Source of the DNA: a virus
IMG/VR virus record: IMGVR_UViG_3300035034_001897
Span: 1-64,000 of that record
Strand: one strand, 5' to 3'
DNA length: 64,000 bases
In this document: positions 1 to 64,000 of the stretch, in pieces
Numbering within the stretch: position 1 is the stretch's first letter
Layout of the letters: each line of letters opens with the position of its first letter
Notes under the pieces: model-generated
Told to the model about the DNA's origin: nothing
Seen by the model: only the letters and a program-made list of their open reading frames with translations
Database searches by the model: none
Program-made: the position numbers and the translations under genes

Positions 1-2
1 CA

Positions 3-422
3 ATAGGATTAGAGGCAGCATTGCACTTATATTATGGTGACGATGATAGAGTGGAACTCTACACTAGTCACGATGCAAGAGCGTACGTTCAATATCATAA
101 AGTATGCTTCATAACTACTCACGGTGATGAATTAAAATCTGTTGCAAATTTAGAATCTCAAATACACAAACTGATTATGGGAGAAGCTAAACAACACGGA
201 ATTGATGTAATGGAGGTTGAGCGATATATTCTATTGCACGGACACGAACACGTAGGATCGACAAGAGATCTTAATGGCAATGTGCAAAGAATAGGTTTAT
301 CATCAATGAGTGACATAGATGACTTCTGGCACAAATCTAGTGGATATGTAGGAAGACAACCTGAAAGTCAAGTAGTTATAGTAGATCCAAAGTCAGGACG
401 TAAAGCACTCTTATACGCATAG
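3..422 (+). CDS. Hypothetical protein, 5' end outside window
   Basis: The reading frame is open from base 3 to the TAG at 420, so the gene probably starts upstream of the window; the TTG at 21 is only the first start-like codon visible. I recognise no family. The visible part is mixed alpha/beta with a His-rich stretch (HGHEHVGSTRD) near its middle. It lies 40 bases before the next small gene, in the early or accessory block. Confidence 0.6.
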   Translation: MGLEAALHLYYGDDDRVELYTSHDARAYVQYHKVCFITTHGDELKSVANLESQIHKLIMGEAKQHGIDVMEVERYILLHGHEHVGSTRDLNGNVQRIGLSSMSDIDDFWHKSSGYVGRQPESQVVIVDPKSGRKALLYA

Positions 423-462
423 AATAAGTATCATTATTAATATGAAACATTTAAACTAAATT

Positions 463-828
463 ATGAATACAATTCTTTTATTAATATCATTAGCAGTAAT
501 ATCATTCATTCAAAATATGGCATTTACTTTCACTAGTAGAAGTCGGAATAGTGGAGATCCTGCGTATCATCGAAGAGCAGCTTGGGGAAGTAATGGGATT
601 TGGATGATCAATCAAATATTTCTAGTTAAAATTATATGGGAGCCAGTAATGAGTGGAGACTGGTTATATGTAGCAATTGCTGCATTAATTTATATTGTAT
701 TCACAACAGAAGGTAGTGTATATATGATGAGATTAATGTTAGGTCACACTAAAGATAATTGGATATCAAAACTATTTAGAGAAAAAGGAGACAGGCAAGT
801 AGGAGCTCAAAGTAAGCGAGAAAAATAA
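463..828 (+). CDS. Small membrane protein, three predicted TM segments
   Basis: A 121-residue protein with hydrophobic segments at about residues 1-21, 45-63 and 66-84 and a basic C-terminal tail (KREK). No Shine-Dalgarno; the start follows an A/T-rich leader. Followed by an intergenic promoter. It could be a holin-like or other inner-membrane phage protein, but nothing diagnostic is visible, and the lysis-type genes are elsewhere (28.6 and 48.1 kb). Confidence 0.6.
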   Translation: MNTILLLISLAVISFIQNMAFTFTSRSRNSGDPAYHRRAAWGSNGIWMINQIFLVKIIWEPVMSGDWLYVAIAALIYIVFTTEGSVYMMRLMLGHTKDNWISKLFREKGDRQVGAQSKREK

Positions 829-851
829 TACGAAAATAAACCAAAAAAATC

Positions 852-893
852 ATACCTAACTGTTGTCAGAAAGATAATAGTTAGGTATCTTTA
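852..893 (+). promoter_or_regulatory. Phage promoter, TTG-N20-TATCTTTA, inside a 10-bp inverted repeat
   Basis: TTG at 863-865 and TATCTTTA at 886-893 are 20 bases apart, matching the Bacteroidota -33/-7 consensus. The same spacer text (AGAAAGATA) recurs at 6372, 12032, 18474 and on the minus strand at 35384. Here ATACCTAACT (852-861) and AGTTAGGTAT (879-888) form a perfect 10-bp inverted repeat spanning the promoter, so it may also be an operator or hairpin. It precedes the gene at 927. Confidence 0.75.
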
Positions 894-926
894 TATAAAA
901 GAAATAGTAATCGTAAAATCGGAAAT

Positions 927-1451
927 ATGAAAACACAAATTGCAATCGTAGGTCGTAAAAATGACTCACTTATCGAAGGAGTGGATCACTACGAACCGCT
1001 GACAGGAAATCAATTCTTAGATGCAGTAGCAATAGCATCTCAAAACACAAACAAAATTATAGTTAGCGTTGATGATGGAGTAAACTTATACAACGAAAAT
1101 AGATTACAGATGTATGATAAGACGAATCTCAGAGTAGATGCGTGCTTTATATCATTTGAAAACAACGATCTAACTACTACAATGAAGAACTTAATCTACC
1201 TTCAAGGCAAGATTATTCGTGAAGAAACTGACATAATTGTGTTGACGTATAAACACGACATACCATTCAAACAAGCAAAAGAAAGAGCTCTTGCGAATGC
1301 AGAATTAATCACATCGTGGAAGCAACAGACAGAGCAATTAATTAAACACGAATTTGGATGCATATTGCAGATTCAAAGAGATGTAGAGCAAACTTACTGT
1401 TCACTTCCAGAGCAATACAGATTTGATGAAACATTAATTCAAAATTTATAA
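927..1451 (+). CDS. Hypothetical early protein
   Basis: A 174-residue soluble protein of unknown family, first gene after the promoter at 863-893. Its start is fixed by the recurring leader AAAATCGG (915-922) four bases before ATG. The N-terminus (KTQIAIVGRKND) begins like a Rossmann or P-loop beta strand, but no nucleotide-binding motif follows. Next gene starts 2 bases after the stop. Confidence 0.7.
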   Translation: MKTQIAIVGRKNDSLIEGVDHYEPLTGNQFLDAVAIASQNTNKIIVSVDDGVNLYNENRLQMYDKTNLRVDACFISFENNDLTTTMKNLIYLQGKIIREETDIIVLTYKHDIPFKQAKERALANAELITSWKQQTEQLIKHEFGCILQIQRDVEQTYCSLPEQYRFDETLIQNL

Positions 1452-1453
1452 TT

Positions 1454-1600
1454 ATGGCACCACTAACACTAAAGAAAGTGCAGGCACAAAAGAAACGTAT
1501 TGAGAAAAATGTAAGTAAGTTAGGACCTAATAATGAGGTACTTAGGGCAATGAATGCACGATATAGAGAATTGCAACAATTAGAGATTCAATTAAGTTAG
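1454..1600 (+). CDS. Small helical protein
   Basis: A 48-residue basic protein, mostly predicted helix (KKVQAQKKRIEKN..., ending RELQQLEIQL), consistent with a short coiled coil. It sits 2 bases after the preceding stop and 2 bases before the next start, so it is co-transcribed. No family recognised. Confidence 0.5.
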   Translation: MAPLTLKKVQAQKKRIEKNVSKLGPNNEVLRAMNARYRELQQLEIQLS

Positions 1601-1602
1601 CT

Positions 1603-1911
1603 ATGTGGACACATTTCTTAATAGAATTAATTGTAGAAGTGATAGCTGCTGCAATAATTGGATCATTCTTCTGGTATAATGGCAGAAGACAAATGAAGGC
1701 TTTAGAGAAGAGAAAAGCTCAAATCGTAACTAATCGTCTCAATGACGAAAGAATAGATGAAGTGTTCTTAATAGATTCACTTGATGATATGAGTGAACTT
1801 GATCAGATCAAATTTAACAGAGCGTCAATAGTATTGATGAAAAGTCCTCACGCCAATCTATATAATATTGTAATCAGAAATAGGTACGGATCAGAAGGAG
1901 AAATTAAATAA
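1603..1911 (+). CDS. Small membrane-anchored protein
   Basis: 102 residues with one strong N-terminal TM segment (about residues 4-27), then a basic stretch (RRQMKALEKRK) and a soluble acidic domain. The charge pattern suggests N-out/C-in insertion with the domain in the cytoplasm. Tightly packed with its neighbours; function unknown. Confidence 0.6.
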   Translation: MWTHFLIELIVEVIAAAIIGSFFWYNGRRQMKALEKRKAQIVTNRLNDERIDEVFLIDSLDDMSELDQIKFNRASIVLMKSPHANLYNIVIRNRYGSEGEIK

Positions 1912-1918
1912 TCGTAAA

Positions 1919-2086
1919 ATGAGAAGAATCAATTCAAAAGCATTAAGTACTACAACTATTATTGCAGGAGTAGTGATGATAGTAGGAGCAGTTATCGATT
2001 TCAATAATTCAAACGCATTGAAATTAGCTGTAGGAGGAATAATGATGTTTATACTAGGATTACTGATCAAAACAGACAAAGTATGA
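1919..2086 (+). CDS. Small two-TM protein
   Basis: 55 residues with hydrophobic segments at about 12-27 and 35-50. The start follows a variant of the recurring leader (AATCGT at 1910-1915). The stop overlaps the next start (ATGA). The opposite-strand reading of this stretch looks like a shadow because neighbours are all +. Confidence 0.5.
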   Translation: MRRINSKALSTTTIIAGVVMIVGAVIDFNNSNALKLAVGGIMMFILGLLIKTDKV

Positions 2087-2166
2087 CCACCAACATCGTA
2101 AATCAGGCAGCAAAGCACTATGCAAATGAGCATTGTGGAGAAGACTTTCTAGGGTATAACAAATAA
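2083..2166 (+). CDS. Very small hypothetical protein
   Basis: A 27-residue frame whose ATG overlaps the previous stop (ATGA), the usual sign of translational coupling in this phage. The peptide is polar (MTTNIVNQAAKHYANEH...). Too short to assign and could be spurious. Confidence 0.35.
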   Translation: MTTNIVNQAAKHYANEHCGEDFLGYNK

Positions 2167-2177
2167 AAAAAACTATT

Positions 2178-2525
2178 ATGTTTAAAGGAACAAAAGGAGA
2201 ATGGAAAGTAGGAGAAATAGACAAGACAAAAGTATGGAGTGAAGAAAATGGTAAGAGAGGTGTTGTTAGTTGGGGAACTAATGAGGCTCATAATTCACAC
2301 TTCCATTTAGATAAAGACCATCAAACACATGTTTATAACGCTGAACTAATAGCAAATTCAGGGACAACTATTAATAAATGTGGATTTTTCCCTAGTGAGT
2401 TGTTAGAGCAAAGAGACGATTTACTAGAAGCCTTAATAAACTTAATAAATATAGACCCTTTGGATATTGAAGGGGTTTTTAAAGCAGAAAGTAAGGCACT
2501 AAAATTAATTAATAACCTTAAATAA
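2178..2525 (+). CDS. Phage hypothetical of the GxWKV...LLEAL type
   Basis: 115 residues. The order GEWKV near the N-terminus, NAELIANSG in the middle and LLEQRDDLLEAL near the C-terminus resembles a widespread family of small phage and prophage proteins of unknown role (TPGPWKV...NARLIAAAPELLEAL). The resemblance is by eye. Early region, co-directional with neighbours. Confidence 0.65.
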   Translation: MFKGTKGEWKVGEIDKTKVWSEENGKRGVVSWGTNEAHNSHFHLDKDHQTHVYNAELIANSGTTINKCGFFPSELLEQRDDLLEALINLINIDPLDIEGVFKAESKALKLINNLK

Positions 2526-2533
2526 ATAAAAAA

Positions 2534-2641
2534 ATGGATATATTTAAAATAAAATTACCGACAGAAGAAGAAAACGAGAACTTCACAGAGATAGGTGACT
2601 GGTTCGACCATATTAATGAACAATTTAAAACAAATGATTGA
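2534..2641 (+). CDS. Small acidic hypothetical protein
   Basis: A 35-residue acidic frame beginning 8 bases after the previous stop. Its TGA overlaps the TTG start of the next gene, so the two are probably coupled. No family recognised. Confidence 0.4.
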   Translation: MDIFKIKLPTEEENENFTEIGDWFDHINEQFKTND

Positions 2642-2943
2642 GTATCTTAAAATCAAACAAAGCAGCATTTAAAAGTGGAGTGAAGTGGATGATTGATCAA
2701 ATCAATCAAGAACATCCAGTAAATCCATTCATTAAAGTGCACTTGTCAGCACAAGTACTGTTGCAATCACTCGACGACATTGAAGATGAAAGTGGATTCA
2801 AACATAACCTCAAACGACACGGAAAAATTGTGATGAGTGAGATTGAGAAGTTTGATAGTACAGTATTCAATCTTGCAAATCCAGACGATAAGAATGCGAT
2901 GGTCGCATACTTAAACGATCAACTTAACAAATTACAATTATAA
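2638..2943 (+). CDS. Hypothetical helical protein, TTG start
   Basis: 101 residues, mostly helical. The first available start is TTG at 2638, overlapping the preceding stop (TTGA); the next ATG (codon 18) would cut off a well-formed basic N-terminus, so TTG is preferred. The stop codon overlaps the next ATG (TAATG). Function unknown. Confidence 0.55.
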   Translation: MSILKSNKAAFKSGVKWMIDQINQEHPVNPFIKVHLSAQVLLQSLDDIEDESGFKHNLKRHGKIVMSEIEKFDSTVFNLANPDDKNAMVAYLNDQLNKLQL

Positions 2944-3236
2944 TGGGAGCAGTAACAGCACAAAAAAGAGTGAGCGAAGTCAAAGCGTATCAAATCACTC
3001 AAGAGGATCTAAATAATCCATACAAAGTAGGAGTGTGGATGTGTATGGTAAGTGAAAATCATAAGAATGCAGATAACGTATTGTTCGTAGATGATGGTGA
3101 GTTGAGAGTAGGAGTAGAGTTATCTCCATTACCACATTTAATTGAGGAGAATGAATTATTAGTGTTAGAGCAAGATAGATTTGTACACTACACTAACAAA
3201 CAATTTGAAAACAGATATCAAATAAATCAATTCTAA
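2943..3236 (+). CDS. Hypothetical protein
   Basis: 97 residues, mixed alpha/beta. Starts inside the previous stop (TAATG) and ends in the same overlap with the next gene, so three genes in a row (2638, 2943, 3236) are stop/start coupled. No recognised motif. Confidence 0.6.
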   Translation: MGAVTAQKRVSEVKAYQITQEDLNNPYKVGVWMCMVSENHKNADNVLFVDDGELRVGVELSPLPHLIEENELLVLEQDRFVHYTNKQFENRYQINQF

Positions 3237-3430
3237 TGGAGTATTCATTCAAGTTATTCAATAAACGAGACAAGCATATAGCGAACGAGTATCACGAGAA
3301 GGATAGTAAAGGCTTTATCGTCATTTATCACGAATCGCTAGTAAATCAAACAGGAAAAAGAAAAGTGACAGCTAGACATTACGTCAAACATACACGAAAG
3401 CAGTTGCAAACTCAACAAACAATAATATGA
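3236..3430 (+). CDS. Small basic hypothetical protein
   Basis: 64 residues rich in Lys, Arg and His (ends KHTRKQLQTQQTII), coupled by TAATG overlap to the gene before. The basic charge would suit nucleic-acid binding, but that is inference only. Confidence 0.5.
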   Translation: MEYSFKLFNKRDKHIANEYHEKDSKGFIVIYHESLVNQTGKRKVTARHYVKHTRKQLQTQQTII

Positions 3431-3467
3431 CATCAATAGATGAATGATAATTTAAAAATCAATATCA

Positions 3468-3698
3468 ATGAAGACATTAAAGTACAGACTAGTTAAATAT
3501 AGTAATGGTAGATATACAATACAATACAAAAATTGGTTGTGGTGGACAGAATTTGATGAATATCTACAAACGTCATATGTAAAAGTTGCAGTCTCAAAAA
3601 GAAATCCAGTAAAGCTGGTAAGAAAATTACGTAAACAATTCGACTGTCGTAAATTGAAAATGATACAGTATCCAACACTAAAAATAACAATTCAATAA
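3468..3698 (+). CDS. Small basic hypothetical protein
   Basis: 76 residues, very basic, with an aromatic patch (YKNWLWWTEFDEY). The stop overlaps the next ATG (TAATG). The minus-strand frame over the same bases is a shadow. Unknown function. Confidence 0.55.
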   Translation: MKTLKYRLVKYSNGRYTIQYKNWLWWTEFDEYLQTSYVKVAVSKRNPVKLVRKLRKQFDCRKLKMIQYPTLKITIQ

Positions 3699-3979
3699 TG
3701 GCAAAAGAAAATCGTACTAGGCGCAACATAATAAAGATGAATATATATGAATTTAGTTACTCTGGAGGCGAAACTGATATGGTACCTAAAGTAGAGGACT
3801 GTAAATGTCCACAATGTGGAAAATCAAATCTTCATCAAGAGCACGATACGACATTAGTCACTGCAACAGAAACATTATTCACTGGAGATGAGCCATTCAA
3901 TGGTGAACCAGGAATTTGGTGGATAGAGGTGCATAAATGTGGATGTGGACAAATATATTGCTACGAGAATGGAGCGTAA
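3698..3979 (+). CDS. Zinc-ribbon-like small protein
   Basis: 93 residues with two cysteine groups, C35-x-C37-x2-C40 and C81-x-C83-x4-C88, which could bind one zinc as a ribbon. The ATG at 3737 (residue 14, MNIYEFSYSGG) is an alternative start; the upstream one is chosen because it overlaps the preceding stop. Role unknown, possibly a nucleic-acid or protein interface. Confidence 0.6.
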   Translation: MAKENRTRRNIIKMNIYEFSYSGGETDMVPKVEDCKCPQCGKSNLHQEHDTTLVTATETLFTGDEPFNGEPGIWWIEVHKCGCGQIYCYENGA

Positions 3980-3989
3980 ATAAATAGTT

Positions 3990-4313
3990 ATGAAATTCTA
4001 CAGATACTACTTACAGCAATACGCAGAGACGGAACATTCAATCTTCCCTCAAACAAAACTAATACTCGACGAGTTCAATCTAATGAAAGAAACTGCGAAA
4101 GGATATTGGATATGTCAAGGAGATCCTAACCGATTGCACGGCTTTAAGAAATGGGTGAGTAAAACTGCTAAGAAAAGATATGCATATCCATCTAAGAAGG
4201 ATGCTCTAGTTAATTATCAAAAGAGAACTGAGAGAAGAATCGCAATCTTAAAAGCTCAAATAGCTATCTGCGACAAAGGATTAAATTTAAGTAATCTAAT
4301 TCAACATATATGA
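3990..4313 (+). CDS. Hypothetical basic protein
   Basis: 107 residues with a lysine-rich middle (KKWVSKTAKKRYAYPSKKD) and helical C-terminus. Overlaps the next gene by 4 bases (ATGA). No family recognised. Confidence 0.6.
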   Translation: MKFYRYYLQQYAETEHSIFPQTKLILDEFNLMKETAKGYWICQGDPNRLHGFKKWVSKTAKKRYAYPSKKDALVNYQKRTERRIAILKAQIAICDKGLNLSNLIQHI

Positions 4314-4777
4314 CAAAGAACGATATAGTACAATCAATCAATAGATTGTGGACATTTGATAATGATCAACAACACACACACACATGGCACGATAAGCAGA
4401 AGCTGATTGAAGAAATAGATCAGATTGATGAGGGTGAGTTGTCAGACGAATACCATTCAATGAATGAGTTGTATGAGTTTAGAAAGATGTATAATGCTGC
4501 ACTATTCAATCAGTGGGCAAAGTCAACATACGAAATCAATCCAAACATTCCAGCTACATACGATGTACACAAATCATTAAAGCATCACGATGGAGAAGAC
4601 TGTTTTGGAGGAGGATGGTTTATTGTAGTGGCAATGTTAACTACAGGCCAGATAAGTAATCACTACAAACTGAAAGATTGGAACCTATTTAAGATTCCAG
4701 TGACATATAAAGCAAAGTATCAATTTGACAACCATACTCCACAAGATGTGTTAGATAGATTAAAGCAAATACTTTAG
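4310..4777 (+). CDS. Hypothetical acidic protein
   Basis: 155 residues, acidic, with several Trp and His residues and a Gly-rich turn (GEDCFGGGWF). Last gene of the run 927-4777, ending just before a possible -7 box. Function unknown. Confidence 0.65.
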   Translation: MTKNDIVQSINRLWTFDNDQQHTHTWHDKQKLIEEIDQIDEGELSDEYHSMNELYEFRKMYNAALFNQWAKSTYEINPNIPATYDVHKSLKHHDGEDCFGGGWFIVVAMLTTGQISNHYKLKDWNLFKIPVTYKAKYQFDNHTPQDVLDRLKQIL

Positions 4778-4785
4778 TATCTTTG
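4778..4785 (+). promoter_or_regulatory. Possible -7 box TATCTTTG
   Basis: TATCTTTG matches the -7 consensus, 30 bases before the ATG at 4815, but I see no TTG at the right distance upstream. It overlaps the stop codon of the preceding gene. Weak call. Confidence 0.35.
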
Positions 4786-4814
4786 TGTAAGATAAATAAA
4801 CTGTACCCTATACA

Positions 4815-5975
4815 ATGAATAAGGAGTTTCATAACGATGTTAATAAGGAAGTTGAGCAAATAGCAAAGTCTGCTAACAACGCGAATATACACATACCAGA
4901 TACGGTTAGGGACATTGAATCGTACAAGAAATATATAGCATTGAAAGAGGCACCGGCCTTAAAACTGCCTAACCGACTCATCCAAACTAGTGATCTTAAC
5001 CTAGAAGTAGATCCAGTCGCACATAACGTGGCAATAGAGAAGAAGATAGTACATCTCCCTAGTGATGAGCAAGATGATATATTGAAGAGATGTAAAGCAA
5101 TTAAGGTGCTGCATTATCGTATAGGGTCATTAAAAGAAAAAGCATTTGGTATCAAGCGTAGAAAGCATCATCCTACACTTATCAGTGGGTTACTTGATGA
5201 ACGCAGAAGTGAACTGGTAGAGTACTTTGGTGCCTTATTGACAGAGAAAGAAGTACATAAGATCATTACAATGGAATGGGGCTATCAGATCACAATGAGG
5301 TCGGTTACTAATTTCAGACGTAAAAATCACGATGCAATAGAGGGAGCTAAGAAAGAATTCCTCAAAGATCATAGCAGTATCAGGCTATCACACAAGAAGG
5401 GTCGCTTACAAGAATTGCAGCAGATATTCATTTCACGTAAGATGAAGTGGGAAGAGAATCCTACTAGGGACAATGAGAAGATGTTGGTTACTGTTCTTAG
5501 GGAGATTCGTCAGGAAACGCAAGATAACACATTACGAATTGATGCAAACATAAATGCAAACATCAATGTGACCATCCAAACACACATAGAGCAAGAAATA
5601 ATGAAGAGCCTAACGCTCAATGATATCATTATTGCACGTGTGGCAAGTAGAATGAACATCAATCCTAGATTCCTTATAAGTAGATTGCATAATAGCTATT
5701 ATGCTAAACATAGCGGTTTTGTTAGACCAGATCAAGATTTGAGTGAGCAAGAGACGACTTACCCATCAGCGATGGTGTATAATTGGAAAGATATTAAGGC
5801 CCAACACGATAGAGAGGGAGATGCAAACGCATTAGATGCACAATGGGAAGAGGTACCTAATGATCAAGAGCAAGTTGCCCTATCTATGAAGGAATTACTT
5901 GCACAACAAATAAAAGCAAAGCAGGATCAAGTCAATATGTCCCAAGAACGAATAGATCGTAACACAGCAGAATAA
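4815..5975 (+). CDS. Putative terminase small subunit-like DNA-binding protein
   Basis: 386 residues. A central part (about residues 145-240) has a helix-turn-helix-like stretch (WGYQITMRSVTNFRR) followed by IRLSHKKGRLQELQQIF and a long helix ending in LREIRQE. That order resembles terminase small subunits of large phages, which recognise packaging sites and cooperate with the large subunit. The terminase large gene is about 56 kb away, so context neither supports nor excludes this. The C-terminal third is polar and Gln-rich. It could instead be another HTH-coiled-coil regulator. Confidence 0.5.
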   Translation: MNKEFHNDVNKEVEQIAKSANNANIHIPDTVRDIESYKKYIALKEAPALKLPNRLIQTSDLNLEVDPVAHNVAIEKKIVHLPSDEQDDILKRCKAIKVLHYRIGSLKEKAFGIKRRKHHPTLISGLLDERRSELVEYFGALLTEKEVHKIITMEWGYQITMRSVTNFRRKNHDAIEGAKKEFLKDHSSIRLSHKKGRLQELQQIFISRKMKWEENPTRDNEKMLVTVLREIRQETQDNTLRIDANINANINVTIQTHIEQEIMKSLTLNDIIIARVASRMNINPRFLISRLHNSYYAKHSGFVRPDQDLSEQETTYPSAMVYNWKDIKAQHDREGDANALDAQWEEVPNDQEQVALSMKELLAQQIKAKQDQVNMSQERIDRNTAE

Positions 5976-6054
5976 TACAATTAGGGTCATTCATTAGTAG
6001 ATGTTTTTTGTCAATTTCACTACTATCGTTTGGCCTTAATTTATATACCAACTT

Positions 6055-6255
6055 ATGATAAGTCAATATAAAAACGTATCAACACACACCTACGCAGATG
6101 TAAGTACAGTATATTGGCAGGCAAGAGTGACTAGAAAAGGCAAGATATTAATTAATAAAAACTACAGAGATGAGCGTGTAGCTGCACTTGCAGTAGATAA
6201 AGCACTAATCAGCGCTGGATATGATCCAGTAAATATTCTCAAAAAAGTTCCCTAA
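6055..6255 (+). CDS. AP2-like DNA-binding protein
   Basis: 66 residues almost entirely matching the AP2/ERF fold pattern: YKNVS near the N-terminus, YWQARVTRKGK as the central strands, then RDERVAALAVDKAL as the helix. In phages this domain occurs alone or in HNH homing endonucleases and binds DNA through the three-stranded sheet. Stand-alone here, just upstream of two promoter-like repeats, so a regulatory role is conceivable. Confidence 0.65.
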   Translation: MISQYKNVSTHTYADVSTVYWQARVTRKGKILINKNYRDERVAALAVDKALISAGYDPVNILKKVP

Positions 6256-6259
6256 AGTG

Positions 6260-6290
6260 TTGTCAGAAAGATATTAAAGTAGAATCAACA
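6260..6290 (+). promoter_or_regulatory. Degenerate copy of the phage promoter
   Basis: Carries GTTGTCAGAAAGATATTAAA exactly as in the active-looking copies, but the -7 position reads AATCAAC instead of TATCTTTA. GTTG (6259-6262) and CAAC (at 6286-6289) bracket it as an inverted repeat. Probably a decayed promoter or a protein-binding site that lacks promoter function. Confidence 0.45.
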
Positions 6291-6371
6291 ACGAAATTGC
6301 TCAACGTGAGAGTTTCATAAAATTGATACATACTTTAAAACAATACATCTAAAATAAATATTAGGTAACTG

Positions 6372-6402
6372 TTGTGAGAAAGATATAAAGGTAGTATCTT
6401 TA
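6372..6402 (+). promoter_or_regulatory. Phage promoter, TTG-N20-TATCTTTA
   Basis: TTG at 6372-6374 and TATCTTTA at 6395-6402, spacer 20. Spacer text GAGAAAGATATAAAGGTAG is shared with the copies at 12032 and 35384. AAAGATA and TATCTTT form a dyad around the -7 box. Drives the gene at 6438 and the downstream run. Confidence 0.8.
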
Positions 6403-6437
6403 TGTAAAGGAAACAATAACACATTAAAATCGGAAAT

Positions 6438-6773
6438 ATGAAAACTGTCGAACAATTAAATCAACTATTCAAAGGTAAATCAATCAACATTCATCTATAT
6501 GCAGAATTCTCAGACTGTCCAGATGAAGGGCAAGAGAAAACAGACTACATTCAATATTTAAAAGATGAGAATGATTGTCTTGAAGACTGGACAGATGAAG
6601 ATTTTGAAGGAATGCTTGAGATTAGTAAAAGACAACTATTATCGATGGATCCTACAACTGAAGAGTTAGTAGAGAAGAGAGCAGTGCAAGTACAATCTAT
6701 AAGTTGTGATGGAGATAGTTTCGCAATAGTATGGTTCGATGGATTAGATATAGATGTAACAACTTACTATTAA
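6438..6773 (+). CDS. Acidic hypothetical protein
   Basis: 111 residues, strongly acidic (many Asp/Glu, few basic residues), as seen in some DNA-mimic or inhibitor proteins, though nothing specific is recognised. The start is fixed by AAAATCGG at 6426-6433, four bases before ATG, and by the promoter 36 bases upstream. Confidence 0.65.
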   Translation: MKTVEQLNQLFKGKSINIHLYAEFSDCPDEGQEKTDYIQYLKDENDCLEDWTDEDFEGMLEISKRQLLSMDPTTEELVEKRAVQVQSISCDGDSFAIVWFDGLDIDVTTYY

Positions 6774-6792
6774 TCACTAAATCAAAATTATT

Positions 6793-6852
6793 ATGGCAGT
6801 ATCGAACAATTACACGATCTTCTCAGATATAATTAAAATCGTAAGACTATGA
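6793..6852 (+). CDS. Possible 19-residue leader peptide
   Basis: A short frame (MAVSNNYTIFSDIIKIVRL) whose TGA overlaps the next ATG. It also contains the AAAATCGT leader of the next gene, so it may be only leader sequence. Confidence 0.2.
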   Translation: MAVSNNYTIFSDIIKIVRL

Positions 6853-7124
6853 AAACACAACAATTAACATCAGATCAATACGGATTGCAAGTAGCACAAA
6901 TCATTTATGATGCATTGCCTAACACCATCAAGATCTGCTCAGGACTAACAGTAGAAAGTGTACTAGAAGACATTCAAGGACAATTGAGTGCTGATATGGA
7001 AACTTTAGAGAAGAAATATCCTGAACTACCAACGACAGTAGATGATTGTTGGGAATCAGATATATCATACCAAGAGGCTGCTGCAATATTGACAGAGCCA
7101 TATATACAAATCGTAAGCAATTAA
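6849..7124 (+). CDS. Acidic hypothetical protein
   Basis: 91 residues, acidic. Preceded by the AAAATCGT form of the leader (6835-6842). Begins MKTQQLTSDQYGLQVAQII and is mostly helical. Unknown function. Confidence 0.6.
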   Translation: MKTQQLTSDQYGLQVAQIIYDALPNTIKICSGLTVESVLEDIQGQLSADMETLEKKYPELPTTVDDCWESDISYQEAAAILTEPYIQIVSN

Positions 7125-7145
7125 TATTAACTAAAAATCGGAACA

Positions 7146-7721
7146 ATGAATAAGCCAGCAAGATATAGAGCGCCTAAATTAACAGCAGAAGAAAAAGAAG
7201 CTCGCAAATATGTAAACCAGCGTAGTAGAGAGTGTAAAGCTCATAACAAAGATGTGCGTGCAAACCTAAGAAGAGAGATTGCAGTATTGAATTTTATGAA
7301 AAAGAATGATGTACTTTATCATCATCACTCAAGTCAAGATAGTATGAAGTCAACTATTAGTGATAGCCTCGATCAATTAAGATCAGAAAAGAAGACTCAT
7401 ACTGAGGAACTCAGAGATACTGAATACGATCCTCATTTCAGATTGCTGCCAAGACACATAGAATATGATCCTTATGTATGGAATAGATTGGGTGAAGGCA
7501 ACAACCATCTACCAGTTTGTCAATTTGGTAACTTATGGAGTCACAATGAATTTGAAACAATTTATGATGTACCATTAGACGGAACGTATAGATTTCACAT
7601 CTACGATTCAGGTGAAAGAGGACTAGGTTCATTCAATAGAATCACAGCAACATTAATAGAACTAGAGGTAGTTGCTCCAACTGTAAATCCAGGAGCAATC
7701 ATTCCGATTACAGCAAATTAA
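7146..7721 (+). CDS. Hypothetical protein
   Basis: 191 residues. A basic N-terminal half predicted helical (EKEARKYVNQRSRECKAHNK) is followed by a polar C-terminal half containing YDVPLDGTYRFHIYDSGERG, probably beta-rich. Start set by AAAATCGG at 7134-7141. No family recognised. Confidence 0.65.
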   Translation: MNKPARYRAPKLTAEEKEARKYVNQRSRECKAHNKDVRANLRREIAVLNFMKKNDVLYHHHSSQDSMKSTISDSLDQLRSEKKTHTEELRDTEYDPHFRLLPRHIEYDPYVWNRLGEGNNHLPVCQFGNLWSHNEFETIYDVPLDGTYRFHIYDSGERGLGSFNRITATLIELEVVAPTVNPGAIIPITAN

Positions 7722-7738
7722 TTACAACGAACAGTAGT

Positions 7739-8155
7739 ATGGCACGAGTAAATAAATACAATATTCACTGGCAGGTCGTTCGAGTAGCAGCTAAGAATGA
7801 AAAGGATATCGAGAAGAGAATTGATCAAGTGTTTGAATTCTTAATGGCCAACAAATCTAAGGAGAATTTTGAGAGAGTGAAGAAATGGTTAAGAATGTCA
7901 CCGCTTGGATTTAAAGATCAGCAAAAGAAGCAGTTATATGGTGAATCGCTCAGATACTTAACGTCAATTGAGAGTATGTTTACTCAAACAGATCGACAAT
8001 GTGATTTTACTCAGTACACCAAACAGCAGTTGCAAGCAGTATATAAAGATATTGCAAAACGCAAATATACATTTCAATCAAAAGGTGCACCTAAATCACA
8101 TAACGCATTTATCGATAAATTAACTCAATGCCTAGATAATTATGATACCAACTGA
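7739..8155 (+). CDS. Hypothetical helical protein
   Basis: 138 residues, basic and helical (IHWQVVRVAAKNEKDIEKRIDQ). Its end overlaps the start of the next gene by 14 bases in another frame. No recognised domain. Confidence 0.65.
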   Translation: MARVNKYNIHWQVVRVAAKNEKDIEKRIDQVFEFLMANKSKENFERVKKWLRMSPLGFKDQQKKQLYGESLRYLTSIESMFTQTDRQCDFTQYTKQQLQAVYKDIAKRKYTFQSKGAPKSHNAFIDKLTQCLDNYDTN

Positions 8156-8309
8156 ACAACAAAGAGAAGATTTCAAGAAAGCAGCAGAGCCATTGATGAA
8201 ATATTTAGCTGAGAATCACCACCCACATATGGAGGCGATTGTTAGTGGTGGCAGAGCAGAACTGCTTGAAAGTAAGTGTGTTCACAATACAGACAAGTTT
8301 ATATTGTAG
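8142..8309 (+). CDS. Small phage protein, HPHMEAIVSGGRAELLE type
   Basis: 55 residues. The pattern AAEPLMKYLAENHHPHMEAI...AELLE...NTDKFIL matches a small protein family common in phages and prophages, function unknown to me. Starts inside the preceding gene, a typical arrangement here. Confidence 0.6.
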   Translation: MIPTEQQREDFKKAAEPLMKYLAENHHPHMEAIVSGGRAELLESKCVHNTDKFIL

Positions 8310-8329
8310 ATTAACATAATCAAATCGTA

Positions 8330-8632
8330 ATGGCAAGTCAATTCACAGTACAAGCAAAAGTTACAATCGTTAATGAACTGCACCTAACTGGTGTAGGAAT
8401 TAATCGACTAATGTCAAACCCTACATATCAACCAGTTAAAGATGATATTATGGATCGCAACTTAGTTAAGAATTCTGACATATTGATTCTTAGAATGTCA
8501 ACACTATTCAAGAAGGCTTGGCCTTACAAGACATTTGTAACAACAGTTATGTCATTAAAAACAGATGGTAATGAAAAAGTGGATCGTAAAAACATTAAAG
8601 AGATGGTTAGGATTGACTGTAATGGATACTAA
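8330..8632 (+). CDS. Hypothetical protein
   Basis: 100 residues, basic. Preceded by an AAATCGTA leader. Its last 11 bases overlap the next gene, which starts at the ATG at 8622 in another frame. Unknown. Confidence 0.6.
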   Translation: MASQFTVQAKVTIVNELHLTGVGINRLMSNPTYQPVKDDIMDRNLVKNSDILILRMSTLFKKAWPYKTFVTTVMSLKTDGNEKVDRKNIKEMVRIDCNGY

Positions 8633-8909
8633 AATCGAGCGACAGGAAAGTAGAATACAAGACCTAGATAATCAAGTCAATTCACTAAATAGAATCAAAA
8701 GTCACATTGATGTAGGTGCTGATGTAGGATACAAAGGTAATGAGAGTTGGGCAGTGATTTGTATTAAAGGTAAACCTGAATCAGTTAGGTTCATTGATCT
8801 GAGAGGAGTTGATGAAAGGCAACTAGTGATGTTCTTGAGAGACTTCGAGAAAAGAAATATGACACTAGACCTACCACCAATGCTGACAAGCTTAAAACAC
8901 AGATTCTAA
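8622..8909 (+). CDS. Hypothetical protein with N-terminal coiled coil
   Basis: 95 residues from the ATG at 8622; the frame is open further upstream to 8565 but that part overlaps the previous gene and reads as shadow. Residues 4-30 (IERQESRIQDLDNQVNSLNR) look like a short coiled coil, followed by a compact alpha/beta part. Stop overlaps the next ATG. Confidence 0.6.
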   Translation: MDTKIERQESRIQDLDNQVNSLNRIKSHIDVGADVGYKGNESWAVICIKGKPESVRFIDLRGVDERQLVMFLRDFEKRNMTLDLPPMLTSLKHRF

Positions 8910-9124
8910 TGGCAACGATAATTGAAAATTTAGATCAAGCAAGAGAGAATCGTACATCAGATCGTGTGTGTGGTGGATGTGGAGTTCAATTTCTATCAAA
9001 AGAGCAAATAGAAGGTGGTGGAGGTGTACATACAGCATATATAGACGATTGTGGCATATGTGGCAATAAAGGATTGACGTTGCCAATTCGTCACTATAAC
9101 AATTTATACAGACCAAATGAATAA
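8909..9124 (+). CDS. Zinc-finger-like small protein
   Basis: 71 residues with CxxC pairs at C21/C24 and C48/C51, spaced as in a four-cysteine zinc ribbon. Overlaps both neighbours. Function unknown. Confidence 0.55.
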   Translation: MATIIENLDQARENRTSDRVCGGCGVQFLSKEQIEGGGGVHTAYIDDCGICGNKGLTLPIRHYNNLYRPNE

Positions 9125-9392
9125 GCGCAAAATTCTTGTAGTAGGTTGGATAGGACATATAGATGTTGGTAGAACAACGCTTGCTCATACAGTAGCAAAG
9201 CGAATTGCACAAGAACTTGATACTGCAGTAGTTACAGCACAACAAGTAAAGCACGAAGCAGAATCACATTCATTCCCTACATCTGAACTTTTAGTGATTA
9301 CACGCCTACCAGACTTTGAGGAACCAATTATGCATATAAATAGAGGAGTGATTCCACCTAATCATTATAAAAGCAAGAAATGGAAGAGGTAA
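9117..9392 (+). CDS. Short protein with degenerate P-loop
   Basis: 91 residues. GHIDVGRTTL at residues 13-22 is a Walker A-like loop in which the essential Lys is replaced by Arg (G-x4-G-R-T). The protein is far shorter than a P-loop GTPase or kinase. The Arg substitution makes NTP hydrolysis doubtful. Overlaps the genes on both sides. Confidence 0.55.
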   Translation: MNKRKILVVGWIGHIDVGRTTLAHTVAKRIAQELDTAVVTAQQVKHEAESHSFPTSELLVITRLPDFEEPIMHINRGVIPPNHYKSKKWKR

Positions 9393-9688
9393 TTTACCAA
9401 TCAGCAATCGTATTTGTAACACAAATCATATTCTTGTGGGCACGAACATATAATGTAAGAGCAAATGCAATGTTACATATCAGAAACACACTCCTATCAG
9501 GAGCAATTATTCATATGGTTTGGTTGATATCAATTTCGATTGGTGCAAGTGGTGTGTACAAAGTGCTAGTTGATCACGATTGGAAGTTCGTTCCAGTTAT
9601 CATATTCTCATTAGGAGGGTCACTTATAGGTTGCTACATAGGACTTAGAAAAAGTATAAAAGCAAGGGATAACGAGTTGTATAAATAA
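9380..9688 (+). CDS. Small membrane protein, three TM segments
   Basis: 102 residues with TM segments near 3-20, 38-60 and 72-92 and a polar C-terminus. No diagnostic motif. A promoter overlaps its 3' end. Confidence 0.6.
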   Translation: MEEVIYQSAIVFVTQIIFLWARTYNVRANAMLHIRNTLLSGAIIHMVWLISISIGASGVYKVLVDHDWKFVPVIIFSLGGSLIGCYIGLRKSIKARDNELYK

Positions 9689-9708
9689 ATAATTAATATA
9701 TATCTTTA
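9677..9708 (+). promoter_or_regulatory. Promoter TTG-N21-TATCTTTA
   Basis: TTG at 9677-9679 and TATCTTTA at 9701-9708, spacer 21. It lacks the AGAAAGATA spacer text and dyad of the main family, so it may be read by the host sigma factor alone. Precedes the gene at 9730. Confidence 0.6.
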
Positions 9709-9729
9709 ACAAAAAACGTAAACAATATT

Positions 9730-10071
9730 ATGAACACACCAATATTAACAATGATCGACATACAGATCCAACTACTCATTCAATTAGGAATGCAAGCAAC
9801 AACAATCTTAGTAAGCCATTCTATAAAAGAATTATTTGAAGGTGAGATTCTTGCAACATTGAATGAGAACTCTCCGAAACACATCAATGTCGAGATGGAC
9901 ATTGAAGGATTAACTTATAGAGGATGTGAGGTTAACATTGAAGCAGTACCTGAACCGATTGTAGGAATGGAAAGAGCTATGATGGCAGCAACTTCATCAT
10001 ATGCAACATTATCTCCAATCACAGTGGTAGGATACTTACCAGAAACGCTGCAAGCTGAAGCTGAAGCGTAA
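9730..10071 (+). CDS. Hypothetical protein
   Basis: 113 residues, acidic, helical N-terminus then a beta-like middle (INVEMDIEGLTYRGCEV). First gene after the promoter at 9677-9708. Unknown. Confidence 0.6.
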   Translation: MNTPILTMIDIQIQLLIQLGMQATTILVSHSIKELFEGEILATLNENSPKHINVEMDIEGLTYRGCEVNIEAVPEPIVGMERAMMAATSSYATLSPITVVGYLPETLQAEAEA

Positions 10072-10302
10072 ATGGCTATCAAAACCGTACAGATCCGAAG
10101 TTATGGTGACGAAGTTTATATCGTCACCAATGACGGGATCGTAAAAGGAACAGTTGGCAATCGCACAATAGACTCCGAAGATGAGGTGGTTTATTCAATC
10201 AAAATAGGTGGCAAGTATCACTACATTAAAAAGAAACATCAACACGTATTTGAAGATTCAAAGTCACTAATCAAATACTATGAAAGTAACATCAAAGAAT
10301 GA
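10072..10302 (+). CDS. Small beta-rich hypothetical protein
   Basis: 76 residues with alternating beta-strand pattern (VQIRSYGDEVYIVTNDGIVKG). The start directly abuts the preceding stop; the end overlaps the next ATG. Unknown. Confidence 0.55.
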   Translation: MAIKTVQIRSYGDEVYIVTNDGIVKGTVGNRTIDSEDEVVYSIKIGGKYHYIKKKHQHVFEDSKSLIKYYESNIKE

Positions 10303-10394
10303 AAGAGCAATTAAGTCAAGACGTCAAACCAGGTGAATTTGACGGAGATAGGTTAGAGCCAATACTTCAAGCGTTCTTTATAAAACAACATTAA
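10299..10394 (+). CDS. Very small hypothetical protein
   Basis: 31 residues (MKEQLSQDVKPGEFDGDRL...), ATGA-coupled to the preceding gene and 4 bases before the thymidylate synthase. Coding is plausible from packing but not provable. Confidence 0.4.
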   Translation: MKEQLSQDVKPGEFDGDRLEPILQAFFIKQH

Positions 10395-10398
10395 TCAT

Positions 10399-11379
10399 AT
10401 GAAAACATTAAATCAACACAATTACAACGGTATAGATGCAACTATCATAGCAGATAGTAAGAACGAAGTAGGTAATCGTATCACATCATTCATCATCACA
10501 TTACCTAGAATTGTACTTGCAGAACTCAACACGCACAGAGCATTAACTAGAAACAGTGCATCAAGTAGAGCAGTTCCTCACAAAGTGATGGTGCAGAAAT
10601 GTATTGACACACCATTCATTCCAATCAAATGGATGAAAGATCACTCAGGAATGCAAGGAAATGATTTCTTTGAAGAGCAGAAAGATATAGATTATTTAAC
10701 TAACGATTGGTTAGAGGCTAGAGATAGTGCGGTAACTCACGCTGAAAGAATGAGTAGTGGTGGACTAACAAAACAGATTGTTAACAGATTACTAGAACCC
10801 TTCATGTGGCACACGGTTATTTGTACGGCAACTGAGTGGGAAAACTTCTATGCATTACGAGCACACGATGCTGCAGAAATACACATAGCGAAGTTAGCAG
10901 ATATGATGCTAGAACAAGCAAACTTGAGCGAACCTAAGCTGTTACAAGCTGGTGAGTGGCACATTCCATTTGGAGACGAGATGGATTCTATGAGAATCAT
11001 AGATTGCATCAACGAATTACGTATCAATGGAACATTTGATAGTAATGGAGACCTTGAACAGCAAATCGCTAAAGTAAAAGTGATGATTGCTACTGCAAGA
11101 TGTGCAAGAGTGAGTTATCTTAACTTTGAAGGTAAAGACGACTACGATGCAGACATCAAATTACACAATAGACTGAGTGGTATGGCACACTGGTCACCAT
11201 TCGAGCATTGTGCACAAGCGATGTGTGAAAGAGACTTTGAGCCATTCGATCATATGGAAGGTGCAGTAGATTGGATTAACGATCTATTTGGATGGTCAGG
11301 TAACTTTAAAGGATTTGTTCAGTATCGTAAAACGTTTGCAGGAGAAAATAAATCAGATAATCGTTTAATAAAGAAATAA
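10399..11379 (+). CDS. thyX: FAD-dependent thymidylate synthase (ThyX)
   Basis: 326 residues. It makes dTMP from dUMP using FAD and methylene-tetrahydrofolate, supplying thymidine for phage DNA. Visible support is NTHRALTRNSASSRAVP (residues 44-60), corresponding to the ThyX RHR...SxR substrate/FAD motif, and HWSPFEHCAQ near the C-terminus, corresponding to the conserved H-x-PFEH. It is longer than the usual 220-260 residues because of an extended middle. Stop overlaps the next start. Confidence 0.85.
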   Translation: MKTLNQHNYNGIDATIIADSKNEVGNRITSFIITLPRIVLAELNTHRALTRNSASSRAVPHKVMVQKCIDTPFIPIKWMKDHSGMQGNDFFEEQKDIDYLTNDWLEARDSAVTHAERMSSGGLTKQIVNRLLEPFMWHTVICTATEWENFYALRAHDAAEIHIAKLADMMLEQANLSEPKLLQAGEWHIPFGDEMDSMRIIDCINELRINGTFDSNGDLEQQIAKVKVMIATARCARVSYLNFEGKDDYDADIKLHNRLSGMAHWSPFEHCAQAMCERDFEPFDHMEGAVDWINDLFGWSGNFKGFVQYRKTFAGENKSDNRLIKK

Positions 11380-11567
11380 TGAGAGATTTTATAAGTTTAA
11401 TGCTAGTATGCATATTAGGATTGTTAATAATAGCGATCTGGCTATTTCCATTAATATTGTGTGCAGTCACAGGAAACTGGTGGCTAATGTTTATATACTT
11501 TGCTTGGTGGATTCCAGCATCTATATTAACAAGACTATTGTCTGAATTTATGGAGTTAGTACAATGA
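11379..11567 (+). CDS. Small membrane protein, two TM segments
   Basis: 62 residues, nearly all hydrophobic, with TM stretches at about 5-28 and 32-52 and several Trp at the interfaces. TAATG overlap with thyX. Unknown. Confidence 0.55.
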   Translation: MRDFISLMLVCILGLLIIAIWLFPLILCAVTGNWWLMFIYFAWWIPASILTRLLSEFMELVQ

Positions 11568-11656
11568 AAATGGTAATAACTGCACTGGTGATCATTGTAG
11601 TATCAATATTTCTAGCAAATATTGATAACGATGATAGTGATCACTTAGCAATGTAA
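11564..11656 (+). CDS. Single-TM micropeptide
   Basis: 30 residues: one TM segment (about 3-19) then an acidic tail (NIDNDDSDH). ATGA overlap with the preceding membrane protein suggests co-translation. Confidence 0.4.
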   Translation: MKMVITALVIIVVSIFLANIDNDDSDHLAM

Positions 11657-11666
11657 AACACGTATT

Positions 11667-12008
11667 ATGAAAAAGATTGAAATATTCGCATTAATTAATC
11701 TATTCGCAGATCATTGTAAGTATGGAGTTGATTTAGATAAACTACTCAAAGACATTCAGAAGCTTCAAGATAAGAAGTTGTCAGAAAAGGAAATGAATGT
11801 ATTGGCTAGCAAATTAAAACTTCATCCAATACTCAGTCAGCTTACTATTCATTTATCGTATGTAAGTGAAGAGAATAAGAAGGATCAGAAATCTCGTTAC
11901 GAAATCGTATTAGATGATGAAGGTCAAGGTGTAGTTGAGGACAATATGATTTGGGTGCATACTTTAGTGTACGACCTAATATCGCATTTAAAGTATGGTG
12001 TAAAATAA
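11667..12008 (+). CDS. Hypothetical helical protein
   Basis: 113 residues, helical and charged (KLQDKKLSEKEMNVLASKLK). Last gene before the large non-coding region and its promoter. No family recognised. Confidence 0.6.
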   Translation: MKKIEIFALINLFADHCKYGVDLDKLLKDIQKLQDKKLSEKEMNVLASKLKLHPILSQLTIHLSYVSEENKKDQKSRYEIVLDDEGQGVVEDNMIWVHTLVYDLISHLKYGVK

Positions 12009-12024
12009 ATTAAATTATTTTCGA

Positions 12025-12096
12025 TTAAATGTTGTCAGAAAGATATAAAGGTACTACCTTTATATCATAAGGAAATAGTAATAGTACAACATTTAA
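12025..12096 (+). promoter_or_regulatory. Phage promoter with 12-bp perfect dyad (operator-like)
   Basis: TTG at 12032-12034, 20-base spacer, TACCTTTA at 12055-12062. GATATAAAGGTA (12042-12053), one base, then TACCTTTATATC (12055-12066) is a perfect 12-1-12 palindrome covering the -7 box. A second perfect inverted repeat, TTAAATGTTGT (12025-12035) and ACAACATTTAA (12086-12096), brackets the promoter. It stands before a 38-residue gene and the structured RNA region. Confidence 0.8.
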
Positions 12097-12108
12097 AAAT
12101 CGGAAATT

Positions 12109-12225
12109 ATGACACCAACACAAGTAGAAATCGCAACAGCAGTAACGATAGCAGTAGTATTAATCGTAATTTTCATCAAGTTCGGAGGACTGAGCGGTGG
12201 AGCACGAAACGCAATATTCAGATAA
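12109..12225 (+). CDS. Single-TM micropeptide
   Basis: 38 residues with one TM segment (about residues 8-25) and a Gly/Arg-rich tail. Well supported for its size: the promoter lies 47 bases upstream and AAAATCGG (12096-12103) five bases before ATG. It immediately precedes the structured RNA region, so it may be the only protein on that transcript. Confidence 0.55.
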   Translation: MTPTQVEIATAVTIAVVLIVIFIKFGGLSGGARNAIFR

Positions 12226-12229
12226 CATT

Positions 12230-13310
12230 TAAGATAGGTTACCAATCATAGTGTAGAGTCTTCTCAACCTAAAAGCACGTCTGCAAATTAGCAGAAAGAG
12301 AATCGCTAGGAGTGATTCAGAGAGGTACAGCAAACAAAAGTTCATTGACATATTGAAGTGAGAGAATGATCAAATAGGCAGTAGTCAATCTCGTACTATC
12401 TTATAGTACCAGACATTATGACAGAGCCATCGAAAGAATAGATCACTCATCTTGCGACTGGGAACGATGCGCTCGCAAGGTGTACTCTGAATCTTTCACT
12501 TCAATATAACTTAAACTACCCTACGTGTAAATGCAATAATCTCCTCTTGCCAGGATCAAAGATTTACAGTTCTTTAAGGGGCGTGCAGATAAATGTGAGT
12601 CTGTAACAAACACACTAGTGAGAGCCTTCGAGCCAATTTTCATTGGGAAGCAGTATCTAGCGAACGTATAACGGCTAGTGTGTTTTAAAATACAAGGTTT
12701 AGATCGTGGACACCTAATCAGTAGAATCGTGGCGTAACCTGAGTGAAATTAGATCTTATTAAACTTTGGTGATTCTTAGTGGAAAAGTGAAAGTAGTAGC
12801 TGAAAACCTCCGTTTCGAAAAGACGCTTGTGAAAGAATGTCCTGCTTACAATAGATTGCTGTGTGAGAACTTCAATTGGATTGAGATAGAAACGAAAGTA
12901 TTGAAGAAGTCTGTCTATCATCACTGACAGAGGGGTATAGAGTTAGCGTACGACAATAACTCTATATGCGACCGAAAAATCGATGATGTGGAATAATATG
13001 TGTGTAGCTCAGTAGGTAGAGCGCTGGTTAATACTTAGCGTCAGTGGTTCGATCCCACTCCACATTCAAATGAGGCATCGTTATGCAAAACTATTGTGAA
13101 GTTCCGTGATAAGTATCTTGAGGGTTGAGTGCACATACCGATAATAGAGAAAGTGGAACAGAACTGTAAGAAAGGAACAGTCTTTCAGTTCGTTGAAAGT
13201 AGAACGATGCTAAAGAATTGCTTTATAGAGTGGCGTAATCAACTCTTGCAGTGGTGTAGGTAGGGAAGGAGATGTTTCCTCAATTAAATTCCCTAACTTC
13301 ACGCCAAACA
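12230..13310 (+). ncRNA. Large structured non-coding RNA region
   Basis: About 1.08 kb with no credible gene. It is packed with perfect inverted repeats: 7 bp at 12300/12312, 12 bp at 12350-12361/12496-12507 enclosing hairpins at 12393/12403 and 12451/12473, 7 bp at 12526/12562, 11 bp at 12608-12618/12675-12685, 10 bp at 12936-12945/12957-12966, 6 bp at 13161/13186 and 13231/13301 with 7 bp at 13261/13289 inside. It also holds a tRNA-like cloverleaf at 12985-13066. GCATCGTT (13075-13082) can pair with AACGATGC at 13203 or in the loop at 12463. Size, phage setting and tRNA association recall the GOLLD and ROOL large ornate RNAs; class membership is not tested. It may be one RNA or several. Confidence 0.7.
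12985..13066 (+). tRNA. tRNA-like cloverleaf, probably not a normal tRNA
   Basis: D-arm GCTC-AGTAGGTA-GAGC (13007-13022), anticodon arm GCTGG-TTAATAC-TTAGC (13023-13039, two G-T pairs, anticodon AAT at 13030-13032) and a perfect T-arm AGTGG-TTCGATC-CCACT (13043-13059) are present. The acceptor is odd: GATGTGG (12985-12991) pairs with CCACATT (13060-13066) only if 13 extra bases sit before position 8; the alternative ATGTG (12998-13002) gives five pairs. Base 26 seems missing, the variable loop is three bases, and no CCA follows. It looks like a decayed tRNA or tRNA mimic inside the larger RNA. Confidence 0.5.
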
Positions 13311-13318
13311 ATAATATT

Positions 13319-13567
13319 ATGAAAAAGTTAATTTTTATATTACTAACAATATGCTGCATAAGTGTGCAAGCTCAGAGTAAGAAGGTTGTGATGACTATGG
13401 AGATCACTATACAAAGTGATAATCAATGTAAGTTAGATACTACTAAAGTGATTAAGAACATAAAAAAGGATACTTTATCGAAAGTAGTATTGGTCAAGAT
13501 AAATGCATTAATAGCATCGAAATCTAATGACAGTATCATCAAAAGTAGTTATTACGATTTTAAATAG
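13319..13567 (+). CDS. Small secreted protein
   Basis: 82 residues with a clear Sec signal peptide (MKKLIFILLTICCISVQAQ, cleavage after AQ as is usual in Bacteroidota) and a basic mature part of about 63 residues. It follows the structured RNA with an A/T leader ending AATATTATG. Export of a phage early product to the periplasm suggests an envelope role such as superinfection control; this is inference. Confidence 0.6.
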   Translation: MKKLIFILLTICCISVQAQSKKVVMTMEITIQSDNQCKLDTTKVIKNIKKDTLSKVVLVKINALIASKSNDSIIKSSYYDFK

Positions 13568-13579
13568 TATATTTATCGA

Positions 13580-13800
13580 ATAGAGAACTGAAACCGACCA
13601 GCTCTTAAAATATTAGAAGATGTAGGCAACTACATCAAGTGTACCAGCTGTATAGTAATATGTTGGATATGGGTGAAAGTTGGAATAAGTTATTTAGAAT
13701 ATACCAGCAACTAGCCAAGCACTTAGGAGTTTACAGCAAGAACTTAAATCGTTCCCGATAATCGATTTTATTTCGCGACCTCATTGAGGTGCTAATTTTT
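13580..13800 (+). ncRNA. Structured gene-free stretch, possible small RNA
   Basis: No gene. GATGTAG-GCAA-CTACATC (13619-13636) is a perfect 7-bp hairpin closed by a GNRA tetraloop, inside CAGCT (13599-13603)/AGCTG (13646-13650). A TATATTTA box lies at 13568-13575 just upstream, without a visible TTG. ACCTC-ATT-GAGGT near 13780-13793 followed by TTTTT could terminate it. It may be a separate RNA or a structured leader of the next gene. Confidence 0.45.
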
Positions 13801-13821
13801 AACTTAATACCCTTTTCAATA

Positions 13822-14187
13822 ATGAAAAAGTTTATTTTTACAGTGTTAGTGATGATTGCCTTCGTAGGAACATCATTCGCAACAACAGCCACAATCCAGT
13901 CAACCATTCAAGATGACCATCCAATCTTTGTATTAGATTACGATGTGAATATTACAGCTGGAGATTTCAATTTTGATGCAAACCTGGAAACATATACTGT
14001 CAAAGCAGTCACCGACGAGGTCGGATATGAACCCACATCACTTATTAAAAATACGAAAGCGTTAGCAGTACAGCCGATCACTTTATTTGAGAGGGCAATT
14101 TATCGATATGATAATCGAATGCCAATCAATAAATACATACAAGTAAAAAGTTATAAGCAGTTTGCCTCATACGACTTAATGATGTAG
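13822..14187 (+). CDS. Secreted hypothetical protein
   Basis: 121 residues from the ATG at 13822; the frame is open upstream to 13789 but the hairpin/T-run lies there and the chosen start gives a clean signal peptide (MKKFIFTVLVMIAFVGTSFA). The mature part has no recognised domain. Ends just before a strong terminator, so it closes a short unit of RNA plus secreted genes. Confidence 0.65.
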   Translation: MKKFIFTVLVMIAFVGTSFATTATIQSTIQDDHPIFVLDYDVNITAGDFNFDANLETYTVKAVTDEVGYEPTSLIKNTKALAVQPITLFERAIYRYDNRMPINKYIQVKSYKQFASYDLMM

Positions 14188-14210
14188 TAACAATGCTAAC
14201 AAATATATTG

Positions 14211-14242
14211 AAAGTCCTTAGCAAAAGTTAAGGACTTTTTTT
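14211..14242 (+). terminator. Rho-independent terminator
   Basis: AAAGTCCTTA (14211-14220), 8-base loop, TAAGGACTTT (14229-14238) then a T run to 14242. Separates the RNA/secreted gene unit from the tagged-protein cluster. Confidence 0.85.
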
Positions 14243-14271
14243 GTTATATTTATCACCCAATTATCGATTGA

Positions 14272-15459
14272 ATGAACTTAGACGATCAAATTAGAAATAG
14301 CATTACACAAAGACGTGATGTCATTGCAGGTAACATAGTTAAAGGTAAACCATCTATGCCAATTGGAACCATTTCAAATGGTCGTAAAAAGATAGCAGAA
14401 GGTCAGTGGAGAGATGTTGTTGATGGAAACAAAAAGCCTAAACAAAACAAAGAGAAGATTAAACTCAGTGCAAAAGTGCTTGCATTAAATGAGAAACATC
14501 AACTCAGTCGATTGCCAATAGATATGCCTCATAATGAAGTGATCATCAATAAAGGTGAAGCGAAAAGTAATTGGATTCTCAAATGGATTGATCCTAAAAC
14601 ACAGAAGGCAGTTACAGCATATAGTAAAGCATTTCTCAAGAAGAATGCACAAGACAAATGGAAGCGTATAGAAAACGTATCTAAGAAAGATATCAGTGCA
14701 ATCAAGATTGGTGCAGACAAATTGATAGTAGGTAGTAATGCTGCTGAACAACAAAGTGGTGCCATAGTAAGCATCATCAGTCAAACTGGGTTGAGACCTG
14801 GAAGTAGAAGTGGTTTCAACAGCACACAAAACAGAGGAGTAAGTACACTCGCTAAAAAGAATATCAAGATTGAGGGAAGTAAAATCACTTTTGAATTCAA
14901 AGGTAAATCGTACAAGAACAACACTGCTGAGATAAATGATAGTGTATTAGCTAACTATCTCAGTGAAAGAATGAGTAAGGTTAAAGGAGAAGACTCCTTC
15001 ATATTCAATACTACAATTAACAAGGTAAGAGATGACTTTAAAGATAGTATCACACCAAATGATTCTATCAAACTCAAAGATATGCGAACATACATAGCAA
15101 CTGACATTGCGAGAGATATGTTAATGCACAATAAATTTGAAGTGCCTCAAAAAGGTGCAAAGAAAGCAATACAAGGTAAGTTGATGGAAGTATTTAAAGC
15201 TGTAAGTAATCAGCTGAACAATAGTCCTACAATGGCTAAAACAAGCTATATTCATCCTAACGTAATCAATGAATGGCTAGAAGGTTTAGGTGTGAAAGAA
15301 GCAGATATGTTTATGATGAAAGCTGTCAATTACACTGAGGCATTAAAAGCAATGAAACTTAGAAGAGACCCTGACAATATTGAGGGGGACGATAACGAAG
15401 ATTTTGACGATATTGATGAATATAATCTACCAGATTGGTGGGACCCAACATTACAATAA
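14272..15459 (+). CDS. Topoisomerase IB-like enzyme with N-terminal tag
   Basis: 395 residues. Type IB topoisomerases nick one strand through a tyrosine and relax supercoils. The catalytic set is visible: R175 in QTGLRPGS, K212 in FEFKGKS, R272 in LKDMRTYIAT and Y326 in MAKTSYIHP, in the correct order. The first 50 residues carry the tag shared with four or five other proteins here (QIRNSITQRRD...IVKGKPSMPIGTISNGRKK...GQW). The tail is acidic (residues 365-395). Virion delivery is an inference from the tag; a purely intracellular role in replication or packaging is equally possible. Confidence 0.85.
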   Translation: MNLDDQIRNSITQRRDVIAGNIVKGKPSMPIGTISNGRKKIAEGQWRDVVDGNKKPKQNKEKIKLSAKVLALNEKHQLSRLPIDMPHNEVIINKGEAKSNWILKWIDPKTQKAVTAYSKAFLKKNAQDKWKRIENVSKKDISAIKIGADKLIVGSNAAEQQSGAIVSIISQTGLRPGSRSGFNSTQNRGVSTLAKKNIKIEGSKITFEFKGKSYKNNTAEINDSVLANYLSERMSKVKGEDSFIFNTTINKVRDDFKDSITPNDSIKLKDMRTYIATDIARDMLMHNKFEVPQKGAKKAIQGKLMEVFKAVSNQLNNSPTMAKTSYIHPNVINEWLEGLGVKEADMFMMKAVNYTEALKAMKLRRDPDNIEGDDNEDFDDIDEYNLPDWWDPTLQ

Positions 15460-15461
15460 CT

Positions 15462-15917
15462 ATGGATTTAGAAGAGCAAATTAGATCAAGAAGACGTGAA
15501 CAAGCTGCACAAATTGCACAATCATTAGGTGTAGATTTGATTAAAGGTAAGGCTGCTGATGAAGGTGAAGAAAGAGAGTGGGGTGGTAAGAAATATAAGA
15601 AAACTAGTGGTAAATGGATACCAGTTACTGATGGAAAAGATAAAAAGAAGGATGATGACCCGAAGAATTCATCTAAAAAGTCAGAGGATCCTAAATCAGA
15701 TGGTAAAGCAAAACCTAGTGCAGGTGAAGGTGTTGATAAGCACGAAATAGCACAACTTACTGCATTGAAAGCTACAATGGAATCTAATCCAGAAAAAGCA
15801 TATGAAATCTTCCAATCACTCAGTCCAGAAGCGCAACAAGCTGTTCCTCAAGATGTGGTTAACAAATTGGTTGAAGGTAGTCATAGTGAAGGTGAAGATG
15901 AGGCTGAAGGTGTTTGA
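15462..15917 (+). CDS. Tagged acidic protein, perhaps N-terminal half of a frameshifted gene
   Basis: 151 residues from ATG 15462, 2 bases after the topoisomerase stop. The N-terminus bears the shared tag (LEEQIRSRRREQAAQIAQ...LIKGK then KKYKKTSGKWIPV). A Lys/Asp/Ser-rich linker follows, then a helical part with LSPEAQQAVPQDVV. It ends in acidic residues at a TGA (15915-15917) while the same acidic composition continues in the +1 frame. The context GGT-GTT-TGA-G resembles +1 shift sites such as the prfB CTT-TGA; alternatively an indel or two genes. Confidence 0.65.
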   Translation: MDLEEQIRSRRREQAAQIAQSLGVDLIKGKAADEGEEREWGGKKYKKTSGKWIPVTDGKDKKKDDDPKNSSKKSEDPKSDGKAKPSAGEGVDKHEIAQLTALKATMESNPEKAYEIFQSLSPEAQQAVPQDVVNKLVEGSHSEGEDEAEGV

Positions 15918-16947
15918 GGATGACGATCAAGAGTCTTTTGATCAAGCAGCTTATGATAAGGCTATTGAATCTAAAGATACTAATGCAGTTATTGAGCAAG
16001 CAGTTAAGTTGAAGGATGAAGAATTGCAAGAGAAAATTGACATACATTATCAAATGGCCAGTGCAGGAGCAACTGGTGGTCACACAAAGTTAGTTAATAT
16101 CTTAGGTAAAATAAAAGAAGCGAGATTAGAAGGTTTAAATAATGTAAACGATTCTTACTCAAAAGAGCAGATTCACAGTGAAATCGATAGTCAGTTAGAA
16201 AACTTCTTTGAAGACACTTCAAATATAGATGTTGAAGGATTAAAAGAAGAGGTTGAAAAAAGATTTCAAGAAGAAGATAAAAAAGAAAAGGCAACTAGTG
16301 ACAGAGATATGCAAGACGTAGTGTCAGCAATCTTAACAGATATGGTTGATGAGCAGAGTGAAGATGTAAAGAAAAAACAAGAAAATTCTCTAAGTCAGTG
16401 GAATGATGAATTAGATCCTGATGACGCTTTTTTTGATATCAAAAATCAAGTGAGAGAAGATTATGGAATAGACGAGCTTGATGAGGAAGGTGAGGAAGAA
16501 AATGAAGACGATATAATGAGAGAAGCTAATGATATATTTAGAGTCCGATTCGGATTTGATAATTATCAAGACGCTATATCTGCGATGGAAAGTAAGATGG
16601 AAAGTAAGAGTGAAAGTTCAAATAAAACTTATGATGGCATTAGAGAATGGGTAGGAGACTATAACGACGCTCAAGTAGAAAATGTAATCGAAGGCTTTAA
16701 TGAATCAGGATTTACTCAAAAGAATCTTGAGATAGCTCAAGGAAGGTCGTCAGAAGAACATATGAATAGAGTAGGAGAGCGAGCAGAATCTCTTGCAAAA
16801 AAAATCGTAGCAAACCAAAAAAATCCAATGGATCAAGATGAGGTAGCTGAAATTGTAGAAGGTATGATTGAATCAAAGTTCAAGATTACAGATTGGGATA
16901 ATCAAAAAAACATTAAAAAATCATTAGACATCTTATTACAATCATAA
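15898..16947 (+). CDS. Acidic helical protein, perhaps C-terminal half of the preceding gene
   Basis: From ATG 15898 the frame encodes 349 residues; the frame is open further upstream (to 15802) but that part is shadow of the preceding gene. The protein is very acidic and helical (VEKRFQEEDKKEKATSDRD, LDEEGEEENEDD). No family recognised. It carries no tag of its own, which fits its being the downstream half of the tagged protein at 15462. Two bases separate it from the AAA+ gene. Confidence 0.6.
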   Translation: MRLKVFEDDDQESFDQAAYDKAIESKDTNAVIEQAVKLKDEELQEKIDIHYQMASAGATGGHTKLVNILGKIKEARLEGLNNVNDSYSKEQIHSEIDSQLENFFEDTSNIDVEGLKEEVEKRFQEEDKKEKATSDRDMQDVVSAILTDMVDEQSEDVKKKQENSLSQWNDELDPDDAFFDIKNQVREDYGIDELDEEGEEENEDDIMREANDIFRVRFGFDNYQDAISAMESKMESKSESSNKTYDGIREWVGDYNDAQVENVIEGFNESGFTQKNLEIAQGRSSEEHMNRVGERAESLAKKIVANQKNPMDQDEVAEIVEGMIESKFKITDWDNQKNIKKSLDILLQS

Positions 16948-16949
16948 TT

Positions 16950-18323
16950 ATGGAATTAGAAAATCAAATTGCACAGAAGAGAGAATTGCAAAAATCCAAC
17001 ATTAATCAAATGATGGGTATTCAACATTCACAACCTCAACCTATAGTTGAAGTTGATATGGATGATGTGCGAAAAGCCATAACTCAAATCCAATTAGGTA
17101 GAGAGGAAAATCTTGACATCATCAAAGGGAAAGTTCTTCCAGTTGGAACCATTCGTAAGAGAGGTGATCAAAACTGGATTAAGATTTCAGAAACTGGACC
17201 TAGTGCAAAGCAATGGAAATATCACTCTAAAGCAGGTAGTGAGAAAGGTCAGACAGCTAAGATTGAAGCAATGAGTGAGCCTGAAAAGATGGAGTCAAGA
17301 GCACTTGCAAGTAAACTATTCACACTTGTCAATAAGGTAGGTGGAGCAAAGACGTTTGGAGAGCAAATGAAACTTATTGAAGACGCTGGTATTACAGATC
17401 CTGAAAAAGTGGTGGAGCTTACTAACCAAAACTTATCTGACGTATTGAAATATATGGATGGCAAAGGAATGGAAAAGAAGCGTCAAGACTTCAACATCAA
17501 AGACGAATTAGCGAAGTTAGAGATGATGGATGCTATTAAGACTGGTTTTGATAAAATCGATGTAAAAGATCGTTGGGAATCATATAGAGTATTTCTTGAT
17601 CTAGTTGCAAATGGTACTGCAAAGAGTATGATCGCTTATGGTACGGGAGGTATAGGTAAAACGTACAATGCAACAAAAATATTCGCAAAAAACAACTTAG
17701 CTGAATATGATGGAGATGTTCACGAAGCTGGTGATAGTAATTATGATTACGTTAAAATCACTGGTAAAACATCACCAACTGCATTATATGCAGCATTATA
17801 CGAACATAATGGTAAGTGTTTGATGTTCGATGACTGTGATAGTGTGTTAGAGCACGATGATTCAATCAACATTCTCAAAGGAGCGTTAGATAGTGGTGGA
17901 GATAATTCAATCGCTTATGCATCAGGTAAGAAGCTTAAAACAGAAAAAGGTGAGACAGTTCCTCAACGATTTAAGTTTACTGGTAGGGTAGCATTCATTA
18001 CCAATCTTACAGCTGAAAAAATGCCTCAACCTCTTCGTAGTAGAGCATTTACAGCAGATTTAACAATGACGCCAGATGAGACGGTAACGATGATGGAGGA
18101 AATTATCCACAAAATAGAATTTCAAAATGCTCAAGGTGCAGCGATACACGTATCAACTGAAGATAGACAGTCAGCAATCGACTTTATTTCAGATAATGTG
18201 AACAATATCAATGTTCGAGATCTCAATTCAAGAACGCTTGGGCAAATAGCAATAATCAAAAAGAAATTGAGCAGCCATCCAACATTAGATTGGAAAACTG
18301 CTGCGATTGCAATGTTAACATAA
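16950..18323 (+). CDS. AAA+ ATPase with N-terminal tag
   Basis: 457 residues. Walker A GTGGIGKT at 231-238, Walker B LMFDDCD at 291-297, sensor-1 FITNLT at 349-354 and arginine-finger candidates in LRSRAF (362-367) form a complete AAA+ core at about 205-400. The N-terminal 100 residues hold the shared tag in a longer form (LENQIAQKREL...DIIKGKVLPVGTIRKRG...QWKYHSK). A helical linker lies between. Likely a ring ATPase acting on DNA or protein; partner unknown, though the acidic protein just upstream is a candidate. Confidence 0.8.
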   Translation: MELENQIAQKRELQKSNINQMMGIQHSQPQPIVEVDMDDVRKAITQIQLGREENLDIIKGKVLPVGTIRKRGDQNWIKISETGPSAKQWKYHSKAGSEKGQTAKIEAMSEPEKMESRALASKLFTLVNKVGGAKTFGEQMKLIEDAGITDPEKVVELTNQNLSDVLKYMDGKGMEKKRQDFNIKDELAKLEMMDAIKTGFDKIDVKDRWESYRVFLDLVANGTAKSMIAYGTGGIGKTYNATKIFAKNNLAEYDGDVHEAGDSNYDYVKITGKTSPTALYAALYEHNGKCLMFDDCDSVLEHDDSINILKGALDSGGDNSIAYASGKKLKTEKGETVPQRFKFTGRVAFITNLTAEKMPQPLRSRAFTADLTMTPDETVTMMEEIIHKIEFQNAQGAAIHVSTEDRQSAIDFISDNVNNINVRDLNSRTLGQIAIIKKKLSSHPTLDWKTAAIAMLT

Positions 18324-18335
18324 AACACAAATATT

Positions 18336-18461
18336 ATGGCAAATGATTTAACACAAGTACCGTTAGATAAATTAGATTTGATTTATAAAACGCAGGAGTC
18401 AGGTCCTTTAAAGGATACGATTGCAAAGGAGATTCAGCATAGAGTAAATGCTGAAAAATAA
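18336..18461 (+). CDS. Small hypothetical protein
   Basis: 41 residues (MANDLTQVPLDKLDLIYKTQ...KEIQHRVNAEK), ATG 12 bases after the AAA+ stop, ending just before a promoter. Untagged. Plausible coding sequence, unknown role. Confidence 0.45.
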   Translation: MANDLTQVPLDKLDLIYKTQESGPLKDTIAKEIQHRVNAEK

Positions 18462-18473
18462 CTACACTAACTG

Positions 18474-18504
18474 TTGGTAGAAAGATATTAAAGTAGTATC
18501 TTTA
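18474..18504 (+). promoter_or_regulatory. Phage promoter, TTG-N20-TATCTTTA
   Basis: TTG at 18474-18476, TATCTTTA at 18497-18504, spacer 20 with AGAAAGATATTAAAGTAG as in the family. AAAGATA-N9-TATCTTT dyad present. Drives the tagged genes at 18525 and 18966. Confidence 0.8.
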
Positions 18505-18524
18505 TGTAAAGAAGTAATAACACT

Positions 18525-18956
18525 ATGAGCTTAGAGCAACAAATACGTAACAGAAGAATCGCACAAGCAAATCAAATCACAGATATGTGTGGTGGAGATA
18601 ATCTCGTCAAAGGTAAAGAAATGCCAGTAGGTACTGTTAGTAATGGCAGAAAGAAAATGCCAAATGGAAGTTGGGTGCCAGTTAGTGAAGAAAAAAGCTC
18701 CTCTAAGACACCTCATCCTAAACTAAAAGATTCTCATAGATGGCAAGTAGAATCTCATATGAAGCAAGCAATTAAAGGAGATAAAAACATAACAATCTCT
18801 ATGATGGGAGGAGATGTGACTACTCATAAGAAAGGCGAAGAGTTTATGTATAGAGCAACAGTTCAGTCAAAAACTAGAGATAAGATGAGAGAATCTTTAG
18901 ATAGTGCAGGAGTAGACATCTTGAGTGCAAAGAAGTTCGGAGAATTATTTAATTAA
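18525..18956 (+). CDS. Small tagged protein
   Basis: 143 residues. Residues 1-55 are the clearest copy of the shared tag (LEQQIRNRRIAQANQIT...NLVKGKEMPVGTVSNGRKK...GSWVPV). After a Ser/Lys linker comes a compact C-terminal domain of about 85 residues (HPKLKDSHRWQVESHMKQA to the end) that I do not recognise. Reads as tag plus cargo domain. Confidence 0.65.
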   Translation: MSLEQQIRNRRIAQANQITDMCGGDNLVKGKEMPVGTVSNGRKKMPNGSWVPVSEEKSSSKTPHPKLKDSHRWQVESHMKQAIKGDKNITISMMGGDVTTHKKGEEFMYRATVQSKTRDKMRESLDSAGVDILSAKKFGELFN

Positions 18957-18965
18957 CGAGTCGCA

Positions 18966-19496
18966 ATGGATCAAATCAAAAAATCAATCGAATCTATCTC
19001 AAGAGAAGATAACGCAGACATCCTAATTAAAGGAAAAGCCTTACCAATTGGAACGATTAAAAAGCGTCCTAACGGCAATTTCATTAAAACTGCAAGTGGA
19101 TGGAAATATCACTCGAAGCACGACAAGAATCAGAAAGCACAAGCTAGTGAGAAGAAAAGTGAAAGACCTCAAAGACACCAATTCAATTCTCAACAAGAAT
19201 ATGAAAAGAAGTTGTTATCTCACACTGGACCTGGAGGAGGAAATCAAGATAAAGGTAAATCTCCAGATGGAATTTCCGAGAGTATGCTTAAAAAAGTAAA
19301 TCTAGCGGATAACCATTTAGAAGGTAAAGTTTTTAATATAGGTAAAGGAGCTCGACTCAGAGTCGATAGTGTAAAAGGAGACATTGCTAAAATAACTAAA
19401 ATAGATAAGTTTAACAATACCTCAACACACGAGGTGTCTGTAAAAGACAATAGTGGAGAAGGAGGTTTATTTTCATATAAAGAAATTAAAAAATAA
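18966..19496 (+). CDS. Small tagged protein
   Basis: 176 residues. The tag (IKKSIESISRED...DILIKGKALPIGTIKKRPNGN then GWKYHSK) matches the AAA+ version most closely, including the terminal WKYHSK. A polar Lys/Gln linker and a C-terminal beta-rich domain of about 60 residues follow (KVFNIGKGARLRVDSVKGD), unknown. Overlaps the next small frame (TAATG). Confidence 0.65.
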   Translation: MDQIKKSIESISREDNADILIKGKALPIGTIKKRPNGNFIKTASGWKYHSKHDKNQKAQASEKKSERPQRHQFNSQQEYEKKLLSHTGPGGGNQDKGKSPDGISESMLKKVNLADNHLEGKVFNIGKGARLRVDSVKGDIAKITKIDKFNNTSTHEVSVKDNSGEGGLFSYKEIKK

Positions 19497-19612
19497 TGCA
19501 TAATATTCAAATCGTAAATTCAGATCAATTACACATCGTAGAGCAAGCCTCTCTAAAACAAATAATTCTAATGCCTAATTTTGGAGTAAAGTTGGATATT
19601 AGGTTGGTGTAG
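19496..19612 (+). CDS. Small hypothetical protein
   Basis: 38 residues (MHNIQIVNSDQLHIVEQASL...), start overlapping the previous stop. The end runs into the next promoter. Weakly supported. Confidence 0.35.
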   Translation: MHNIQIVNSDQLHIVEQASLKQIILMPNFGVKLDIRLV

Positions 19613-19630
19613 AGATATTAGGTACCTTTA
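19604..19630 (+). promoter_or_regulatory. Variant phage promoter with short spacer
   Basis: GTTGG (19603-19607) and TACCTTTA (19623-19630) resemble the family, with GTAGAGATATTAGG between, but the spacer is 16 rather than 20. Lies 5 bases before the ATG at 19635, so any transcript would be nearly leaderless. Confidence 0.4.
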
Positions 19631-19634
19631 TGAA

Positions 19635-20093
19635 ATGAAAAAGGTTACCACAAAAGATCTTGAGATTGCAGTATTGCAATACGATAAGCAAGCAGAGCTG
19701 AGAAGTCTGCGAACATCTCTTCCTTGGGAATGTGATGTGCTTAGTGTAACTAAAAGTGGTTATGCAACTGAATATGAGTTGAAGATTAGCAAGAGTGATT
19801 TCAAAGCTGATTTTAAAAAGCGTAAGCATAAAATGTTCAGTAAAGGTGAGGGAGGAATGGTGAGTAGGTTTTGGTTTGTAGTACCAAAAGATATGGTTGA
19901 CAAAAAAGACATTCCTCAATATGCAGGATTAATGTATTACGACCATAAAAGGAGAACAGTGCATCCAGTTAAATATCCGCAAAGATTAAAAGCTGGTAAA
20001 TTAGATAGCAAAACAATTCGTAGATTATATCGCTCAATGATGTATCGATTTCTACAACTTAATTTCAAAGGGTACAGAAAAGTAACCTTCTAA
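19635..20093 (+). CDS. PD-(D/E)XK-like nuclease
   Basis: 152 residues. The stretch CDVLSVTKSGYATEYELKIS (residues 33-52) gives D34 and E48-x-K50, the layout of a PD-(D/E)XK core with strand-loop-strand, followed by SDFKADFKKRKHK. Similar small phage proteins are usually called hypothetical or nuclease. Probable DNA-end or repair nuclease; no neighbour tells which. Confidence 0.6.
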   Translation: MKKVTTKDLEIAVLQYDKQAELRSLRTSLPWECDVLSVTKSGYATEYELKISKSDFKADFKKRKHKMFSKGEGGMVSRFWFVVPKDMVDKKDIPQYAGLMYYDHKRRTVHPVKYPQRLKAGKLDSKTIRRLYRSMMYRFLQLNFKGYRKVTF

Positions 20094-20104
20094 AAATCGT
20101 AAAA

Positions 20105-20584
20105 ATGAAAACAATAAAAGGAGATTTAATTCAGCTAGCATTACAAGGAGAATTTGATGCAATTGCACACGGATGTAATTGTCACAATATGATGGGTGCT
20201 GGAATAGCATTACAAATTAGAAAAGCATTTCCTGGTACATATCAAATAGATACGCAATACAGTCAGGTACAAGATGACTACAATAAGTTAGGTACTATTT
20301 CAGTATGTGACGTTGAGCAATATAACGACAAACAAGATCTCACTAAACAGACAGGATCGTTTACAGTTATAAACGCATACACTCAATTTGATGGAGGAAG
20401 GAATTTAGACTACGATGCATTGAAAATGTGTTTGAAGAAGATTAATCACTACTTTAAAGGAAAGAAAATTGGATTACCTCAAATAGGTTGCGGAATTGCA
20501 GGAGGTAATTGGAATATAGCAAAAAGATACATTGAGCAGTATTTAAGTGATTGTGATGTAACAATCGTTGAATATTCTCGTTAA
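20105..20584 (+). CDS. Macro domain protein (ADP-ribose binding)
   Basis: 159 residues, a complete macro domain: MKTIKGDLIQLA start, HGCNCHNMMGAGIALQI (residues 20-36) as the first ligand loop and LPQIGCGIAGGNW (119-131) as the second. Macro domains bind ADP-ribose and some, of the Poa1p type, remove the 1'' phosphate. In a phage this could reverse ADP-ribosylation or remove ADP-ribose signals used by NAD-based defences; that role is inference. Start set by AAAATCGT at 20093-20100. Confidence 0.85.
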   Translation: MKTIKGDLIQLALQGEFDAIAHGCNCHNMMGAGIALQIRKAFPGTYQIDTQYSQVQDDYNKLGTISVCDVEQYNDKQDLTKQTGSFTVINAYTQFDGGRNLDYDALKMCLKKINHYFKGKKIGLPQIGCGIAGGNWNIAKRYIEQYLSDCDVTIVEYSR

Positions 20585-20585
20585 G

Positions 20586-20722
20586 ATTCACTTAGGGAGT
20601 AGGTTTTTTAGAGCTTGGCCAAATTCACATCAAGCCCGAAGTTTAGTGTGCTACGACTGTCGCTCTCCCGTGTGTAATTCGGAGTGACGGTCAACAGTAG
20701 TTAAGGTGATCCTACTTTAAAT
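20586..20722 (+). ncRNA. Structured gene-free stretch, probable small RNA
   Basis: No gene. GACTGTCGCTC (20655-20665) pairs with GAGTGACGGTC (20682-20692) over 11 positions with two G-U pairs, extended by CTAC (20651-20654)/GTAG (20697-20700). GCTTG (20613-20617)/CAAGC (20631-20635) forms a second hairpin, and AGTAGG (20598-20603)/CCTACT (20711-20716) closes the whole. A terminator follows at 20756, so a discrete RNA of about 150-180 bases is likely, cut or read through from the macro domain transcript. Confidence 0.6.
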
Positions 20723-20755
20723 TCATTCTCGCCAAACATTAATCAAGTGAACACT

Positions 20756-20779
20756 AACACCTCTTCGGAGGTGTTTTTT
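20756..20779 (+). terminator. Rho-independent terminator
   Basis: AACACCTC-TTCG-GAGGTGTT (20756-20775) with a stable TTCG tetraloop and TTTT following to 20779. Confidence 0.85.
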
Positions 20780-20781
20780 AT

Positions 20782-20813
20782 TTGGGTTGGTAATATTATT
20801 TTACTTATATTTA
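20782..20813 (+). promoter_or_regulatory. Promoter TTG-N21-TATATTTA
   Basis: TTG at 20782-20784 and TATATTTA at 20806-20813. Immediately after a terminator and 20 bases before the ATG at 20834. The TATATTTA form recurs before structural units (31200, 59116). Confidence 0.65.
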
Positions 20814-20833
20814 ACAACTCAATTACACACATT

Positions 20834-21208
20834 ATGAAAACACAAGTTAGAAATTCAGGAAATATTAGTACTGGAGAAGTTAGATCATTTGAACACACAT
20901 TAAGTGCAGACAGTAAAATGGATAGCACTTTAACCATTCCAATGATCGGCTTTACTAAAGCCGCTGTAAGCATTCAAACGATCGGAGCAGTAGGAACGAG
21001 TGGCAATGTGTTAATTAAACAAAGCGTTCGTGAAGGAGGTCCTTATGCAGAGTTCACTGCACCAATCTCAAAAGCAATTGCAGCGAGTGGAACTGTAGAA
21101 GAATATGATATTGATGTGAGTGGTGGATATTTAATAGTAGATTTATCACAAGTTACTCAAGGAGATGAGGGAAGATTTGACATAGTAGTAATAATCAAAA
21201 GACAATAA
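20834..21208 (+). CDS. Probable small virion-type beta protein
   Basis: 124 residues from ATG 20834; the frame is open back to 20747 but that includes the terminator and promoter. The protein is Ser/Thr/Gly-rich and beta-patterned (GNVLIKQSVREGGPYAEFTAPISK...), like minor structural or decoration proteins. First gene of the fibre unit. Exact role not recognised. Confidence 0.55.
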   Translation: MKTQVRNSGNISTGEVRSFEHTLSADSKMDSTLTIPMIGFTKAAVSIQTIGAVGTSGNVLIKQSVREGGPYAEFTAPISKAIAASGTVEEYDIDVSGGYLIVDLSQVTQGDEGRFDIVVIIKRQ

Positions 21209-21209
21209 T

Positions 21210-21431
21210 ATGGATATCAAACAATCTTACATTAGAAACTTTTTAAGAGTAATTGCTGGTTTAGTGTTATTAATTTATCTTTATGATATTGCTGTAAATA
21301 AAATCAAAAAAGGTCAGATATATCTTGATGCAAATGATGGATATGTAATTTTTGGTTGTATCGCAATTCTAATAGCAATTGAAGCAGTAAGAGCATATGT
21401 GCTTCGTAAAATGGTAAAAGATAATGAGTAA
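21210..21431 (+). CDS. Small two-TM membrane protein
   Basis: 73 residues with TM segments at about 9-29 and 44-65, short basic loop between. Overlaps the next gene by 8 bases. Holin-like in shape, but there is no other evidence. Confidence 0.5.
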   Translation: MDIKQSYIRNFLRVIAGLVLLIYLYDIAVNKIKKGQIYLDANDGYVIFGCIAILIAIEAVRAYVLRKMVKDNE

Positions 21432-22005
21432 ACATGTCAAGTTAGCAGTGACAATCAATCAAAAATGGTATGTCACTTTAGTTATAGCCATCTTACTAAA
21501 TATTGGATGGAACTTCATTAATTCAAAAACAGCAATTAGTCAAGGAGAAAGAATCACTCAATTAGAGAAGGAGAATCTTCAATTGAAACAGACTAACGTA
21601 GAATTGTTATCGAAAAACTTTCTAGATCAACATAACCTTGACAGACTACCTTTTGCATTATGGAGAAAAATGAAGGTAGGAGATTCTTTTGTAATGAAAT
21701 TTATTAATGAGACAGGGAGAGATCAATTTTTAAAAACTAAAGGTATAAATAAATATTTTTATCACAACAAAACTGATTTTGCAATTTTTGAATATGAAGA
21801 TGCTTATAGATTTTATAGAGAAGATAGTTTAGTTGCTTACGCTAAAACTGACACAGTAGCGCACTTTAACACTAACTTCTATGATGCTAAAGGCAAGATA
21901 CTATACAAAGACGGATATACAAGGTGGAAAGAAGTTGTTGATGGTGACACTTTGATATGGGGCAAGATGGATAAATTTTATGTAAAACCAAAAAGAGCAA
22001 AATAA
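21424..22005 (+). CDS. Membrane-anchored protein with periplasmic domain
   Basis: 193 residues: short cytoplasmic start, one TM (about 14-32), a coiled coil (ITQLEKENLQLKQTNVELL, 38-57) and a soluble domain of about 130 residues, likely periplasmic. Overlaps the preceding membrane gene, so the two may work together. Family not recognised. Confidence 0.6.
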   Translation: MSKHVKLAVTINQKWYVTLVIAILLNIGWNFINSKTAISQGERITQLEKENLQLKQTNVELLSKNFLDQHNLDRLPFALWRKMKVGDSFVMKFINETGRDQFLKTKGINKYFYHNKTDFAIFEYEDAYRFYREDSLVAYAKTDTVAHFNTNFYDAKGKILYKDGYTRWKEVVDGDTLIWGKMDKFYVKPKRAK

Positions 22006-22070
22006 TGAGTTAATTATAGCAGAGTATTTCAGTTATATAATTACAGAAAAATAACTCAATTAGATTAATT

Positions 22071-24413
22071 ATGAAAAAAATATTTAGTATTGCATTAATT
22101 GCATTAACAGCAACAACTCTTTTTGGTCAAGACAAAGAGTTTGCGGGAACTGTTACAATTAAAAACACACCAACCGCAATAAGCACGGATTCAATAAGCG
22201 TTATTAAACCCGATGGAACAGTAGGTAAATCTAATGTACAAGTAGGTAATGTTGTGAAGTTAACTGGAGAAACTAGTCAAACTGTTGAAGGACAAATTGA
22301 AATACAAGACAGATTAACTGTAAAAGGACTAGCAAATACTGAATCTGCAACAAGAACTAGTGTTGACATAACAGGGAAAACAGGAGCAGGTAACGGATGG
22401 GCAGGAGTTGATTTGTTAAGTGGATATACTCATACACCTGGAGTTACTGACCCTTTGGTTACTGATGTAGTTGCCGTTGGAAACGTTGCTTATGCTATAA
22501 CAGTAACAGTAAGTAATTTAACTGCTGGAAGATATGAATACTTCATTTTTGGAGGTACTAGGGTGAATATGTATGTGGGGAATGGTCAAAGAGTTTTCGT
22601 TTTCAAGACTGTAGATACATCACCTTTACAAATTTTTATAACAAACACGGCAACTGATGGAGATATAAAAATTGACTCTGTAGAGAGAGTAAATTCAGAT
22701 AAAGAAAGTGTTTTTGATATTAAAAATTCATCTAATGCTATTGTATCGGAAACTAGATATGGAAATGGTTCTGTTTATTTCGGGAGTAAAAGCGGAGTAT
22801 CTAGTTCGAGTGCTAGTTCACTAAATACTGCTTTTGGTCATAATGCAATAGAAAAAGCTGTATCCAGCAGATACCTTACAGCTGTAGGTACTCATGCTCT
22901 TAGACAAGTAATAGGAGGAAGTTATATGACAGCTATTGGTGCTAATGTATTTTCTAGAGGTTTCTCCCATACAGGCAGTAATTACTATAATGTAGGCATA
23001 GGAGGAAATGTAGGGAATGCTCCTGACGCTAATTTTTCGAATTCTATTTTTATGGGGTTTTCAGTAGCTGAAAAACTTGAAGCAGGACATAGTAATATAG
23101 GTATTGGTTGTTTGGCTTTAGGAGAGGCAGTATCTAGCTCAAGAAATGTAGCTATTGGAAATAATAGCTTAAGAAATTTACTAACAGGATCTTCTAATAC
23201 AGCTTTAGGGATTGATACTTTAGTAAGACTTATAGAAGGAACTGATAATGTGGCTATAGGGTTTGCAGCAGGAAATTTTTCATCTTCGGGAAACAATGAA
23301 ACTTCTTTTAGGTCAATCTTTATAGGTAAAAATACTAAGTCTCTTGCAGATGATCAATTCAATCAAATTGTAATAGGTAACGACGCCATTGGGAACGGTT
23401 CAAATACAGCTACCATAGGGGACGATTCGATTACAGATACTTATTTGAAAGGTGTTGTTCACGCAGATTCTTTTGATGGGGTTTTAAAGAACATTAAAGA
23501 TTCAAACGGTGTTCAATTAGGTACTGTAGATCAAGATTTATTATTAGGAGAAGAATTAACTTTTAATAACACTACTAAGAAAATAGATGTAGCTAATGTA
23601 GTTAAAAAAACTGGAGAAACTAACCAATCTATTGCAGGAAATATTACTGTGAGTAATAAAATTACTTCCACAGAATTAGATGTATTTGCTGATGACTTAC
23701 CTACTAGAATTGGTCGACACTCAGTTCAACATCTAAAAATATATGGGAATTCTACTGGTAATTATTTACTAGGTGTAGGATCTAAAAACGCTATTTTTGG
23801 TAAAGAAGATAAAGGTGTTTTGCTATTTAGAGCAGACGGTATCCAAATATCGACTCTAGCAATTCCTAATAGGTACGATTTATTTATTAAAAATGATACT
23901 GGAGATGTTGGCGTAAATAATAAATTCCCAACAGAAAAACTACACGTAAATGGAAACGTAAAAGCAACAAACTTTATTGGTAATTTAAGTGGTAATGCAA
24001 CTACTGCTAGTAATGCAAATTTATTAGGAGGTGAATTGCCTGCTTTTTATGCAACTCAAGAAGATGTTGAGTACAAAACAAATGGAATTGTAATACCAAG
24101 AACTAAATTACCTTTAACACAATTTCAAGTAGGTACAGACCAATTGTATTATACTGTAGTTGGTAATAGATTGATATTGACAGGCAATTATAAAGTGACT
24201 ACAGGTAACCCTTCTACACTAGCTGTGGGAACTTTACCTATAGAAGCAAGGTCAGAAATAACAAGGACTATACCTATATTAATAAACTCTAGCGCTGCTT
24301 CAATAACTATTAATACAGATGGAGATATTACTTTAGACTTGTCGGGTTTTTCGACAACTTCTACAAATAAGACAATAAAAATAGATACAGAGGTAACATT
24401 ATTAAAACTATAA
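22071..24413 (+). CDS. Fibre-like adhesin with Sec signal peptide and YadA/Hia-type head repeats
   Basis: 780 residues. A signal peptide (MKKIFSIALIALTATTLFGQ) is followed by beta-rich modules with KLTGETSQTVEG and KKTGETNQSIAG repeats (about 64 and 515). A central block (about 245-450) repeats the trimeric autotransporter head pattern NVAIGNNSLRN, NTALG, NIGIGCLALGEA. The part EKLHVNGNVKATNFIGNLSG (about 625-644) is typical of tail fibres. So it is a trimeric, receptor-binding or adhesin-like protein. A Sec signal on a tail fibre is unexpected: the protein may be exported to the host surface, or the signal may be a relic of host origin. Confidence 0.75.
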   Translation: MKKIFSIALIALTATTLFGQDKEFAGTVTIKNTPTAISTDSISVIKPDGTVGKSNVQVGNVVKLTGETSQTVEGQIEIQDRLTVKGLANTESATRTSVDITGKTGAGNGWAGVDLLSGYTHTPGVTDPLVTDVVAVGNVAYAITVTVSNLTAGRYEYFIFGGTRVNMYVGNGQRVFVFKTVDTSPLQIFITNTATDGDIKIDSVERVNSDKESVFDIKNSSNAIVSETRYGNGSVYFGSKSGVSSSSASSLNTAFGHNAIEKAVSSRYLTAVGTHALRQVIGGSYMTAIGANVFSRGFSHTGSNYYNVGIGGNVGNAPDANFSNSIFMGFSVAEKLEAGHSNIGIGCLALGEAVSSSRNVAIGNNSLRNLLTGSSNTALGIDTLVRLIEGTDNVAIGFAAGNFSSSGNNETSFRSIFIGKNTKSLADDQFNQIVIGNDAIGNGSNTATIGDDSITDTYLKGVVHADSFDGVLKNIKDSNGVQLGTVDQDLLLGEELTFNNTTKKIDVANVVKKTGETNQSIAGNITVSNKITSTELDVFADDLPTRIGRHSVQHLKIYGNSTGNYLLGVGSKNAIFGKEDKGVLLFRADGIQISTLAIPNRYDLFIKNDTGDVGVNNKFPTEKLHVNGNVKATNFIGNLSGNATTASNANLLGGELPAFYATQEDVEYKTNGIVIPRTKLPLTQFQVGTDQLYYTVVGNRLILTGNYKVTTGNPSTLAVGTLPIEARSEITRTIPILINSSAASITINTDGDITLDLSGFSTTSTNKTIKIDTEVTLLKL

Positions 24414-24416
24414 AAC

Positions 24417-24887
24417 ATGATACAATTTAAAATTAGAAGTACAGAGAAACTAGCAAGTTCAAATACTCACGGAAAGTGTGATGTAATGAGAGTAATGCTA
24501 GAATCAAAGATTAAAAGAACTAATGAAGGTATTAAACGAGAGATCGGTGCTATTATTAAAAGTAGACATTTTTTAGAACAAGATTTAGAAGTTGAAACTA
24601 CTGATGTTGATGGAGTAACAACTACGGAGACTATCACAGAAAGAATGTATGTTAAAGGAAATGACCACGAAGCATACTGGGGTTTTTCAGTAGAAAAAGA
24701 GGCTTTTTATAGAGAGCAGTTAGCTTCTATAATGGACGGTAAAACAGAAGAAGAAAAGCAATTTATAATGTTTGTAGCTCAAACTCAAACGGCTGGTTTT
24801 GACGGTGGGGGTTGGCAAGGGATGCTTAATTGGATTCCTGACACGGAAGAGCATACGGTAGTAGAACAGTTTACAGTAGTTGAATAA
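24417..24887 (+). CDS. Hypothetical protein downstream of fibre
   Basis: 156 residues, acidic, with TDVDGVTTTETITER in the middle. Starts 3 bases after the fibre stop and overlaps the next start. Position suggests a fibre chaperone or assembly protein, but no motif supports it. Confidence 0.55.
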   Translation: MIQFKIRSTEKLASSNTHGKCDVMRVMLESKIKRTNEGIKREIGAIIKSRHFLEQDLEVETTDVDGVTTTETITERMYVKGNDHEAYWGFSVEKEAFYREQLASIMDGKTEEEKQFIMFVAQTQTAGFDGGGWQGMLNWIPDTEEHTVVEQFTVVE

Positions 24888-25354
24888 TGGGATGGAGCAC
24901 TAATACATATTTTTATAATTCAAAAAACGTCTTAGCGCAAGGGGTTGAAGATGCAAAGGTATATCTATGGCTCAAAGGTTTTTATATTGAGCAAATCTAT
25001 ATATTTTTAGAAGCCTATAACTACTTTATAAAGTACCCTAACCACTATGACGGTGCTACATTTTCACAAGATTTGTATGATATTAACGGTTTAGAATTAG
25101 CTAGTATGTTGCACGACTATTTATACAAAATAGGTGGGTATGCATCGAAAGAAACACTCCGTCAAGCAGATGCGATACTTATAAGAGTAATGCGACAATG
25201 TAATAAAAGCGGTGCAGAAATTAAATACAGACAGGTACGTTTATTTATTTTAAGAGAGATCCTAAACTACGCCTGGATTAACAGGACTTTCAGAGGTAAA
25301 ACTTTGACAGTTCAAAACAGGAGATTAATTGATAATATTTACTACGCATTATGA
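24887..25354 (+). CDS. DUF1353-like protein
   Basis: 155 residues. DGATFSQDLYDINGLELASMLHDYLYKIGGY (split at about 57-87) followed by RQADAILIRVM fits the DUF1353 pattern with HDYLY and the later AD motif. Such proteins are common near phage tail fibre and lysis genes; biochemical role unknown. Start and stop overlap neighbours by 1 and 4 bases. Confidence 0.6.
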   Translation: MGWSTNTYFYNSKNVLAQGVEDAKVYLWLKGFYIEQIYIFLEAYNYFIKYPNHYDGATFSQDLYDINGLELASMLHDYLYKIGGYASKETLRQADAILIRVMRQCNKSGAEIKYRQVRLFILREILNYAWINRTFRGKTLTVQNRRLIDNIYYAL

Positions 25355-25425
25355 GTTTATTATCAGACAATATAGGTGTTATATTAACAGCAGTAACATT
25401 AGGTGAGTGCATATGTATATTGTAA
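25351..25425 (+). CDS. Possible 24-residue hydrophobic peptide
   Basis: ATGA-coupled to the preceding gene; the peptide (MSLLSDNIGVILTAVTLGE...) is hydrophobic and stops early. Could be a truncated gene. The bases from 25426 to 25517 hold a TATATTTA box at 25487-25494 without a TTG, and no gene. Confidence 0.25.
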   Translation: MSLLSDNIGVILTAVTLGECICIL

Positions 25426-25517
25426 CAGCGAAGAGAAGTTGGATTAAGTTGTAGGTGAACACTACTAGATGTTTTTAATTATAGCGTATATTTAAAACTT
25501 AATTTTAAAACATATAA

Positions 25518-25865
25518 ATGGACAAGCAAATCGAACAAAGCAATCTTAAATCAAATGAGCATTTAAAAATTACAATTACTCAATCATCAGCTGGAGAGAT
25601 TTCCGTTACAGCTGATGGAGTTAATCAAACCGACTTCTTTCAAGTATTAGGTATGATAGAGGTAGCTAAAAACAATCTAATGCAATCGATTCAGAATCAA
25701 GAGGTAGTTGAAGTGGAATTGGATGAATTAGACATTAAACTCAATCCAGAAGCGGATGTAAAAGTTGGACAGAAGATTCCGATGCCTAAAGCAGCTTTTG
25801 ATATGAGAGAAAAGCAAAGAGCTTTAGCTATGGAATCTAAAGCAGATATGAAAATTGAGAAATAA
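25518..25865 (+). CDS. Hypothetical protein
   Basis: 115 residues, with a beta-patterned half (LKITITQSSAGEISVTADGV) and a charged helical C-terminus rich in Lys/Met. Ends 24 bases before a hairpin. First gene of the head region; unknown role. Confidence 0.55.
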   Translation: MDKQIEQSNLKSNEHLKITITQSSAGEISVTADGVNQTDFFQVLGMIEVAKNNLMQSIQNQEVVEVELDELDIKLNPEADVKVGQKIPMPKAAFDMREKQRALAMESKADMKIEK

Positions 25866-25889
25866 TAATCAATAAATCATTAAAGAACA

Positions 25890-25918
25890 AACACCTCCTA
25901 AAATGGAGGTGTTGTTGT
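25890..25918 (+). terminator. Hairpin, likely weak terminator
   Basis: AACACCTCC (25890-25898), loop TAAAAT, GGAGGTGTT (25905-25913), then GTTGTAT instead of a clean T run. Stem is strong; termination may be partial. Confidence 0.55.
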
Positions 25919-25961
25919 ATATAAGATATAGAATAGATATCTTGAACTAAAATTGTAAATA

Positions 25962-26273
25962 ATGAAGGAAATTGAGCAAATTGATAAAGATCGAATAGAA
26001 ATTGTAGGACAGAAAGAGCAACCTAAAGAGACTAAGATTGTAGGCAGAATGAAGAAGATTAAAGGTCTAACTTTATATCAACTCGATACAAAGAGTGGTG
26101 TAATATCTAAAGCAAAAGTCGTCTCAGACACAGCAGACTTTAAAAATCCTAATAGAAAAATTGGAAAAGCAAAGTTTGAAGAAAACTGTCTCTACTTACA
26201 AGCATTAAATATTAAAAATGCTAAACGTAAGTTTGAAAAATTAGTTGATAAAATAATCGCATCGTCTAAATGA
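25962..26273 (+). CDS. Basic hypothetical protein
   Basis: 103 residues, rich in Lys, alpha/beta (MKKIKGLTLYQLDTKSGVISKAKVV). Overlaps the next start by 4 bases. Located before the portal; not recognised. Confidence 0.55.
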   Translation: MKEIEQIDKDRIEIVGQKEQPKETKIVGRMKKIKGLTLYQLDTKSGVISKAKVVSDTADFKNPNRKIGKAKFEENCLYLQALNIKNAKRKFEKLVDKIIASSK

Positions 26274-26662
26274 AAAATCTATTCGCAGTACCATTTGATT
26301 CTTACCAAAGCACGAAAACAGATCAAGGTATTATTTACAATGTTATCGATAAAGAAGGAAGTGTCTATATTCAATGTTGGGTAGCACACAGACCTTATGC
26401 AGATCACGATTTAACGATACAAGCTATCTCAGGAGCACCTAGTAGTGTACGTGATAAGTTTACTGAATTAATGAATGAAGTGTTTGGAGTAGGGCAATGG
26501 ATCGTTCAGAGCAGATTTAGTGTAGAGAGTGTAAGAAAATCAGGTGCATTACAAACACAAAAATTCATAGACGATTGTCAAAGCATTTCTTACAGCGATA
26601 GAAGTAAAAAAGCAAATGTGCAACCAGCTCAAATTCAAGTGATTGGAGGACTAACTTATTAA
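26270..26662 (+). CDS. Hypothetical protein
   Basis: 130 residues, with a beta-like start (DQGIIYNVIDKEGSVYIQCWV) then helices (SSVRDKFTELMNEVFG). Unknown; structural-region context only. Confidence 0.55.
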   Translation: MKNLFAVPFDSYQSTKTDQGIIYNVIDKEGSVYIQCWVAHRPYADHDLTIQAISGAPSSVRDKFTELMNEVFGVGQWIVQSRFSVESVRKSGALQTQKFIDDCQSISYSDRSKKANVQPAQIQVIGGLTY

Positions 26663-26846
26663 AACCGTCATTGTTAGATATCGACTAGAGTTAGAGATCT
26701 TTTATCAAGAGATCCGACTAAACATAGACGTTGATAAACACAATACAGATGAATTAATTAGAAAGTACTGTCAAAGATATTTCGACTTAAATTTTAGAAA
26801 AAAACCAGTTGTAGCCTTTTATGTTAGTAAAATCTTACGTACCTAA
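26658..26846 (+). CDS. Small helical protein with no standard start codon
   Basis: An open frame of 62 codons with sensible composition (VRYRLELEIFYQEIRLNID...LIRKYCQRYF...). No ATG, GTG or TTG lies in frame near the beginning; ATT at 26658, overlapping the previous stop, would be the start. Rare ATT start, lost 5' end, or translation by re-initiation are possible. Confidence 0.35.
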   Translation: MKTVIVRYRLELEIFYQEIRLNIDVDKHNTDELIRKYCQRYFDLNFRKKPVVAFYVSKILRT

Positions 26847-26946
26847 AGAAAGGCTTGGTAGTTTAACTCAAAATGGTGAGATTTATCCATTAAGTTTACT
26901 CAACAATAGTAAAAGATGTAACAAAACTCTTCAATGTCATACTTAG
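26821..26946 (+). CDS. Small hypothetical protein
   Basis: 41 residues (MLVKSYVPKERLGSLTQNGEIYPLSL...), overlapping the frame before and the portal start after. Both overlaps fit the packing here, but evidence is thin. Confidence 0.35.
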   Translation: MLVKSYVPKERLGSLTQNGEIYPLSLLNNSKRCNKTLQCHT

Positions 26947-28649
26947 ATTATACCATTCCTACATCACAAGCATCATCATCACTCGACAGTGAACTACAGA
27001 GAATTCAAGTCGAGAAGGGTCAGATTGCTCAACGAGAATATAGAGCACTATCTCAAGCATTGTCATCAGACAATCCTAATGACATCATTAAAGCCAATAC
27101 TTATTGGGAAGATGTTCAAAACAGACAAGATAGTGGAGTCAAAACTAGACTAGTTGATCCTAATGAATGGACTCAAGGTGCTGGCTATAAACATAAAAGA
27201 TTTCAACTAGATTATAGTACATTGAGAAGGATGGTGTCAACTACTCCTATCATTAAAGCTATTGTAGGAACTAGACAGGCTCAAGTGAGTGCGTTTTCAA
27301 CTCCACAGAAGAGTAAGTATGAAACTGGATTCGTTATTCGTAAGAAAAGGGAGTTTTATACAGACGAAGAGCCTATTGTAACTCGAGAAGATAAGCAGAC
27401 TATTAATGAATTAACGAAATTCATTCTTAATGGTGGTGATGACGAAAATGCGTGGAATGGAGACACTTTTGATACGTTTCTTAAAAAACTAGCAAACGAC
27501 TCACTAACGTTAGATCAAGCGTGTTTTGAAATAGTTAGAAGTAATAAAGGTGAGCCAGTTGAATATCTAGCAGTAGATGGAGCGACAATAGTATTAGCAG
27601 ACACACATAACGATGAGCAAGAGGTTGTTGATAGAGAATATGATCACGCAGGAAATAAACGTAAAAGAGTAAGAGGCTATTTACCATCATACGTTCAAGT
27701 AATTGATTCAGTAATTCACAATGAATACTATCCTTGGGAAATGTGTATGGGAATTAGAAATTCTACTACAGATATCAGATCGAATGGGTATGGTAAAAGT
27801 GAAGTAGAGGAATTAGTTAGTATTATTACTTGGATGTTATATGGAGACACATATAACGGAAAATTTTTTAGTCAAGGTAGCAATCCAAAAGGAATGCTTA
27901 AAGTAGGTTCAGGAGTTAATAGAAACCGACTCGCAGAGTTTAGACAGCAATGGTTATCAATGGTAGCTGGAGTTCAGAATGCTTGGAAGGTTCCAATGGT
28001 TGAGGGAGATGTTGAATGGATTGATATGCAGAAAGGCAATCGAGATATGGAGTTCTCGGCGTGGCAAGAATACTTGATAAAGGTTGCGTGTGCAGTATTT
28101 AAGATCGCACCAGAAGAGGTTGGATTTAATATCGATAAGAGTGGAGGTCTTGGTGGAGAAAATGATAGCGATGTCAAAATTAGATATTCGAGAGATAAAG
28201 GATTGAAGCCAATGCTGAAATCATTTGAGTTCTGGATTAATAAGTGGTTAGTTGCTCCTAAAAATGCAGACTTTGAGTTTAAGTTTGTAGGATTAGATAC
28301 AGATAGTGAAGAGAAAGAGGTTGAACTACTCAATAAAAAAGTTGAGCATGGAATGGGTCTTAAAGAATATCGTCGTGCAATTGGATTGCCAGAAGATTTA
28401 GAAGAAGGAGACTTCCCACTTAACAATATATATGTTCAAATGCAAGGACAATTAGCAATGCAAGAGCAGAGTGAAGAAAATGGAGAATTCGTTGATCAAG
28501 ATCAGGCAAGTGAAGAAGATGATTTCTGGAACAGTATTGATATGGAAAAAGGTGTGCTTGATCAAATGAATCAATTGAAAGTGTATAAAGGCAACCCTAT
28601 GATGAAGGATGCATTAAATATGTTAATTGGAGATGGAGCAGCAAAATAA
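26934..28649 (+). CDS. Portal protein
   Basis: 571 residues. Portal proteins form the 12-fold ring through which DNA enters and to which the tail attaches. Support: size; QLDYSTLRRMVSTTPIIKAIV near the start; FFSQGSNPKGMLKVGSG in the middle; and WQEYLIKVACAVFKIAPEEVGF, the usual portal stretch before the wing. An acidic, Met/Gln-rich C-terminus follows. Head morphogenesis, protease and capsid genes lie downstream in the usual order. Confidence 0.85.
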   Translation: MSYLDYTIPTSQASSSLDSELQRIQVEKGQIAQREYRALSQALSSDNPNDIIKANTYWEDVQNRQDSGVKTRLVDPNEWTQGAGYKHKRFQLDYSTLRRMVSTTPIIKAIVGTRQAQVSAFSTPQKSKYETGFVIRKKREFYTDEEPIVTREDKQTINELTKFILNGGDDENAWNGDTFDTFLKKLANDSLTLDQACFEIVRSNKGEPVEYLAVDGATIVLADTHNDEQEVVDREYDHAGNKRKRVRGYLPSYVQVIDSVIHNEYYPWEMCMGIRNSTTDIRSNGYGKSEVEELVSIITWMLYGDTYNGKFFSQGSNPKGMLKVGSGVNRNRLAEFRQQWLSMVAGVQNAWKVPMVEGDVEWIDMQKGNRDMEFSAWQEYLIKVACAVFKIAPEEVGFNIDKSGGLGGENDSDVKIRYSRDKGLKPMLKSFEFWINKWLVAPKNADFEFKFVGLDTDSEEKEVELLNKKVEHGMGLKEYRRAIGLPEDLEEGDFPLNNIYVQMQGQLAMQEQSEENGEFVDQDQASEEDDFWNSIDMEKGVLDQMNQLKVYKGNPMMKDALNMLIGDGAAK

Positions 28650-29001
28650 CAAAACTAATTTCCAACTAATCTTAGTGATAGTGGTAGCAGTACTTCTATT
28701 TATAGGAGGAATGTGGTTGGGCAGTAGAAATTCGTCAAAAAATCATTTCGATACTGAACGTGAACTAATTAAAGAAGAGAGAGATTCTCTTAATACACTC
28801 ATCAAAGTAAATAAAGAAATTGATAAAGTGATTGTTAGTAGATTTGATAGCTTAGTTCAAGTGAGAGATGTCAACTTTGAAAAAGCATTGAAGCAGATTG
28901 AAACAAATATTCGTAATTTAAGAATTAAAAGAGATGAAGAACTTCGTGGTATTAATAGTAATGACTCTTTGTACTTGCGCATTCTCGCAAGAAAGCAATA
29001 A
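28633..29001 (+). CDS. Inner-membrane spanin-like protein
   Basis: 122 residues from ATG 28633 (a TTG two codons upstream is an alternative). One N-terminal TM (about 11-30) then a long charged helix (ERELIKEERDSLNTLIKVNKEIDK...) predicted to be a periplasmic coiled coil, the shape of Rz-type i-spanins. Another gene with a signal peptide starts inside it in a different frame, as Rz1 does inside Rz. Function inferred from topology and overlap only. Confidence 0.55.
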   Translation: MEQQNNKTNFQLILVIVVAVLLFIGGMWLGSRNSSKNHFDTERELIKEERDSLNTLIKVNKEIDKVIVSRFDSLVQVRDVNFEKALKQIETNIRNLRIKRDEELRGINSNDSLYLRILARKQ

Positions 29002-29392
29002 ATCACTGTCACTAACTGACTTTTTAAAATCCATTACAGATGTAATGGAAATGGTCATCTCTCCAGACACAGTGGTAGTAATGAAAAAGCCTCACGCGAA
29101 ATATATTGCTGGCATAAGAGTGAAGTACAATTATCAACTTAAATATTCAGTAGAGCAAGATTCAACTATAACTGCATTACAACAAAAAGTTGGAGAGTAT
29201 ATTAAAGGAGAATCTCTACTATTTCGACGCATAACTACAAAAGATACTGTCATTATTGCTCTACAAACAGTTAATAAAGGATTAGAAAGAGAGAGAGATG
29301 GTTTTGAGTCTTTATGGAAGGATCAGAAGAAAACTACTTGGTTAGTTGGAATAATAGCGGTATTAACTACAATATTAGGTTTTACGTTATAA
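28934..29392 (+). CDS. Exported protein with C-terminal TM, possible spanin partner
   Basis: 152 residues beginning inside the preceding gene in another frame. The N-terminus (MKNFVVLIVMTLCTCAFSQE) is a signal peptide with two cysteines that could act as a poor lipobox; residues 134-152 form a second TM. A lipid or exported N-terminus with a C-terminal TM is the topology of a u-spanin, bridging outer and inner membranes. With its Rz-like partner this may be a two-part spanin. Confidence 0.5.
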   Translation: MKNFVVLIVMTLCTCAFSQESNKSLSLTDFLKSITDVMEMVISPDTVVVMKKPHAKYIAGIRVKYNYQLKYSVEQDSTITALQQKVGEYIKGESLLFRRITTKDTVIIALQTVNKGLERERDGFESLWKDQKKTTWLVGIIAVLTTILGFTL

Positions 29393-29526
29393 TGACACAA
29401 AAAAAGAAAAAATACTTAGATCGACCGAGATTTCCAGTGATAAATGATTATGAGAATGATTTCAGAAAATCTTGGAAATTGTCAATGAAGATAGCTTTGA
29501 AAGAAATTGAAAATAAAATCAAATGA
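29392..29526 (+). CDS. Small basic protein
   Basis: 44 residues from ATG 29392, which overlaps the preceding stop; the longer frame from 29314 is shadow. Basic (MTQKKKKYLDRPRFPV...). TGA overlaps the next ATG. Unknown. Confidence 0.45.
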   Translation: MTQKKKKYLDRPRFPVINDYENDFRKSWKLSMKIALKEIENKIK

Positions 29527-29660
29527 TAGAAATTACAACATCAATTCACAAACGTCAGCAACAAATTCGTGCCAATATAGTGAAAGGATTAAAGACTCCT
29601 ACATTTAGTGGATTTAAGTTAGAGAACAAATACAACTATAAGGTTTACAGATTTCAATAG
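29523..29660 (+). CDS. N-terminal fragment of frameshifted InPase-like gene
   Basis: 45 residues ending at TAG 29658. The start (IHKRQQQIRANIVKGLKTP) resembles the shared tag of the 14-19 kb cluster in shortened form. In the other frame from 29645 the sequence LQISIENKQGSTRKWKDGD continues as expected for the family, so one base appears missing near 29643 (AAG-GTT would have been AAG-GGT). Fragment of one gene with 29720-30016. Confidence 0.55.
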   Translation: MIEITTSIHKRQQQIRANIVKGLKTPTFSGFKLENKYNYKVYRFQ

Positions 29661-30016
29661 AGAATAAGCAAGGATCTACACGTAAATGGAAAGATGGAGA
29701 TAAAGAAGGTTCTACGTTAATGCACTATGATTATGGATATATTAGAAATACTGTAGGAAACGATAACGATCACGTTGACTGCTACATTAATTCAAAAAAT
29801 ATAGTTGATCAAGTCTTTGTTATTCATCAAAATAGACCTAAAACTGGTCAATTCGATGAAGATAAGGTAATGTTAGGTTTTGATAGTGCAGACGAAGCTA
29901 AGAGAGCTTATTTAACTCATTACGATAGCGAAAAATTCTTTGGATCGATGACTGAAATGACCCTCGATCAATTCAAAAGCAAAGCGTTAGGTAAAAAAAA
30001 TCGTAAAATTCAATAA
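29645..30016 (+). pseudogene. InPase-like (inorganic pyrophosphatase-type) domain, frame-shifted from its start
   Basis: The body of the gene; read alone it would start at ATG 29720 (98 residues). MHYDYGYIRNTVGNDNDHVD holds a D-x-D-x2-D metal site (D15, D17, D20 from that Met), and GQFDEDKVMLGFDSADEAKRAYL follows. This order is the phage InPase domain (a pyrophosphatase-like fold found in polyvalent proteins co-injected with phage DNA). Whether it is active, regulated by frameshifting, or broken is open. Stop overlaps the next start. Confidence 0.7.
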
Positions 30017-30981
30017 TGATACTTAGTCCAAATCAAATTACAGATTTACTGTCGATTATAGACAAATACACTTTGACGTTTGCAGCACACCATATAGGAG
30101 TGCAAGGAATGAATCAAGCTCAACTAAATTTACTGCAGCAATCAGGAGTGAATATATCTAAGATAGCAATTCAAACATCAAATATTAATCAAGCATTTAG
30201 GTTTGGAATTCTTAGCAGTGCGTTAGGAGATGCAAATGCTAAGAATATGAGTTACAGTCAACTCAAAGGATTTATTAGTAGTGGAAAGATGTTTAAGTTG
30301 TCAGCTATTGAAAGTGCAGCTCTACAAAATCTACAATATCAAACAGTAACGCAAGTAGTCAAATTTGGAGATAAGATTAAAAACGATATCATTGACAAGT
30401 TGGTGTACGCTGACAAGAAAAATAATGCAGTTAAGCACAGTAAGGTTGTTACAGATGCAGTCAACAACGCAATACAAGAAAGAAAAGGAGTGCAATCAGT
30501 AATTTCAGATATTGGTCACGAATTAGATAATTGGGATAGAGATTTTGGTAGAATAGCAGATTTTGTAATGCATACAGCATTTGAGGAAGGTAGAGCATTG
30601 AAAATTATGCAGACACAAGGAAATCAATCTTTAGTATATAAAGATGTGTACTTAGGAGCTTGTCCTCATTGCATAAAAAACTATCTTACTGGAGGAATTG
30701 GAAGTGCGCCTAAAATATTCACTATTCAACAAATAACAGCGAACGGGACTAATGTAGGGAAGAAAGTGAAAGATTGGTTGCCAGTATTAGGACCTCTTCA
30801 TCCTTGGTGTAGATGTACATTAATGCAAGTACCTAACCAATTCAATTTAATAGACTATAACAACGGCTTATGGTTATGGGACGGAAGACAGTTTATAAGA
30901 AATGCTGATAAATATCAGCGCAAAGTAAGGCGAAATAGTAAAGTAAAAGTAACTGTTAACGGAAAAACAACGGAAGTATGA
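30016..30981 (+). CDS. Head morphogenesis protein, SPP1 gp7 / Mu gpF type
   Basis: 321 residues. The C-terminal part has DVYLGACPHCIKNYL and later LHPWCRCTLMQV, the cysteine/histidine pattern of the Mu F-like minor head protein domain. The N-terminal helices are variable. In SPP1 the homologue binds the portal and acts during DNA ejection. Its place between portal and protease is standard. Confidence 0.8.
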   Translation: MILSPNQITDLLSIIDKYTLTFAAHHIGVQGMNQAQLNLLQQSGVNISKIAIQTSNINQAFRFGILSSALGDANAKNMSYSQLKGFISSGKMFKLSAIESAALQNLQYQTVTQVVKFGDKIKNDIIDKLVYADKKNNAVKHSKVVTDAVNNAIQERKGVQSVISDIGHELDNWDRDFGRIADFVMHTAFEEGRALKIMQTQGNQSLVYKDVYLGACPHCIKNYLTGGIGSAPKIFTIQQITANGTNVGKKVKDWLPVLGPLHPWCRCTLMQVPNQFNLIDYNNGLWLWDGRQFIRNADKYQRKVRRNSKVKVTVNGKTTEV

Positions 30982-31172
30982 TACAAAGATTTTTATATTG
31001 GTGCAATGAAAGAGCTTATTTGAGAAATGAGACTGTATTGCTAAGAAAGATAATTAATAGAAAAAATGCAGATATAGTTGCAGCAGCGAATCTTATTCAA
31101 AATGAAAGGATGAAGCACGAAGCTGAACTAATGGCAATTGAATTAAAAAATAATTTACATAGCTCTGACTAA
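30978..31172 (+). CDS. Small helical protein
   Basis: 64 residues, mostly helix (RNETVLLRKIINRKNADIVAAANL...). ATGA overlap with the head morphogenesis gene and ends 4 bases before a promoter. Unknown. Confidence 0.5.
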   Translation: MIQRFLYWCNERAYLRNETVLLRKIINRKNADIVAAANLIQNERMKHEAELMAIELKNNLHSSD

Positions 31173-31175
31173 AGG

Positions 31176-31207
31176 TTGGTCTGTATATTATATTTACAGT
31201 ATATTTA
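31176..31207 (+). promoter_or_regulatory. Promoter TTG-N21-TATATTTA
   Basis: TTG at 31176-31178, TATATTTA at 31200-31207. Probably a late promoter for the protease and capsid genes; it lacks the AGAAAGATA dyad of the other family. Confidence 0.7.
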
Positions 31208-31227
31208 CAACTTAAACTACAATTATT

Positions 31228-31512
31228 ATGAAAACATTTATTTTCGAAAACGCTGGAAAAACTTTAAAAGTAGCAATTAAATGCGATGTTTTCGCAACTA
31301 ATGCGCAACTACAAGAGCCAGGATTTGATACTCGATTTACAGCAATGACAGTAGAAGATAGCGATGAAGCAATTCAAGCTGGACTGAACATTAATGAGAT
31401 GGAGCAAAATCTTCAAGGATTGAAAGCAAAAGCTACAGAATTAGGATGGTCTCTTTCAGTAGCTGACATCAATGAAGAAGGTGGAACAATTGAATTAGTT
31501 GCAGCAGTATAA
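31228..31512 (+). CDS. Small acidic protein upstream of protease
   Basis: 94 residues, acidic, alpha/beta (MKTFIFENAGKTLKVAIKCDVF...). First gene after the late promoter and overlapping the protease start by one base, hence likely head-related. Not recognised. Confidence 0.55.
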   Translation: MKTFIFENAGKTLKVAIKCDVFATNAQLQEPGFDTRFTAMTVEDSDEAIQAGLNINEMEQNLQGLKAKATELGWSLSVADINEEGGTIELVAAV

Positions 31513-33092
31513 TGAAACAGCAATTCCAAACACATATACCTCTTGAGTTAATCAAAGGAAAGGATCAAGAAGGCAACCCTATTATGAAAATGAGAGGTGT
31601 TGCTTCTACTCCATCCGAAGATGCAGATAAGGAATTTTTAGAGCCTAAAGGATTTGACTCTGAATATTTCCTCAAGCACGGATTTATGAATTGGAATCAT
31701 CAAGCAAACAACGATCCGTCAGCAATTGTTGGCAAGCCTACTGGAGCAAGTGTTGATGGAGAAGATTACGTAATAGACTTCAATCTATTTCCAGATAGCA
31801 AAAAAGCTCAACAAATCTATGAATTGCAAAAAGTTCTCGAATCTCAAGGACTTGCGTTAGGTTTATCTATCGAGGGTAAAGTCCTTGAGAGAGATCCTTT
31901 AAATAATAGTAGAGTAACTAAAGCTAAAATAACTGGATGTGCTATCACGCCTAATCCAAAGAATCAAGATACAGTAACTCAAATAATTAAGGGTCACGAT
32001 TATGATGCATTAATTAGCGATTCTGACGAAGAGGACGAAGAGGATGAAGATGGTGATAAGAAAGAGAAGGCTTTATCTGCAGCATCAGCTAGTGGACAAG
32101 CAATAACAAAAGAGTCTCTTGATGGAGATTTAAAAGACATTACACAAAGTAAAAAATTAACCAAAGGTGAGGTTATTGAGAAAATTTCACTAGATTTACC
32201 ATCCCTAAACGAGGATCAAGTTAAATCTATTTATAATTTAACACATAAAATTCAAAAAGCAATCGATATGGATACTGCAACAAAACAAAAAGAAACTCCA
32301 ACAATTACTCCAGAAACGTTAAAGAAAGCGTACGATATACTAAATTTAGTATCTCCAGAAAAAGCGTTAGAAAAGAGTGAAGCTGGCAATAATGATTTGT
32401 CAGGTAATGACGGACTATCTCTTGAGGAAATCACAGCAAAGAAGAATGAACTGGAAAAATCTCTTGCAGCAGTTACTGAGCTTGAGAAAGCGTGTAAGAC
32501 TGAAAAAATGAATGACGACGACGATATGAAGAAGTCGGAAGATGATGATAAGAAAGATGATGATGATAAGAAAGATGATGATGCAGACGACGACAAAAAA
32601 GACGACAAAAAAGACGACAAAATGGAAAAAGGTCTTGGTGATACTGTAATAGGGCAGAACAATGACGAATTAATCAAGTCACTTACTGCAGTATTTAAAG
32701 GAGAGCTTGGTCAAATAGAAGCTGGATCGAATGAAAAATTCAAAGCTGTTGGTCAATTAATGAAGTCTTTCACTGGAACAGTAGAAGCTATTGACGAGCG
32801 ATTATCTGCTTTTGAAAATCAGACGAAAGGACGTAAGTCTGTTACAACTCAAAAGCAACACGTAATTGAAAAGTCGTTTGCAAGCGATCAACAAGACGTT
32901 CAAGGTGACCAAAAACAATATTTGAATTTGACAGCACACAAAACACAGATTTCAAAAGCTCTTACAGACAGTTTTCTAGCAAGCGAGAATAAAGATGAGA
33001 CTTTAAGAAAAGGAATACTATTATATGATCAATCTGGACAAGCAAATCCAACAATTCAAGCGAAAGCGAGAGAATTAGGATTGATCAAGTAA
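31512..33092 (+). CDS. Prohead protease fused to acidic scaffold
   Basis: 526 residues. Residues 1-160 resemble HK97-type prohead proteases: MRGVASTPSEDAD, catalytic His in MNWNHQA (H63) and Ser in LGLSIEG (S119). The rest is a low-complexity, highly charged helical region including a run of Asp and Lys (about 334-372), as expected for a scaffold that is degraded during maturation. Fusion of the two in one chain is known in other phages. It sits directly upstream of the capsid gene. Confidence 0.8.
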   Translation: MKQQFQTHIPLELIKGKDQEGNPIMKMRGVASTPSEDADKEFLEPKGFDSEYFLKHGFMNWNHQANNDPSAIVGKPTGASVDGEDYVIDFNLFPDSKKAQQIYELQKVLESQGLALGLSIEGKVLERDPLNNSRVTKAKITGCAITPNPKNQDTVTQIIKGHDYDALISDSDEEDEEDEDGDKKEKALSAASASGQAITKESLDGDLKDITQSKKLTKGEVIEKISLDLPSLNEDQVKSIYNLTHKIQKAIDMDTATKQKETPTITPETLKKAYDILNLVSPEKALEKSEAGNNDLSGNDGLSLEEITAKKNELEKSLAAVTELEKACKTEKMNDDDDMKKSEDDDKKDDDDKKDDDADDDKKDDKKDDKMEKGLGDTVIGQNNDELIKSLTAVFKGELGQIEAGSNEKFKAVGQLMKSFTGTVEAIDERLSAFENQTKGRKSVTTQKQHVIEKSFASDQQDVQGDQKQYLNLTAHKTQISKALTDSFLASENKDETLRKGILLYDQSGQANPTIQAKARELGLIK

Positions 33093-33152
33093 AAATACAA
33101 CATCGTACATAACATCGGAGAAAAACAAATTAATTTTAAAAAATTTTCTCAT

Positions 33153-34682
33153 ATGGAAAACTTAACAGTACCCTTAGCGTCATATTCGCACGGAAGTGGT
33201 TTCGGAGCAGATGCAAGTCAGCAAGCAAATTTGAGCGCGTCTCAACTAGCTGAATTGTCAAAAGCCCTTGAAGCTGGTCAGTTGCAAGGTGGAGCAATGG
33301 GTAACCCTGCGCAATCAAACGGTGGTGCACTAAAGACAGAGTCTTTAGAAAGCTCACTTAAACTAATTACTTTCCGTGAAGCGGATATTCGTTTTTGGAA
33401 GAGATTCCCAAAAACAGCTGCTTATAATACGGTAGAAGAGTACAACCAACACACGAGCTATGGTACTGATCGTGGAGGATTCAATAACGAAGGTGAATTG
33501 CCGGAAGAAGAAGACTCTAGCTATGTACGTAAGGCAGAACACGTGAAGTATTTAGGTGTAACTAAATCAGTTACCCACCCAATGCAATTGGTGAATACTA
33601 ACGTTGGAGATATCATTCAGAAGGAAACTACTAATGGTATTATGTGGATCTTACGTAAAGCTGATAGAGCTTTATTTTATGGAGATGAGAAAGTTGTTTC
33701 TCAAGAATGGAATGGTTTATATGCTCAGCATTTAAACAATGATCAGTTTGCTAACTTAGAAGAGTATTACAGCTCTCCATTAGTAATTGACCTTAGAGGT
33801 TCTGCTCTTACAGAAGCTAACATTGAGAGTGGAGCTCAAGTACTTTTAACGAAGTTTGCTCAACCTAACTTAATGGTTGCACCTCCAGTAGTATTTAGTG
33901 AATTTGCTAAAGGATTCTACGCACGTCAACGTATTGCAACGGGAGGAAGTGTAAATGGTAATGTTACTGGCGCTACAATGGGTCAACACATTAGTAACTT
34001 CCAATCTATGTACGGATTGATTGACTTTGAGTATGACATCTTTGCTGCGAAAAACCCAGGGAAACTTTCTACAGTAGGAGGTACATCACCAAAAGCACCT
34101 ACAGCACCTACAGTTGGAGCAACTCCAATAGCAGTTGTAAATGCAGACGGACAGTCTCGTTTCAATGACGGAACTGGTGATTATTACTACGCAGTTACTG
34201 CTATAAACCGATATGGTGAATCAGCAATGACTCAGTTAGGAGGATCTGTTACTGTTGCAAACGCAGATGATAGTGTAGATTTACAGTTTACTGCGACACC
34301 AGGACCTTACACTCCAAATGCTTATGTAGTTTATCGATCTAAAAAGAATCCTTCTGGATCTTTTGCAATGACAACGATGTATCCTATCGCTACAGTACCA
34401 GTTGCTGGAACAGATGCTAAGAGAGGTTCTCTTGCAAATGGAGTTGATGGTGGTGCAGCAGGAATTGTTAGAGATAGAAATAGAATTCTACCTGATACTC
34501 AAGAGGCTCTTCTTTTACAAGGAGATACAGATGTGATCGAGTTCAAGCAACTTGCACCTCTTATGAAAATGCCACTTGCGAAGTTGAGTCCAGCTGACCG
34601 ATTTATGGTCTTGCTTTATGGTACTCCAATTGTGTACGCACCATCTAAGATGATACGTTACATCAATATTGGTAAAGCGTAA
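33153..34682 (+). CDS. Major capsid protein with Ig/FN3-like insertion
   Basis: 509 residues. Support: position after protease-scaffold and before a strong terminator; an N-terminal arm rich in Gln/Ala/Gly that could be cleaved; ITFREADIRFWKRFPKTAAYNTV and the later ALFYGDEKVV typical of HK97-fold capsids of large myoviruses. Residues about 312-425 (APTAPTV..., YYYAVTAINRYGES, AYVVYRSKKN) form an FN3/Ig-like domain inserted near the C-terminus, which would project from the shell. The final part returns to the capsid fold. Confidence 0.85.
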   Translation: MENLTVPLASYSHGSGFGADASQQANLSASQLAELSKALEAGQLQGGAMGNPAQSNGGALKTESLESSLKLITFREADIRFWKRFPKTAAYNTVEEYNQHTSYGTDRGGFNNEGELPEEEDSSYVRKAEHVKYLGVTKSVTHPMQLVNTNVGDIIQKETTNGIMWILRKADRALFYGDEKVVSQEWNGLYAQHLNNDQFANLEEYYSSPLVIDLRGSALTEANIESGAQVLLTKFAQPNLMVAPPVVFSEFAKGFYARQRIATGGSVNGNVTGATMGQHISNFQSMYGLIDFEYDIFAAKNPGKLSTVGGTSPKAPTAPTVGATPIAVVNADGQSRFNDGTGDYYYAVTAINRYGESAMTQLGGSVTVANADDSVDLQFTATPGPYTPNAYVVYRSKKNPSGSFAMTTMYPIATVPVAGTDAKRGSLANGVDGGAAGIVRDRNRILPDTQEALLLQGDTDVIEFKQLAPLMKMPLAKLSPADRFMVLLYGTPIVYAPSKMIRYINIGKA

Positions 34683-34706
34683 GCTCAACTTGATATATAT
34701 AAAACG

Positions 34707-34736
34707 AAAGCCTCCTTTATTTAAGGAGGCTTTTTT
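34707..34736 (+). terminator. Strong, probably bidirectional terminator
   Basis: AAAGCCTCCTT (34707-34717), loop TATTT, AAGGAGGCTTT (34723-34733) with T run to 34736. It lies between the capsid gene and the 3' end of the minus-strand gene, so it can serve both. Confidence 0.9.
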
Positions 34737-34751
34737 ATGCAATACATTTGA

Positions 34752-35315
34752 CTACTTAGTTCTTTTAGTTATAATAAATCTCCAATGAGAAACCTTCTCA
34801 AAGCAAGACACCCAAACTAACCTAGCGTGAGCAGTTCCTATTAACGTTTTGATAGTACAACCATTTTTTTTATCCCAACTTGATTTGTAAGACTCAATCA
34901 AGAAACTAAATTCTCTACGATCTTCAATCCACGTTCGCTGTACTTTAAGAACACCATCCATCATTCCAAAGCCAACTAATCGTTCAGAGATGTTAGATAA
35001 TTTACTGTTGAAAGTTTCTTCTGCTTGCTTTAACCACAACAACGAGTTAATGTTTACTCTTGAAGCAGATTCTCGCTGTAAAGTGAGTGTGCGATTTAGA
35101 TTGATGTAAGTTGAGTCGTGGTCAGAATAATCTTTCATTTTCTCAACAGTAAACTTGATATCTCGCTCAATCTGTTTTTGGTTGTAAGAAACTGCTGAGT
35201 CGTAATATCTCTCTCTCATTGGACGAGTTTCTCTATTCATAATAGCATAAGCTCTCTCTAAATCTTGCTTAGCTCTCTTTTGACTTGCTGTTAATTTTAC
35301 TGCTTGACTTTTCAC
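34752..35315 (-). CDS. Minus-strand hypothetical helical protein
   Basis: The only minus-strand gene. 187 residues from a GTG at 35315: the leader AAAATCGG seen before other early genes lies at 35328-35321 on this strand, five bases before GTG, so the upstream ATG at 35339 is less likely. The protein is basic and helical (QAVKLTASQKRAKQDLERAYA...), with a C-terminal part containing CTIKTLIG and VSCFEKVSHWRF. No family recognised. Transcribed toward the capsid gene from the dyad promoter at 35384. Confidence 0.65.
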   Translation of the reverse strand: MKSQAVKLTASQKRAKQDLERAYAIMNRETRPMRERYYDSAVSYNQKQIERDIKFTVEKMKDYSDHDSTYINLNRTLTLQRESASRVNINSLLWLKQAEETFNSKLSNISERLVGFGMMDGVLKVQRTWIEDRREFSFLIESYKSSWDKKNGCTIKTLIGTAHARLVWVSCFEKVSHWRFIITKRTK

Positions 35316-35353
35316 AATTTCCGATTTTAGTGTTAGCATTTCTTTCTGATATA

Positions 35354-35384
35354 AAGATACTACCTTTATATCTTTCTCACAACA
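35354..35384 (-). promoter_or_regulatory. Minus-strand phage promoter with dyad
   Basis: On the minus strand, TTG (35384-35382), 20 bases, TATCTTTA (35361-35354), with GAGAAAGATATAAAGGTAG in the spacer exactly as at 6372. GATATAAAGGTA, one base, TATCTTTATATC is an 11-of-12 palindrome over the -7 box. Its presence in isolation inside the late region shows the element moves with early-type genes. Confidence 0.8.
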
Positions 35385-35473
35385 GTTCCTTAATTTATTT
35401 TAAAATAAATAATCTCCGAACATTTTTATGTATATTTAAACTCTATAATTAATCAAAACAAAAAAACATTGTT

Positions 35474-36034
35474 ATGGCAAAAGTAAAAACAAACAAATCG
35501 TTCGAGTTCGGAAAGACAAGAGTGACTTCAGTAGAGACTTTAGAGTTTGATGATCAAGGAATCTCACAAGAGATTTCAAATGAAGATGCAGCATTGCTTG
35601 TGAAAGCATCACCTTCACTAACATTAGTGCAAGAGCAAGATCAACTACCAGACCCATCATTAAACGAAGAGGGTGATGTAGGCAATAAAAAACTTGATGA
35701 AACTCCTCTAATCAAAGAAGTAAAGCAAGAAGCTATCAAACCAAAAGCAGAGGTAACTGACGCTATCGTAACAGATGCAGCAGATGTTATTGAAGTGAAA
35801 GGAGAAGTTGAAATTATCGAAGATGTAGTTGAGGGAGATAAGGTTGAAGTTGTTGAAACAGCACTTGACGATGCAATTACGCCAACATTCACTAAAGAGC
35901 AATTAGGTGAAATGGGAATGGGTGATTTGAGAGATGCTTTAATTAAAGCTGGAGTAGCTGAAATTGAAGTCGAGAAGTATAAAGGAAGAGAGATGAAAGA
36001 TGAATTAGTTGACTTCGCTTTTAGCAAACTATAA
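35474..36034 (+). CDS. Acidic structural-region protein
   Basis: 186 residues. N-terminal basic part, long acidic Val/Glu-rich linker (about 85-135), and a C-terminal helical motif (FTKEQLGEMGMGDLRDALIKAGV...EMKDELVDF) like a SAP or HeH DNA/protein-binding hairpin. A TATATTTA box lies at 35431-35438 without a TTG. First gene after the capsid; probably head-associated. Confidence 0.6.
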   Translation: MAKVKTNKSFEFGKTRVTSVETLEFDDQGISQEISNEDAALLVKASPSLTLVQEQDQLPDPSLNEEGDVGNKKLDETPLIKEVKQEAIKPKAEVTDAIVTDAADVIEVKGEVEIIEDVVEGDKVEVVETALDDAITPTFTKEQLGEMGMGDLRDALIKAGVAEIEVEKYKGREMKDELVDFAFSKL

Positions 36035-36816
36035 TGGCTACACTATCATATTCATTAAAATCAAGTAAGAACGATTTGCCAATTTCTCCTGAGGAGTTGG
36101 CAAATCGTTACTTCTTTGGGATACCTATAAAAGATCCTAACGGAACCGTAATGAATAATGCTAACATTGGATTTTATATCAATGCAGCAGTGCAATCTAT
36201 TGAAGGACTGTTAAACATAAAACTAACCAAACAAGTTATTGAAGAATCTTTATCATATCATTTGAATGATTATGCATCTTGGGGATATATTCCTACAAGT
36301 TTTCCAGTACTTAAAGCTGGAGGATTAGCAGGGTTTTTAGGAAAAGTTCAGCAAGTAAAATTTCCTGCACAATGGTTAAGTGTTAAAAGAACAAACGATC
36401 CGACTGGAGCTCATAGAAAAATACAGATAGTACCTACATCAGGAAATGTTGAACACGGAAGTGTTGAGTATAGTGGAATAAGTCAATATATGGGATGGTT
36501 CGGTCAGCAAACAATTCCAGACTATTGGACAGTAAAGTATTGCACATCGTTTGATATAATTCCAGCAGACATTGCAGATGCAGTAGGAAAACTAGCTGCA
36601 ATTAACATATTCCATCAATTAGGAGACATTATTTTAGGTGCTGGTATAGCCTCTCAAAGTATAGGTATAGATGGACTATCTCAAAGTATATCGACAACTT
36701 CATCAGCAACCAACGCTGGATATGGAGCAAGAGTTACTGGATATCTTGCAGATTTAAAGCAAGCGAGAACAGATTTAAAAAATAAATACGACGGAATAGC
36801 GTTAAGCATAATGTAA
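36034..36816 (+). CDS. Head-tail connector (neck) protein
   Basis: 260 residues. The C-terminal half (IPADIADAVGKLAAINIFHQLGDI... to YLADLKQARTDLKNKY) is characteristic of neck adaptor proteins in large myoviruses. It would sit under the portal. Single-base overlaps on both sides place it in the neck operon. Confidence 0.65.
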   Translation: MATLSYSLKSSKNDLPISPEELANRYFFGIPIKDPNGTVMNNANIGFYINAAVQSIEGLLNIKLTKQVIEESLSYHLNDYASWGYIPTSFPVLKAGGLAGFLGKVQQVKFPAQWLSVKRTNDPTGAHRKIQIVPTSGNVEHGSVEYSGISQYMGWFGQQTIPDYWTVKYCTSFDIIPADIADAVGKLAAINIFHQLGDIILGAGIASQSIGIDGLSQSISTTSSATNAGYGARVTGYLADLKQARTDLKNKYDGIALSIM

Positions 36817-37616
36817 TGGGAGGTAAATCAAATAACTCATCAATAATACTAACTCAATCAGCTCCTGATACGAAAGGAACTGCGAGAGTGGATTTGCGCA
36901 AAAGAGACTTTGATGCACTAATTTGGGGAAAATCTTATGAAGTATATATAGATAAAGCTATCAAATGTCCGTGTCGCAATGTAAAGGACGGACAAGCTCT
37001 TTCTGCTTGTAAGAACTGTGGAGGTAGTGGATGGCTTTATATTAATAGAAGAGAAAGCAGATCAACTCTCCAATCAATGAACGTTGACACTAAATTTAAG
37101 GAGTGGAGTCAAGAGATGGTTGGGACAGCTAAAATGAGTTTCCTAAACAAAGAATCGCTGCAATATATGGATAGAGTCACTATTCGCAACGCAGTGATAG
37201 GTACACAACAAAACGTAATTTGTACTCAAATTGAGCAGTCGTTGAGAGCGAGAACTATATATCCTATTAAAGAAGTAGAGGAAATTTTTCTATTTGAATC
37301 GACAGACAAGCCTCTAATCAAACTTGAAGTTGATGTAGATTACACAATTGAGAACAATAATTGGATCAAATTAGATGATAAATATGTTAACACTGAACAT
37401 CCAACAATCTCTATACGATACAATCATAACCCTCAATATCATATATTAGAGCTTACACGAGCTACAATGACTTCAATAGAGAAAAGAGACGGAGTAGACG
37501 TTGATAGCGCAATGCCTTTATCAGCTATGGTAAGGTTATGTCACTATGTGATAGATGAGCAAAACTTTACAAACAACTTTCTATTAGACAATTCATATCA
37601 AAACGACTGTGAGTGA
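36816..37616 (+). CDS. Neck protein with zinc-binding motif
   Basis: 266 residues. C51-x-C53...C65-x2-C68 followed by GGSGW resembles half of a DnaJ-type zinc knuckle; the rest is alpha/beta. Position between connector and tail completion suggests a head-tail joining protein. The stop overlaps a GTG start for the next gene. Confidence 0.6.
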   Translation: MGGKSNNSSIILTQSAPDTKGTARVDLRKRDFDALIWGKSYEVYIDKAIKCPCRNVKDGQALSACKNCGGSGWLYINRRESRSTLQSMNVDTKFKEWSQEMVGTAKMSFLNKESLQYMDRVTIRNAVIGTQQNVICTQIEQSLRARTIYPIKEVEEIFLFESTDKPLIKLEVDVDYTIENNNWIKLDDKYVNTEHPTISIRYNHNPQYHILELTRATMTSIEKRDGVDVDSAMPLSAMVRLCHYVIDEQNFTNNFLLDNSYQNDCE

Positions 37617-38374
37617 TAGATTTAAACATAGATACTAGTGAACTATCAGCAGAATTCAATCTAACAAAGCAAGAAGTTGACGGACTACTTACTTATAGTG
37701 TAGATGAAGTCTCAGCTCAGTTCGCTCAACAATGGGCAACAGAAGTTAAGTCAAGTTTAGCTAGCACTAGAAGTCAATATATTAACGCAATAATAATATC
37801 TAAAAGAGATCAATTTACAAATGTAGTGTATCTCAATCCAGCTAGTTGGTTAGCAAATGCAATAGAAATGGGAGCTAGTGCATTTGATATGAAGAAAGGA
37901 CTTCTTGCATCTAAAAAAGTAAAATACACTAAAAAGGGGAAGCCTTACATTACAGTACCTTTTAGATTTGCAACTCCTGATGCGATAGGAGAAAATGGAG
38001 CTTTTTCAGGAGTAATGCCTCAAGCAGTATATAAATCTGTTAAAAATCAAGCACCTAAACAATCTTTATCGTTGAACAGTATACCTTCTCAATATCAAAT
38101 TCCTAAGAATATTGGAATACGAAAACAAGTCAAGAGTGGTAACTTTAAAAACTTAACTGCAAAAACTAAGATGACTTCAATTTATGAAGGAATGCAAAAA
38201 AGTAAAGGAGGGTATGTTACTTTTAGAAGAGTTAGTTTGAGTAGTGATGCACAAAGTTGGAATCATCCAGGTTTTGAAGCAAGAGATTTTGCTGGAACAG
38301 CGCTTAACAATCTCAACATTCCTCAAATAGTAGACGTATCAATCGATAGTTATTTATCGCAATTAGGATTTTAA
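37613..38374 (+). CDS. Tail completion / neck protein, GTG start
   Basis: 253 residues starting at GTG (GTGA overlap with the previous stop). Contains NPASWLANAIEMGASAFDMKKGLL..., like the conserved part of HK97 gp10-type neck proteins in which a virion tail-completion factor contacts the tail. Assignment by position and that segment. Confidence 0.6.
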   Translation: MIDLNIDTSELSAEFNLTKQEVDGLLTYSVDEVSAQFAQQWATEVKSSLASTRSQYINAIIISKRDQFTNVVYLNPASWLANAIEMGASAFDMKKGLLASKKVKYTKKGKPYITVPFRFATPDAIGENGAFSGVMPQAVYKSVKNQAPKQSLSLNSIPSQYQIPKNIGIRKQVKSGNFKNLTAKTKMTSIYEGMQKSKGGYVTFRRVSLSSDAQSWNHPGFEARDFAGTALNNLNIPQIVDVSIDSYLSQLGF

Positions 38375-38375
38375 T

Positions 38376-39050
38376 ATGGCACTAATTATTCCAGAAGTTC
38401 AGTTATGCACAATCATAGATGCATTATTGAAACACATTAAGTTAGATTTTGAAGCAAAGGTAGTTACGCCTGAGAAGTCTTTACTATATAATTATTTCAA
38501 TGGAATTGTTGACCATAAAAAAGATTACTATAAAGAGGCTGTAGATTTATTTACTAGAGAAGCAGATCATCCTAGACTAATAGAAACGAGATTAGCATTC
38601 GATGCAGAGCGAGCTAAAATTCCTACAATACATATTACTATGCCTAGCGATCAAACTGGTCAAAATAGCTTAGGAATAGGAGAGTCGGGAATGGCAGATT
38701 ATGTTAATTATATTGATGGTGAGGTTAGTGTTGAATATGAAAGAAGATTTGATACTCAATATCAAATTGTATGCACATCTGATCAACATTCAGAAGTGAT
38801 GTTGATGTATCATTTGGTTAGAGCTGGATTAATTAGTATATTAGACACTTTCTCATTAACTGGATTAGAAGATCCAAAATTGTCGGGTCAAGAATTAAAA
38901 ATAAATCCTGATTTAATGCCATCTCATATATTTATGAGAGCGATTGGAGTAAGTTTTTCTTACGAAATTAAAGTATCTAGGTGGTGGAATGAGGATATAA
39001 TAAACGATCTTTGTTTAGATCAAAATCAAATATACGATAATGAGCAATAA
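38376..39050 (+). CDS. Probable tail terminator protein
   Basis: 224 residues, alpha/beta, two genes upstream of the tail sheath where tail terminators usually lie. Segment QYQIVCTSDQHSEVMLMYHLVRAGL resembles tail-terminator folds that cap the tube. Not a confident family match. Overlaps the next gene by 11 bases. Confidence 0.5.
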   Translation: MALIIPEVQLCTIIDALLKHIKLDFEAKVVTPEKSLLYNYFNGIVDHKKDYYKEAVDLFTREADHPRLIETRLAFDAERAKIPTIHITMPSDQTGQNSLGIGESGMADYVNYIDGEVSVEYERRFDTQYQIVCTSDQHSEVMLMYHLVRAGLISILDTFSLTGLEDPKLSGQELKINPDLMPSHIFMRAIGVSFSYEIKVSRWWNEDIINDLCLDQNQIYDNEQ

Positions 39051-39279
39051 TAAAATCACAGTAAAGGAGTATGTGAGAGTAAATGGATACTCAGATGCAT
39101 CGACTCTATATGTAATTGGGAAAAAGTACAGTAAAGATACAGTCAAAACATCTAAACAATGGGAGAGTCAATTGCTGAAAGATAAGGTCATAGATAAGAC
39201 TTCATCTGTAGTTGAAGAAGAGATTGTAGATGTAGTTGAAGAAAAAACTCCCTTAAAGCAAAGCGAATCTGCAAAATAA
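39040..39279 (+). CDS. Small hypothetical protein
   Basis: 79 residues, basic N-terminal half (KEYVRVNGYSDASTLYVIGKKYS) and acidic C-terminus. Lies between neck and sheath; role unknown. Confidence 0.5.
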   Translation: MSNNKITVKEYVRVNGYSDASTLYVIGKKYSKDTVKTSKQWESQLLKDKVIDKTSSVVEEEIVDVVEEKTPLKQSESAK

Positions 39280-39308
39280 TTTTTATTTTTAGCAAAAATT
39301 AAACCTCT

Positions 39309-40940
39309 ATGGCAACTCAACATAATTTTAATGGTAGAATCATTAAACTACCTGGATCTTATTCAGAAACTAAATCTGGGATAAATAATCCACCAGTACA
39401 GACTACTTACGGAAATGTAATCATCATTGACGATAATGCAACCAATCCTTATGGAGGTGGTGCTGGAATTGATGGTCAAGGAGAAAATGGCGAAGGTTCT
39501 GTATATGGCTTCGATAACATTAGAGATCTACGTGAATTTGTCGGAGGAGGAGTGTTGTGGGATTTAGCGGCACCACTATTCAAGCCATTTGGATCTGGAT
39601 CTAATGGAGCTAGTAAAGTGTATGTAGTTAGAGCACTAACTACAACACAAGCGTCTTATGATCTAGCTCTTACCGGAGGAACGATTACATTAAAAGTAAA
39701 GCACGAAGGTTTGGTAGGTAATGGAGTTGAAGGAGTAACTGATCAACTAACACAAGGATTCGCAATTACAATGGAAGCTGGAGTAGTTGACTCGACTAAA
39801 TTTAGATTTAAGTTCTGGAGAGGAACTTATAAAGGACTAGATTCAGAAGGGAATATTTTAGATAATCTTTCACAACAAGATTCTGCACCAAAATTAATCA
39901 CGACTTCAAGAGAAGTATCAACTTTAACTGAACTTAAAGAGTGGGCAGCGATAGATTTCGATTTCGGAAACAATTTCGATATATCTGCTGATGCAATTAC
40001 GTCAGACACCATAATCGCAGCAGACTTAACAACAACAAGCGGTAATCAATTGTTTGCTGGAGCTACTCAGACTGCTAGTGTAGCAGCAATGCAAAGTACA
40101 CTTGACAGTATTAAAAAAACAGACTATACATTTACATTATCACTTGACAGTGAGGCAAATATTGCAAGTGCAAATAACTTAAAACAGGTATTTCATCTAC
40201 AAAATGAAGCTAGGTATCAAAAATACTTAATTGTTGGTGGAGGAAATGATAAAAACACTTTTGCTACTCAATCAATTGCGTCAGCAAAAGTGTTTAATAC
40301 TACTAGAGTGATTGTTGTTCACGGAGGATGTCTTGTTGAAGATGGATTGAGATTGAGAAAAAAGAATTCTTTATATAAAGCAGCGCTTGTCTTAGGTAGA
40401 ACTTGCGGATTAGAGCCACAAATACCAATTACATTTAAAGGACTTGCAATTGCTGGAGAAATTCACAAAATGACAGATAAGGAGCGTACAGTTGCACTAG
40501 ATGCAGGTGTATTAACAACTTATTTTGACAGTGAGTTGAATGATGGAGGATTGTTTGCAATTACGCAAGGAATCAATACACTGCAAAATAACAGCAATGT
40601 CGTTAATAGCGATGGAACCTCACACTTAGTGTCTGTAGAAAGAATTGCTGCTTCATTAAATAAATCGATTGAAGTCAATTCAAAAAAGAAGCTATTAGGA
40701 AATCAAAGTGAAGGACCTAACAGATCTACGTTAAGCACTGAAATTGTTAAAGAGTGGGTTGAAAATCACCTGAGAACAAAAGAAGCTACTCCTACAGTAG
40801 ATAATTTAATTATCAGTTGGAAAGATGTTACAGTAACAGTAGAACAAGACGCTTATAAGATTAGATACGCATTTGAACCAAACTTTGAAGTAAACAAACT
40901 ATTTTTCACTGGATTGATTATCGATCCAAACATATCATAA
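39309..40940 (+). CDS. Tail sheath protein
   Basis: 543 residues. The sheath surrounds the tube and contracts to drive DNA injection. Support: size, GRIIKLPGSYSETKSG start, VYVVRALTTTQASYDLALTGG with the repeated beta pattern of sheath domains, and a C-terminal part (VTVEQDAYKIRYAFEPNFEVNKLFFTG...) typical of sheath C-terminal domains. Tube protein follows 5 bases later. This makes the phage contractile-tailed. Confidence 0.85.
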   Translation: MATQHNFNGRIIKLPGSYSETKSGINNPPVQTTYGNVIIIDDNATNPYGGGAGIDGQGENGEGSVYGFDNIRDLREFVGGGVLWDLAAPLFKPFGSGSNGASKVYVVRALTTTQASYDLALTGGTITLKVKHEGLVGNGVEGVTDQLTQGFAITMEAGVVDSTKFRFKFWRGTYKGLDSEGNILDNLSQQDSAPKLITTSREVSTLTELKEWAAIDFDFGNNFDISADAITSDTIIAADLTTTSGNQLFAGATQTASVAAMQSTLDSIKKTDYTFTLSLDSEANIASANNLKQVFHLQNEARYQKYLIVGGGNDKNTFATQSIASAKVFNTTRVIVVHGGCLVEDGLRLRKKNSLYKAALVLGRTCGLEPQIPITFKGLAIAGEIHKMTDKERTVALDAGVLTTYFDSELNDGGLFAITQGINTLQNNSNVVNSDGTSHLVSVERIAASLNKSIEVNSKKKLLGNQSEGPNRSTLSTEIVKEWVENHLRTKEATPTVDNLIISWKDVTVTVEQDAYKIRYAFEPNFEVNKLFFTGLIIDPNIS

Positions 40941-40944
40941 TATT

Positions 40945-41424
40945 ATGGCAGAGAAAGTATTAACAGCACCACTAGCAATAGTAAAAGTTGACGGGATTAC
41001 AGTAGGTAAAATGCGTAATATCACATGTACAGAGACCTACCGTAGAGGTCGTGTTAGTGGATTAGGAGAGTTAACTCCCCAAGAATTGCCAGCAACAGAA
41101 TGGAATGGCACGATGACTTGTGAATTTTATGAAGTAGATTTCAGTAAAACTGGAATCCCAGAAGGAATTAAGCGTAGAGCTGGTTCACTGCAAGACTTTG
41201 TTGACAACATCTTACTTCAAGAAGAAGGTGTAGACGTTACTATCTATAAAAAAGTTAACGCAGGAACTGACCCTCAAACTGGACTAATTCAAGGAACTTT
41301 AAGAAAGCATGCAACAATTAAAGGATGCTTTATTGATAGAGAAGGATTGAATATAGCAGAAGGTCAGATATCTTCACACAATCAAGACTTTACATACGTA
41401 AACCCTATACTGTTTTCAGTATAA
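40945..41424 (+). CDS. Tail tube protein
   Basis: 159 residues directly after the sheath. Beta-rich with NITCTETYRRGRVSGLGELTPQELPATEWNG (split here from about 24-54), typical of myovirus tube subunits, which stack as hexameric rings. Position and length both fit. Confidence 0.75.
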   Translation: MAEKVLTAPLAIVKVDGITVGKMRNITCTETYRRGRVSGLGELTPQELPATEWNGTMTCEFYEVDFSKTGIPEGIKRRAGSLQDFVDNILLQEEGVDVTIYKKVNAGTDPQTGLIQGTLRKHATIKGCFIDREGLNIAEGQISSHNQDFTYVNPILFSV

Positions 41425-41442
41425 TAAAAATAGAATCGTAAT

Positions 41443-41835
41443 ATGACAACCCCTAGCACAACGCCTTTAACTATAAACGTTAAAGGCAACAACTACACTG
41501 TAGAGAGAATTACTGTTGGTAATTTGATGGATATTGAAATCATCAAAGCTCAGCTATGTAAAGGTCAATACGGAAGCATCTTATCTAACAGAACTCAATG
41601 GTCAGAATACACGTTAGACAACGTAGATATGTTCGCACATCTAATGTCATTCTTTCCAACACTAATTACAGCTCTAAAAGTTGAAAGTTGGGAGCAGTTA
41701 GATCCATTTGACGTTGAAGAGTTAAAGAAAATATATCAAGAAGAATTTGTTGTTTGGTTCAAGAATTTCTCTCAAGTGTTGAAAAACCCAAAAGGAGAAG
41801 ACAAAGCTGAACAAAATGAATCTACTGCAAAGTAA
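41443..41835 (+). CDS. Tail assembly chaperone, first frame
   Basis: 130 residues. Gene order tube - this - next - tape measure matches the tail assembly chaperone pair. N-terminal beta strands (LTINVKGNNYTVERITVGNL) and a helical C-terminus. It overlaps the next gene by 20 bases in the +1 frame. A leader AATCGTAAT precedes the ATG. Whether a frameshift fusion is made is not visible. Confidence 0.6.
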   Translation: MTTPSTTPLTINVKGNNYTVERITVGNLMDIEIIKAQLCKGQYGSILSNRTQWSEYTLDNVDMFAHLMSFFPTLITALKVESWEQLDPFDVEELKKIYQEEFVVWFKNFSQVLKNPKGEDKAEQNESTAK

Positions 41836-42187
41836 CCCCTCATCTCAAGTAATATCAGATATCCGTCGCTCAATTAAGCGATGGAATGTTCTGTATCCAT
41901 TAGATAAATGGTATAGAGATAAATACAATATTCAATACAATTCAATACAACATCGACAACTAGACGTTATTAACATAAGAGTTGAGTTTGAAGAACACGT
42001 GTTATATGTTGAGTCTATGAGAGAGTTGTCTAGAGAGTCTAATAAAGCTAAGTATAAACCAGGATATGGTGATTGGCTAGTTAAACAAACAATGCAAGAA
42101 GACCTCTCCCAAGAAGAAGTTGAGTATATTTACGATAAAATCGATATCAGTAAACTCGAAGGAGATCCTGACGAAATCAAAATTTAA
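41816..42187 (+). CDS. Second tail assembly chaperone candidate
   Basis: 123 residues, helical (SDIRRSIKRWNVLYPLDKW...). In classic systems the second frame is reached by -1 shifting; here the offset is +1 (or -2) and an ATG exists at 41816, so independent initiation is the simpler reading. Overlaps the tape measure start by one base. Confidence 0.55.
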   Translation: MNLLQSNPSSQVISDIRRSIKRWNVLYPLDKWYRDKYNIQYNSIQHRQLDVINIRVEFEEHVLYVESMRELSRESNKAKYKPGYGDWLVKQTMQEDLSQEEVEYIYDKIDISKLEGDPDEIKI

Positions 42188-43914
42188 TGAAAAGAGAGAT
42201 AGTTTTTTCAGCTCGTGACAATGGCGTTACGAGTTTTATGGATAAAATGAAGCGATCAGCAGTAGATGTTGGACGTGGAATCTTGCAAGACTCTGTTGAC
42301 CAATCTAGTAGCGCTAAAGAAGCTATCAAAAACTACGAAGCTCAAATTTCATTAATTGAGAAGAAAAATAGACTTCAAAGAGATGCTTCAAGAATTGCTG
42401 CTGAACAAAGTCGAGATCGTAAGATGTCTGGAGCAGACAGTGAACTTGATAGAAAGAAAGCTACAAGTGATTTTAGGTCAGAAGTAAAGGATATAAATTC
42501 AAGTGCAAAAGAGGATCAGTTACAAGTCGAACTTTTAAGAGAGTTAATTAGGACTGTAAAAAACACAGCCAATCAAGAATTACGCTCAGATAGTGTCAAT
42601 TCACAACGAGAATCTGACGATCTAGAAAGATATTTAGGTGATGAAGATTCGTCAGAATTCAGGAATGTAGCGAATAGACTAAGAGATGAGTCTACACCAA
42701 CACAAGATAGTGATAGTAAAGTAAGTTCTAGCAACAATTTAGTTGCTGGTGCTAGTAGTATTGCAAATCAACAAGAAGGTACTGGAGCAATTCAACGTAC
42801 GTTAGATGCAGTAGGAAAAGGTCCTATATTAGGAACAATTGCAGGAATTGTAGCGATTGCAGTAGCTGGATTAAACATAAGAGCACAACGAGAGAAGTCA
42901 GCAGAAAAACTTGCTGGAATGACTGGAATTGATAACAGATCAATTCTCAATTCTCAATTAGGGAGTACAGACTTCTTTAACGGTTACGGTCCAAATACTC
43001 TAGGTGTATCACGAGAAGAATTTTTAGGTCAGTATGTGCCTGGAACTATGCAGGCTAGTGGAACTATGAAGAGTGGTGGGTATAGAGCTATGCGAAATCT
43101 TGAGCTAGAAAAAGCTCTTGGATTAGATGGTGGAACTGCCGACTCAATGACTAGATTAGGTAGGGCAGCTGGAGATCTAGATTCTCATAAAATGGCAAAT
43201 GCTGTATATAGCTCTATGTATGGCACTGGCGCTTTTGGTTCTGATAATAATGATATGACGCGAATGCAAGATTTGCTGTCAGGTCTTACTGGATTTGGAG
43301 AAGGAGAGCTTGCAAGAGCAGGTGTAGTTACTGGAGGAGGAACTTTACAGTTACGTAGAGGGTTAGAGCAATTAGGTGGCAGATTTACTAGAGACGACTA
43401 CTCTCTTCAAACAATGCAAGGGTTGAATGCTGGATTAACTAGTGAGGGATCTCCAGAAGCTCGTGCAATTAAATTTGATGTTCTTAGAAGACAGAATCCT
43501 AATATGAGTATGTTTGAATTGCAAAATCAAATGGATCAAGGGATCAACTCTAAAGGATATTTGCAAGGAATGCTTGACTTTGTTAAAGGCACAGGAGGAG
43601 ATCTAAACTCTCAATCTTTTCTACTTGACGGATTGACTGGAGGTCAGATGAGAGGGAAAGATATTACAAGTATCTTAAAGGGAGATCTATCGTTAGAAGA
43701 GTATGATAAGAAAGATTTAGGAATTAAAGATAGAGCCTACAATTGTACTTCACGAGCGAACGAACAGCTACTAAACTTTACAGAACAGTTCAAAGACTTA
43801 ATGAGTGGCATAGGAGGAGGAGTAGAATCTGCACTAGAAACTTTAAAAGGAATTGACACCACAATGAAAAGTATGGAAAAAGGGATAAATAAATTAGTAG
43901 AAGCAATAAACTAA
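42187..43914 (+). CDS. Tape measure protein
   Basis: 575 residues. Coiled-coil N-terminal half (about 40-165), a hydrophobic stretch GPILGTIAGIVAIAVAGLNI (about 212-231), then Gly-rich helices and a C-terminal amphipathic helix. It lies between chaperones and hub and so sets tail length; 575 residues would suit a tail of roughly 80-90 nm by the usual 1.5 angstrom per residue rule (inference). Confidence 0.75.
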   Translation: MKREIVFSARDNGVTSFMDKMKRSAVDVGRGILQDSVDQSSSAKEAIKNYEAQISLIEKKNRLQRDASRIAAEQSRDRKMSGADSELDRKKATSDFRSEVKDINSSAKEDQLQVELLRELIRTVKNTANQELRSDSVNSQRESDDLERYLGDEDSSEFRNVANRLRDESTPTQDSDSKVSSSNNLVAGASSIANQQEGTGAIQRTLDAVGKGPILGTIAGIVAIAVAGLNIRAQREKSAEKLAGMTGIDNRSILNSQLGSTDFFNGYGPNTLGVSREEFLGQYVPGTMQASGTMKSGGYRAMRNLELEKALGLDGGTADSMTRLGRAAGDLDSHKMANAVYSSMYGTGAFGSDNNDMTRMQDLLSGLTGFGEGELARAGVVTGGGTLQLRRGLEQLGGRFTRDDYSLQTMQGLNAGLTSEGSPEARAIKFDVLRRQNPNMSMFELQNQMDQGINSKGYLQGMLDFVKGTGGDLNSQSFLLDGLTGGQMRGKDITSILKGDLSLEEYDKKDLGIKDRAYNCTSRANEQLLNFTEQFKDLMSGIGGGVESALETLKGIDTTMKSMEKGINKLVEAIN

Positions 43915-46715
43915 TGGCATTAGGAATTGATGGTCAAAGATTGATTAAGGGATATGATCGTATCCCTAGTAGCCCTTTTTCTAATCCTAAACCACACTTA
44001 ACGGCATATCAAGATAGTGGAGGAGTGTGGACTATTGGATGGGGACATACTGGAAGTGATGTGTATGAAGGACAGACAATATCTCAACAGCAAGCAGATC
44101 TTCTTTTTACACAAGACGTTAAGCAAAAGGCTGAACGCTTTGTAGATAGGTTCATTACTATAAGATTAAGTCAGAAGCAAAGAGATGCACTAATTAGCTT
44201 CACATATAATGCAGGATCAGGATCTTTACAAAAAAGTGTTATCCGTCAACTAATTAATAAAAATAATCACACTGCAGCAGCAAACGAGTGGTTAACTCAA
44301 AACATTGAGAATAGATTAGGTCAAGAGCAGTCTGGATTGAGATTGAGAAGACAGCAAGAAGCAGCTTTGTATTTAGAAGGAACTTCTGAGGATCAAATGT
44401 CGCAAAGACAAGCTGACAATCTACAAGAACCTATTGAAGAGAAAAATCTAGAGAGTCAAGCTCATATAGTGCCCTACACACATTCACGGGGAAGTGAGCA
44501 AATGACAGTAGATGAGCTACTAAATTCTAAAAAGTTCATAACTTCTGAATTGACAAAAAAAGAAGTTATTGAATTGACTTTTAAAGGGAAAACTAATCAC
44601 AAGAGATTGTTTGAAGCCTTATCTAAACAGGAAAAAAGATCGTTGAATAACGGAAGTGATCAATACAACGATAAGATTGACTATCCAATTATCAGTGGAG
44701 CGACAATTTATTTAAGCTCTGAAAAAATTCAAATAGAGATTACTTATCAGAGTAACATCACTACTCAAAACGTAAACTATAACGAATATTGGCCTAACAT
44801 AATTAAGTCGATTACAAACGATCCAGGATATGTGCCAGCATACGAAAAAAGTAGCAATGCTAGTAGAAGCATTCATCCTCAACTAAGTGTTGTTGTGTGG
44901 TCGAGGGTAAAATATATTGAAAATGGATTTACTGGAGGGTTTATAGATATCACAAAACACGTAAGTAGTGTTAATACAGAATCTTCTGTACAAGTGGGAG
45001 GAAACTTCACAATGCAGATGGGGAATGTAGTTGGAGAGATGAATGAAGATCTTAAATGGGAATCTGTTGGTGATTTAGGAGCAGCAGTAATAGGAAATAT
45101 TAACAAGTCGGTAACGATCGACTCTCAATTCAATGAACATCAAAGAAATCATTCTATATATGAAAAACTAATTCAGCAGAACGATTTAGTATTCATTAGC
45201 TATGAAAAGTTAAAAGTTGAAGATGACACGTCAGTAGCTAAATTATTAGGAGAAAGAAAAAATGGTTGGTTTGATATGATTGGATTAGTCGACTCAGTTG
45301 ATGTAATTACAGACAGTGTTCGCAATGACGTCGATGTAAATATTCGTGGTAGAGATTTAGTAAAAGCGTTAATGGACGATAATAGCTATTTCAATCCATA
45401 TAGTATTGGTCATATAGACAGTTTATATGGAGGAAATATTGGAGATAGATATTTTAATGGAGAATTTAAAAATTTAGCAGCGTTTCTTGCAACCTCTATC
45501 AGGCAAAAAGTTGAATACATAATTCATAGAATAGCGTCAATAGGGTATGTGCCTGACAATGTGTTTGATGAATTTATATCTAAAACTGAAATTACAGAAA
45601 TTACCACAGGAGTTCAGAGTGAAAAAAGTGTTAAAGAAACAAAACCTGCAAAAGGAATTTGGCAGATATGTAAAGTATTTATAGATCAAAGTATATCAGA
45701 TATGAGATTGGCAGACGATAGCATATCAAATCCAGACGGAAGTATAATAGATACATTCAATAAAGTAGCTCAGTATCCCTTCGTTGAATTTATGAGTGAT
45801 ACATATAAGGATAAATTTTATTTAATATTTAGACGCCCACCATTTACTCAACAAGCCTTAGATGAAGTAATTTTAGGATATAATCAACAGCAAGCGTCAC
45901 AGCAAGAAGAAGTTAAATCATCTCCTGAAAGCGATAGAGTTCAAGATGATGAGAGCGATAATGCAAAAGAACCGCTACTAATGCTTCCTCAGATCGAGTT
46001 ATCTGACAACAACTTTCCGATTGCAGTAAACATCTCAGAAGTGGATGTATTGAGTGACAACCTACATACATCAAATGAAGCGTACGCTTGGTACCAAATT
46101 GAGAATAGAGGCAACTTTAGTGGTAATACAGTCACTCTAGGACATATGCCCTCTATATATTTTGATGAATATGCTCAAGTTTTTGGTAATAGAAGAATGA
46201 GTATTGTCTCTAATTATAGTGATTATAAATTTTTTGAACATAAAGATGGGCAGAAAGATCAAGATTTATATGCCGAACAAGGATCTCAACAATTAGCTTA
46301 TCTAGTCGAAATATCAATGTACTTGCCGTTCACAAGACAAGGAACGATCACTATGAACGGAGATCGTAGGATTAAAAAAGGTAATTGGATATTTTATAGA
46401 CCTACTCAAGAATTCTTTTATGTAACGCAAGTTACCAACAACATCTCTATTTCAACTGAAACAATAGATAGAACAACAACAATTCAAGTTGAGAGAGGAA
46501 TGTTGCAGAAATACTTATTAGGTTCAACTGAAACGATAGACGGAGAAGAAGTTGATATTAGCTATTTCAACATTGTAGATATCCCTAAATTCAAGCAAGG
46601 AGTGTATGATACTGTAACGAAAGGAGTTGCAGAAGACAAGTTTGATTACAAAGCTGATATTGCGATAAATAAAAAAGTATTTAATTTCTTTTTACAAAGA
46701 AGACATTTTAAATAA
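43914..46715 (+). CDS. Baseplate hub with N-terminal lysozyme domain
   Basis: 933 residues. Residues 1-155 are a GH24 lysozyme: IKGYD, LTAYQDSGGVWTIGWGHT, ALISFTYNAGSGSL. The usual catalytic Glu position reads Asp (D15), and about 10 residues are inserted before D34; D34 and T40 are kept. From about 310 on, the sequence looks like a gpD/gp27-type hub (GNFTMQMGNVVGEMNEDL...; IEVERGML-like C-terminal part). Tail lysozymes open peptidoglycan during injection. Activity of the Asp form is uncertain. Confidence 0.75.
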   Translation: MALGIDGQRLIKGYDRIPSSPFSNPKPHLTAYQDSGGVWTIGWGHTGSDVYEGQTISQQQADLLFTQDVKQKAERFVDRFITIRLSQKQRDALISFTYNAGSGSLQKSVIRQLINKNNHTAAANEWLTQNIENRLGQEQSGLRLRRQQEAALYLEGTSEDQMSQRQADNLQEPIEEKNLESQAHIVPYTHSRGSEQMTVDELLNSKKFITSELTKKEVIELTFKGKTNHKRLFEALSKQEKRSLNNGSDQYNDKIDYPIISGATIYLSSEKIQIEITYQSNITTQNVNYNEYWPNIIKSITNDPGYVPAYEKSSNASRSIHPQLSVVVWSRVKYIENGFTGGFIDITKHVSSVNTESSVQVGGNFTMQMGNVVGEMNEDLKWESVGDLGAAVIGNINKSVTIDSQFNEHQRNHSIYEKLIQQNDLVFISYEKLKVEDDTSVAKLLGERKNGWFDMIGLVDSVDVITDSVRNDVDVNIRGRDLVKALMDDNSYFNPYSIGHIDSLYGGNIGDRYFNGEFKNLAAFLATSIRQKVEYIIHRIASIGYVPDNVFDEFISKTEITEITTGVQSEKSVKETKPAKGIWQICKVFIDQSISDMRLADDSISNPDGSIIDTFNKVAQYPFVEFMSDTYKDKFYLIFRRPPFTQQALDEVILGYNQQQASQQEEVKSSPESDRVQDDESDNAKEPLLMLPQIELSDNNFPIAVNISEVDVLSDNLHTSNEAYAWYQIENRGNFSGNTVTLGHMPSIYFDEYAQVFGNRRMSIVSNYSDYKFFEHKDGQKDQDLYAEQGSQQLAYLVEISMYLPFTRQGTITMNGDRRIKKGNWIFYRPTQEFFYVTQVTNNISISTETIDRTTTIQVERGMLQKYLLGSTETIDGEEVDISYFNIVDIPKFKQGVYDTVTKGVAEDKFDYKADIAINKKVFNFFLQRRHFK

Positions 46716-47635
46716 TGAAGTCAAAAATATTTACTAAAAAGGTTTACAGGCACATCAGTCAAAGTGCAAACATAAAGCCAGATCAAGATAGATCTGAAAG
46801 TGGCTTTGCATATACCATAATTCCGGTAGATATTGATAGAGACGATTACTTAAAATCTGTATATCAGACAGGATATGCAATGGTGATTACTAGAGACAAT
46901 GAAGTGTATAGAGATGTATTAATTCCTAGACATTTAATAGATGTAATTTCTTTTCCACAAAATCCTGGTGAATATGGAGATTTAATTAGTTGGATCAACT
47001 CAAAAACGCATAATCAGCTTAGTATGGTTGGTATTTTTAATAAGCCAGGACAGTATCATCCTTACCTAGAGAACATCTTTACTGAAAGATTTAAGTCTGA
47101 CAGCTTTGAAATCATTAGATCAATCGACGGAGACGTTCCTTTATATTTAATATCTGTTGATGGCGAAGATGAAGAGAGTGGTGGAATAGAGCTAAAGGCT
47201 AAAAACAAAGACACTACCTCAAGAGTGAGAATAAATGTTGATGGAACAATTAATGTAGTAGCTGACAACACTATTGATTTTACAATTGAGAATAAATTGC
47301 AAATTCAATTAGGAACAGAAGAAGGAAAGGTATCGACGTTATCGATTGCAGTGGATGGAGGATTAGAGTATAAAGATCAGTTTGGCAACGTCTTACAAAT
47401 TATTGATGGAGAGAGTAATCTCAAAACACCTAAAGTTAATTTAGGTAAAGCTAATCAAAGTATGATGTTAGGTGATACTTGGAAAAATCTTGAATCAGCA
47501 ATAATTGATGCGATAGGAAAGATTACAGTCCCAACAGCATTAGGTCCATCTGGAGTTCCTATAAATACACCAGAATTTATAGCAATCAAACAACAATTAA
47601 AAACAGCACTATCTAAAGCGCAAAAAGTAGAATAG
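46715..47635 (+). CDS. Baseplate central spike, gpV-like
   Basis: 306 residues. An N-terminal OB-like part (YAMVITRDNEVYRDVLIPRHL...YGDLISWI), then repetitive beta strands (SRVRINVDGTINVVADNTIDFTIEN) as in the spike beta-helix. It follows the hub, as gpV or gp5-C does. It would form the membrane-piercing tip. No PAAR-like gene is obvious next to it. Confidence 0.65.
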   Translation: MKSKIFTKKVYRHISQSANIKPDQDRSESGFAYTIIPVDIDRDDYLKSVYQTGYAMVITRDNEVYRDVLIPRHLIDVISFPQNPGEYGDLISWINSKTHNQLSMVGIFNKPGQYHPYLENIFTERFKSDSFEIIRSIDGDVPLYLISVDGEDEESGGIELKAKNKDTTSRVRINVDGTINVVADNTIDFTIENKLQIQLGTEEGKVSTLSIAVDGGLEYKDQFGNVLQIIDGESNLKTPKVNLGKANQSMMLGDTWKNLESAIIDAIGKITVPTALGPSGVPINTPEFIAIKQQLKTALSKAQKVE

Positions 47636-47636
47636 A

Positions 47637-48098
47637 ATGCCATTAAGTACTGAAATATTAACGAGAGAGATTAGAAAAGTTAGTGACGAATCTTATATAC
47701 TGTTTGAAGGGTTTCCTAAATCAACGTCTGAGACAGCTAATAGATGGGCAAACATCGTTGACATCTACACTATTGATATGATTCCTACATCAACAAGTAG
47801 AGATCAGGCAAAATTTCTTTTCAGTCGATCAATGGAGCAAGTTGACATAGGAACCGGATTTGTTGTGCTTAAATTAGCGTTTGCAACATACGCAAACACT
47901 CTATCGTTAGGAATGAATCCTACTTTTACTGGAATCGCACCGGTAACCCCTATATTACTAGAGACAGTAGCTCCAATTGGATTGGGAGGAGGATCTGCTA
48001 AAGAGGTTGCAATTGCAATGGCAAATATAATACAGCAATGGTTTAAGACAGGTGTTGCAATAAATACATCATCTGGAGCATCCATAAATTGGAATTAA
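47637..48098 (+). CDS. Baseplate-region protein
   Basis: 153 residues. Soluble with Gly/Ala-rich C-terminal half (TPILLETVAPIGLGGGSAKE). Position suggests a baseplate component or chaperone. Not recognised. Confidence 0.5.
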   Translation: MPLSTEILTREIRKVSDESYILFEGFPKSTSETANRWANIVDIYTIDMIPTSTSRDQAKFLFSRSMEQVDIGTGFVVLKLAFATYANTLSLGMNPTFTGIAPVTPILLETVAPIGLGGGSAKEVAIAMANIIQQWFKTGVAINTSSGASINWN

Positions 48099-48116
48099 TT
48101 ACCTAATTTTACAGTT

Positions 48117-48551
48117 ATGAAACAGCATATTTTAGAAGTAGCATTAGATGAATTTGGAGTTCGTGAGATATCTGGTAAGAAAGATAATCCTAGAGTGATT
48201 CAATATTTTGACGATATAGGTTTTGATGGAAAAGCTTTGAAGGACGAAACAGCTTGGTGCTCTGCGTTTGCTAATTGGGTTGCACTACAAACTGGAGCTT
48301 GTATGAGTAATAAGTTAACTGCAAGAAGTTGGCTTAAAGTTGGAGTGAAAACAGACAATCCTCAACTAGGAGATGTTGTAGTTTTATGGAGAAAAAGTCG
48401 CAGTGATTGGAGAGGTCACGTAGGATTTTTTATAAGAGAAACAGAAGGATTTGTATACATTCTTGGAGGAAATCAAGGGAATAGAGTGTCCATTCAAGCA
48501 TATCACAAAAACAGACTATTAGAATATAGAGACATTACTCGCAAAGAATAA
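48117..48551 (+). CDS. Endolysin-like peptidase, NlpC/CHAP (TIGR02594) type
   Basis: 144 residues. ALKDETAWCSAFANWV gives the catalytic Cys (C48), and WRGHVGFF the His (H101), with N119 in GGNQGN. This is the compact cysteine peptidase/amidase family used as phage endolysin or tail-associated peptidoglycan enzyme. Starting amid baseplate genes, it might be part of the virion rather than the lysis enzyme; it overlaps the next gene by one base. Confidence 0.8.
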   Translation: MKQHILEVALDEFGVREISGKKDNPRVIQYFDDIGFDGKALKDETAWCSAFANWVALQTGACMSNKLTARSWLKVGVKTDNPQLGDVVVLWRKSRSDWRGHVGFFIRETEGFVYILGGNQGNRVSIQAYHKNRLLEYRDITRKE

Positions 48552-49291
48552 TGAGTGGAATTCTCGACATATTGCGTCCTCAATTAAATCAAATTGGTAA
48601 GGCTGGTGTAAATGCACTATTCCCTAACGATTTTGAATACTATGCGATCACATTAGAGTTAACAGATTCTAAAGGGAAAACTGTTGACTATTTAACGTTT
48701 CCAGTCACTCCTTCGATGATAGGGTTTGATGACAAGAAAGTTGTTAACATCAAGAAGACTATGGGAGGAGTTACTTCACTAGATACAGATACAGAAATTC
48801 CTAAATTTATAACGATGTCAGGAATGTTTGGTCGTAAACTGCGATTACTAATAAGCCCACCAATTGAAAATAGTCAATCAACAGCAAATGGAATATTTTC
48901 AAGTGTATCTGGCAATGGACTGCAAATCAACTCTCCAGTTCTCAACGCTAAACTTAAAACTGGATATGGCGCAACTAAAGTGTTAGAAGCAATAATAAAA
49001 AAATCATCTTCATTAGATCAATATAACAGACCTAACAGACTGTATCTATATATACCACCATTAGGACATAATTTTTTAGTCAAAGCAACCCAATTTAGAT
49101 TAGATCAAGACTATCAATCATCAAATATGTTATGGAAATACACTTTAGCTTTCACAACGTTGGCTAGAATTGAAGATTTAAAGATAGAAAATGATAATCA
49201 AGATAACTCTCTAATTAAATCGACATCAATCGACATATTGCAGCGAACAGCTAATAGTGTAGTTCGAGACTTAAAGCAAAGCGTATTTTAA
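48551..49291 (+). CDS. Baseplate hub/LysM-like tail protein
   Basis: 246 residues. DYLTFPVTPSMIGFDDKK resembles the conserved start of XkdP/gp53-like baseplate proteins. Mixed alpha/beta; overlaps the next gene by one base. Probably connects hub to wedge. Confidence 0.55.
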   Translation: MSGILDILRPQLNQIGKAGVNALFPNDFEYYAITLELTDSKGKTVDYLTFPVTPSMIGFDDKKVVNIKKTMGGVTSLDTDTEIPKFITMSGMFGRKLRLLISPPIENSQSTANGIFSSVSGNGLQINSPVLNAKLKTGYGATKVLEAIIKKSSSLDQYNRPNRLYLYIPPLGHNFLVKATQFRLDQDYQSSNMLWKYTLAFTTLARIEDLKIENDNQDNSLIKSTSIDILQRTANSVVRDLKQSVF

Positions 49292-50217
49292 TGAGATTAG
49301 CAACAAACATAATTACTCAAATTAGTAGCATATTGAGATATGACGTATCTCAATACCTAAATAGGTATGTTGATTTCATTGAGAATGATAGACAAAGAAT
49401 TTTTGACTACTACAAAGGGTCACTCAATAGACTAAACATAGACAGTTTCAATAGATTAGAGCAATTATTAGTTGACACCAACAAAGTTAATAGTTTAGTT
49501 GAAATTCACAAAACGAGATTGTCAAATAGTGAATTTTGGCAATTCATAGAGACGTTTACAGAAATAGAAGAGTCTTTATTGACAGTAGATAATAGCTCTA
49601 AATGGTTGCGAAGTGTAATTACAAAAAACAACTTCTCACCTCAAGTAGAGGTGAGCTTTATACTTAAACAATTTCAAACAATTGAGCAGTTGACTAGATC
49701 TTTAGGATCTAACGATGCCGATAATGATTGGATTAAATTAGCTCTAAGAAACGATTTATTTGAAAGTGATTATACTGTCGAAGGAGGTGTAGAAATTTCA
49801 ACAAGCTACTTCAACAAACTATCCTTTTCAATTAATTCAGTAGTCGATAACATCGACCACGAAAAAATTTATGGATTAGATTTAGATAGAACTATTACGT
49901 TTGAAGATGATGATTTAAGAGTACTTTCATACAAAGAAACAATCAAGCAGACTGTAAATATTTTAGCAAGTCTCAAGTATGGACAAACGCCAGAATTTCC
50001 TTTAGACGGAATACAGATGAATCTGGTTAGTGGAAGCAATAAAGCTTCAATACCATACCCAGTATTGTTTAGACAATTTTATACAACTTTTCAAAAAGAC
50101 GACACTCTAAAGTCGCTATCAGTTAAAACGATACAGAATATTGACGATAGGTTAGAGATTAATTTTGAAGTTGAAACTAGATTAGGAGAAATAGTTCCTA
50201 CACAAACAATTTTTTAA
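49291..50217 (+). CDS. Baseplate protein
   Basis: 308 residues, helical N-terminal half and a beta-rich C-terminal half ending DRLEINFEVETRLGEIVP. Directly before the J-like wedge, where gp25/W-like and wedge proteins cluster. Family not certain. Confidence 0.55.
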   Translation: MRLATNIITQISSILRYDVSQYLNRYVDFIENDRQRIFDYYKGSLNRLNIDSFNRLEQLLVDTNKVNSLVEIHKTRLSNSEFWQFIETFTEIEESLLTVDNSSKWLRSVITKNNFSPQVEVSFILKQFQTIEQLTRSLGSNDADNDWIKLALRNDLFESDYTVEGGVEISTSYFNKLSFSINSVVDNIDHEKIYGLDLDRTITFEDDDLRVLSYKETIKQTVNILASLKYGQTPEFPLDGIQMNLVSGSNKASIPYPVLFRQFYTTFQKDDTLKSLSVKTIQNIDDRLEINFEVETRLGEIVPTQTIF

Positions 50218-50218
50218 T

Positions 50219-51388
50219 ATGTTAATTACTAGAATAATATCCATACGAGAACTTAAAAAACTGTTCATAGAAACCTTCTTGAATAGAACGGATAAGGTAA
50301 CTAAAGTTTCTGATCAAAGTGTGATGAATGGAGTTGCTTATGGAGTAGCGAAGATTGGTCAAAAAACAATGAAAGAGATTTCTTTAATTGAAAGTCACCT
50401 ATTTCCAGACAACGCATTTAACCAACATCTAGATTTAGTTGCTCAAAGATTAGGTATAAGTCCTCGATTTGCAGCATCTAGCTCTTGTGGATATGTAAGA
50501 ATAGTAGCAGATCCTGGTACAACATATGAAGAAGGAACAAATATACTGTTTGGACAAGGCCTTAATTTTGAGTTGACGCAAGATATAATTGTTGGATCTA
50601 TAGGATATGCATACATCAAAGTGCGAAGTGAAAGTACTGGTAGTAAAACGAATGTGCCTGCACTAACTATCACGTCAGTAAATCCTGCTCCTAGTGGACA
50701 TATAGCAGTGTTGAATGAATACGAATTTACTGGAGGAAGATCGATTGAAAGCGATCAGTCCTTTAGAATTAGAATAAAAAATGGAGCAAATGTTGCATCA
50801 AAAGGCACTTTAGAGTACCTAACTCAAATAATGTTAAAGTTCAATTCAGACATTTTAAGAGTATATTCTTTAGGAACCAACAGTCAAAATCAACACGTAA
50901 TTGCGGTATCTACGCAAAATGGAATATCGTTTACGCAAGATGAGCTTGATCAATTGTTAGAAAACATAACTCCATATCTAAGTATAGGGCTATATAATGC
51001 AGTTTCAACTGCTAGCGTAAATGTAGAACTCGTTAATGTAGAGTACTCGTTTTTTGACATTGATTTTAGAGTAGAGTTGATTCAAAATGCAAATATAGAC
51101 GAAGCGAGAAGAAATGTACAAATAGCACTAACAAAGTATCTTGATCATAGATTCTGGAAGTCAGGTCAACGAGTAGAGTGGGACGATATGTTGCAGATAG
51201 TAAAAGACGACTTGCAAATAAAGTATGTTGCAGACTCATTCTTCTTTCCACGAATCGACTTAATTGTAGATCCAGGCAAGTTGCCTAAAGTTAGAGGCTT
51301 TATTATGAGAGATTTGAGTGGTCAAATTATACAAGATACTGGAGGAGTGATTAGTCCTATATACTATCCAACAGAGAGTGATGAATAA
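50219..51388 (+). CDS. Baseplate wedge protein, gpJ-like
   Basis: 389 residues. HLFPDNAFNQHLDLVAQRLGISPRFA and GYVRIVADPGTTYEEGTNIL are typical of baseplate J / gp6 family, and TGGRSIESDQSFRIRI follows as in gpJ. These proteins form the ring of wedges around the hub and link sheath contraction to receptor binding. Confidence 0.8.
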   Translation: MLITRIISIRELKKLFIETFLNRTDKVTKVSDQSVMNGVAYGVAKIGQKTMKEISLIESHLFPDNAFNQHLDLVAQRLGISPRFAASSSCGYVRIVADPGTTYEEGTNILFGQGLNFELTQDIIVGSIGYAYIKVRSESTGSKTNVPALTITSVNPAPSGHIAVLNEYEFTGGRSIESDQSFRIRIKNGANVASKGTLEYLTQIMLKFNSDILRVYSLGTNSQNQHVIAVSTQNGISFTQDELDQLLENITPYLSIGLYNAVSTASVNVELVNVEYSFFDIDFRVELIQNANIDEARRNVQIALTKYLDHRFWKSGQRVEWDDMLQIVKDDLQIKYVADSFFFPRIDLIVDPGKLPKVRGFIMRDLSGQIIQDTGGVISPIYYPTESDE

Positions 51389-51411
51389 TTTCAGACAACA
51401 GTAATTAAGTA

Positions 51412-52152
51412 ATGAGCGTAATCCAAACATCAACAGATATAACTGACGGCTTAGTGCAAGGGCAAAAAAACATTGTGTCTTATTACGGTGAGTCACCGAA
51501 TACAAGACCTTCAGTAACGCCTATCGAGATTTCGTTCGATTGGAATACGGTGTATCAGTTTACTCAAAACACTATACTTAACAATTATAGTGACGTTGAG
51601 AGTGATGGAGCACATACAATCTTAATCAAATCTCTACCAATTAGAGGGAAGTTAACGTTTAATGGATCGTTGACTAGAGAAGGTCAAATAATAAGTGTTA
51701 CGAATCTAAGTGGACTGAGTTTCATTCCACAAGCAAATCAATATGGCAAAAAGTACGATACTTTCGAGATATTAATTAGAGATGTAGGGATAGCTCCTAA
51801 CAATTGGAGTGATGCTATTCAAGTAACTTTCACAATAGATAGAACGATACAGCTTCCGACAGCTAGCAATAAAACTGTAACAATTGCCAATTCAGGAGCT
51901 TATCGATTTAGAGTTAATGATTTAATTGCTGGATATCAAGGAGGACTAATTCTATACTTTCAATTCACTTCAATACCTCCTCAAGAGGTAGGATTACTCC
52001 AATTAGATCAAATTATACTAACCGAAAGCGATCTACCACTAACTCTTACCCCAAAACAGCTTGGGGATAAAGAGCTAATTTTTACAGATAACGGGAAAGT
52101 TTTACAGCAAAAAGACGTGCTATTTGACTACACTATACACGACAAGATATAA
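51412..52152 (+). CDS. Baseplate-associated protein with cadherin-like domain
   Basis: 246 residues. The motif NTILNNYSDVESDGAHTILI (about 53-72) plus LPIRGKLTFNG is a cadherin-like / bacterial adhesion pattern. The related NNYSDIEGD sequence appears in the gene at 53535, so the domain has been duplicated. Likely carbohydrate or calcium binding at the tail tip. Confidence 0.6.
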   Translation: MSVIQTSTDITDGLVQGQKNIVSYYGESPNTRPSVTPIEISFDWNTVYQFTQNTILNNYSDVESDGAHTILIKSLPIRGKLTFNGSLTREGQIISVTNLSGLSFIPQANQYGKKYDTFEILIRDVGIAPNNWSDAIQVTFTIDRTIQLPTASNKTVTIANSGAYRFRVNDLIAGYQGGLILYFQFTSIPPQEVGLLQLDQIILTESDLPLTLTPKQLGDKELIFTDNGKVLQQKDVLFDYTIHDKI

Positions 52153-52155
52153 AAT

Positions 52156-53535
52156 ATGAATACATTAACTATAAAAGTTTTAGCAAAGCAACTTAATGCA
52201 CCTATTGTGAGTGCAGGCAAAGATATTATTCAACAATTACCTGAAAATTCAGTAATTATACAAGGGTCTGCAAACGATCCGGATGGAACAATTCAAAGCA
52301 CTCAATGGACTCAAATTGCAGGACCTTTAGTGACATTACAAACTCCAAATTCATTAGCATTACAAATACAGAGTTTGCAGGATGGACAATATGAGTTTCA
52401 ATTATCGGTAACAGATAATGATGGACAGATGTCTAGTGACTCGATGAAATTATCTGTGTTACAAGCAAACAACATTCCTATTGCAGATGCTGGAGTAGAT
52501 GGCTCTATTGAAGTGAGTCCGGTTGGAGTGAGTAATACAACTACAAGTCAATTGCCTCTAAATGCGTATCAACTGATTGGAAATGGAAGCGATACAGACG
52601 GAACAATTGAAGGGTTTGAGTGGGCAATTATAAATCAACCTAATGGAGCTAGTGCATTTTTTCAAAATGACAATAACGCTATTGCAAATCCAGTAGTTGA
52701 AGGACTGTCTATTGTAGGAGATTATACTTTACAATTAACTGTTATCGATGACGATGGAGCTTTTGGAATGGATACGATGATGATTACAGTAAACCCACAA
52801 GCCAATCAAGCACCAAAGATCAATTCTATAGGACCAATGATAGATGACTCTAACAAGTTTATGGGCAATATGCCTGGTGCAATAAATACGTTTGGTCATT
52901 CAGAATTCTGGAAGTTTGACGTATCAGCTACAGATCTTGAAGGAAATGATATTAATGTAGCAGTAACATTGATGGACAGTAATCAGAATCCAGTATTTAC
53001 AGACAATACTAAGATAATTGTAGGAGGAAATGGAATAGCGACATATACATTACCAACACTCAATGTAGGTAATCAATTAAGTCCACAATCTTATGAGCTG
53101 CAAATAATTGTGGACGATGGAAGTGGAAACTCAACAGATCAAACTTTCAAAATTGACCTTTTCAATTCATCCAACAATAACATTGCAAATGGAGGATTAT
53201 TGCTACAAAAAGGAGTTAGCCCAAAAACTAAAAACGGATGCTTCACAAATTATCAATCAACATTCACAGTACCAAAAGGTCAGACTGGATCGTTAGTTAT
53301 AAATGAAATTGACGGAACAATCTCCTCTCAGAGTGGAACTCCTTTAAATAACATTGGACCAGGAGTATATACTTGGAGTGTAAGTTTAAATAATAGTGCA
53401 CAAGTAGGAGTGGAAACTACAGTCGAAGTCGTTTCAAGTTTGAGTGGAGGAGAAAATGGAATTTTAACGCTAAAAAGACAAGCGTCAGATAACGCTAACT
53501 ACGACGGATCAATCTGTCAACTATCACAAAGCTAA
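52156..53535 (+). CDS. PKD-repeat tail protein
   Basis: 459 residues. At least two PKD/REJ-like repeats: SANDPDGTIQSTQWTQIAGP...LSVTDNDGQ and GNGSDTDGTIEGFEWAI...LTVIDDDGAF, then a third weaker repeat. These Ig-like domains mediate surface or sugar contacts. Located in the wedge/fibre region, consistent with an adhesive tail appendage. Stop overlaps the next start. Confidence 0.7.
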   Translation: MNTLTIKVLAKQLNAPIVSAGKDIIQQLPENSVIIQGSANDPDGTIQSTQWTQIAGPLVTLQTPNSLALQIQSLQDGQYEFQLSVTDNDGQMSSDSMKLSVLQANNIPIADAGVDGSIEVSPVGVSNTTTSQLPLNAYQLIGNGSDTDGTIEGFEWAIINQPNGASAFFQNDNNAIANPVVEGLSIVGDYTLQLTVIDDDGAFGMDTMMITVNPQANQAPKINSIGPMIDDSNKFMGNMPGAINTFGHSEFWKFDVSATDLEGNDINVAVTLMDSNQNPVFTDNTKIIVGGNGIATYTLPTLNVGNQLSPQSYELQIIVDDGSGNSTDQTFKIDLFNSSNNNIANGGLLLQKGVSPKTKNGCFTNYQSTFTVPKGQTGSLVINEIDGTISSQSGTPLNNIGPGVYTWSVSLNNSAQVGVETTVEVVSSLSGGENGILTLKRQASDNANYDGSICQLSQS

Positions 53536-55484
53536 TGGAGAATATTGCAACTGGTATAGGACAGAGAATTGTCGTGAGAACATCTATTGCGTCAAGAGTT
53601 AATCAAATCAACTCTTTCACTAATGGAATTGTTGGAGAGACAGCTGTGAGATTCTTTGACAAAACTTTTAGATACACACTAGACACCATCAATTGGTATG
53701 ACGAACAGCCTCTAACAAACACCAATCTTCAATCAATTGATATCAATCAAACTCAAGAGTTTGAAGTTGAGTATATTTTTACTAGACAAGGAACTGATGA
53801 TACTGGAGACTTGCAACTTGACTGGATCAACCTAAACGTAGATGCTGTAGATATAGATAGTGGAGAGACTTTTCACAATAGCGTGTTTAGCTATTTTTTT
53901 GACGAAATAAATACTCAACCTTCAATAGTAAATTGGTGCAGTAACGTTCTGAATAAGCTATATCAGCCAGGAATTGTTTCTAAAACACTCACAAGAGGAG
54001 CGAATCAAAATCTATTAGAGGAGGATAGAGATTACATTGATTTATGGAGAACAGTTTCGTGTTTTTTCTCAGTACAAGTGCAATACGCTAAACAATTTGA
54101 ACTGTTTGATAGTGATAGAAGATTACTTGCTAGATACCTAACAACCAAAAGTCTCTTTATTCAAAAAGATCAGTCAATTGATAGTATGATTGTATTGATG
54201 CATAACTTTTACAATCAGATGGCTAAAAGAGGTACTATGGAGATAGTTGATGTAAAAAATACTCCAAATAGTGAACTGTTGAGAATCATTAATTATAATG
54301 GGAAGTGCGAAGAGATGCTATTTGCTCCAAACAATCCTAGAACAGTAGGGTGGGTAGTTAATACCAACTCTCCATTAAACAAATATATTCACGATAATCC
54401 TTTTTTAATTAAGTTGTATACTGAAGAGCAATATGTGAATTTACCTTTAATAGGTCAACAATATGTTGGAATTGAAGGAACTCAATTAAAGATTTTTGAC
54501 GTTCCTAACGATGAAGTTGCAGGAATAACGTTAGAGCAATTTAATGATCAATTCACCACTGTAATAGATCCAACTATAACGTATGAAATGAATTTTTGGG
54601 TTAAAGGAGATGGAAATTTAACAGCAACAGTGTTAGGTTTTGACGATGAAAATCAACCTTTAAATCCCATAACGCTAGGATCTGTATCAACTCAAAGCAA
54701 CACAGCAATTGTTAGAAAGAAAATGATAAATAATCAAAATTGGTTTTTTGTCAGAATTATAGTATTTCCACATACATATTCTGCAGTTGTCGGATCTGTA
54801 GTAGAAAAAACTAATATAGGTGTTGGATTTAATATGAAGTGGAAAAAAGATACATGTAGAGCTGGTGTGCAAATACTACTAGACAATTCTCAAAATGAAA
54901 ACGAAAACCCTACAGCAACAAACACATTTACTACCATTAATCACGACGCAGTATTAACAATATCTCTACAGCATTTAATTAACAATTATAGTGACATTGA
55001 AGGAGACACTTTCTCATCAATCACAGTAACTGGATTAGTTGGAGGAGGAACTTTAATATTAGACGGTAACATACCAAACTTACCGTTCAATGTAACTAGA
55101 CAGCAGATTGATGATGGATTGTTGCAATACGACGATGACGAAAGTGTTGTTGAAGGCAAGCAGGTTAAGATACAATATGACATCAATGATGAAAGTATGA
55201 CAGGAGATGTTGGAGATATTTTGTATATTCGCGATATAAAATTTAAACCACTTAAAACTACTTATGGAAAGGGTATAGTAGGCTCTCCATTATTAGTAGA
55301 AAGTTGGTTAAATAACAAAGGAGAAAGGTCGAATTCACAAGTTGACGAGATTGTTAGAAGATATCTCATTCCACACAACGTTGCATTTATCAACAATTTT
55401 ATTAAGCAACCAAACAGTGCAATAGAGCCAATCGCCGTCAACAAAGGATTGTATGAAGATAAATATGAAACTAGATATCAATAA
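53535..55484 (+). CDS. Large baseplate/fibre-linking protein
   Basis: 649 residues. The first 300 residues are mixed and not recognised; middle has carbohydrate-binding-like beta pattern (TYEMNFWVKGDGNLTATVLG); about 485-545 is a cadherin-like repeat (INNYSDIEGDTFSSITVTG). The C-terminus is helical. By order it may attach fibres to the wedge. Confidence 0.55.
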   Translation: MENIATGIGQRIVVRTSIASRVNQINSFTNGIVGETAVRFFDKTFRYTLDTINWYDEQPLTNTNLQSIDINQTQEFEVEYIFTRQGTDDTGDLQLDWINLNVDAVDIDSGETFHNSVFSYFFDEINTQPSIVNWCSNVLNKLYQPGIVSKTLTRGANQNLLEEDRDYIDLWRTVSCFFSVQVQYAKQFELFDSDRRLLARYLTTKSLFIQKDQSIDSMIVLMHNFYNQMAKRGTMEIVDVKNTPNSELLRIINYNGKCEEMLFAPNNPRTVGWVVNTNSPLNKYIHDNPFLIKLYTEEQYVNLPLIGQQYVGIEGTQLKIFDVPNDEVAGITLEQFNDQFTTVIDPTITYEMNFWVKGDGNLTATVLGFDDENQPLNPITLGSVSTQSNTAIVRKKMINNQNWFFVRIIVFPHTYSAVVGSVVEKTNIGVGFNMKWKKDTCRAGVQILLDNSQNENENPTATNTFTTINHDAVLTISLQHLINNYSDIEGDTFSSITVTGLVGGGTLILDGNIPNLPFNVTRQQIDDGLLQYDDDESVVEGKQVKIQYDINDESMTGDVGDILYIRDIKFKPLKTTYGKGIVGSPLLVESWLNNKGERSNSQVDEIVRRYLIPHNVAFINNFIKQPNSAIEPIAVNKGLYEDKYETRYQ

Positions 55485-56161
55485 TGGATAATTTAACCGA
55501 ACTATCAGTAAACATTGACCAAGCAGTAGATCCAAACGCACTTCCAGGAGGAATATTGGCAGTTGAGCATAACGCTGTTATGAAAGCCATAGTCAATTCT
55601 TTAGGGAAGTATGTAGGATTTCCTTTCTTAGCAAAGAGAGAAGGTCAAGTCCTTGAAGGGTGTCTAATTTGGAACGGAAATAACTTCAACACTCAAACGA
55701 TATTCTTGTTGACAGTAAATCGACTCACTCAAGACGGGAATGATTTTGGCAAAATACTACAGTCAATGTCTAACGGCGATTTATTTCACATAAAAGATTT
55801 CCAAGGGAGAAGTTCTCTACTTCAATTCATTGAATTTCAACCATCAGTAGATGCATTTAGTAACGAAGTTTATAACATAAACGTTCAAGGATTTGCAGAC
55901 AATCCAGACTATATTTATACTGAAGTAGAAGAGAGTCAATGTTTAATTGAGATAATTAAGCAACCAAGTTTGTTAACGATTTTTACTATAAACAAGCCTC
56001 TAGTAATTAAAAGTCCATTAAATAATAACGCTGACGTCATAGAGATTGGAGATATTGTTCAAACATATATAGGTGATAAGCTGATCAAAGGAGTGTATAA
56101 TGGAGGTTCTTTAGGAGATATTAATAATTACAGGATTTTAGATACAACAACAATAAATTAA
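55484..56161 (+). CDS. Tail structural protein
   Basis: 225 residues, overlapping neighbours by a base on each side. Beta-patterned, unassigned. The operon places it between the linker protein and the collar-domain fibre. Confidence 0.5.
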   Translation: MDNLTELSVNIDQAVDPNALPGGILAVEHNAVMKAIVNSLGKYVGFPFLAKREGQVLEGCLIWNGNNFNTQTIFLLTVNRLTQDGNDFGKILQSMSNGDLFHIKDFQGRSSLLQFIEFQPSVDAFSNEVYNINVQGFADNPDYIYTEVEESQCLIEIIKQPSLLTIFTINKPLVIKSPLNNNADVIEIGDIVQTYIGDKLIKGVYNGGSLGDINNYRILDTTTIN

Positions 56162-58176
56162 TGGACTTAAAACTAAGCAACGATCTATTTTTAGGATTAG
56201 CTGAATTGAAACATCTTAAACTTTCTCTAAAAGAAGAGGGGTACGAGAAAATCATTCAACAAATGGTAACTTCATATGGTGTAGTTCGATCATCGTCAAT
56301 CACCAATATAGTTACTGTACAATTGCAGACAAGCAATCGATTCACAGCATTACAGCCAGTCGCTTCTGGATTAGGAAAGATCACAGTCAAAGCAGGTAAA
56401 GCTGTCGATAAAAATCTAGACGTTATTGACGTTAAAGAGGATCAAGATCAAATTTTAAACATTGCAGCAGATGGAGTGAAGAGATATGTGACAGTTGCTT
56501 ACAGAAAGACGGTAAATGAGCAAGGAACAATCGACGTTCAAGCAGACGGAACGATTGTAGGGACTGGAACAAACTTCACAGAAAGATTGAGAGGACAATC
56601 AAACTTCCCTAGTAAAATTAGAATAATACAGCCAACATTTGCTGAAAGTATCAATACAGCATTGGAAGTGATAGAGTATGAAATTCAATCAGTGCAAAGT
56701 GATACATTAGCAACATTAAATGTTGCTCAAGGAACTATTGCACCATCAACAGATAAAAAGTTTCAAATAGTAGGAAGTTTTACTCCAGCAACGATAGTGC
56801 CATCTCAAAATAAGTATCCGCTAGAATCTGATGGATATATTATTCGTTTAAGGTTAAGTGATGACGTTGAAGAAGGAATTGAATTTGTGTTAGGAGAGGT
56901 TGTGTATGATGGGATAGCAATGACTATCACTGATCGTAGATTAGATAACCTATTTAGTGTATGGGATCCTAAATTATTAGAGATAACAGATTTCAATCCA
57001 GTCATAGGAGTTGAGAATATCAAATATGACAATCTAAATAGTGACGGATCGAAAAATTTAGTTCGATTAGGTTGGGGAATAAAAAGTATTAACGGAAACT
57101 GGTCAATTAATCCTTCACAGCAAAACGTGGTAATTCAGCAAGGCTCAGGAGGAGCTTGGGACTCAATCAATCCTTCAATTACTGGATTTGCAGCAGTTGA
57201 TACATCCCCAAATATAGATAGATTTAAAGGATGGAGACTGCTGTTTGAGCAAACAGGACAGATAGTAGAAATTCAATCATCAAACAATACGTCAGCTGGA
57301 TTAGTGTTAGGTATTGATTTTGAACCAACATATCCTACACAAGGTAGCGTATATATCATTCCAGATTGTGATATGGTTGAGTTGAGAATAACTAACATCA
57401 CTAATCCTACTGCAGATAGAGAGATCAGTTTTTCAACAAAGCAAGCATTTGCTATTGTGCCAGTAGAAGCTGGGAGTGAAAGTAACATTCAATACAGACA
57501 TATCAAAGGAGATTTAATTACTCCATTTCGCAATATAAATAATGGAGATTATATTAATGAAGAAGCGCAACTTTCTAGTGCTGGAATCTCGATTACAGCA
57601 TCACTGACAACTTCATACACTCAAGGAAACGTAACACCTACAGTTAATGCAAACCAAAACACAGCACTACTTGATAGGATAATTAATCCAGGATTTATTA
57701 TAGATTTCTTTGGAAGTGAAGAGCAAGCAGAACAGCAAGAAGGTTTTGTGATATGTGATGGAAGAACAATTACTAAACCAGGATCACCTTTCGATGGTCA
57801 ATTAGCTCCAGATTTAAGTGGTAGAGTTACACTAATGTTTGATGATGGTGAGACAGATTACGAGCAAGTAGGAAATATAGGAGGTTCTGCCAGTATTAAC
57901 TTAACTGTAGGGCAGTTACCTACTCACTCACATAGTGGATCGACAGCAGGGAGTGATGGAGCACACACACACACACTCGCTCAACAAGTTGTTGTTGAAG
58001 GAGCTGGAGACAATGCTCTCACAAACTTAGATAACATTCCAGGTGGTGGAGCAAACGTTTCTACAAACAATGATGGAGCACACACACACAACTTCACTAC
58101 ACAAGAAGTAGGCGACAATCAAGATATTGATGTAAGACAGCCATTCTTTGTATTGTTTAAATTAATGAAAATTTAA
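56161..58176 (+). CDS. Tail fibre with collar domain and HxH repeats
   Basis: 671 residues. Long beta-rich shaft and, at the C-terminus, a phage tail-collar domain (IIDFFGSEEQ...EGFVICDGRTITK...PDLSGRVTLMF). It is followed by THSHSG, GAHTHT and GAHTHN, whose HxH pairs bind metal ions along a trimeric tip in known fibres. It is the best candidate for the receptor-binding protein. Confidence 0.8.
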   Translation: MDLKLSNDLFLGLAELKHLKLSLKEEGYEKIIQQMVTSYGVVRSSSITNIVTVQLQTSNRFTALQPVASGLGKITVKAGKAVDKNLDVIDVKEDQDQILNIAADGVKRYVTVAYRKTVNEQGTIDVQADGTIVGTGTNFTERLRGQSNFPSKIRIIQPTFAESINTALEVIEYEIQSVQSDTLATLNVAQGTIAPSTDKKFQIVGSFTPATIVPSQNKYPLESDGYIIRLRLSDDVEEGIEFVLGEVVYDGIAMTITDRRLDNLFSVWDPKLLEITDFNPVIGVENIKYDNLNSDGSKNLVRLGWGIKSINGNWSINPSQQNVVIQQGSGGAWDSINPSITGFAAVDTSPNIDRFKGWRLLFEQTGQIVEIQSSNNTSAGLVLGIDFEPTYPTQGSVYIIPDCDMVELRITNITNPTADREISFSTKQAFAIVPVEAGSESNIQYRHIKGDLITPFRNINNGDYINEEAQLSSAGISITASLTTSYTQGNVTPTVNANQNTALLDRIINPGFIIDFFGSEEQAEQQEGFVICDGRTITKPGSPFDGQLAPDLSGRVTLMFDDGETDYEQVGNIGGSASINLTVGQLPTHSHSGSTAGSDGAHTHTLAQQVVVEGAGDNALTNLDNIPGGGANVSTNNDGAHTHNFTTQEVGDNQDIDVRQPFFVLFKLMKI

Positions 58177-58181
58177 CTAAA

Positions 58182-59090
58182 ATGAAATTGTACTATACAG
58201 GAGCAGTGACGTACGAAGGGTCTCAATTAAATCCCAACAAATCGTTGGGAGGATATCCTTCATCCTCACAAGTACCTTTAGAGGGGCTTGATCAGCTATT
58301 TGGAGCAATATCTCAACAAGACATGCGAGATGGCAATAGCCTTACCAAAGCAGTTGTGTTAAAAAATGAAACAAGTGAAGTTGTTGAAGGAGCTTCTATA
58401 TACTATAAAAACAACTCTCAGTATCCAATATCGAATTATAGAGTAGCACTTTCAGTGTTGAGTGTAGATGATTGCGATAAGCTGTCGATGAGTTCGATAA
58501 ATACTCCATATGATAAACCACTTAACGCAATATTCATCGATTGCAGAAATGAGGATGGATCTTTAACATTTCCGACCATTCAGTTGAATCAGTATATTGG
58601 TATATGGATTGAAAGAAACGTTAACATTGCTAAAGGAAATGAGCAATTATCGTGCGATTTCCTATTAGAGGCACACGACGGAGAGAAGATTAGTCAAGTT
58701 AGTCAATATACATTCAACGATACAGCGGTTGTAGGAAAACACTTTACGTTAGACACCATCACAAATAAATATGTAATATGGTTTGATGACGGTACTGGAC
58801 AAATACCGCAAATTGCTGGATCTTATGAATTATTAATAATAAGACTCGATCAAGAAACTACACAAAGTATAGCTGAAAAGGTTAGTAGCAAGATTAATAA
58901 CATCGTCGGTGAAAAAGGAGAAGTTTCTGTTACTAGTCAACAGAATAAAGTAATTGTAACAAATCAACAACAAGGGCAATCGAGTGATGTAATCACAGAT
59001 TCGTTAACAATTGATTATCAGATCATTACGCAAGGACAAGATTCAACAGTTGAAAAAATAGAGAGCGTTGAGCTAGTTATTGAGTATTAA
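58182..59090 (+). CDS. Structural protein after the tail fibre
   Basis: 302 residues, last gene of the tail run. N-terminal beta part with SQYPISNYRVALSVLSV (about 81-97) and YIGIWIERNVN; a C-terminal repeat-like part (VSVTSQQNKVIVTNQQQGQ). Could be a second receptor-contact protein. Not recognised. Confidence 0.5.
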   Translation: MKLYYTGAVTYEGSQLNPNKSLGGYPSSSQVPLEGLDQLFGAISQQDMRDGNSLTKAVVLKNETSEVVEGASIYYKNNSQYPISNYRVALSVLSVDDCDKLSMSSINTPYDKPLNAIFIDCRNEDGSLTFPTIQLNQYIGIWIERNVNIAKGNEQLSCDFLLEAHDGEKISQVSQYTFNDTAVVGKHFTLDTITNKYVIWFDDGTGQIPQIAGSYELLIIRLDQETTQSIAEKVSSKINNIVGEKGEVSVTSQQNKVIVTNQQQGQSSDVITDSLTIDYQIITQGQDSTVEKIESVELVIEY

Positions 59091-59093
59091 AAT

Positions 59094-59123
59094 TTGCAAT
59101 TAAAGATATTGATTGTATATTTA
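59094..59123 (+). promoter_or_regulatory. Promoter TTG-N19-TATATTTA
   Basis: TTG at 59094-59096, TATATTTA at 59116-59123, 5 bases before the ATG at 59128, giving a nearly leaderless transcript. Starts the packaging/nuclease unit. Confidence 0.6.
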
Positions 59124-59127
59124 CTGA

Positions 59128-59724
59128 ATGAAGTTGAGATTTATCGTGCACGAACTATATTGTCATTTCGACAGTAAATTTCACAACACAGATCCTAGAT
59201 TAAGTAAGCCTATCGATAATCAATCGATCACTAACTTTTTAATTGAAGTTCATAAAGATTATAATTTGAATTCAATTAACAATGATTTTCTATTCAAATA
59301 TTTCATATATCAATACGATTATTGGAAGAGTAAAGAGATTAGAGCATTTGGAAATCATACAAGATTGATCAATATTATAGGACCGAAAGCGTATAGTAGG
59401 TTCAAACAAATTCAAACAAATTCAACCTATAATTGGTACAATGCTGAAAAATCATTAGTTGAATATGGTATAGACAGATCTATTCTTTCAAGATATAATC
59501 ACAACAAATCGTCAGATCCATCGAAACTTCATATAGACGAGGAAAAAGAAAAGATCGTTTTCAAAAGCAATCATCATTTGCAGTTAGCGCACTGCATAGA
59601 TAACACAACACTATACAATCATAACAGCAATCACTGTCAAGTTTGTACGATGCAAAATGTATGTAAGAGAATGTTGAAAGATAATTTACCACAATTATAT
59701 GTAAATAGAGGTTATGAATTATAA
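59128..59724 (+). CDS. Hypothetical protein with C-terminal Cys/His cluster
   Basis: 198 residues, basic, aromatic. NSNHCQVCTMQNVCKRML near the C-terminus has three closely spaced Cys and a His, a possible metal site. Overlaps the next gene by 11 bases. Not recognised. Confidence 0.55.
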   Translation: MKLRFIVHELYCHFDSKFHNTDPRLSKPIDNQSITNFLIEVHKDYNLNSINNDFLFKYFIYQYDYWKSKEIRAFGNHTRLINIIGPKAYSRFKQIQTNSTYNWYNAEKSLVEYGIDRSILSRYNHNKSSDPSKLHIDEEKEKIVFKSNHHLQLAHCIDNTTLYNHNSNHCQVCTMQNVCKRMLKDNLPQLYVNRGYEL

Positions 59725-60196
59725 GTATGGAAAATGTGACGATTGCGATTGTGGGCAGGAGCAGTTGATTGTCAACAAGACACACAATTTGTGTAATGAG
59801 AAGAATCAGCAAAGATTAAGCAAGCAGAGAGGTGGTGTAAAGAAGAAGTCTGTATCTCGCATAAAAGGAGTGTCTCAAAAGAAAAGAAGTGAAGGTCAGC
59901 TGTATAAGCAAGCGTGTGAAGAAATTAAGCAAGAGAGAGAGTTACTTTGTCAAGGTTGTGGTACAAGTGAGCGATTAAGTTTTAGTCATTTAGAGCCTCG
60001 ATCTTATAGTAAGAGAAACGTTGCTAACAAGCAAATGATACAAATCCACTGTATGACGTTTGGAGAGGTTGAGGGTTGTCACAATAAATATGAAGATCAT
60101 AACCTTAGCGAACTCAATGATAAAGATCAGATTATAGAGAAGTTGAAGAAATTTGCGCCAGACTATTTTAACTTAATTGAAGACAAAATTAAATGA
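59714..60196 (+). CDS. HNH-like zinc protein
   Basis: 160 residues. N-terminal CDDCDC cluster, a basic linker, then LCQGCG (C79, C82), SHLEPRS (H92) and, about 25 residues on, IHCMTFGEVEGCHNKYE (C113, C122, H123, N124). The spacing fits an HNH/Zn-finger nuclease or a packaging-associated HNH. HNH proteins often neighbour terminases, as here (1.4 kb upstream). Confidence 0.65.
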   Translation: MNYKYGKCDDCDCGQEQLIVNKTHNLCNEKNQQRLSKQRGGVKKKSVSRIKGVSQKKRSEGQLYKQACEEIKQERELLCQGCGTSERLSFSHLEPRSYSKRNVANKQMIQIHCMTFGEVEGCHNKYEDHNLSELNDKDQIIEKLKKFAPDYFNLIEDKIK

Positions 60197-60705
60197 AAAG
60201 ACATTTACAGTACACATCAGAAGATTATATTCAAGAAGCAGATGGAAGAGGTGTGCGTCCTATTAGCAATATTGACTGTCAAATAATAACGAAGATTATA
60301 CAAGTCGTTAAGCAGCACGATTCTCAATTTGCAGATGTTTTAGATCAATGGAAACATAGACCAGATGAGGATGTTTTAGAGCTGATTGATAGTGTGATTG
60401 CTGGAAACTTAGATCCTGAGCAAGTACAGGGAGAGGATCAAGATTTTGACGAATGGATCTCAAACATCTTTATCAAAATTAAAAATCACACATTCAAGTT
60501 GATGCATATATACAGCATATCAACTCAAGACACTTATGCTGATGGACGTCCTTTATATAATTTAATCATAAATAAAGGACCTTTGCCAGCCAAAAACGCT
60601 TGGTATGAGAATACAGTAGTTAAGTGCTATACAAAAGAGGATAGAGATAAAACTATAAAAGAGTTAGAAGACAAATTAAAAAACTACAATTGTAAATTTA
60701 TATAA
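60193..60705 (+). CDS. Hypothetical protein
   Basis: 170 residues, acidic N-terminal half and basic C-terminal helix (TKEDRDKTIKELEDKLKN). ATGA overlap with the HNH gene. Unknown. Confidence 0.55.
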   Translation: MKRHLQYTSEDYIQEADGRGVRPISNIDCQIITKIIQVVKQHDSQFADVLDQWKHRPDEDVLELIDSVIAGNLDPEQVQGEDQDFDEWISNIFIKIKNHTFKLMHIYSISTQDTYADGRPLYNLIINKGPLPAKNAWYENTVVKCYTKEDRDKTIKELEDKLKNYNCKFI

Positions 60706-60706
60706 T

Positions 60707-60970
60707 ATGGAAGAGAGCAAAAAAGAAGAGTGTTCGTCACTAAAACTGTATGAAGGGAAAGACTTCACTACATCAAAATTGGTAGATTATCTTAACGATA
60801 AATTTGGATCAAAAAAAACAGGAAAGGCCTTTAAAATAGGAGATATTCAACAGTATCTTCGACGAGGATTCTTACCAAAGTCTTATGGACATCACCCTAT
60901 CTGTTTGATAGAGAGTGAAGAAATAGGAGTGAAAGTAGTTCGTGTAGATTTCACAAAAACCGTAAAATAA
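60707..60970 (+). CDS. Small HTH-like protein
   Basis: 87 residues. SKLVDYLNDKFGSKKTGKAFKIGDIQQYLRRGFLP could be a winged or plain helix-turn-helix (MerR-like phrase). Short gap from neighbours. May regulate the packaging unit; weak inference. Confidence 0.45.
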   Translation: MEESKKEECSSLKLYEGKDFTTSKLVDYLNDKFGSKKTGKAFKIGDIQQYLRRGFLPKSYGHHPICLIESEEIGVKVVRVDFTKTVK

Positions 60971-60971
60971 T

Positions 60972-61622
60972 ATGAAAGTAGCAGATATAGTAATATGGGA
61001 TATTGAAACTGGAGGTTTCAAAAAAGAAGATAATGGATTAGCAGAGATTGCGATGATAGTAATTGATAGTGAAACCTTATTAGAAAAAGATCGTTATGAA
61101 TGTGTTATAGCACCATACGAGCAACCTTCTGGAGAAATGAGTACATATAATCCAAAAGCGCTTGAAGTGAATGGATTGACGATGAAACAGATAAATAACG
61201 GAATCCCTGCAAAACAAGCAGTAAAAGAAATTAAAGAATTCTGCGCTAAGTATAAGAAAACTATGAAAGGTGGACAAGGGAAACTTATTCCAGCTGGTCA
61301 TAACTTAGTTGGATTTGACATACCTTACTTAACCTTCTTCTTAGAAATATTCAAAGTAAAATACTCAGACCTATTTCATCCGTTAGCAATTGACACAATG
61401 TTGTGGACTAGACTAAAATGGACTAGAGATGGATCAATAGCTAATCATAAGTTAGGAACAGCTTGCGATATGGCTGGTGTGGCGTTAGTTGACGCTCACC
61501 GTGCAATGAATGATGTTGAAGGAAACGCTGAACTAGTGAGACACTTCATTAGAAGTATGAGACAGCAAGGTCAAGTAACACAAGCAAAAAAGAAAAGGTT
61601 CAGAGAGAAATTCAGATTCTAA
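60972..61622 (+). CDS. DEDD (DnaQ-like) 3'-5' exonuclease
   Basis: 216 residues. Motif I WDIETGG (D10, E12), motif II GHNLVGFDIPYL, motif III DAHRAMNDVEGNAEL with the H-x4-D pattern, i.e. DEDDh. Likely degrades or proofreads DNA/RNA; can also belong to recombination. Directly abuts the terminase gene. Basic C-terminal tail (KKKRFREKFRF). Confidence 0.8.
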   Translation: MKVADIVIWDIETGGFKKEDNGLAEIAMIVIDSETLLEKDRYECVIAPYEQPSGEMSTYNPKALEVNGLTMKQINNGIPAKQAVKEIKEFCAKYKKTMKGGQGKLIPAGHNLVGFDIPYLTFFLEIFKVKYSDLFHPLAIDTMLWTRLKWTRDGSIANHKLGTACDMAGVALVDAHRAMNDVEGNAELVRHFIRSMRQQGQVTQAKKKRFREKFRF

Positions 61623-63335
61623 ATGCCAAATCAGAACAAAACTCATTTTCCAGTAAGTCCGTTAAGTAATAGTCAAAGCAATCTTTCAATTCAACAATTG
61701 AGAGACACTTATGATATTGTAAACGACATTGTTGACAATCTTGATCCTCAAGCGATATTAGAATTATCGTCTGGAAATCAAAGAGACGTTGATCATATCT
61801 TAGATGTATTAGTCGACGAGACAGCAGCAGTCATTTCGTCAAGCAATAGATCAATAGATACAGCAAAGTTTGGGTATTTAGATAAATTTACAAATTCAGT
61901 AGAAGAGACTCTCAGATGTAAGAGTCTCAATTATTTTATACTGACGTGCTTACCAAACTTCATTTTGGGGTGGCACAATATTGAATGGGGAAATCTCATT
62001 CAAATGTATAGATTGTTAGGAGTACTTGCAGCTCGTGATCACGGGAAAAGTTATCAGTTTAGTTTTGCATATCCTTTATGGCAAATGTATCGATATAGAG
62101 CAAAAGGAACAATTCTTAACCCAGTCGCAAAAGAACTTCAAATGGCTCGTGAAGGATTGTTGGTTACCAACGAATTTGGATTAGCTCGTCACCTATTAAA
62201 TATCCTTAAAGAAGAGGTTCAGAATAACGATATCTTAGGAGAACGTTTGATGCCTGACAATAAGAGAGATGGTTGGGGTAATGAAAAAATTATAGCAAAG
62301 AATGGTTCGTCGTTAGCAGTGAAATCTGCAATGTCTAAAATTCGTGGATATCACCCTACATATATGATTTTAGATGATTTCTTAAATGAATCATCTTTAT
62401 ATAGTCAAGATCAGCGTGACAAATATCTTAACGTATTCTTAGCAGTTATTATGCCTGCACTTTCACCAGGAGGACAGTTAGCTATTGTAGGAACGCCATT
62501 CTTCGAGAAGGATCTATATGCATATTTAAAAACAACTGGCATATTCAAAATTTTCGAATACCCTGCAATATTCCCAGACGGAAGGTTATTATTTCCACAA
62601 CGACACACTTTTGATTCATTAATGGAAAAAAAGAAGTTGTTAGGTTCATTAGTATTCTCACGAGAAATATTAGTTAAACCAATTTCAGATGCAGCAGCAA
62701 TCTTTCCATACGAAACTTTAAGGAACTCAATTAAAGGACAAGATGAAGTTGATTTGACGATGAATATCGATAGCAGTCCTCGTAAATATGTCAAAATTGT
62801 TGTTGGATGTGATTTTGCAGTATCATCAAGTGTAGGTGCCGATTACAGTGTATTTACAATTATAGGTGTAGATGAATTAGGAATATTTCACGTATTGAAT
62901 TGCTGGAGAAAATCAGGAGCAAATTACGCTCAACAGATAGGAGTGTTGAAGAAAATCAACAAAGACTTTAGACCTGACGTGATGTATGCAGAGGATAATG
63001 GAATGCAACAAATTTTCATTCAAATGATGGAAGATGCAAACCTTCCAGTAATAGGAAAGACAACTAATGCAGTAAATAAGAAATCTTTATACGAGGGAGT
63101 CCCATCGTTAGCAGTATTATTTGAAACCCGAAGAATTAAATTTCCGTACGGAACTCAAAGAGCTAAAGATATGACAGATTTGTATTTTACAGAACTAAAT
63201 AGTATCACATATATTCAAGATACTGGTAAACTAGAGTCAGTTAGTCAACACGACGATACATCAATGTCTCTGTGGTGTGGTATTAGAGGAGCGAAAAATA
63301 ATATTGAGGATTTTGATTTCTCATTTGTAGGATAA
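61623..63335 (+). CDS. Terminase large subunit
   Basis: 570 residues. The packaging motor ATPase has a Walker A-like AARDHGKS (136-143) and Walker B MILDDF (248-253), followed by AIVGTPF as coupling motif. The nuclease domain shows GCDFAVSSS (D397), YAEDNG (E457, D458) and a late Asp in QHDDTS. Size and motif order are those of large myovirus terminases. Unusually it sits downstream of the whole structural block rather than before the portal. Confidence 0.9.
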   Translation: MPNQNKTHFPVSPLSNSQSNLSIQQLRDTYDIVNDIVDNLDPQAILELSSGNQRDVDHILDVLVDETAAVISSSNRSIDTAKFGYLDKFTNSVEETLRCKSLNYFILTCLPNFILGWHNIEWGNLIQMYRLLGVLAARDHGKSYQFSFAYPLWQMYRYRAKGTILNPVAKELQMAREGLLVTNEFGLARHLLNILKEEVQNNDILGERLMPDNKRDGWGNEKIIAKNGSSLAVKSAMSKIRGYHPTYMILDDFLNESSLYSQDQRDKYLNVFLAVIMPALSPGGQLAIVGTPFFEKDLYAYLKTTGIFKIFEYPAIFPDGRLLFPQRHTFDSLMEKKKLLGSLVFSREILVKPISDAAAIFPYETLRNSIKGQDEVDLTMNIDSSPRKYVKIVVGCDFAVSSSVGADYSVFTIIGVDELGIFHVLNCWRKSGANYAQQIGVLKKINKDFRPDVMYAEDNGMQQIFIQMMEDANLPVIGKTTNAVNKKSLYEGVPSLAVLFETRRIKFPYGTQRAKDMTDLYFTELNSITYIQDTGKLESVSQHDDTSMSLWCGIRGAKNNIEDFDFSFVG

Positions 63336-63338
63336 AAT

Positions 63339-64000
63339 ATGGCAAAAACATTAACTGGAAATTTTCTTAATGAATTATATAAGTGTTGCACACGAAAAAC
63401 TGATGTGTTATCTCTTGCAAAAATTCATCTAAAGTATAATTTTCTACCATCGGAAGAGTATAAAGAGATCTGGCAGTCAATGTGTGAACATTATGATTTG
63501 ACTGGTAGATTATTGACAATTGGTATGATGACAGAAGAGTTTGTGTCGAATCGCAAAATCTTAAAAGTAATCTCATCAATCAAGTCAGCAGATGAAATTG
63601 GAGATCAAGATGCAATTAATCAACTTGAAACATTTATTAAGAACAAAATGTTCATAGAAGTCTATGATAAACTAGGCGATCTATTTAACAAAGGTGATAA
63701 GCAAGCAACGTTTGAGTTGATAAATGAAGCTGGTGTAATGCTCTCATCTTTTACATTGAAGAAAGACGAATACTTCACAAAAATATATGCAGACTTCTTA
63801 CAAAGACACGATGAAAGGATAAAGGAGCAGCAGCGAATAGAATTAGAAGGACGCAGTAGTAATATAGTTCCGACAGGGATTAAACCTTTAGATCAAGCTC
63901 TTCAAGGAGGGGTTGCTAGAGGAAATACTTTACTATTAATGGCTCAGTCTGGTGTAGGAAAGAGTAAAATGGCTAAATGGTGCGGATTGAGTGCATCAAG
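63339..64000 (+). CDS. DnaB-like replicative helicase, 3' end outside window
   Basis: The frame from ATG 63339 is open to the window end (over 220 residues). N-terminal helical domain, then VPTGIKPLDQALQGGVARGN followed by LLLMAQSGVGKSKMAKW, the start of a RecA-type ATPase with Walker A QSGVGKS. The layout (helical N-domain, linker, tGxxxLDxxlxGG) is typical of DnaB-family helicases. Minus-strand frame 63367-63579 over it is a shadow. Confidence 0.8.
   Translation, partial: MAKTLTGNFLNELYKCCTRKTDVLSLAKIHLKYNFLPSEEYKEIWQSMCEHYDLTGRLLTIGMMTEEFVSNRKILKVISSIKSADEIGDQDAINQLETFIKNKMFIEVYDKLGDLFNKGDKQATFELINEAGVMLSSFTLKKDEYFTKIYADFLQRHDERIKEQQRIELEGRSSNIVPTGIKPLDQALQGGVARGNTLLLMAQSGVGKSKMAKWCGLSAS

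Follow-up and report, generated by a model that had tools for sequence, protein, structure and literature searches.

The gene-free region at 12226-13318 of the phage DNA analysed here (the window, 64,000 nucleotides that make up most of a phage record of 78,946 bases) most plausibly constitutes an untranslated operon of stable RNAs in a Bacteroidota phage. It is a composite RNA operon whose conserved portion is a single pseudoknot module of about 80 nt, which, judged from sequence, appears to represent a so far undescribed class of phage RNA, while a new mechanism is not proven. Given its anatomy and position, the module looks like a cis-acting element of tRNA transcripts, and its most likely role would be to process or protect the tRNA transcripts of phages in cis. 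The features of the operon are the following:

12033 to 12066, plus strand: phage promoter, presumably of Bacteroidota type, TTG-N20-TANNTTTA, with the dyad GATATAAAGGTAcTAcCTTTATATC; six copies in the genome.
12109 to 12225, plus strand: 38-codon ORF for a hydrophobic, membrane-type peptide, the first after the promoter and carrying the shared promoter leader.
12226 to 13318: untranslated gap without a protein gene; the next gene starts at 13319.
12338 to 12355, plus strand: boxA-like antitermination signal AAGTTCATTGACATATTG, with the 16-mer GTTCATTGACATATTG at 12340-12355.
12350 to 12507, plus strand: 16-bp stem (12350-12365/12492-12507) with two hairpins inside; z -4.15, 0 of 200 shuffles.
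12608 to 12685, plus strand: perfect 11-bp stem AAACACACTAG/CTAGTGTGTTT; z -1.0, no homologues found.
12907 to 12987, plus strand: the conserved pseudoknot element, core finding of this work, identified by covariance model and covariation.
12910 to 12931, plus strand: hairpin A, TCTGTC/GACAGA with loop TATCATCACT.
12932 to 12935, plus strand: conserved GGGG, part of the search pattern.
12936 to 12966, plus strand: hairpin B, TATAGAGTTA/TAACTCTATA.
12967 to 12979, plus strand: conserved single strand TGCGACCGAAAAA, part of the search pattern.
12982 to 12987, plus strand: GATGAT, forming the pseudoknot with ATCATC of loop A (12917-12922).
12997 to 13067, plus strand: atypical tRNA-like gene with anticodon AAU (ARAGORN; Rfam RF00005, 31.7 bits).
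13252 to 13305, plus strand: long hairpin ending the operon ahead of the gene at 13319; z -2.24.

All three helices of the element covary strongly. In helices A and B together 91.7% of the cells are paired against 61.6% in shuffles, 38 cells carry double changes against 12.4, and the covariation score is 0.757 against 0.227 (0 of 500 shuffles); sliding the helix partners by 1-3 columns lowers the pairing to 28-49%, with a sharp loss already at one column. The pseudoknot strands read ATCATC/GATGAT in the window, GCATGGT/ACCATGC in L263, GGTTA/TAACC in L293 and CGCCT/AGGCG in L186, and members form on average 5.8 Watson-Crick pairs with their own tail vs. 3.8 with the tails of other members, a fit that 0 of 20,000 permutations of the tails among members could reach. 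A leave-one-out covariance model built on the 14 other members found the window at 12907-13002 (51.1 bits, E 7e-13), the sole match in 448 kb, and the scores were bimodal, with members at 45-74 bits and other sequences merely holding the search motif at no more than 24 bits. The cores of most members, when the pseudoknot is left out, fold no better than shuffles. The preliminary description of this DNA had proposed a structured RNA of unknown class and named covariation among homologues as support; the 15 members, in which helices A, B and the pseudoknot covary, support a structured non-coding RNA near a tRNA.

The search was seeded with the string GAGGGG-hairpin-TGCGACCGAAAA, common to the window and to the related phage G006. 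Pattern scans of IMG/VR separated chance matches, mostly inside ORFs, from non-coding matches beside tRNA genes, and resulted in 15 distinct members, i.e., the window and 14 other distinct phage contigs (L053, L057, L178, L184, L186, L220, L242, L263, L291, L293, L294, L297, L382 and L394; L260, L282 and L333 are duplicates of members). Phages that carry it beside tRNA genes are numerous and unrelated to one another. The family shares the layout AG, hairpin A, GGGG, hairpin B and UGYRACCGAAAAA, and then a 3′ strand that base-pairs with loop A; the modelled fold would be an H-type pseudoknot (helix A, and loop A with the downstream strand) carrying a second hairpin and an A-rich third loop. Since GGGG and the 12-nt string UGCGACCGAAAA sat in the search patterns, their conservation is partly imposed; the only features untouched by this selection are the helices, the pseudoknot, the tRNA association and the mostly conserved AG that precedes helix A. 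Relaxed patterns gave, among the matches listed, only the variants UGU (L297) and UGCA (L382, L394). The copy in G006 (L034:5937-6026) keeps the motif letters, its helix A cannot form and it scores 18-22 bits. When the strict pattern was run on 84,980 bacterial and archaeal species genomes, 116 matches were obtained, nearly all in long ORFs and none of them a member; within the IMG/VR and prokaryote genome scans the element turned up in phages only.

The association with tRNAs is strand-specific: in the 14 contigs with tRNAs, ARAGORN placed 42 of them on the strand of the element and 0 on the opposite one. The element begins 1-3 nt past a tRNA 3′ end in 7 of the 15 members, the window not being among them. 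In L184, L220, L263, L291, L293 and L294 the distance from a tRNA T-loop to the downstream helix A is 22-25 nt, and L178 looks alike by eye, so that the tRNA ends 1-3 nt ahead of the helix, usually with AG between. A device cutting tRNA 3′ ends fits less well the remaining eight members, window included, as no tRNA end is found directly upstream of them. The element closely precedes a tRNA in the window, L394, L053 and L297, while L382 showed no tRNA within the stretch examined; in L293 the order is one tRNA, element, hairpin and small ORF. Some phage tRNAs of these contigs are unusual in themselves: at 3520-3710 of L053 (minus strand) a tRNA-Leu is apparently split by an insert holding a complete tRNA-like sequence, further tRNAs with long inserts occur in the same contig, and others, missed by ARAGORN, are present in L220, L291 and L178.

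In the window, the tRNA-like gene at 12997-13067 directly follows the pseudoknot element. It is weak (31.7 bits vs. a Rfam gathering score of 29) and its acceptor stem is irregular; together with the rRNA-type boxA at 12340, it had been overlooked in the preliminary description, which had mentioned the location of GOLLD and ROOL near phage tRNA genes, a trait that this gene gives to the region. An alternative acceptor strand, GATGTGG (12985-12991), pairs with CCACATT (13060-13066), and since it overlaps the pseudoknot strand the tRNA acceptor fold and the pseudoknot could be competing folds, possibly a switch. Neither ARAGORN nor Rfam RF00023 matched a tmRNA in the window.

The rest of the region was examined for coding capacity and stability. 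The longest ORFs that can be drawn mechanically in 12226-13318 measure 68 aa on the minus and 53 aa on the plus strand, in agreement with the earlier claim that it holds no credible protein frame, and the nested stems previously named are present (12350-12361/12496-12507, 12393-12399/12403-12409, 12451-12457/12473-12479 and 13261-13267/13289-13295). An excess of structure over shuffled sequence, also at issue there, was recovered for perfect inverted repeats, with 18 of at least 7 bp vs. 11.0 in dinucleotide shuffles (7 of 200 shuffles), 7 of at least 8 bp vs. 2.8 (6 of 200) and 3 of at least 10 bp vs. 0.2 (0 of 200), but not for the global folding energy of 12330-13310, which is ordinary (z -0.81, 4 of 20 shuffles equally good). 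The excess stability is local and concentrated in 12338-12512 (z -4.15, 0 of 200 shuffles); z values of about -2 characterize the 5′ leader, the new element (-2.1), 13070-13215 and the last 3′ hairpin (-2.24), and the stability of 12700-12810 is below that of its shuffles (z +1.95).

The dyad ahead of the region (12042-12063) had been regarded as its own promoter. The dyad sequence is real, but not exclusive to the RNA region, because the 79-kb genome has six copies of it and the 38-codon ORF, which we infer to be a gene, lies directly behind it. The copies of GATATAAAGGTAGTATCTTTAT lie ahead of genes, at positions 6382, 12042, 18484 and 35372 (the latter on the minus strand) of the window and at 2710 and 13050 of L043, and several are followed by a common leader AAAATCGGAAAT ahead of the start codon. 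We take the sequence at 12033-12066 to be a promoter on the model of the -33/-7 promoters of Bacteroidota.

The boxA-like signal runs straight into the 16-bp stem and is fused to it; boxA followed by a stem is a layout known from rRNA leaders, and the arrangement in the window is similar. The 16-mer GTTCATTGACATATTG occurs once in the genome of the phage and has 10 exact matches in 6 of 80 Bacteroidota genomes (reversed control, 0), 7 of which follow 16S, tRNA-Ile and tRNA-Ala, in the spacer of rRNA operons, one just ahead of a 23S-like start and two, unplaced, at contig ends. We read the 16-mer as the rRNA boxA of Bacteroidota, in keeping with a Bacteroidota host. Its identity with the boxA of rRNA operons, the Nus antitermination signal of Bacteroidota type, suggests that it probably recruits host Nus factors against Rho, by which RNA polymerase would not be stopped in the untranslated stretch. 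Unlike the rRNA operon signal, the window copy stands in a phage tRNA operon and is fused to a 16-bp stem; a phage tRNA operon is here equipped with a signal identical to the rRNA antitermination signal of the host.

The genome encodes portal, capsid, lysozyme and tail-spike proteins. By DNA similarity, the whole region had no match among 50,697 phage records and a short query matched tRNAs only, and no close relatives were found through the neighbouring proteins. Relatives of the major capsid protein exist in IMG/VR at 64-81% identity, none of them holding a full homologue of the region. In the relatives G002 and G006 a gene-free stretch of about 1 kb contains a tmRNA and tRNAs; their phage-encoded tmRNAs (L031 11985-12275, minus strand, and L034 6105-6455, plus strand, respectively) lie behind a boxA-like motif, the related GTTCATT(G/A)A. 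An apparently gene-free region at 86.5 kb of G001 was discarded, being an ORF that runs off the record.

As to known RNA classes, the preliminary description had thought of one large ornate RNA (GOLLD, ROOL or HEARO), a proposal that did not survive: up to E 5 the Rfam match is tRNA RF00005 alone, and no 1.1-kb homologue exists among the sequences searched. Its further suggestion that the class might be new is supported, as the check with Rfam models gave only tRNA; neither the window element nor the other members tested matched any family of Rfam 15, HDV-like models, put and EAR included. Theta ribozymes, a minimal form of the HDV-like type, are located at the 3′ ends of phage tRNAs (PMC10879173). 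The element resembles them as a pseudoknotted RNA shorter than 100 nt that phages carry next to tRNAs without encoded CCA, and in a tRNA association that is not observed in bacterial genomes (PMC10879173). The 5′ border lies within 5 nt of a tRNA 3′ end, as in tRNA-associated theta ribozymes, in 7 of the 15 members and not in the window. It differs in lacking P3, the hairpin that would separate the pseudoknot strand from the 3′ strand of the first helix, in starting with a U-A pair after AG where theta has G at the cleavage site, and in its extra hairpin B, its long conserved UGYRACCGAAAAA and the lack of a Rfam HDV-like match. The missing P3 hairpin and the missing G at the cleavage site are the reasons why it is not filed under theta; with the 3′ arm of helix A following the loop-A pseudoknot strand after just a few nt, a nested double pseudoknot with P3 between the P2 5′ and P1 3′ strands is absent. 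GOLLD and ROOL are likewise phage non-coding RNAs near tRNA genes (PMC12286853), whereas the element measures about 80 nt vs. several hundred, has other conserved sequence and no Rfam match. Hammerhead-, pistol-, hatchet-, twister- and RNase P-like readings were weighed by eye and dropped, Rfam support being absent. A type-P5 twister ribozyme (Rfam, 51.8 bits) was seen in L220 at 892-943, on the opposite strand and about 12.8 kb from the element. The antitermination RNAs put (HK022) and EAR are small structured RNAs with a cis effect on a long transcript, as the element would have; compared from general knowledge, the element has another sequence, another topology and the association with tRNA ends. 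It is called new among phage tRNA-associated RNAs only, since the search covered open papers, and large computational surveys of the RNAs of phages may contain unnamed copies; its motif letters appeared in no paper among the top matches of an open-literature text search, in which the second term swamped the query.

The element probably helps to cut or protect tRNAs. Acting in cis, it would set or shield the RNA end beside a tRNA within the polycistronic tRNA transcript, most likely through scission in or close to the conserved AG|U at its 5′ border; by this cut tRNAs without encoded CCA would obtain their 3′ end, and in the window the long leader would be separated from the downstream tRNA-like unit. 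For such cis-acting end formation next to tRNA with scission at or near AG|U, self-cleaving or nuclease-guided, we consider the case evenly poised. A cut made there by the RNA itself, as a small ribozyme, is a tentative proposal, and one made by a nuclease recognising the pseudoknot is fairly unlikely; that the element represents a new class of small self-cleaving ribozymes, with a fold unrelated to HDV and theta and setting tRNA ends in phage arrays, seems somewhat doubtful. Theta ribozymes are the nearest functional precedent for tRNA-end ribozymes in phages (PMC10879173). They are the one recent answer, known mainly from gut phages, to the maturation of phage tRNAs from arrays, often without CCA; the element occupies the same place with a different covarying fold, in phages from several metagenomes, and as a compact RNA it is directly testable.

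Other explanations were weighed against this cis-acting role. A processive antitermination RNA, put- or EAR-like, would fold while the transcript is being made, bind RNA polymerase and promote read-through of the untranslated tRNA array, in line with the constant location on the tRNA strand, the single copy per contig searched, the untranslated transcripts and the boxA antitermination signal that the window already has; nonetheless in several members the element follows the first tRNA or comes late in the array (L293), such a function does not require the element to abut tRNA 3′ ends exactly, as it does in 7 of 15 members, and the put and EAR families of Rfam give no match, so that we regard it as decidedly unlikely. 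An equally low probability is given to a passive exonuclease block, an end-protecting pseudoknot that stabilises tRNA precursors: the compact H-type fold with its A-rich third loop and the location at tRNA borders would suit it, whereas the long conserved single strands, although imposed by the search, suggest a more specific core.

That the window holds the remnants of a decaying tRNA/tmRNA cluster of the G002 and G006 type, in which a boxA-like signal precedes tmRNA and tRNAs in both genomes, agrees with the weak tRNA of the window (31.7 bits) and appears very unlikely, as the window element is intact, with the highest structural score of the set, and the boxA stem is stable (z -4.15). Highly improbable is also that the 1.1 kb form one large ornate RNA, GOLLD- or ROOL-like, with the element as one of its domains. 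Local structure across much of the region, the tRNA inside it, as contained in some GOLLD RNAs (PMC12286853), and the outer hairpins around the element in L057 and L242 speak for it; against it, Rfam gives no match, the global folding energy is ordinary, the words widely common around the element in other phages are tRNA T-arms only, and in L293 and L184 the element sits between a tRNA and other genes.

A further observation concerns the proteins of these phages. A segment close to the N-terminus, KGK..PVGTI(S/K)..RK...G.W, is common to several otherwise unrelated phage proteins, among them a topoisomerase I of eukaryotic type, a phrog_1250-domain protein and the products of small ORFs, encoded at 14341, 17124, 18609 and 19029 of the window and at 2827 of L043, and also in G002 and G006. 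The segment may serve as a propeptide that targets proteins to the capsid and is cleaved by the head protease.

Follow-up and report, generated by a model that had tools for sequence, protein, structure and literature searches.

The reasons for which phages encode tRNAs and large noncoding RNAs, frequently next to each other, are still being worked out, and the question is raised here by a locus in which a tRNA-like element with a displaced acceptor stem lies inside a noncoding stretch of ~1.1 kb. The locus belongs to the window, the 64-kb stretch of DNA that was analyzed, which is the first part of a 78.9-kb virus record. The capsid protein is nearest to those of SPO1-type phages, with Bacteroides phages DAC16 and SJC03 and Chryseobacterium phage MA9V-3 followed by the Herelleviridae, and the source of the window is an SPO1-related bacteriophage of Bacteroidota-type hosts.

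Architecture of the tRNA-like element

The element (12985–13066, plus strand) is tRNA-derived and is a real cloverleaf. The D-stem is formed by 13007–13010 and 13019–13022, the anticodon stem by 13023–13027 and 13035–13039 with two G-U pairs, and the 7-nt anticodon loop, TTAATAC, retains U33 and places AAT at positions 34–36. The T-arm (13043–13059) is perfect, with the strands AGTGG and CCACT enclosing TTCGATC, and the invariant bases of the T-loop and D-loop are all kept, as are U8, A14, and G18G19. A preliminary description of the locus had reported these three arms and the loss of base 26; reading of the sequence finds each arm where it had been placed and base 26 missing. The exact 23-nt D-arm pattern occurs in seven IMG/VR contigs, every one an ordinary tRNA gene.

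ARAGORN, a check proposed in that description, calls the element as tRNA-Ile(AAT) at 12997–13067 on the plus strand, in a form whose adjacent acceptor strand leaves one U bulged or mismatched, and finds no further tRNA in the whole record. The Rfam tRNA model (RF00005) gives 31.7 bits against a cut-off of 29 with permissive filters only and misses the element with standard filters, compared with 40–72 bits for those tRNAs of related SPO1-type phages that exceed the cut-off.

The 3' acceptor strand CCACATT has two possible 5' partner strands, which are mutually exclusive. In the adjacent strand (12998–13004), ATGTG (12998–13002) pairs with CACAT (13061–13065) and G13004 pairs with C13060 across a bulged U, and both ARAGORN and Rfam score this acceptor of five pairs plus one across the bulge. 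Pairing of the adjacent strand shows that a canonical 7-pair acceptor adjoining U8 is absent. The distal strand (12985–12991) pairs with 13060–13066 at 7/7 positions, one of them G-U, and is separated from U8 by an insertion of 13 nt (12992–13004). With both pairings evaluated on the native sequence, the cloverleaf energy is −14.9 to −15.7 kcal/mol with the adjacent acceptor and −20.8 kcal/mol with the distal one, which is favored by ~5–6 kcal/mol, and within the whole stretch the pairing probability is 0.84 for the distal acceptor and 0.002 for the adjacent one. The earlier statement that the acceptor closes only with 13 extra bases holds for the perfect distal stem, but the adjacent stem does close in part.

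In the distal form, seven acceptor pairs and five T pairs stack to 12 bp, and the 5' side bulges. The copies of ATGTG in the two acceptor strands lie 12 nt apart, which suggests a small duplication. As had been described, no CCA is encoded after the acceptor, where the 3' base run is CAAA; because the ARAGORN-called tRNA-like elements of related phages also lack an encoded CCA (printed 3' ends and context), its absence is uninformative and carries no weight.

The noncoding stretch and its conserved modules

The noncoding stretch (12233–13315, plus strand) lies between the end of a 38-aa ORF at 12224 and the start of an 82-aa ORF at 13319, and no ORF of at least 80 aa is present between 12009 and 13318. 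The G+C content is 0.396 compared with a mean of 0.348, placing the stretch in the top 2% of 1-kb windows, and Rfam scans at gathering and permissive thresholds match tRNA as the only family. The folding-energy z-score is −0.8 overall and positive across 12450–13200, an ordinary value that does not indicate one ornate fold. The large RNA of the preliminary description is thus borne out as an ORF-free, G+C-richer stretch and not as a single ornate fold. A hairpin domain (12350–12507, plus strand) with a 16-bp, 94% complementary closing stem (12350–12365/12492–12507) appears in both MFE and centroid predictions. Upstream, a pattern scan places a putative Bacteroidota-type promoter (TTG ... TACCTTTA) at 12032–12062, the single plus-strand site within 11000–14500 and one of 19 on the plus strand of the window. 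Downstream, the sequence reads as a terminator-like hairpin (AAAGTCCTTA...TAAGGACTTTTTTT) at 14211–14243 on the plus strand, and the two sites could allow a single transcript. A topoisomerase IB of the eukaryotic/poxvirus type (PF01028) is encoded at 14272–15459.

Conserved structure along the whole stretch is not seen among 67 related records, and within the stretch only the modules termed elements A and C recur. Element C (12511–12612, plus strand) is a two-helix domain in common with an RNA cluster of phage MA9V-3 (~38260–38358, minus strand), and the score of this similarity is reached by 1 of 1000 shuffles. All 11 pairs of its helices hold in both the window and MA9V-3, with five changed on both sides compared with 0–1 such pairs in slid controls; the covariation is good but not blind because the helices were picked after viewing both sequences. 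A looser element C pattern gave four matches in IMG/VR and the genomes and was set aside, as the two inspected (L170 and L172) are coding and a tRNA is missing from all four loci. Element A (13220–13248, plus strand) is a short leader motif, GCTTTATAGAGTGGCNTAATYAACTCTTG, just upstream of the small ORF, and is also found in FpV4-type Flavobacterium phages and in IMG/VR contigs L011–L016. In the unrelated Flavobacterium psychrophilum phages and in other contigs it stands alone before small ORFs.

Element B (AGAGAACTGAAACCGACCAGCTC...; 13580–13800 with approximate ends, plus strand) is noncoding and lies downstream of the 82-aa ORF. It recurs in unrelated phages at 8300–8680 of L016 (L016/L027), 2622–3000 of L028, and 50–390 of L029, and no capsid-protein match is present in the other phage records carrying it. 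A match to element B in G018 was discarded as coding sequence; a separate match in Javan275 was set aside as well, falling in annotated coding sequence. The phage record L028 is rich in tRNA matches (about 30), and downstream of element B (~2900–3100) it holds a tRNA-like structure whose single acceptor stem apparently encloses two T-arms. L016 has a 1.2-kb noncoding region (8880–10115, minus strand) placed like the stretch of the window relative to a small ORF and element B; the two have no alignable sequence, and an ARAGORN tRNA is absent there.

Related phages and their tRNA-like elements

A capsid-protein profile search returned 80 loci with a top identity of 81%, and the related set was composed of the 17 largest records (major capsid protein 45–81% identical) and 50 further records. 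A homologue of the whole 1.1-kb stretch is found in 0 of these 67 records. The 17 largest contain none, and the 50 further records give short matches only, consisting of an ordinary tRNA D-arm and of 22 nt in one contig, the latter taken as chance. Full reading of eight relatives found neither the topoisomerase near the stretch nor the small ORFs flanking it. Close relatives were reached through the capsid alignment and not through exact peptides of the topoisomerase or of the phrog_1250 protein. The stretch is therefore an accessory region of this phage, and as it has no homologue in relatives the conservation of the tRNA-like element, known from one phage among the records searched, cannot be judged. 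Homologous loci, whose comparison had been proposed as another check, were found for modules A and C and not for the stretch as a whole. The proposed placement inside an ornate RNA is upheld to the extent that two neighboring modules are conserved, one of them covarying, and not with respect to a whole homologue or the flat folding statistics.

The RNA cluster of MA9V-3 (PV245944) occupies 0.9 kb of noncoding sequence (37655–38560), in which element C sits between two aberrant tRNA-like elements on the minus strand (38402–38490 and 38122–38219). One has an insertion in the anticodon loop and one, of 98 nt, is annotated as tRNA-Gln. The cluster resembles the stretch of the window in being a noncoding region with aberrant tRNA-like structure and a covarying element C. 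In MA9V-3, however, the insertions are in the anticodon or variable region, whereas that of the window is beside the acceptor, and beyond element C the two sequences are unalignable. In a third T-arm-ended structure of MA9V-3 (~37810–38022, minus strand), a long insertion separates the T-arm from the 5' part.

SPO1-related relatives among the Bacteroidota phages often carry noncanonical tRNA-like elements. Those of G011 have an 8-nt and a 6-nt anticodon loop, L016 has one of 119 nt with an insertion, and those of G019 (36475–36546; L180) and G021 (81592–81663; L179) have a 5-bp anticodon stem and the identical 6-nt loop GACTAA, each directly upstream of a tmRNA that is standard in G019 and permuted in G021. 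The element of the window is in keeping with this pattern, but what is unusual about it lies at the acceptor. Standard tmRNAs (RF00023) exceed the cut-off in the close relatives G008, G010, and G019 and in two Fpv-type contigs, L012 and L014. Permuted ones (RF04321) exceed it in 7 of 20 Bacteroidota-type phage records, including the closest relative G007 (22936–23185), and the others are in G011 (61683–62024), G014 (52341–52556), G021 (81679–82008), G001 (35836–36060; L016), G005 (27716–27907), and MA9V-3 (L030; 22857–23081). A tmRNA origin of the element of the window, standard or permuted, was rejected, there being no tmRNA model match in the record. G010 also has a possible ochre suppressor tRNA with anticodon TTA (90676–90750; L182), and the gene beside this candidate follows the permuted tmRNA in G011.

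Possible roles and relation to known systems

The element has a tRNA-type elbow formed by the signature bases of the D- and T-arms, its distal acceptor is clearly more stable, and its neighboring modules have homologues. The reading preferred here, with somewhat less than even confidence, is that of a noncanonical tRNA-derived module in a long noncoding transcript of several structured modules, perhaps serving as an RNase P/RNase Z processing site. The element would descend from a phage-borne tRNA, and its stacked distal acceptor and T-arm would be seen as tRNA by host RNase P and RNase Z, which may cut the polycistronic noncoding transcript and so determine where the flanking RNA modules begin and end; in addition, the element itself may survive as a tRNA-like product. 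As RNase P and RNase Z recognize the acceptor/T-arm stack, here of 12 bp, a processing site would be the most economical active role, and the maturation by host RNases or anchoring put forward in the preliminary description would be plausible. The structured neighborhood, with the covariation of element C, elements A and B, and the raised G+C content, would favor this modular reading, as would the ARAGORN and Rfam calls, the stability of the distal acceptor, the placing of element C between aberrant tRNA-like elements in MA9V-3, and the noncanonical elements of relatives. Against it, no homologue in the 67 related records keeps the element, the folding energy is ordinary, and the acceptor is followed by CAAA in place of RCCA, the 3' run usually contacted by bacterial RNase P. 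The element probably does not decode: its AAT anticodon would call for inosine 34, which bacterial TadA makes mainly in tRNA-Arg(ACG), and its adjacent acceptor stem is broken.

A serious competitor, almost as likely since no relative preserves the element and conservation therefore does not speak for function rather than decay, is a decaying phage tRNA gene that lies accidentally in a noncoding region and is now inactive, its acceptor disrupted possibly by the small duplication. The low score relative to the tRNAs of related phages, the bulged acceptor, the missing base 26, the two G-U pairs in the anticodon stem, and the absence from relatives are all consistent with decay, and the weak score, disrupted adjacent acceptor, lost base, weak anticodon stem, and AAT agree with the earlier description of a mimic or decayed tRNA. 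Random decay, however, would be expected to strike the T- and D-arms too, and these retain a perfect D-loop, T-arm, and set of elbow signature bases; moreover, a full 7-bp alternative acceptor exists upstream, and the RNA modules around the element seem to be maintained. It is improbable that the element is a working or decoy tRNA whose altered anticodon arm resists or soaks up host anticodon nucleases. Anticodon-loop changes in phage tRNAs have been proposed to evade tRNA nucleases (PMC10264068), and unusual loops occur in the relatives, such as GACTAA in two phages, but the loop in the window is a normal 7 nt, it is the acceptor and stem that are damaged, the host of this phage has no known cognate nuclease, and the broken acceptor makes charging doubtful.

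Equally improbable is a tRNA domain that would be covalently part of a cage-forming large RNA by analogy with GOLLD, whose linkers sometimes contain tRNAs (PMC12286853). Noncoding RNAs of 635 and 1154 nt are abundant in phage K, which is related by capsid type, and lie near its tRNA genes (PMC9241854). The GOLLD model including its conserved 3' domain, however, matches nothing at E up to 10, either in the record of the window or in six others, the ROOL model has none in the record (control genomes in the by-name search gave no match either), and the folding z-score is −0.8. Because other phages have parts of the stretch by themselves, a single co-evolving RNA is not indicated. Toggling between two tRNA-like folds, with CACAT pairing with either copy of ATGTG, is suggested by the presence of both mutually exclusive strands at 12-nt spacing; such a switch is very improbable, as the distal form wins by 5–6 kcal/mol, no balanced equilibrium is predicted, and no ligand or partner is known. 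Chance resemblance to tRNA is favored by the failure of standard Rfam filters to pick up the element but is the least probable account of all, given that 150 dinucleotide shuffles of the window (9.6 Mb) yield 0 ARAGORN calls and that every invariant T-loop and D-loop base is present.

On a bolder reading, the stretch might represent a separate family of long noncoding RNAs in phages, distinct in origin from GOLLD and ROOL, with swappable structured modules and a built-in non-decoding tRNA-like domain, although this is rather unlikely. Such a family would join a wider habit of SPO1-related Bacteroidota phages, in which anticodon or acceptor arms are altered, often near standard or permuted tmRNAs. 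A tRNA elbow kept while the normal acceptor and decoding are seemingly given up would suggest a role in processing, as a decoy, or as a scaffold. A directly testable system is provided by MA9V-3, since this Chryseobacterium phage is in culture and has both a related RNA domain and aberrant tRNA-like elements.

In relation to known systems, the element shares with canonical tRNA (RF00005) the D-arm, a 7-nt loop with U33, the T-arm with TTCGATC, U8, A14, and G18G19. It differs in the bulged adjacent acceptor with a stable acceptor 13 nt further 5', the loss of base 26, the weak anticodon stem, A34, and a score of only 31.7 bits. tmRNA, common in the relatives of this phage, likewise combines tRNA-like ends with extra RNA, whereas in the element of the window the anticodon arm is complete and a tag reading frame is absent. 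The locus is like ROOL (RF03087) as a large phage noncoding RNA near tRNA genes and like GOLLD (RF02032) as a large phage noncoding RNA region associated with tRNA, the tRNA-like element here being inside the stretch. The long noncoding RNAs of phage K, SPO1-related by its capsid as is the phage of the window, are a further likeness by description (PMC9241854).

Follow-up and report, generated by a model that had tools for sequence, protein, structure and literature searches.

Five genes in the stretch of viral DNA analysed here (the window: 64,000 nucleotides, positions 1 to 64,000 of record IMGVR_UViG_3300035034_001897) raise the question of why proteins with unrelated bodies should share one beginning. 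The preliminary description of this locus had proposed that the shared beginning is a tag for packing into the virion or delivery to the host. The five genes, and an open reading frame (ORF) that overlaps one of them, are as follows:

14272..15459, + strand: tagged topoisomerase IB, 395 aa; tag at about residues 1-62 (14272-14457).
15462..15917, + strand: tagged small protein with an acidic tail, 151 aa; tag at about residues 1-62 (15462-15647).
15802..16947, + strand: acidic ORF overlapping the 15462 gene; 26% identity over 91 aa to the C-terminal part of L007:4807-8043 (E 2e-6).
16950..18323, + strand: tagged AAA+ ATPase of the T4 NrdC.10 family, 457 aa; tag at about residues 1-105 (16950-17264).
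18525..18956, + strand: tagged small protein, 143 aa; tag at about residues 1-62 (18525-18710).
18966..19496, + strand: tagged small basic protein, 176 aa; tag at about residues 1-62 (18966-19151).

All five tagged proteins do begin at these coordinates with a common N-terminal module of about 60 residues, in which a short basic helix (DQIRNSITQRR, EQIRSRRRE, NQIAQKRE, QQIRNRR and DQIKKSIE in the five tags) is followed by KGK, then P-x-GT, then G-x-W. These were the phrases that the preliminary description had ascribed to every copy, and the helix, KGK and G-x-W are indeed common to them, but the 15462 protein has DEGEE in place of P-x-GT. The β-hairpin motif after the helix can be written [LI]xK[GA][KR]..P[IV]G[TE]...GxKKxxK..xGxWxPV; in the AAA+ protein, an insert of about 35 residues splits the helix from KGK. 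An AlphaFold model of the 18525 tag places the helix at residues 3-21 and strands at residues 42-44 and 50-52. The remainders of the five proteins are unrelated, as had been claimed, with no significant mutual similarity by blastp (E at least 0.06).

The relatedness of the tags was evaluated by a leave-one-out test, in which a profile made without a given copy was run against the 157 ORFs of the genome. The omitted copy was the best match each time for all six copies, with E values of 1.8e-11 (topoisomerase), 2.4e-5 (acidic protein), 2.8e-7 (AAA+), 9e-16 (18525), 2.6e-7 (18966) and 6.7e-10 (66755), and unrelated ORFs among the 157 never scored better than E 0.079. The tag is thus restricted to six proteins of this genome, the original count of five having missed a copy outside the window at record position 66755 (66.8 kb of the full record), whose frame breaks inside the tag. 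A chance likeness of lysine-rich starts was ruled out by these profiles, and also by the lack of any tag match in 14 of 15 other phage genomes, including DAC16, crAss001, Cellulophaga phages and RM378; FCL-2 has no tag.

The catalytic set of type IB topoisomerases is R-K-R-(H/N)-Y. The 14272 protein matches Pfam PF01028 (E 5.8e-16) and PDB 2f4q, the D. radiodurans enzyme (E 1.3e-9), with R, K, R, N and Y all aligned. The ATPase domain of the 16950 protein (residues 169-454) matches the phrog_1250 profile at E 2e-37, and its T4-like matches carry the annotation nrdC.10. The C-terminal part of the 18525 protein is weakly Arc-repressor-like (phrog_1539, E 0.002), and the 18966 protein matches no Pfam family. 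Homologues of the 15462 protein are found in L100, L101, L022 and the N-terminus of a 1079-aa protein of L007, the closest relative, in which the counterparts of the 15462 and 15802 ORFs are joined in one chain. Reading moves from the frame of the former to that of the latter at GTT-TGA, and past about 15911 the 15802 ORF is probably either a continuation of the 15462 gene or a separate untagged partner.

A profile search of viral proteins, which the preliminary description had suggested, was productive when iterated, recovering 117 tag copies, borne by 106 proteins of about 45 viral contigs. In IMG/VR, the topoisomerase or the AAA+ protein alone as query found nothing and alignment-based scans succeeded; tblastn of the tags against named phages lacked the sensitivity that a module this short requires. 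Carriers include Bacteroidota myoviruses, Leptospira phage LE1, Chryseobacterium phage MA9V-3 (tagged proteins at 95271-96833, 97075-97521 and 98188-99825) and many uncultured phages. A tagged phage with published virion proteomics was looked for and not found among the carriers recovered here. The published leptophage MS covered LE3 and LE4 (PMC6078989) but not LE1, in which we found the tag, and the MA9V-3 paper reports no MS. Across the set the module spans about 30-60 residues and is basic (median net charge +13.5 per 100 residues). Most copies (79 of 117) start no later than residue 60, 10 proteins have more than one, and single polypeptides of long relatives have it repeatedly between their domains. 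It is, then, a mobile module, a basic helix with a W-anchored β-hairpin, standing before or between unrelated enzymes.

Tags are more alike within the same phage (57% identity) than between phages (42%; p 0.002), and tag variants come and go among relatives. Bacteroides phage DAC16 carries the same AAA+ cargo with a different shared tag, NRKLGRVGxxY; this second tag also occurs on a zeta-type kinase and a protein of the portal-capsid interval. The within-phage likeness and the DAC16 tag both count in favour of the head-loading reading given below. Likeness within a phage suggests recent duplication or gene conversion, and together with the turnover of variants it would suit a shared start that is a recombination-prone leader for cargo swapping or duplication, or an aid to expression or stability, with no role in localisation. 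We consider this very improbable, because K and W are conserved at 100% and G at 98% across very different phages, and because tags also lie inside long proteins; both indicate selection acting at the level of the protein and not at that of the DNA or of the start region.

The tagged cargos comprise topoisomerase IB, AAA+ ATPases, inorganic pyrophosphatase (InPase), ADP-ribosyltransferase (ART-PolyVal), zeta-toxin kinase, NUDIX, SNF2 helicase, SAM lyase and sigma-70 region 2, for the most part a set of domains that phage polyvalent proteins also carry. In the passages of Iyer et al. (2017, PMC5512222) drawn on here, polyvalent proteins overlap with the tagged set in InPase, ART, SNF2 helicase and MuF-linked effectors, and they are likewise sited beside virion genes and predicted to be injected with the DNA. 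Those passages describe no such shared tag, do not have topoisomerase IB among the domains discussed and ascribe processing to built-in metallopeptidases. Unlike polyvalent proteins, the several activities here are on separate small proteins united by the tag. Each tagged protein of the window has at most one recognised domain; the multiple activities of a polyvalent protein are seen in tagged relatives (L110, L111, L112, L121 and LE1-0025), with at least two disparate activities per polypeptide; InPase, ART-PolyVal and SNF2-type domains are on tagged relatives and absent from the window's own five proteins. The earlier proposal that the window proteins are a split version of a polyvalent set is well supported by the cargo types, by clustering with head genes and by the same tag inside true polyvalent proteins in many relatives.

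The head genes of the window provide the context for this clustering:

26934..28649, + strand: portal protein (phrog_12, E 1e-40).
30016..30981, + strand: MuF-type head protein (phmmer E 2e-56 to an MA9V-3 protein interpreted as MuF).
31512..33092, + strand: head maturation protease with a C-terminal extension (phrog_1028, E 1e-32), a possible scaffold or tag-binding partner.
33153..34682, + strand: major capsid protein (MCP; phrog_752, E 3e-83).

In relatives, tagged genes cluster with the portal, MuF, head protease and capsid genes, the portal being the nearest, and they lie between the portal and MuF/protease/MCP in L007, L012, L014, L022, L072, L091, L095 and MA9V-3; the topoisomerase IB homologues L109 and L110, each with its own tag, are directly behind the portal. 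A whole-record permutation test on 17 records of at least 45 kb gave a median nearest tag-portal distance of 3.2 kb versus 14.6 kb expected (p 6.5e-4). The p-values of this survey are approximate, because it includes several records that are related to one another and some that were recovered by way of the AAA+ domain. The same clustering, and the head protease within it, would be expected if the tag marked minor head or assembly proteins docked to the portal or scaffold, which stay in the particle or are lost without being delivered. This reading is distinctly unlikely, since the cargos are not assembly factors but enzymes whose substrates are nucleotides, nucleic acids and host proteins, and the related polyvalent proteins are, in the passages cited above, predicted to be injected.

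A domain scan of 85 tag copies assigned the tag to no Pfam or PHROGs family (best E 0.019 and 0.0079, respectively, for 1-3 members each), and there was no significant match in the PDB (best E 0.14) and no Foldseek match in BFVD or the PDB at E <= 0.001; on these searches a known domain was rejected; the preliminary description had named a known cytosolic domain as a finding that would count against its proposal. Pattern-limited scans of 84,980 bacterial and archaeal genomes contained no relative of the tag, and a housekeeping cellular domain was rejected on that basis.

Some observations run against a head-loading role. The window cluster is 7-12 kb upstream of the portal, on the same strand, and not between portal and MuF; the sixth copy is near replication/metabolism genes; the basic charge of the tag is a trait shared with nucleic-acid-binding modules; and a plain N-terminal signal would not be expected inside long proteins, where some tags lie. 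The tag could instead act in the cytosol, as a docking or nucleic-acid-binding domain by which late enzymes reach a common partner (phage DNA, polymerase, or a replication or packaging site), with no need for presence in the virion. Its charge, the place of the sixth copy and the DNA-related cargos (topoisomerase IB, SNF2 helicase, sigma-70 region 2) would fit such a domain, but we regard it as unlikely: tagged genes cluster with portal/MuF/protease/MCP, InPase, ART, NUDIX and zeta kinase need not act on DNA, no Pfam DNA-binding family matches the tag above chance, and the pattern-limited scans of cellular genomes did not find it.

We therefore infer a virion location for the tagged proteins, and the shared module is probably a head-loading and delivery address tag. 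Tagged cargos would be made late in infection, and the tag would dock them on a partner in head assembly (the scaffold/protease core, MuF or portal), with their enclosure in the prohead as the result. They would exit with the DNA via the tail and act during the opening minutes of the next infection, when a delivered topoisomerase IB may relax the incoming DNA, with the AAA+ ATPase delivered alongside; in relatives, the delivered activities could include ADP-ribosylation, pyrophosphatase, SAM lyase, sigma-factor and NUDIX functions. The cargos would thus travel as products of separate genes in this phage, and in relatives as several in one chain with tags between them.

Type IB topoisomerase is packaged in the virion of poxviruses, an unrelated virus group, and the likeness would hold if head-loading is true, packaging of the phage enzyme being putative. 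In the internal proteins of T4 (IPIII etc.) and in DarB of P1, as in the tagged proteins, bodies that are otherwise unrelated begin with a short element whose proposed function is loading into the head for delivery; in P1 the signal is within the first 30 residues, which are enough to bring a reporter into the capsid, and its authors found no consensus among Dar N-termini (PMC9024508). The present tag, in contrast, is a recognisable module across many cargos and phages, internal and repeated as well as N-terminal, and with a β-hairpin. The T4 signal is removed by the prohead protease, whereas here loading and cleavage are putative. The genome has a head protease gene, and no cleavage-like motif is conserved after W-x-P-V in the tag alignment; cleavage of the tag is unsupported, and the analogy to the cleaved T4 signals is therefore one of role, not of demonstrated processing. 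MuF-fused effectors similarly join a head-associated module to toxins or enzymes for carriage with the particle, although MuF is a much larger module than the tag and has a gene of its own in the clusters that encode tagged proteins. T4 NrdC.10 (phrog_1250) belongs to the same ATPase family as the 16950 protein, but the AAA+ proteins here and in many relatives are tagged, and in relatives they adjoin head genes.

On balance, we lean towards the view that this is an undescribed, widespread plug-in head-loading tag of many tailed phages, in phage-matched versions, which predicts an injected protein set that includes topoisomerase IB. Injected phage proteins have mostly been identified singly, by virion proteomics. 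If the view is correct, the delivered protein set of a phage would be predictable from its genome via the tag, and a phage virion containing a type IB topoisomerase would be expected. Furthermore, a single docking site would then explain the entry of unrelated enzymes into the head, solo effectors and polyvalent proteins would be linked by having a signal in common, and the tag would serve as a part for loading chosen proteins into laboratory phage particles.

The common start that the preliminary description had reported on five window proteins, a tag of about 60 residues, was present: in alignment, the ORFs at 14272 (topoisomerase IB), 15462 (small, with an acidic tail), 16950 (AAA+ ATPase), 18525 and 18966 (both small) run from a basic helix through K-G-K and P-x-G-T to G-x-W, and outside the tag they are mutually unrelated, as had also been claimed. 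In leave-one-out profiles, each omitted copy was the best match among the genome's 157 ORFs (E 2.4e-5 to 9e-16), and no further ORF among them scored better than 0.079. Beyond the window, at 66755-67197 of this virus's full record (G000, or L004), is a sixth copy; its frame is broken within the tag, by either a sequencing error or gene decay, and the remaining tag and a short cargo follow in another frame up to 67197. At 15900-15930 of the window, the acidic tagged ORF stops at GTT-TGA and an overlapping ORF carries on one base further. Both parts form one protein in the related contig L007, and the first part is a separate short ORF in two other related loci (L100, L022); the break may reflect a sequencing error, a split gene or +1 frameshifting.

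Scans of IMG/VR, one with the AAA+ domain and three with tag alignments, gathered more than 100 loci, and an iterated profile collected 117 tag copies in 106 non-redundant proteins on about 45 contigs, including a few near-duplicates. The consensus reads [LI]-x-K-[GA]-[KR]-x-x-P-[IV]-G-[TE]-[VI]-x-x-x-G-x-K-K-x-x-K-x-x-G-[KG]-W-x-P-V, with invariant K and W and a G conserved at 98%. An AlphaFold model from 82 sequences (mean pLDDT 79, pTM 0.38) predicts a helix (residues 3-21) followed by a beta-hairpin (inside residues 38-52), with confidence highest from about residue 31 to 50; the tag was recognised by none of the sequence and structure libraries. In a specificity control of 15 other phage genomes, the tag matched in just one, Leptospira phage LE1, on a protein that has HAD-like and InPase domains and is encoded beside the capsid gene.

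The full IMG/VR record comprises 78,946 bases, of which the window covers 1-64000, and the window holds a gene set of myovirus type:

26934, portal
30016, MuF-type protein
31512, head protease
33153, major capsid
50219, baseplate wedge
61623, terminase

By portal and capsid comparison, the nearest named relatives are Bacteroides phages DAC16-23 and SJC03 and Chryseobacterium phage MA9V-3, with SPO1-like phages next. Genes reading like QueD, QueE, GTP cyclohydrolase and possibly a DpdA-like enzyme (G000:66249-72348) suggest 7-deazaguanine DNA modification. The tagged cluster lies 7-12 kb upstream of the portal on the same strand, a distance that weakens the argument for this phage alone; an untagged macro-domain protein (20105-20584, Pfam E 6e-8) is encoded directly downstream of the cluster. 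The closest relative, L007 (57% identity in the AAA+ domain), has the following order:

2198-3907, portal
4807-11411, tagged proteins, the AAA+ ATPase among them
11626, MuF
13657, protease
15155, capsid

Similar arrangements occur in MA9V-3, L012, L014, L022, L072, L091 and L095. Across 17 whole records of at least 45 kb, some related to each other and some discovered via the AAA+ domain, the portal and its nearest tag were a median 3.2 kb apart, versus 14.6 kb under random rotation of the tag set (p 6.5e-4); portals had played no part in locus discovery.

Pfam domains on tagged proteins include topoisomerase IB, InPase, ART-PolyVal, zeta toxin, NUDIX, SNF2 helicase, SAM lyase and sigma-70 region 2. 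Topoisomerase IB recurs, separately tagged and directly behind the portal, in both L109 and L110, and the window enzyme has every catalytic position when aligned with that of Deinococcus. Several of these domains belong to the stock of polyvalent proteins, whose genes, according to Iyer et al. (PMC5512222), lie beside virion genes and whose injection is predicted. Long relatives (e.g. L110, 2071 aa; L111, 1603 aa; L121, 1479 aa) carry the same tag at the front of or between such domains, and therefore the tag itself ties the split to the fused forms. Individual cargos include a sigma-70 region 2 protein (L105:6623-7375, Pfam E 9e-6), possibly a virion-delivered transcription factor, whose gene starts where the portal gene ends, and an S-adenosylmethionine lyase protein (L109:3485-4573, Pfam E 8e-9) that might counteract restriction. 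The tagged AAA+ protein at L022:5803-8301 has an intein-like interruption directly behind its P-loop glycines.

Tags are more alike between proteins of one phage (57% identity) than between phages (42%, p 0.002), as expected if each phage owns a matched receptor, although recent duplication could equally yield this likeness. This tag is absent from Bacteroides phage DAC16, whose AAA+ protein, zeta-type kinase and other unrelated proteins share a different start; one of these proteins is encoded between portal and capsid. LE1 has a third:

NRKLGRVGxxY: DAC16 (L005) 7061-13813; L144 13451-15106; also L018, L019 and L041
ILNF[IL]KGxKGSxGxNVKYYKRExKAKGGYRYWY: LE1 (L146) 13136-19051 and 28608-31187; LE1-0015 (helicase/methylase) and LE1-0026 (ParB-like)

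A common short start on unrelated effectors is thus a recurring habit.

The tag is a conserved module that moves between unrelated enzymes, and the genes of these enzymes cluster with head genes. It would dock onto a head-assembly partner, and the tagged protein would be enclosed in the prohead and leave with the DNA. Head loading has precedents in the T4 internal-protein signal and in P1 DarB, whose first 30 residues are enough to load a reporter, although a consensus did not emerge among the Dar proteins (PMC9024508). The preliminary interpretation thus stands in part: its central idea, a common tag that packs different cargos into the virion, is probably right, but cleavage of the tag is unsupported because no conserved site was seen after it in the tag alignment. 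Head-loading signals were already known; the libraries and literature searched yielded no description of this family of tags, of how widely it occurs or of its connection with polyvalent proteins.

Follow-up and report, generated by a model that had tools for sequence, protein, structure and literature searches.

The InPase domain of phages has been described from polyvalent proteins (PF18823; PMC5512222). The phage InPase was proposed to be packaged, and to remove pyrophosphate or to act on nucleotides at an early stage of infection (PMC5512222); packaging and injection of such domains were inferred by Iyer et al. 2017 (PMC5512222). Another InPase is that of the Pseudomonas phage portal protein Pa193 gp19 (PDB 9b41), in which residues 529-765 are without density (PMC11042391). 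Here we describe an InPase-type gene that lies in the head cluster of a tailed phage and is cut, in the present record, by one single-base frame shift.

The sequence analyzed (the window) is positions 1-64,000 of a virus record (G000) that is 78,946 bases long, and the window genes described below are on its plus strand. The window contains a tailed-phage head cluster with genes for a portal protein (26934-28649; PF04860, E 2e-25), a MuF-like minor head protein (30016-30981), a head maturation protease (31512-33092; phrog_1028, E 1e-32) and a major head protein (33153-34682; phrog_752, E 3e-83). The MuF-like protein on its own has no Pfam match, and its identification is based on hhalign, which aligns it with the MuF part of MuF-InPase fusions at a probability of 95% (E 2.6e-8); when viral contigs were queried with this protein, no match was confirmed. 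The head protein has its kin among SPO1-like and Bacteroidota phages. The nearest relatives are all uncultured (L026, L027, L028-L032 and L033-L035) and share 64-81% head protein identity with the window. A host was sought through bacterial genomes and none was found.

A split InPase gene between the portal and MuF-like genes

The InPase gene sits between the portal gene and the MuF-like head gene, the latter adjoining the 3' side of the InPase frame. It is preceded by a small gene of 44 amino acids (29392-29526; MTQKKKKYLDRPRFP...ENKIK), which has homologues in L026, L028, L029 and L032 and whose stop overlaps the next start, at 29523, in an ordinary ATGA overlap. The ORF that begins there (29523-29660, ATG to TAG) encodes 45 amino acids, MIEITTSIHKRQQQIRANIVKGLKTPTFSGFKLENKYNYKVYRFQ: a tag-like start and strand 1 of the InPase domain (LKTPTFSGFKLENKYNYK) are followed by the out-of-frame residues VYRFQ and the TAG. 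The rest of the domain lies in the -1 frame (29642-30016), which begins GLQISIENKQGSTRKW and is open without interruption from 29642 to the stop codon at 30014-30016. This frame matches the PF18823 InPase profile with 129.8 bits (E 8.1e-38), against a cut-off of 26.8. The predicted catalytic residues (the E of SIEN, DxDxxD and DExK) are all retained and all lie 3' of the break, and the conserved acidic metal-binding residues, in DNDHVD and FDEDK of the 29642 frame, align with invariant columns of alignment A1. On this profile and alignment evidence, the gene codes for a small phage InPase-domain protein of the PF18823 family, with a predicted type I inorganic pyrophosphatase fold.

The interval that holds the break extends from the TAA of the -1 frame to the TAG of the zero frame (29639-29660). 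Since the TAA at 29639-29641 bounds the -1 frame upstream, the switch of frame must lie between 29639 and 29657. Homology places it at ~29642, where GLQISIEN... begins, in the turn that connects strand 1 of the domain to strand 2. A single InPase gene split by a one-base frame difference is what the first-pass annotation had described, and both frames are present as stated there; its start for the shifted frame, 29645, lies three bases downstream of the point at which homology begins.

The nearest relative with an InPase, L026, carries the gene as one ORF of 204 amino acids (6034-6648) in a syntenic position, between the MuF-like gene and a membrane-type gene downstream of the portal, as in the window. 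Its product aligns to three consecutive frames of the window, those of 29392-29526, of 29523 and of 29642, so that one ORF of L026 covers what the window encodes separately as small gene, N-terminal piece and InPase domain. Identity is 62.9% after the break and 43-58% before it. The small upstream gene is also free-standing in L028, L029 and L032, and therefore only the second joint, between the 29523 and 29642 frames, is abnormal. The L026 protein scores 140.8 bits against PF18823, and its AlphaFold model (pLDDT 88.8) places strand 1 at residues 18-22 and strand 2 at residues 25-31, with a predicted two-residue turn joining them and no extra hairpin at that place. The top Foldseek matches of the model are only to type I inorganic pyrophosphatases (E 5e-4).

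In all 24 further InPase loci found by search, the frame runs uninterrupted through the equivalent turn. No split copy was found among these and L026, nor does any of them have the InPase as two separate genes, the arrangement that the earlier annotation had named as evidence contrary to its reading. In L019-L021, L023 and L024 (match region 6001-6264 onward) an apparent intein, CVSPETKI...VTHNC, interrupts the InPase metal site at its DC.

Origin of the frame break

We favour, with modest confidence, the reading that the break is a one-base sequence error of the record over the reading that it is a true lesion. The living phage would then probably make one InPase protein of about 160 residues. 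Between the window and L026, for which synonymous sites are saturated, the encoded protein is under normal constraint on either side of the break (pN/pS 0.34 and 0.44; MuF-like gene, 0.37; portal gene, 0.30), and the break is therefore either young or not real. Copies of the stretch with a variable gap at the break were sought in viral contigs and none were found among those available, which may lack near copies.

Four more one-base breaks occur in the 78,946-base record, at ~15912, 66834, 68263 and 78880. Breaks were detected by tblastn against relatives, a method by which ~53.8 kb of the record can be tested; in four relatives the same procedure gave one break in G001 and none in G002, G003 and G004. 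The excess of one-base breaks in the record over its relatives argues for record errors. Homopolymer lengths are not depressed in the record compared with the relatives, and hence no specific (long-read) error type is visible. Our own coding-frame model (Viterbi) found zero breaks in the record, but the clear ones were among those that it missed and it is thus too insensitive. The number of one-base discrepancies means that other split genes of this record need to be treated with care.

The break at ~15912 cuts a tagged gene (15465-16947) that runs on in one frame in all relatives; L032 reads KVFDDD where the shifted frame of the window reads KVFEDDD. The sequence at this site, GAAGGTGTTTGAGG, bears a loose likeness to the layout of the RF2 +1 frameshift. 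The break at 66834 lies outside the window, inside the tag of another tagged gene (66753-67194; L048 6753-7194). That at 68263 (L048 8263) falls in a six-T run of a QueE gene, and the 22 residues past it match a relative at 82%. The last, at 78880 (L048 18880), is in an SSB-like gene, with just 66 bases left before the record ends. The one break in G001 (L051 13752) is in a FolE-like gene, which belongs to the same 7-deazaguanine pathway as QueE.

A true recent mutation, marking a past or ongoing loss of a dispensable InPase gene by the phage, is less probable but a credible competitor. The product would be the truncated 45-residue peptide, perhaps together with a fragment restarted at the ATG at 29720. 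Every interior break of the record hits an accessory gene (InPase, two tagged genes and QueE), a distribution that fits real loss as well as it fits error. InPase is absent from sister phages, which have other genes in the slot, so that it appears dispensable, and a comparable break exists in the FolE-like gene of G001. Against real loss, no decay is seen beyond the single shift: 124 stop-free codons follow the break, under a constraint like that of the neighbouring genes. For a working phage, a total of five breaks, including that in an SSB-like gene, would also be high.

We consider it highly improbable that anything at the InPase break is programmed or by design. Programmed -1 ribosomal frameshifting, joining the two frames into one protein, would account for the conservation of both frames, and TAAGGT is common to two of the breaks in the same codon phase; seven in-phase TAAGGT sites, however, occur in intact ORFs without a shift. 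The overlap has no XXXYYYZ slippery heptamer in or near it, nor any codon pair able to re-pair in the -1 frame, and a shift past 29642 would lose the conserved GLQISIEN strand. As there is no slippery site and the split frame is not conserved, with the relatives (24 of 24 loci, and L026) all single-frame, this reading is rejected as very unlikely. Least likely is a design of two real genes, in which a short tag peptide is made separately from an InPase that restarts internally at the ATG at 29720. This ATG does have a purine-rich stretch upstream, but strands 1-3 would be missing from the product, together with the conserved E and R of SIENKQGSTR, and none of the homologues is split.

The N-terminal tag of the 14-19 kb genes

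Several proteins encoded at 14-19 kb begin with a common tag, and the first-pass annotation had counted the InPase as a sixth tagged protein. The tag itself is real, with five clearly tagged genes in the window and a sixth, at 66753, outside it. As seen in the proteins from 14272, 15465, 18525 and 18966, it consists of an N-terminal helix, an [IV]KGK step and a P(I/V)GT...GxW stretch. An HMM was made with these four tags and nine from relatives as seeds; it finds two genes that were not seeds, at 16950 (E 2e-10) and 66753 (E 1e-9).

The tagged proteins have unlike cores. The protein from 14272-15459 (E 5e-18 as a seed of the tag HMM) has a topoisomerase IB-like core (PF01028, E 6e-16), and its gene sits away from the replication genes. 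It is followed by the frame-broken gene at 15465-16947 (E 7e-24, also a seed), by an AAA-type ATPase (16950-18323; phrog_1250, E 2e-37), by a protein with a weak match to Arc-like repressors (18525-18956; seed, E 4e-22; phrog_1539, E 0.002) and by a protein whose function is unassigned (18966-19496; seed, E 1e-19). A tagged ATPase-like gene of the relative L034 (36-2444) contains a LAGLIDADG element (PF14528, E 2e-6), probably an intein.

The likeness of the InPase start (MIEITTSIHKRQQQIRANIVKG, 29523-29588) to this tag is real but partial, as judged from profile scores. An HMM of the helix half gives it 13.5 bits, a score that none of 5000 shuffles reaches, and this value is inside the leave-one-out range of the true tags (4.7-27.5 bits); the helix ends, as expected, in [IV]xKG. 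It ranks 21st among 2046 N-termini from five genomes, directly behind the known tagged entries and as the top untagged one. The P(I/V)GT...G(K)W half of the tag is absent, and the whole-tag HMM gives only E 0.1. Nor is the tag kept in the closest homologue, L026, the N-terminus of which scores 4.3 bits. The claim of a sixth tagged protein is thus plausible, but it is supported only for the helical half.

Cleavage by the head protease at the KG of the tag was considered and is not claimed, since the preceding residue is not conserved: it is V or I here and mostly E in the relatives, and no clear cleavage motif was seen at this position. A tag at the N-terminus of the NUDIX protein was likewise considered, and is weak, 206 of 5000 shuffles scoring as high. 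Searches by tblastn for the tag sequences in cultured phages gave none. The tag HMM does find matches in Chryseobacterium phage MA9V-3, where the gene before the head protease encodes a NUDIX protein whose C-terminus bears the tag's second half (E 3e-6).

It is a tentative idea, and on balance a doubtful one, that a common short N-terminal tag directs to the head a series of mutually unrelated enzymes, among them the topoisomerase IB-like, AAA ATPase, NUDIX and InPase proteins. Such a modular cargo system would be found in a group of uncultured phages, with one relative infecting Chryseobacterium, and would be comparable to that of the T4 capsid targeting sequence, to which the tag shows no sequence relation. 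Proof that the shared tag carries proteins into the head would establish it as a new phage cargo address.

Function and comparison with known systems

In L027, L028, L029 and L032 a NUDIX hydrolase and tagged genes take the place of the InPase between the portal and MuF-like genes. The NUDIX hydrolase is seen in this head-cluster slot at 2892-3290 of L027, 5594-6019 of L032 and 13556-14263 of L066, and portal-NUDIX fusions are known in other phages (phrog_15528). The exchange of InPase and NUDIX in the slot points to removal of pyrophosphate or of a nucleotide as a common task. By analogy with the described systems, the gene likely provides a head-associated, possibly injected pyrophosphatase. 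The protein would be carried inside the phage head or on its surface, close to the MuF-like or the portal protein, perhaps positioned there by its tag-like N-terminus. It might enter the cell together with the DNA and remove pyrophosphate or a nucleotide-like substrate, which would aid early transcription and replication.

Four known systems resemble this locus in part. T4 has internal proteins with a capsid targeting sequence, in which several unrelated cargo proteins of the head share one short N-terminal address; the tagged proteins described here may be analogous, although the likeness is one of idea only.

The polyvalent-protein InPases (PF18823; PMC5512222) share with the window protein the profile match, the conserved acidic residues, the lack, in the model, of a hairpin between strands 1 and 2, and a head-gene neighbour. 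That the domain is typical of injected polyvalent proteins, as had been suggested from the sequence, agrees with that work. The window protein differs in being small and free-standing, with a tag-like start and a frame that is broken in the record, and no second domain besides the InPase was found in it or in the 204-residue L026 homologue, so that it is not itself polyvalent.

The portal-InPase of Pseudomonas phages (phrog_4660; PDB 9b41, Pa193 gp19, residues 642-750) has the same domain in the same head and portal neighbourhood, but there the InPase is at the C-terminus of the portal protein and in the window it is a separate gene.

The MuF-InPase fusions of uncultured phages (L002-L010), with 53-58% identity to the window domain, likewise couple the InPase to a MuF-type head protein. 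One of them, at 3619-6384 of L004, has an apparent intein in its MuF part, which is not found in its close relatives L002 and L003. In these fusions the two proteins form one polypeptide, whereas in the window they are encoded by adjacent genes, and the window adds to the InPase family a free-standing member whose gene neighbours a MuF-like one.
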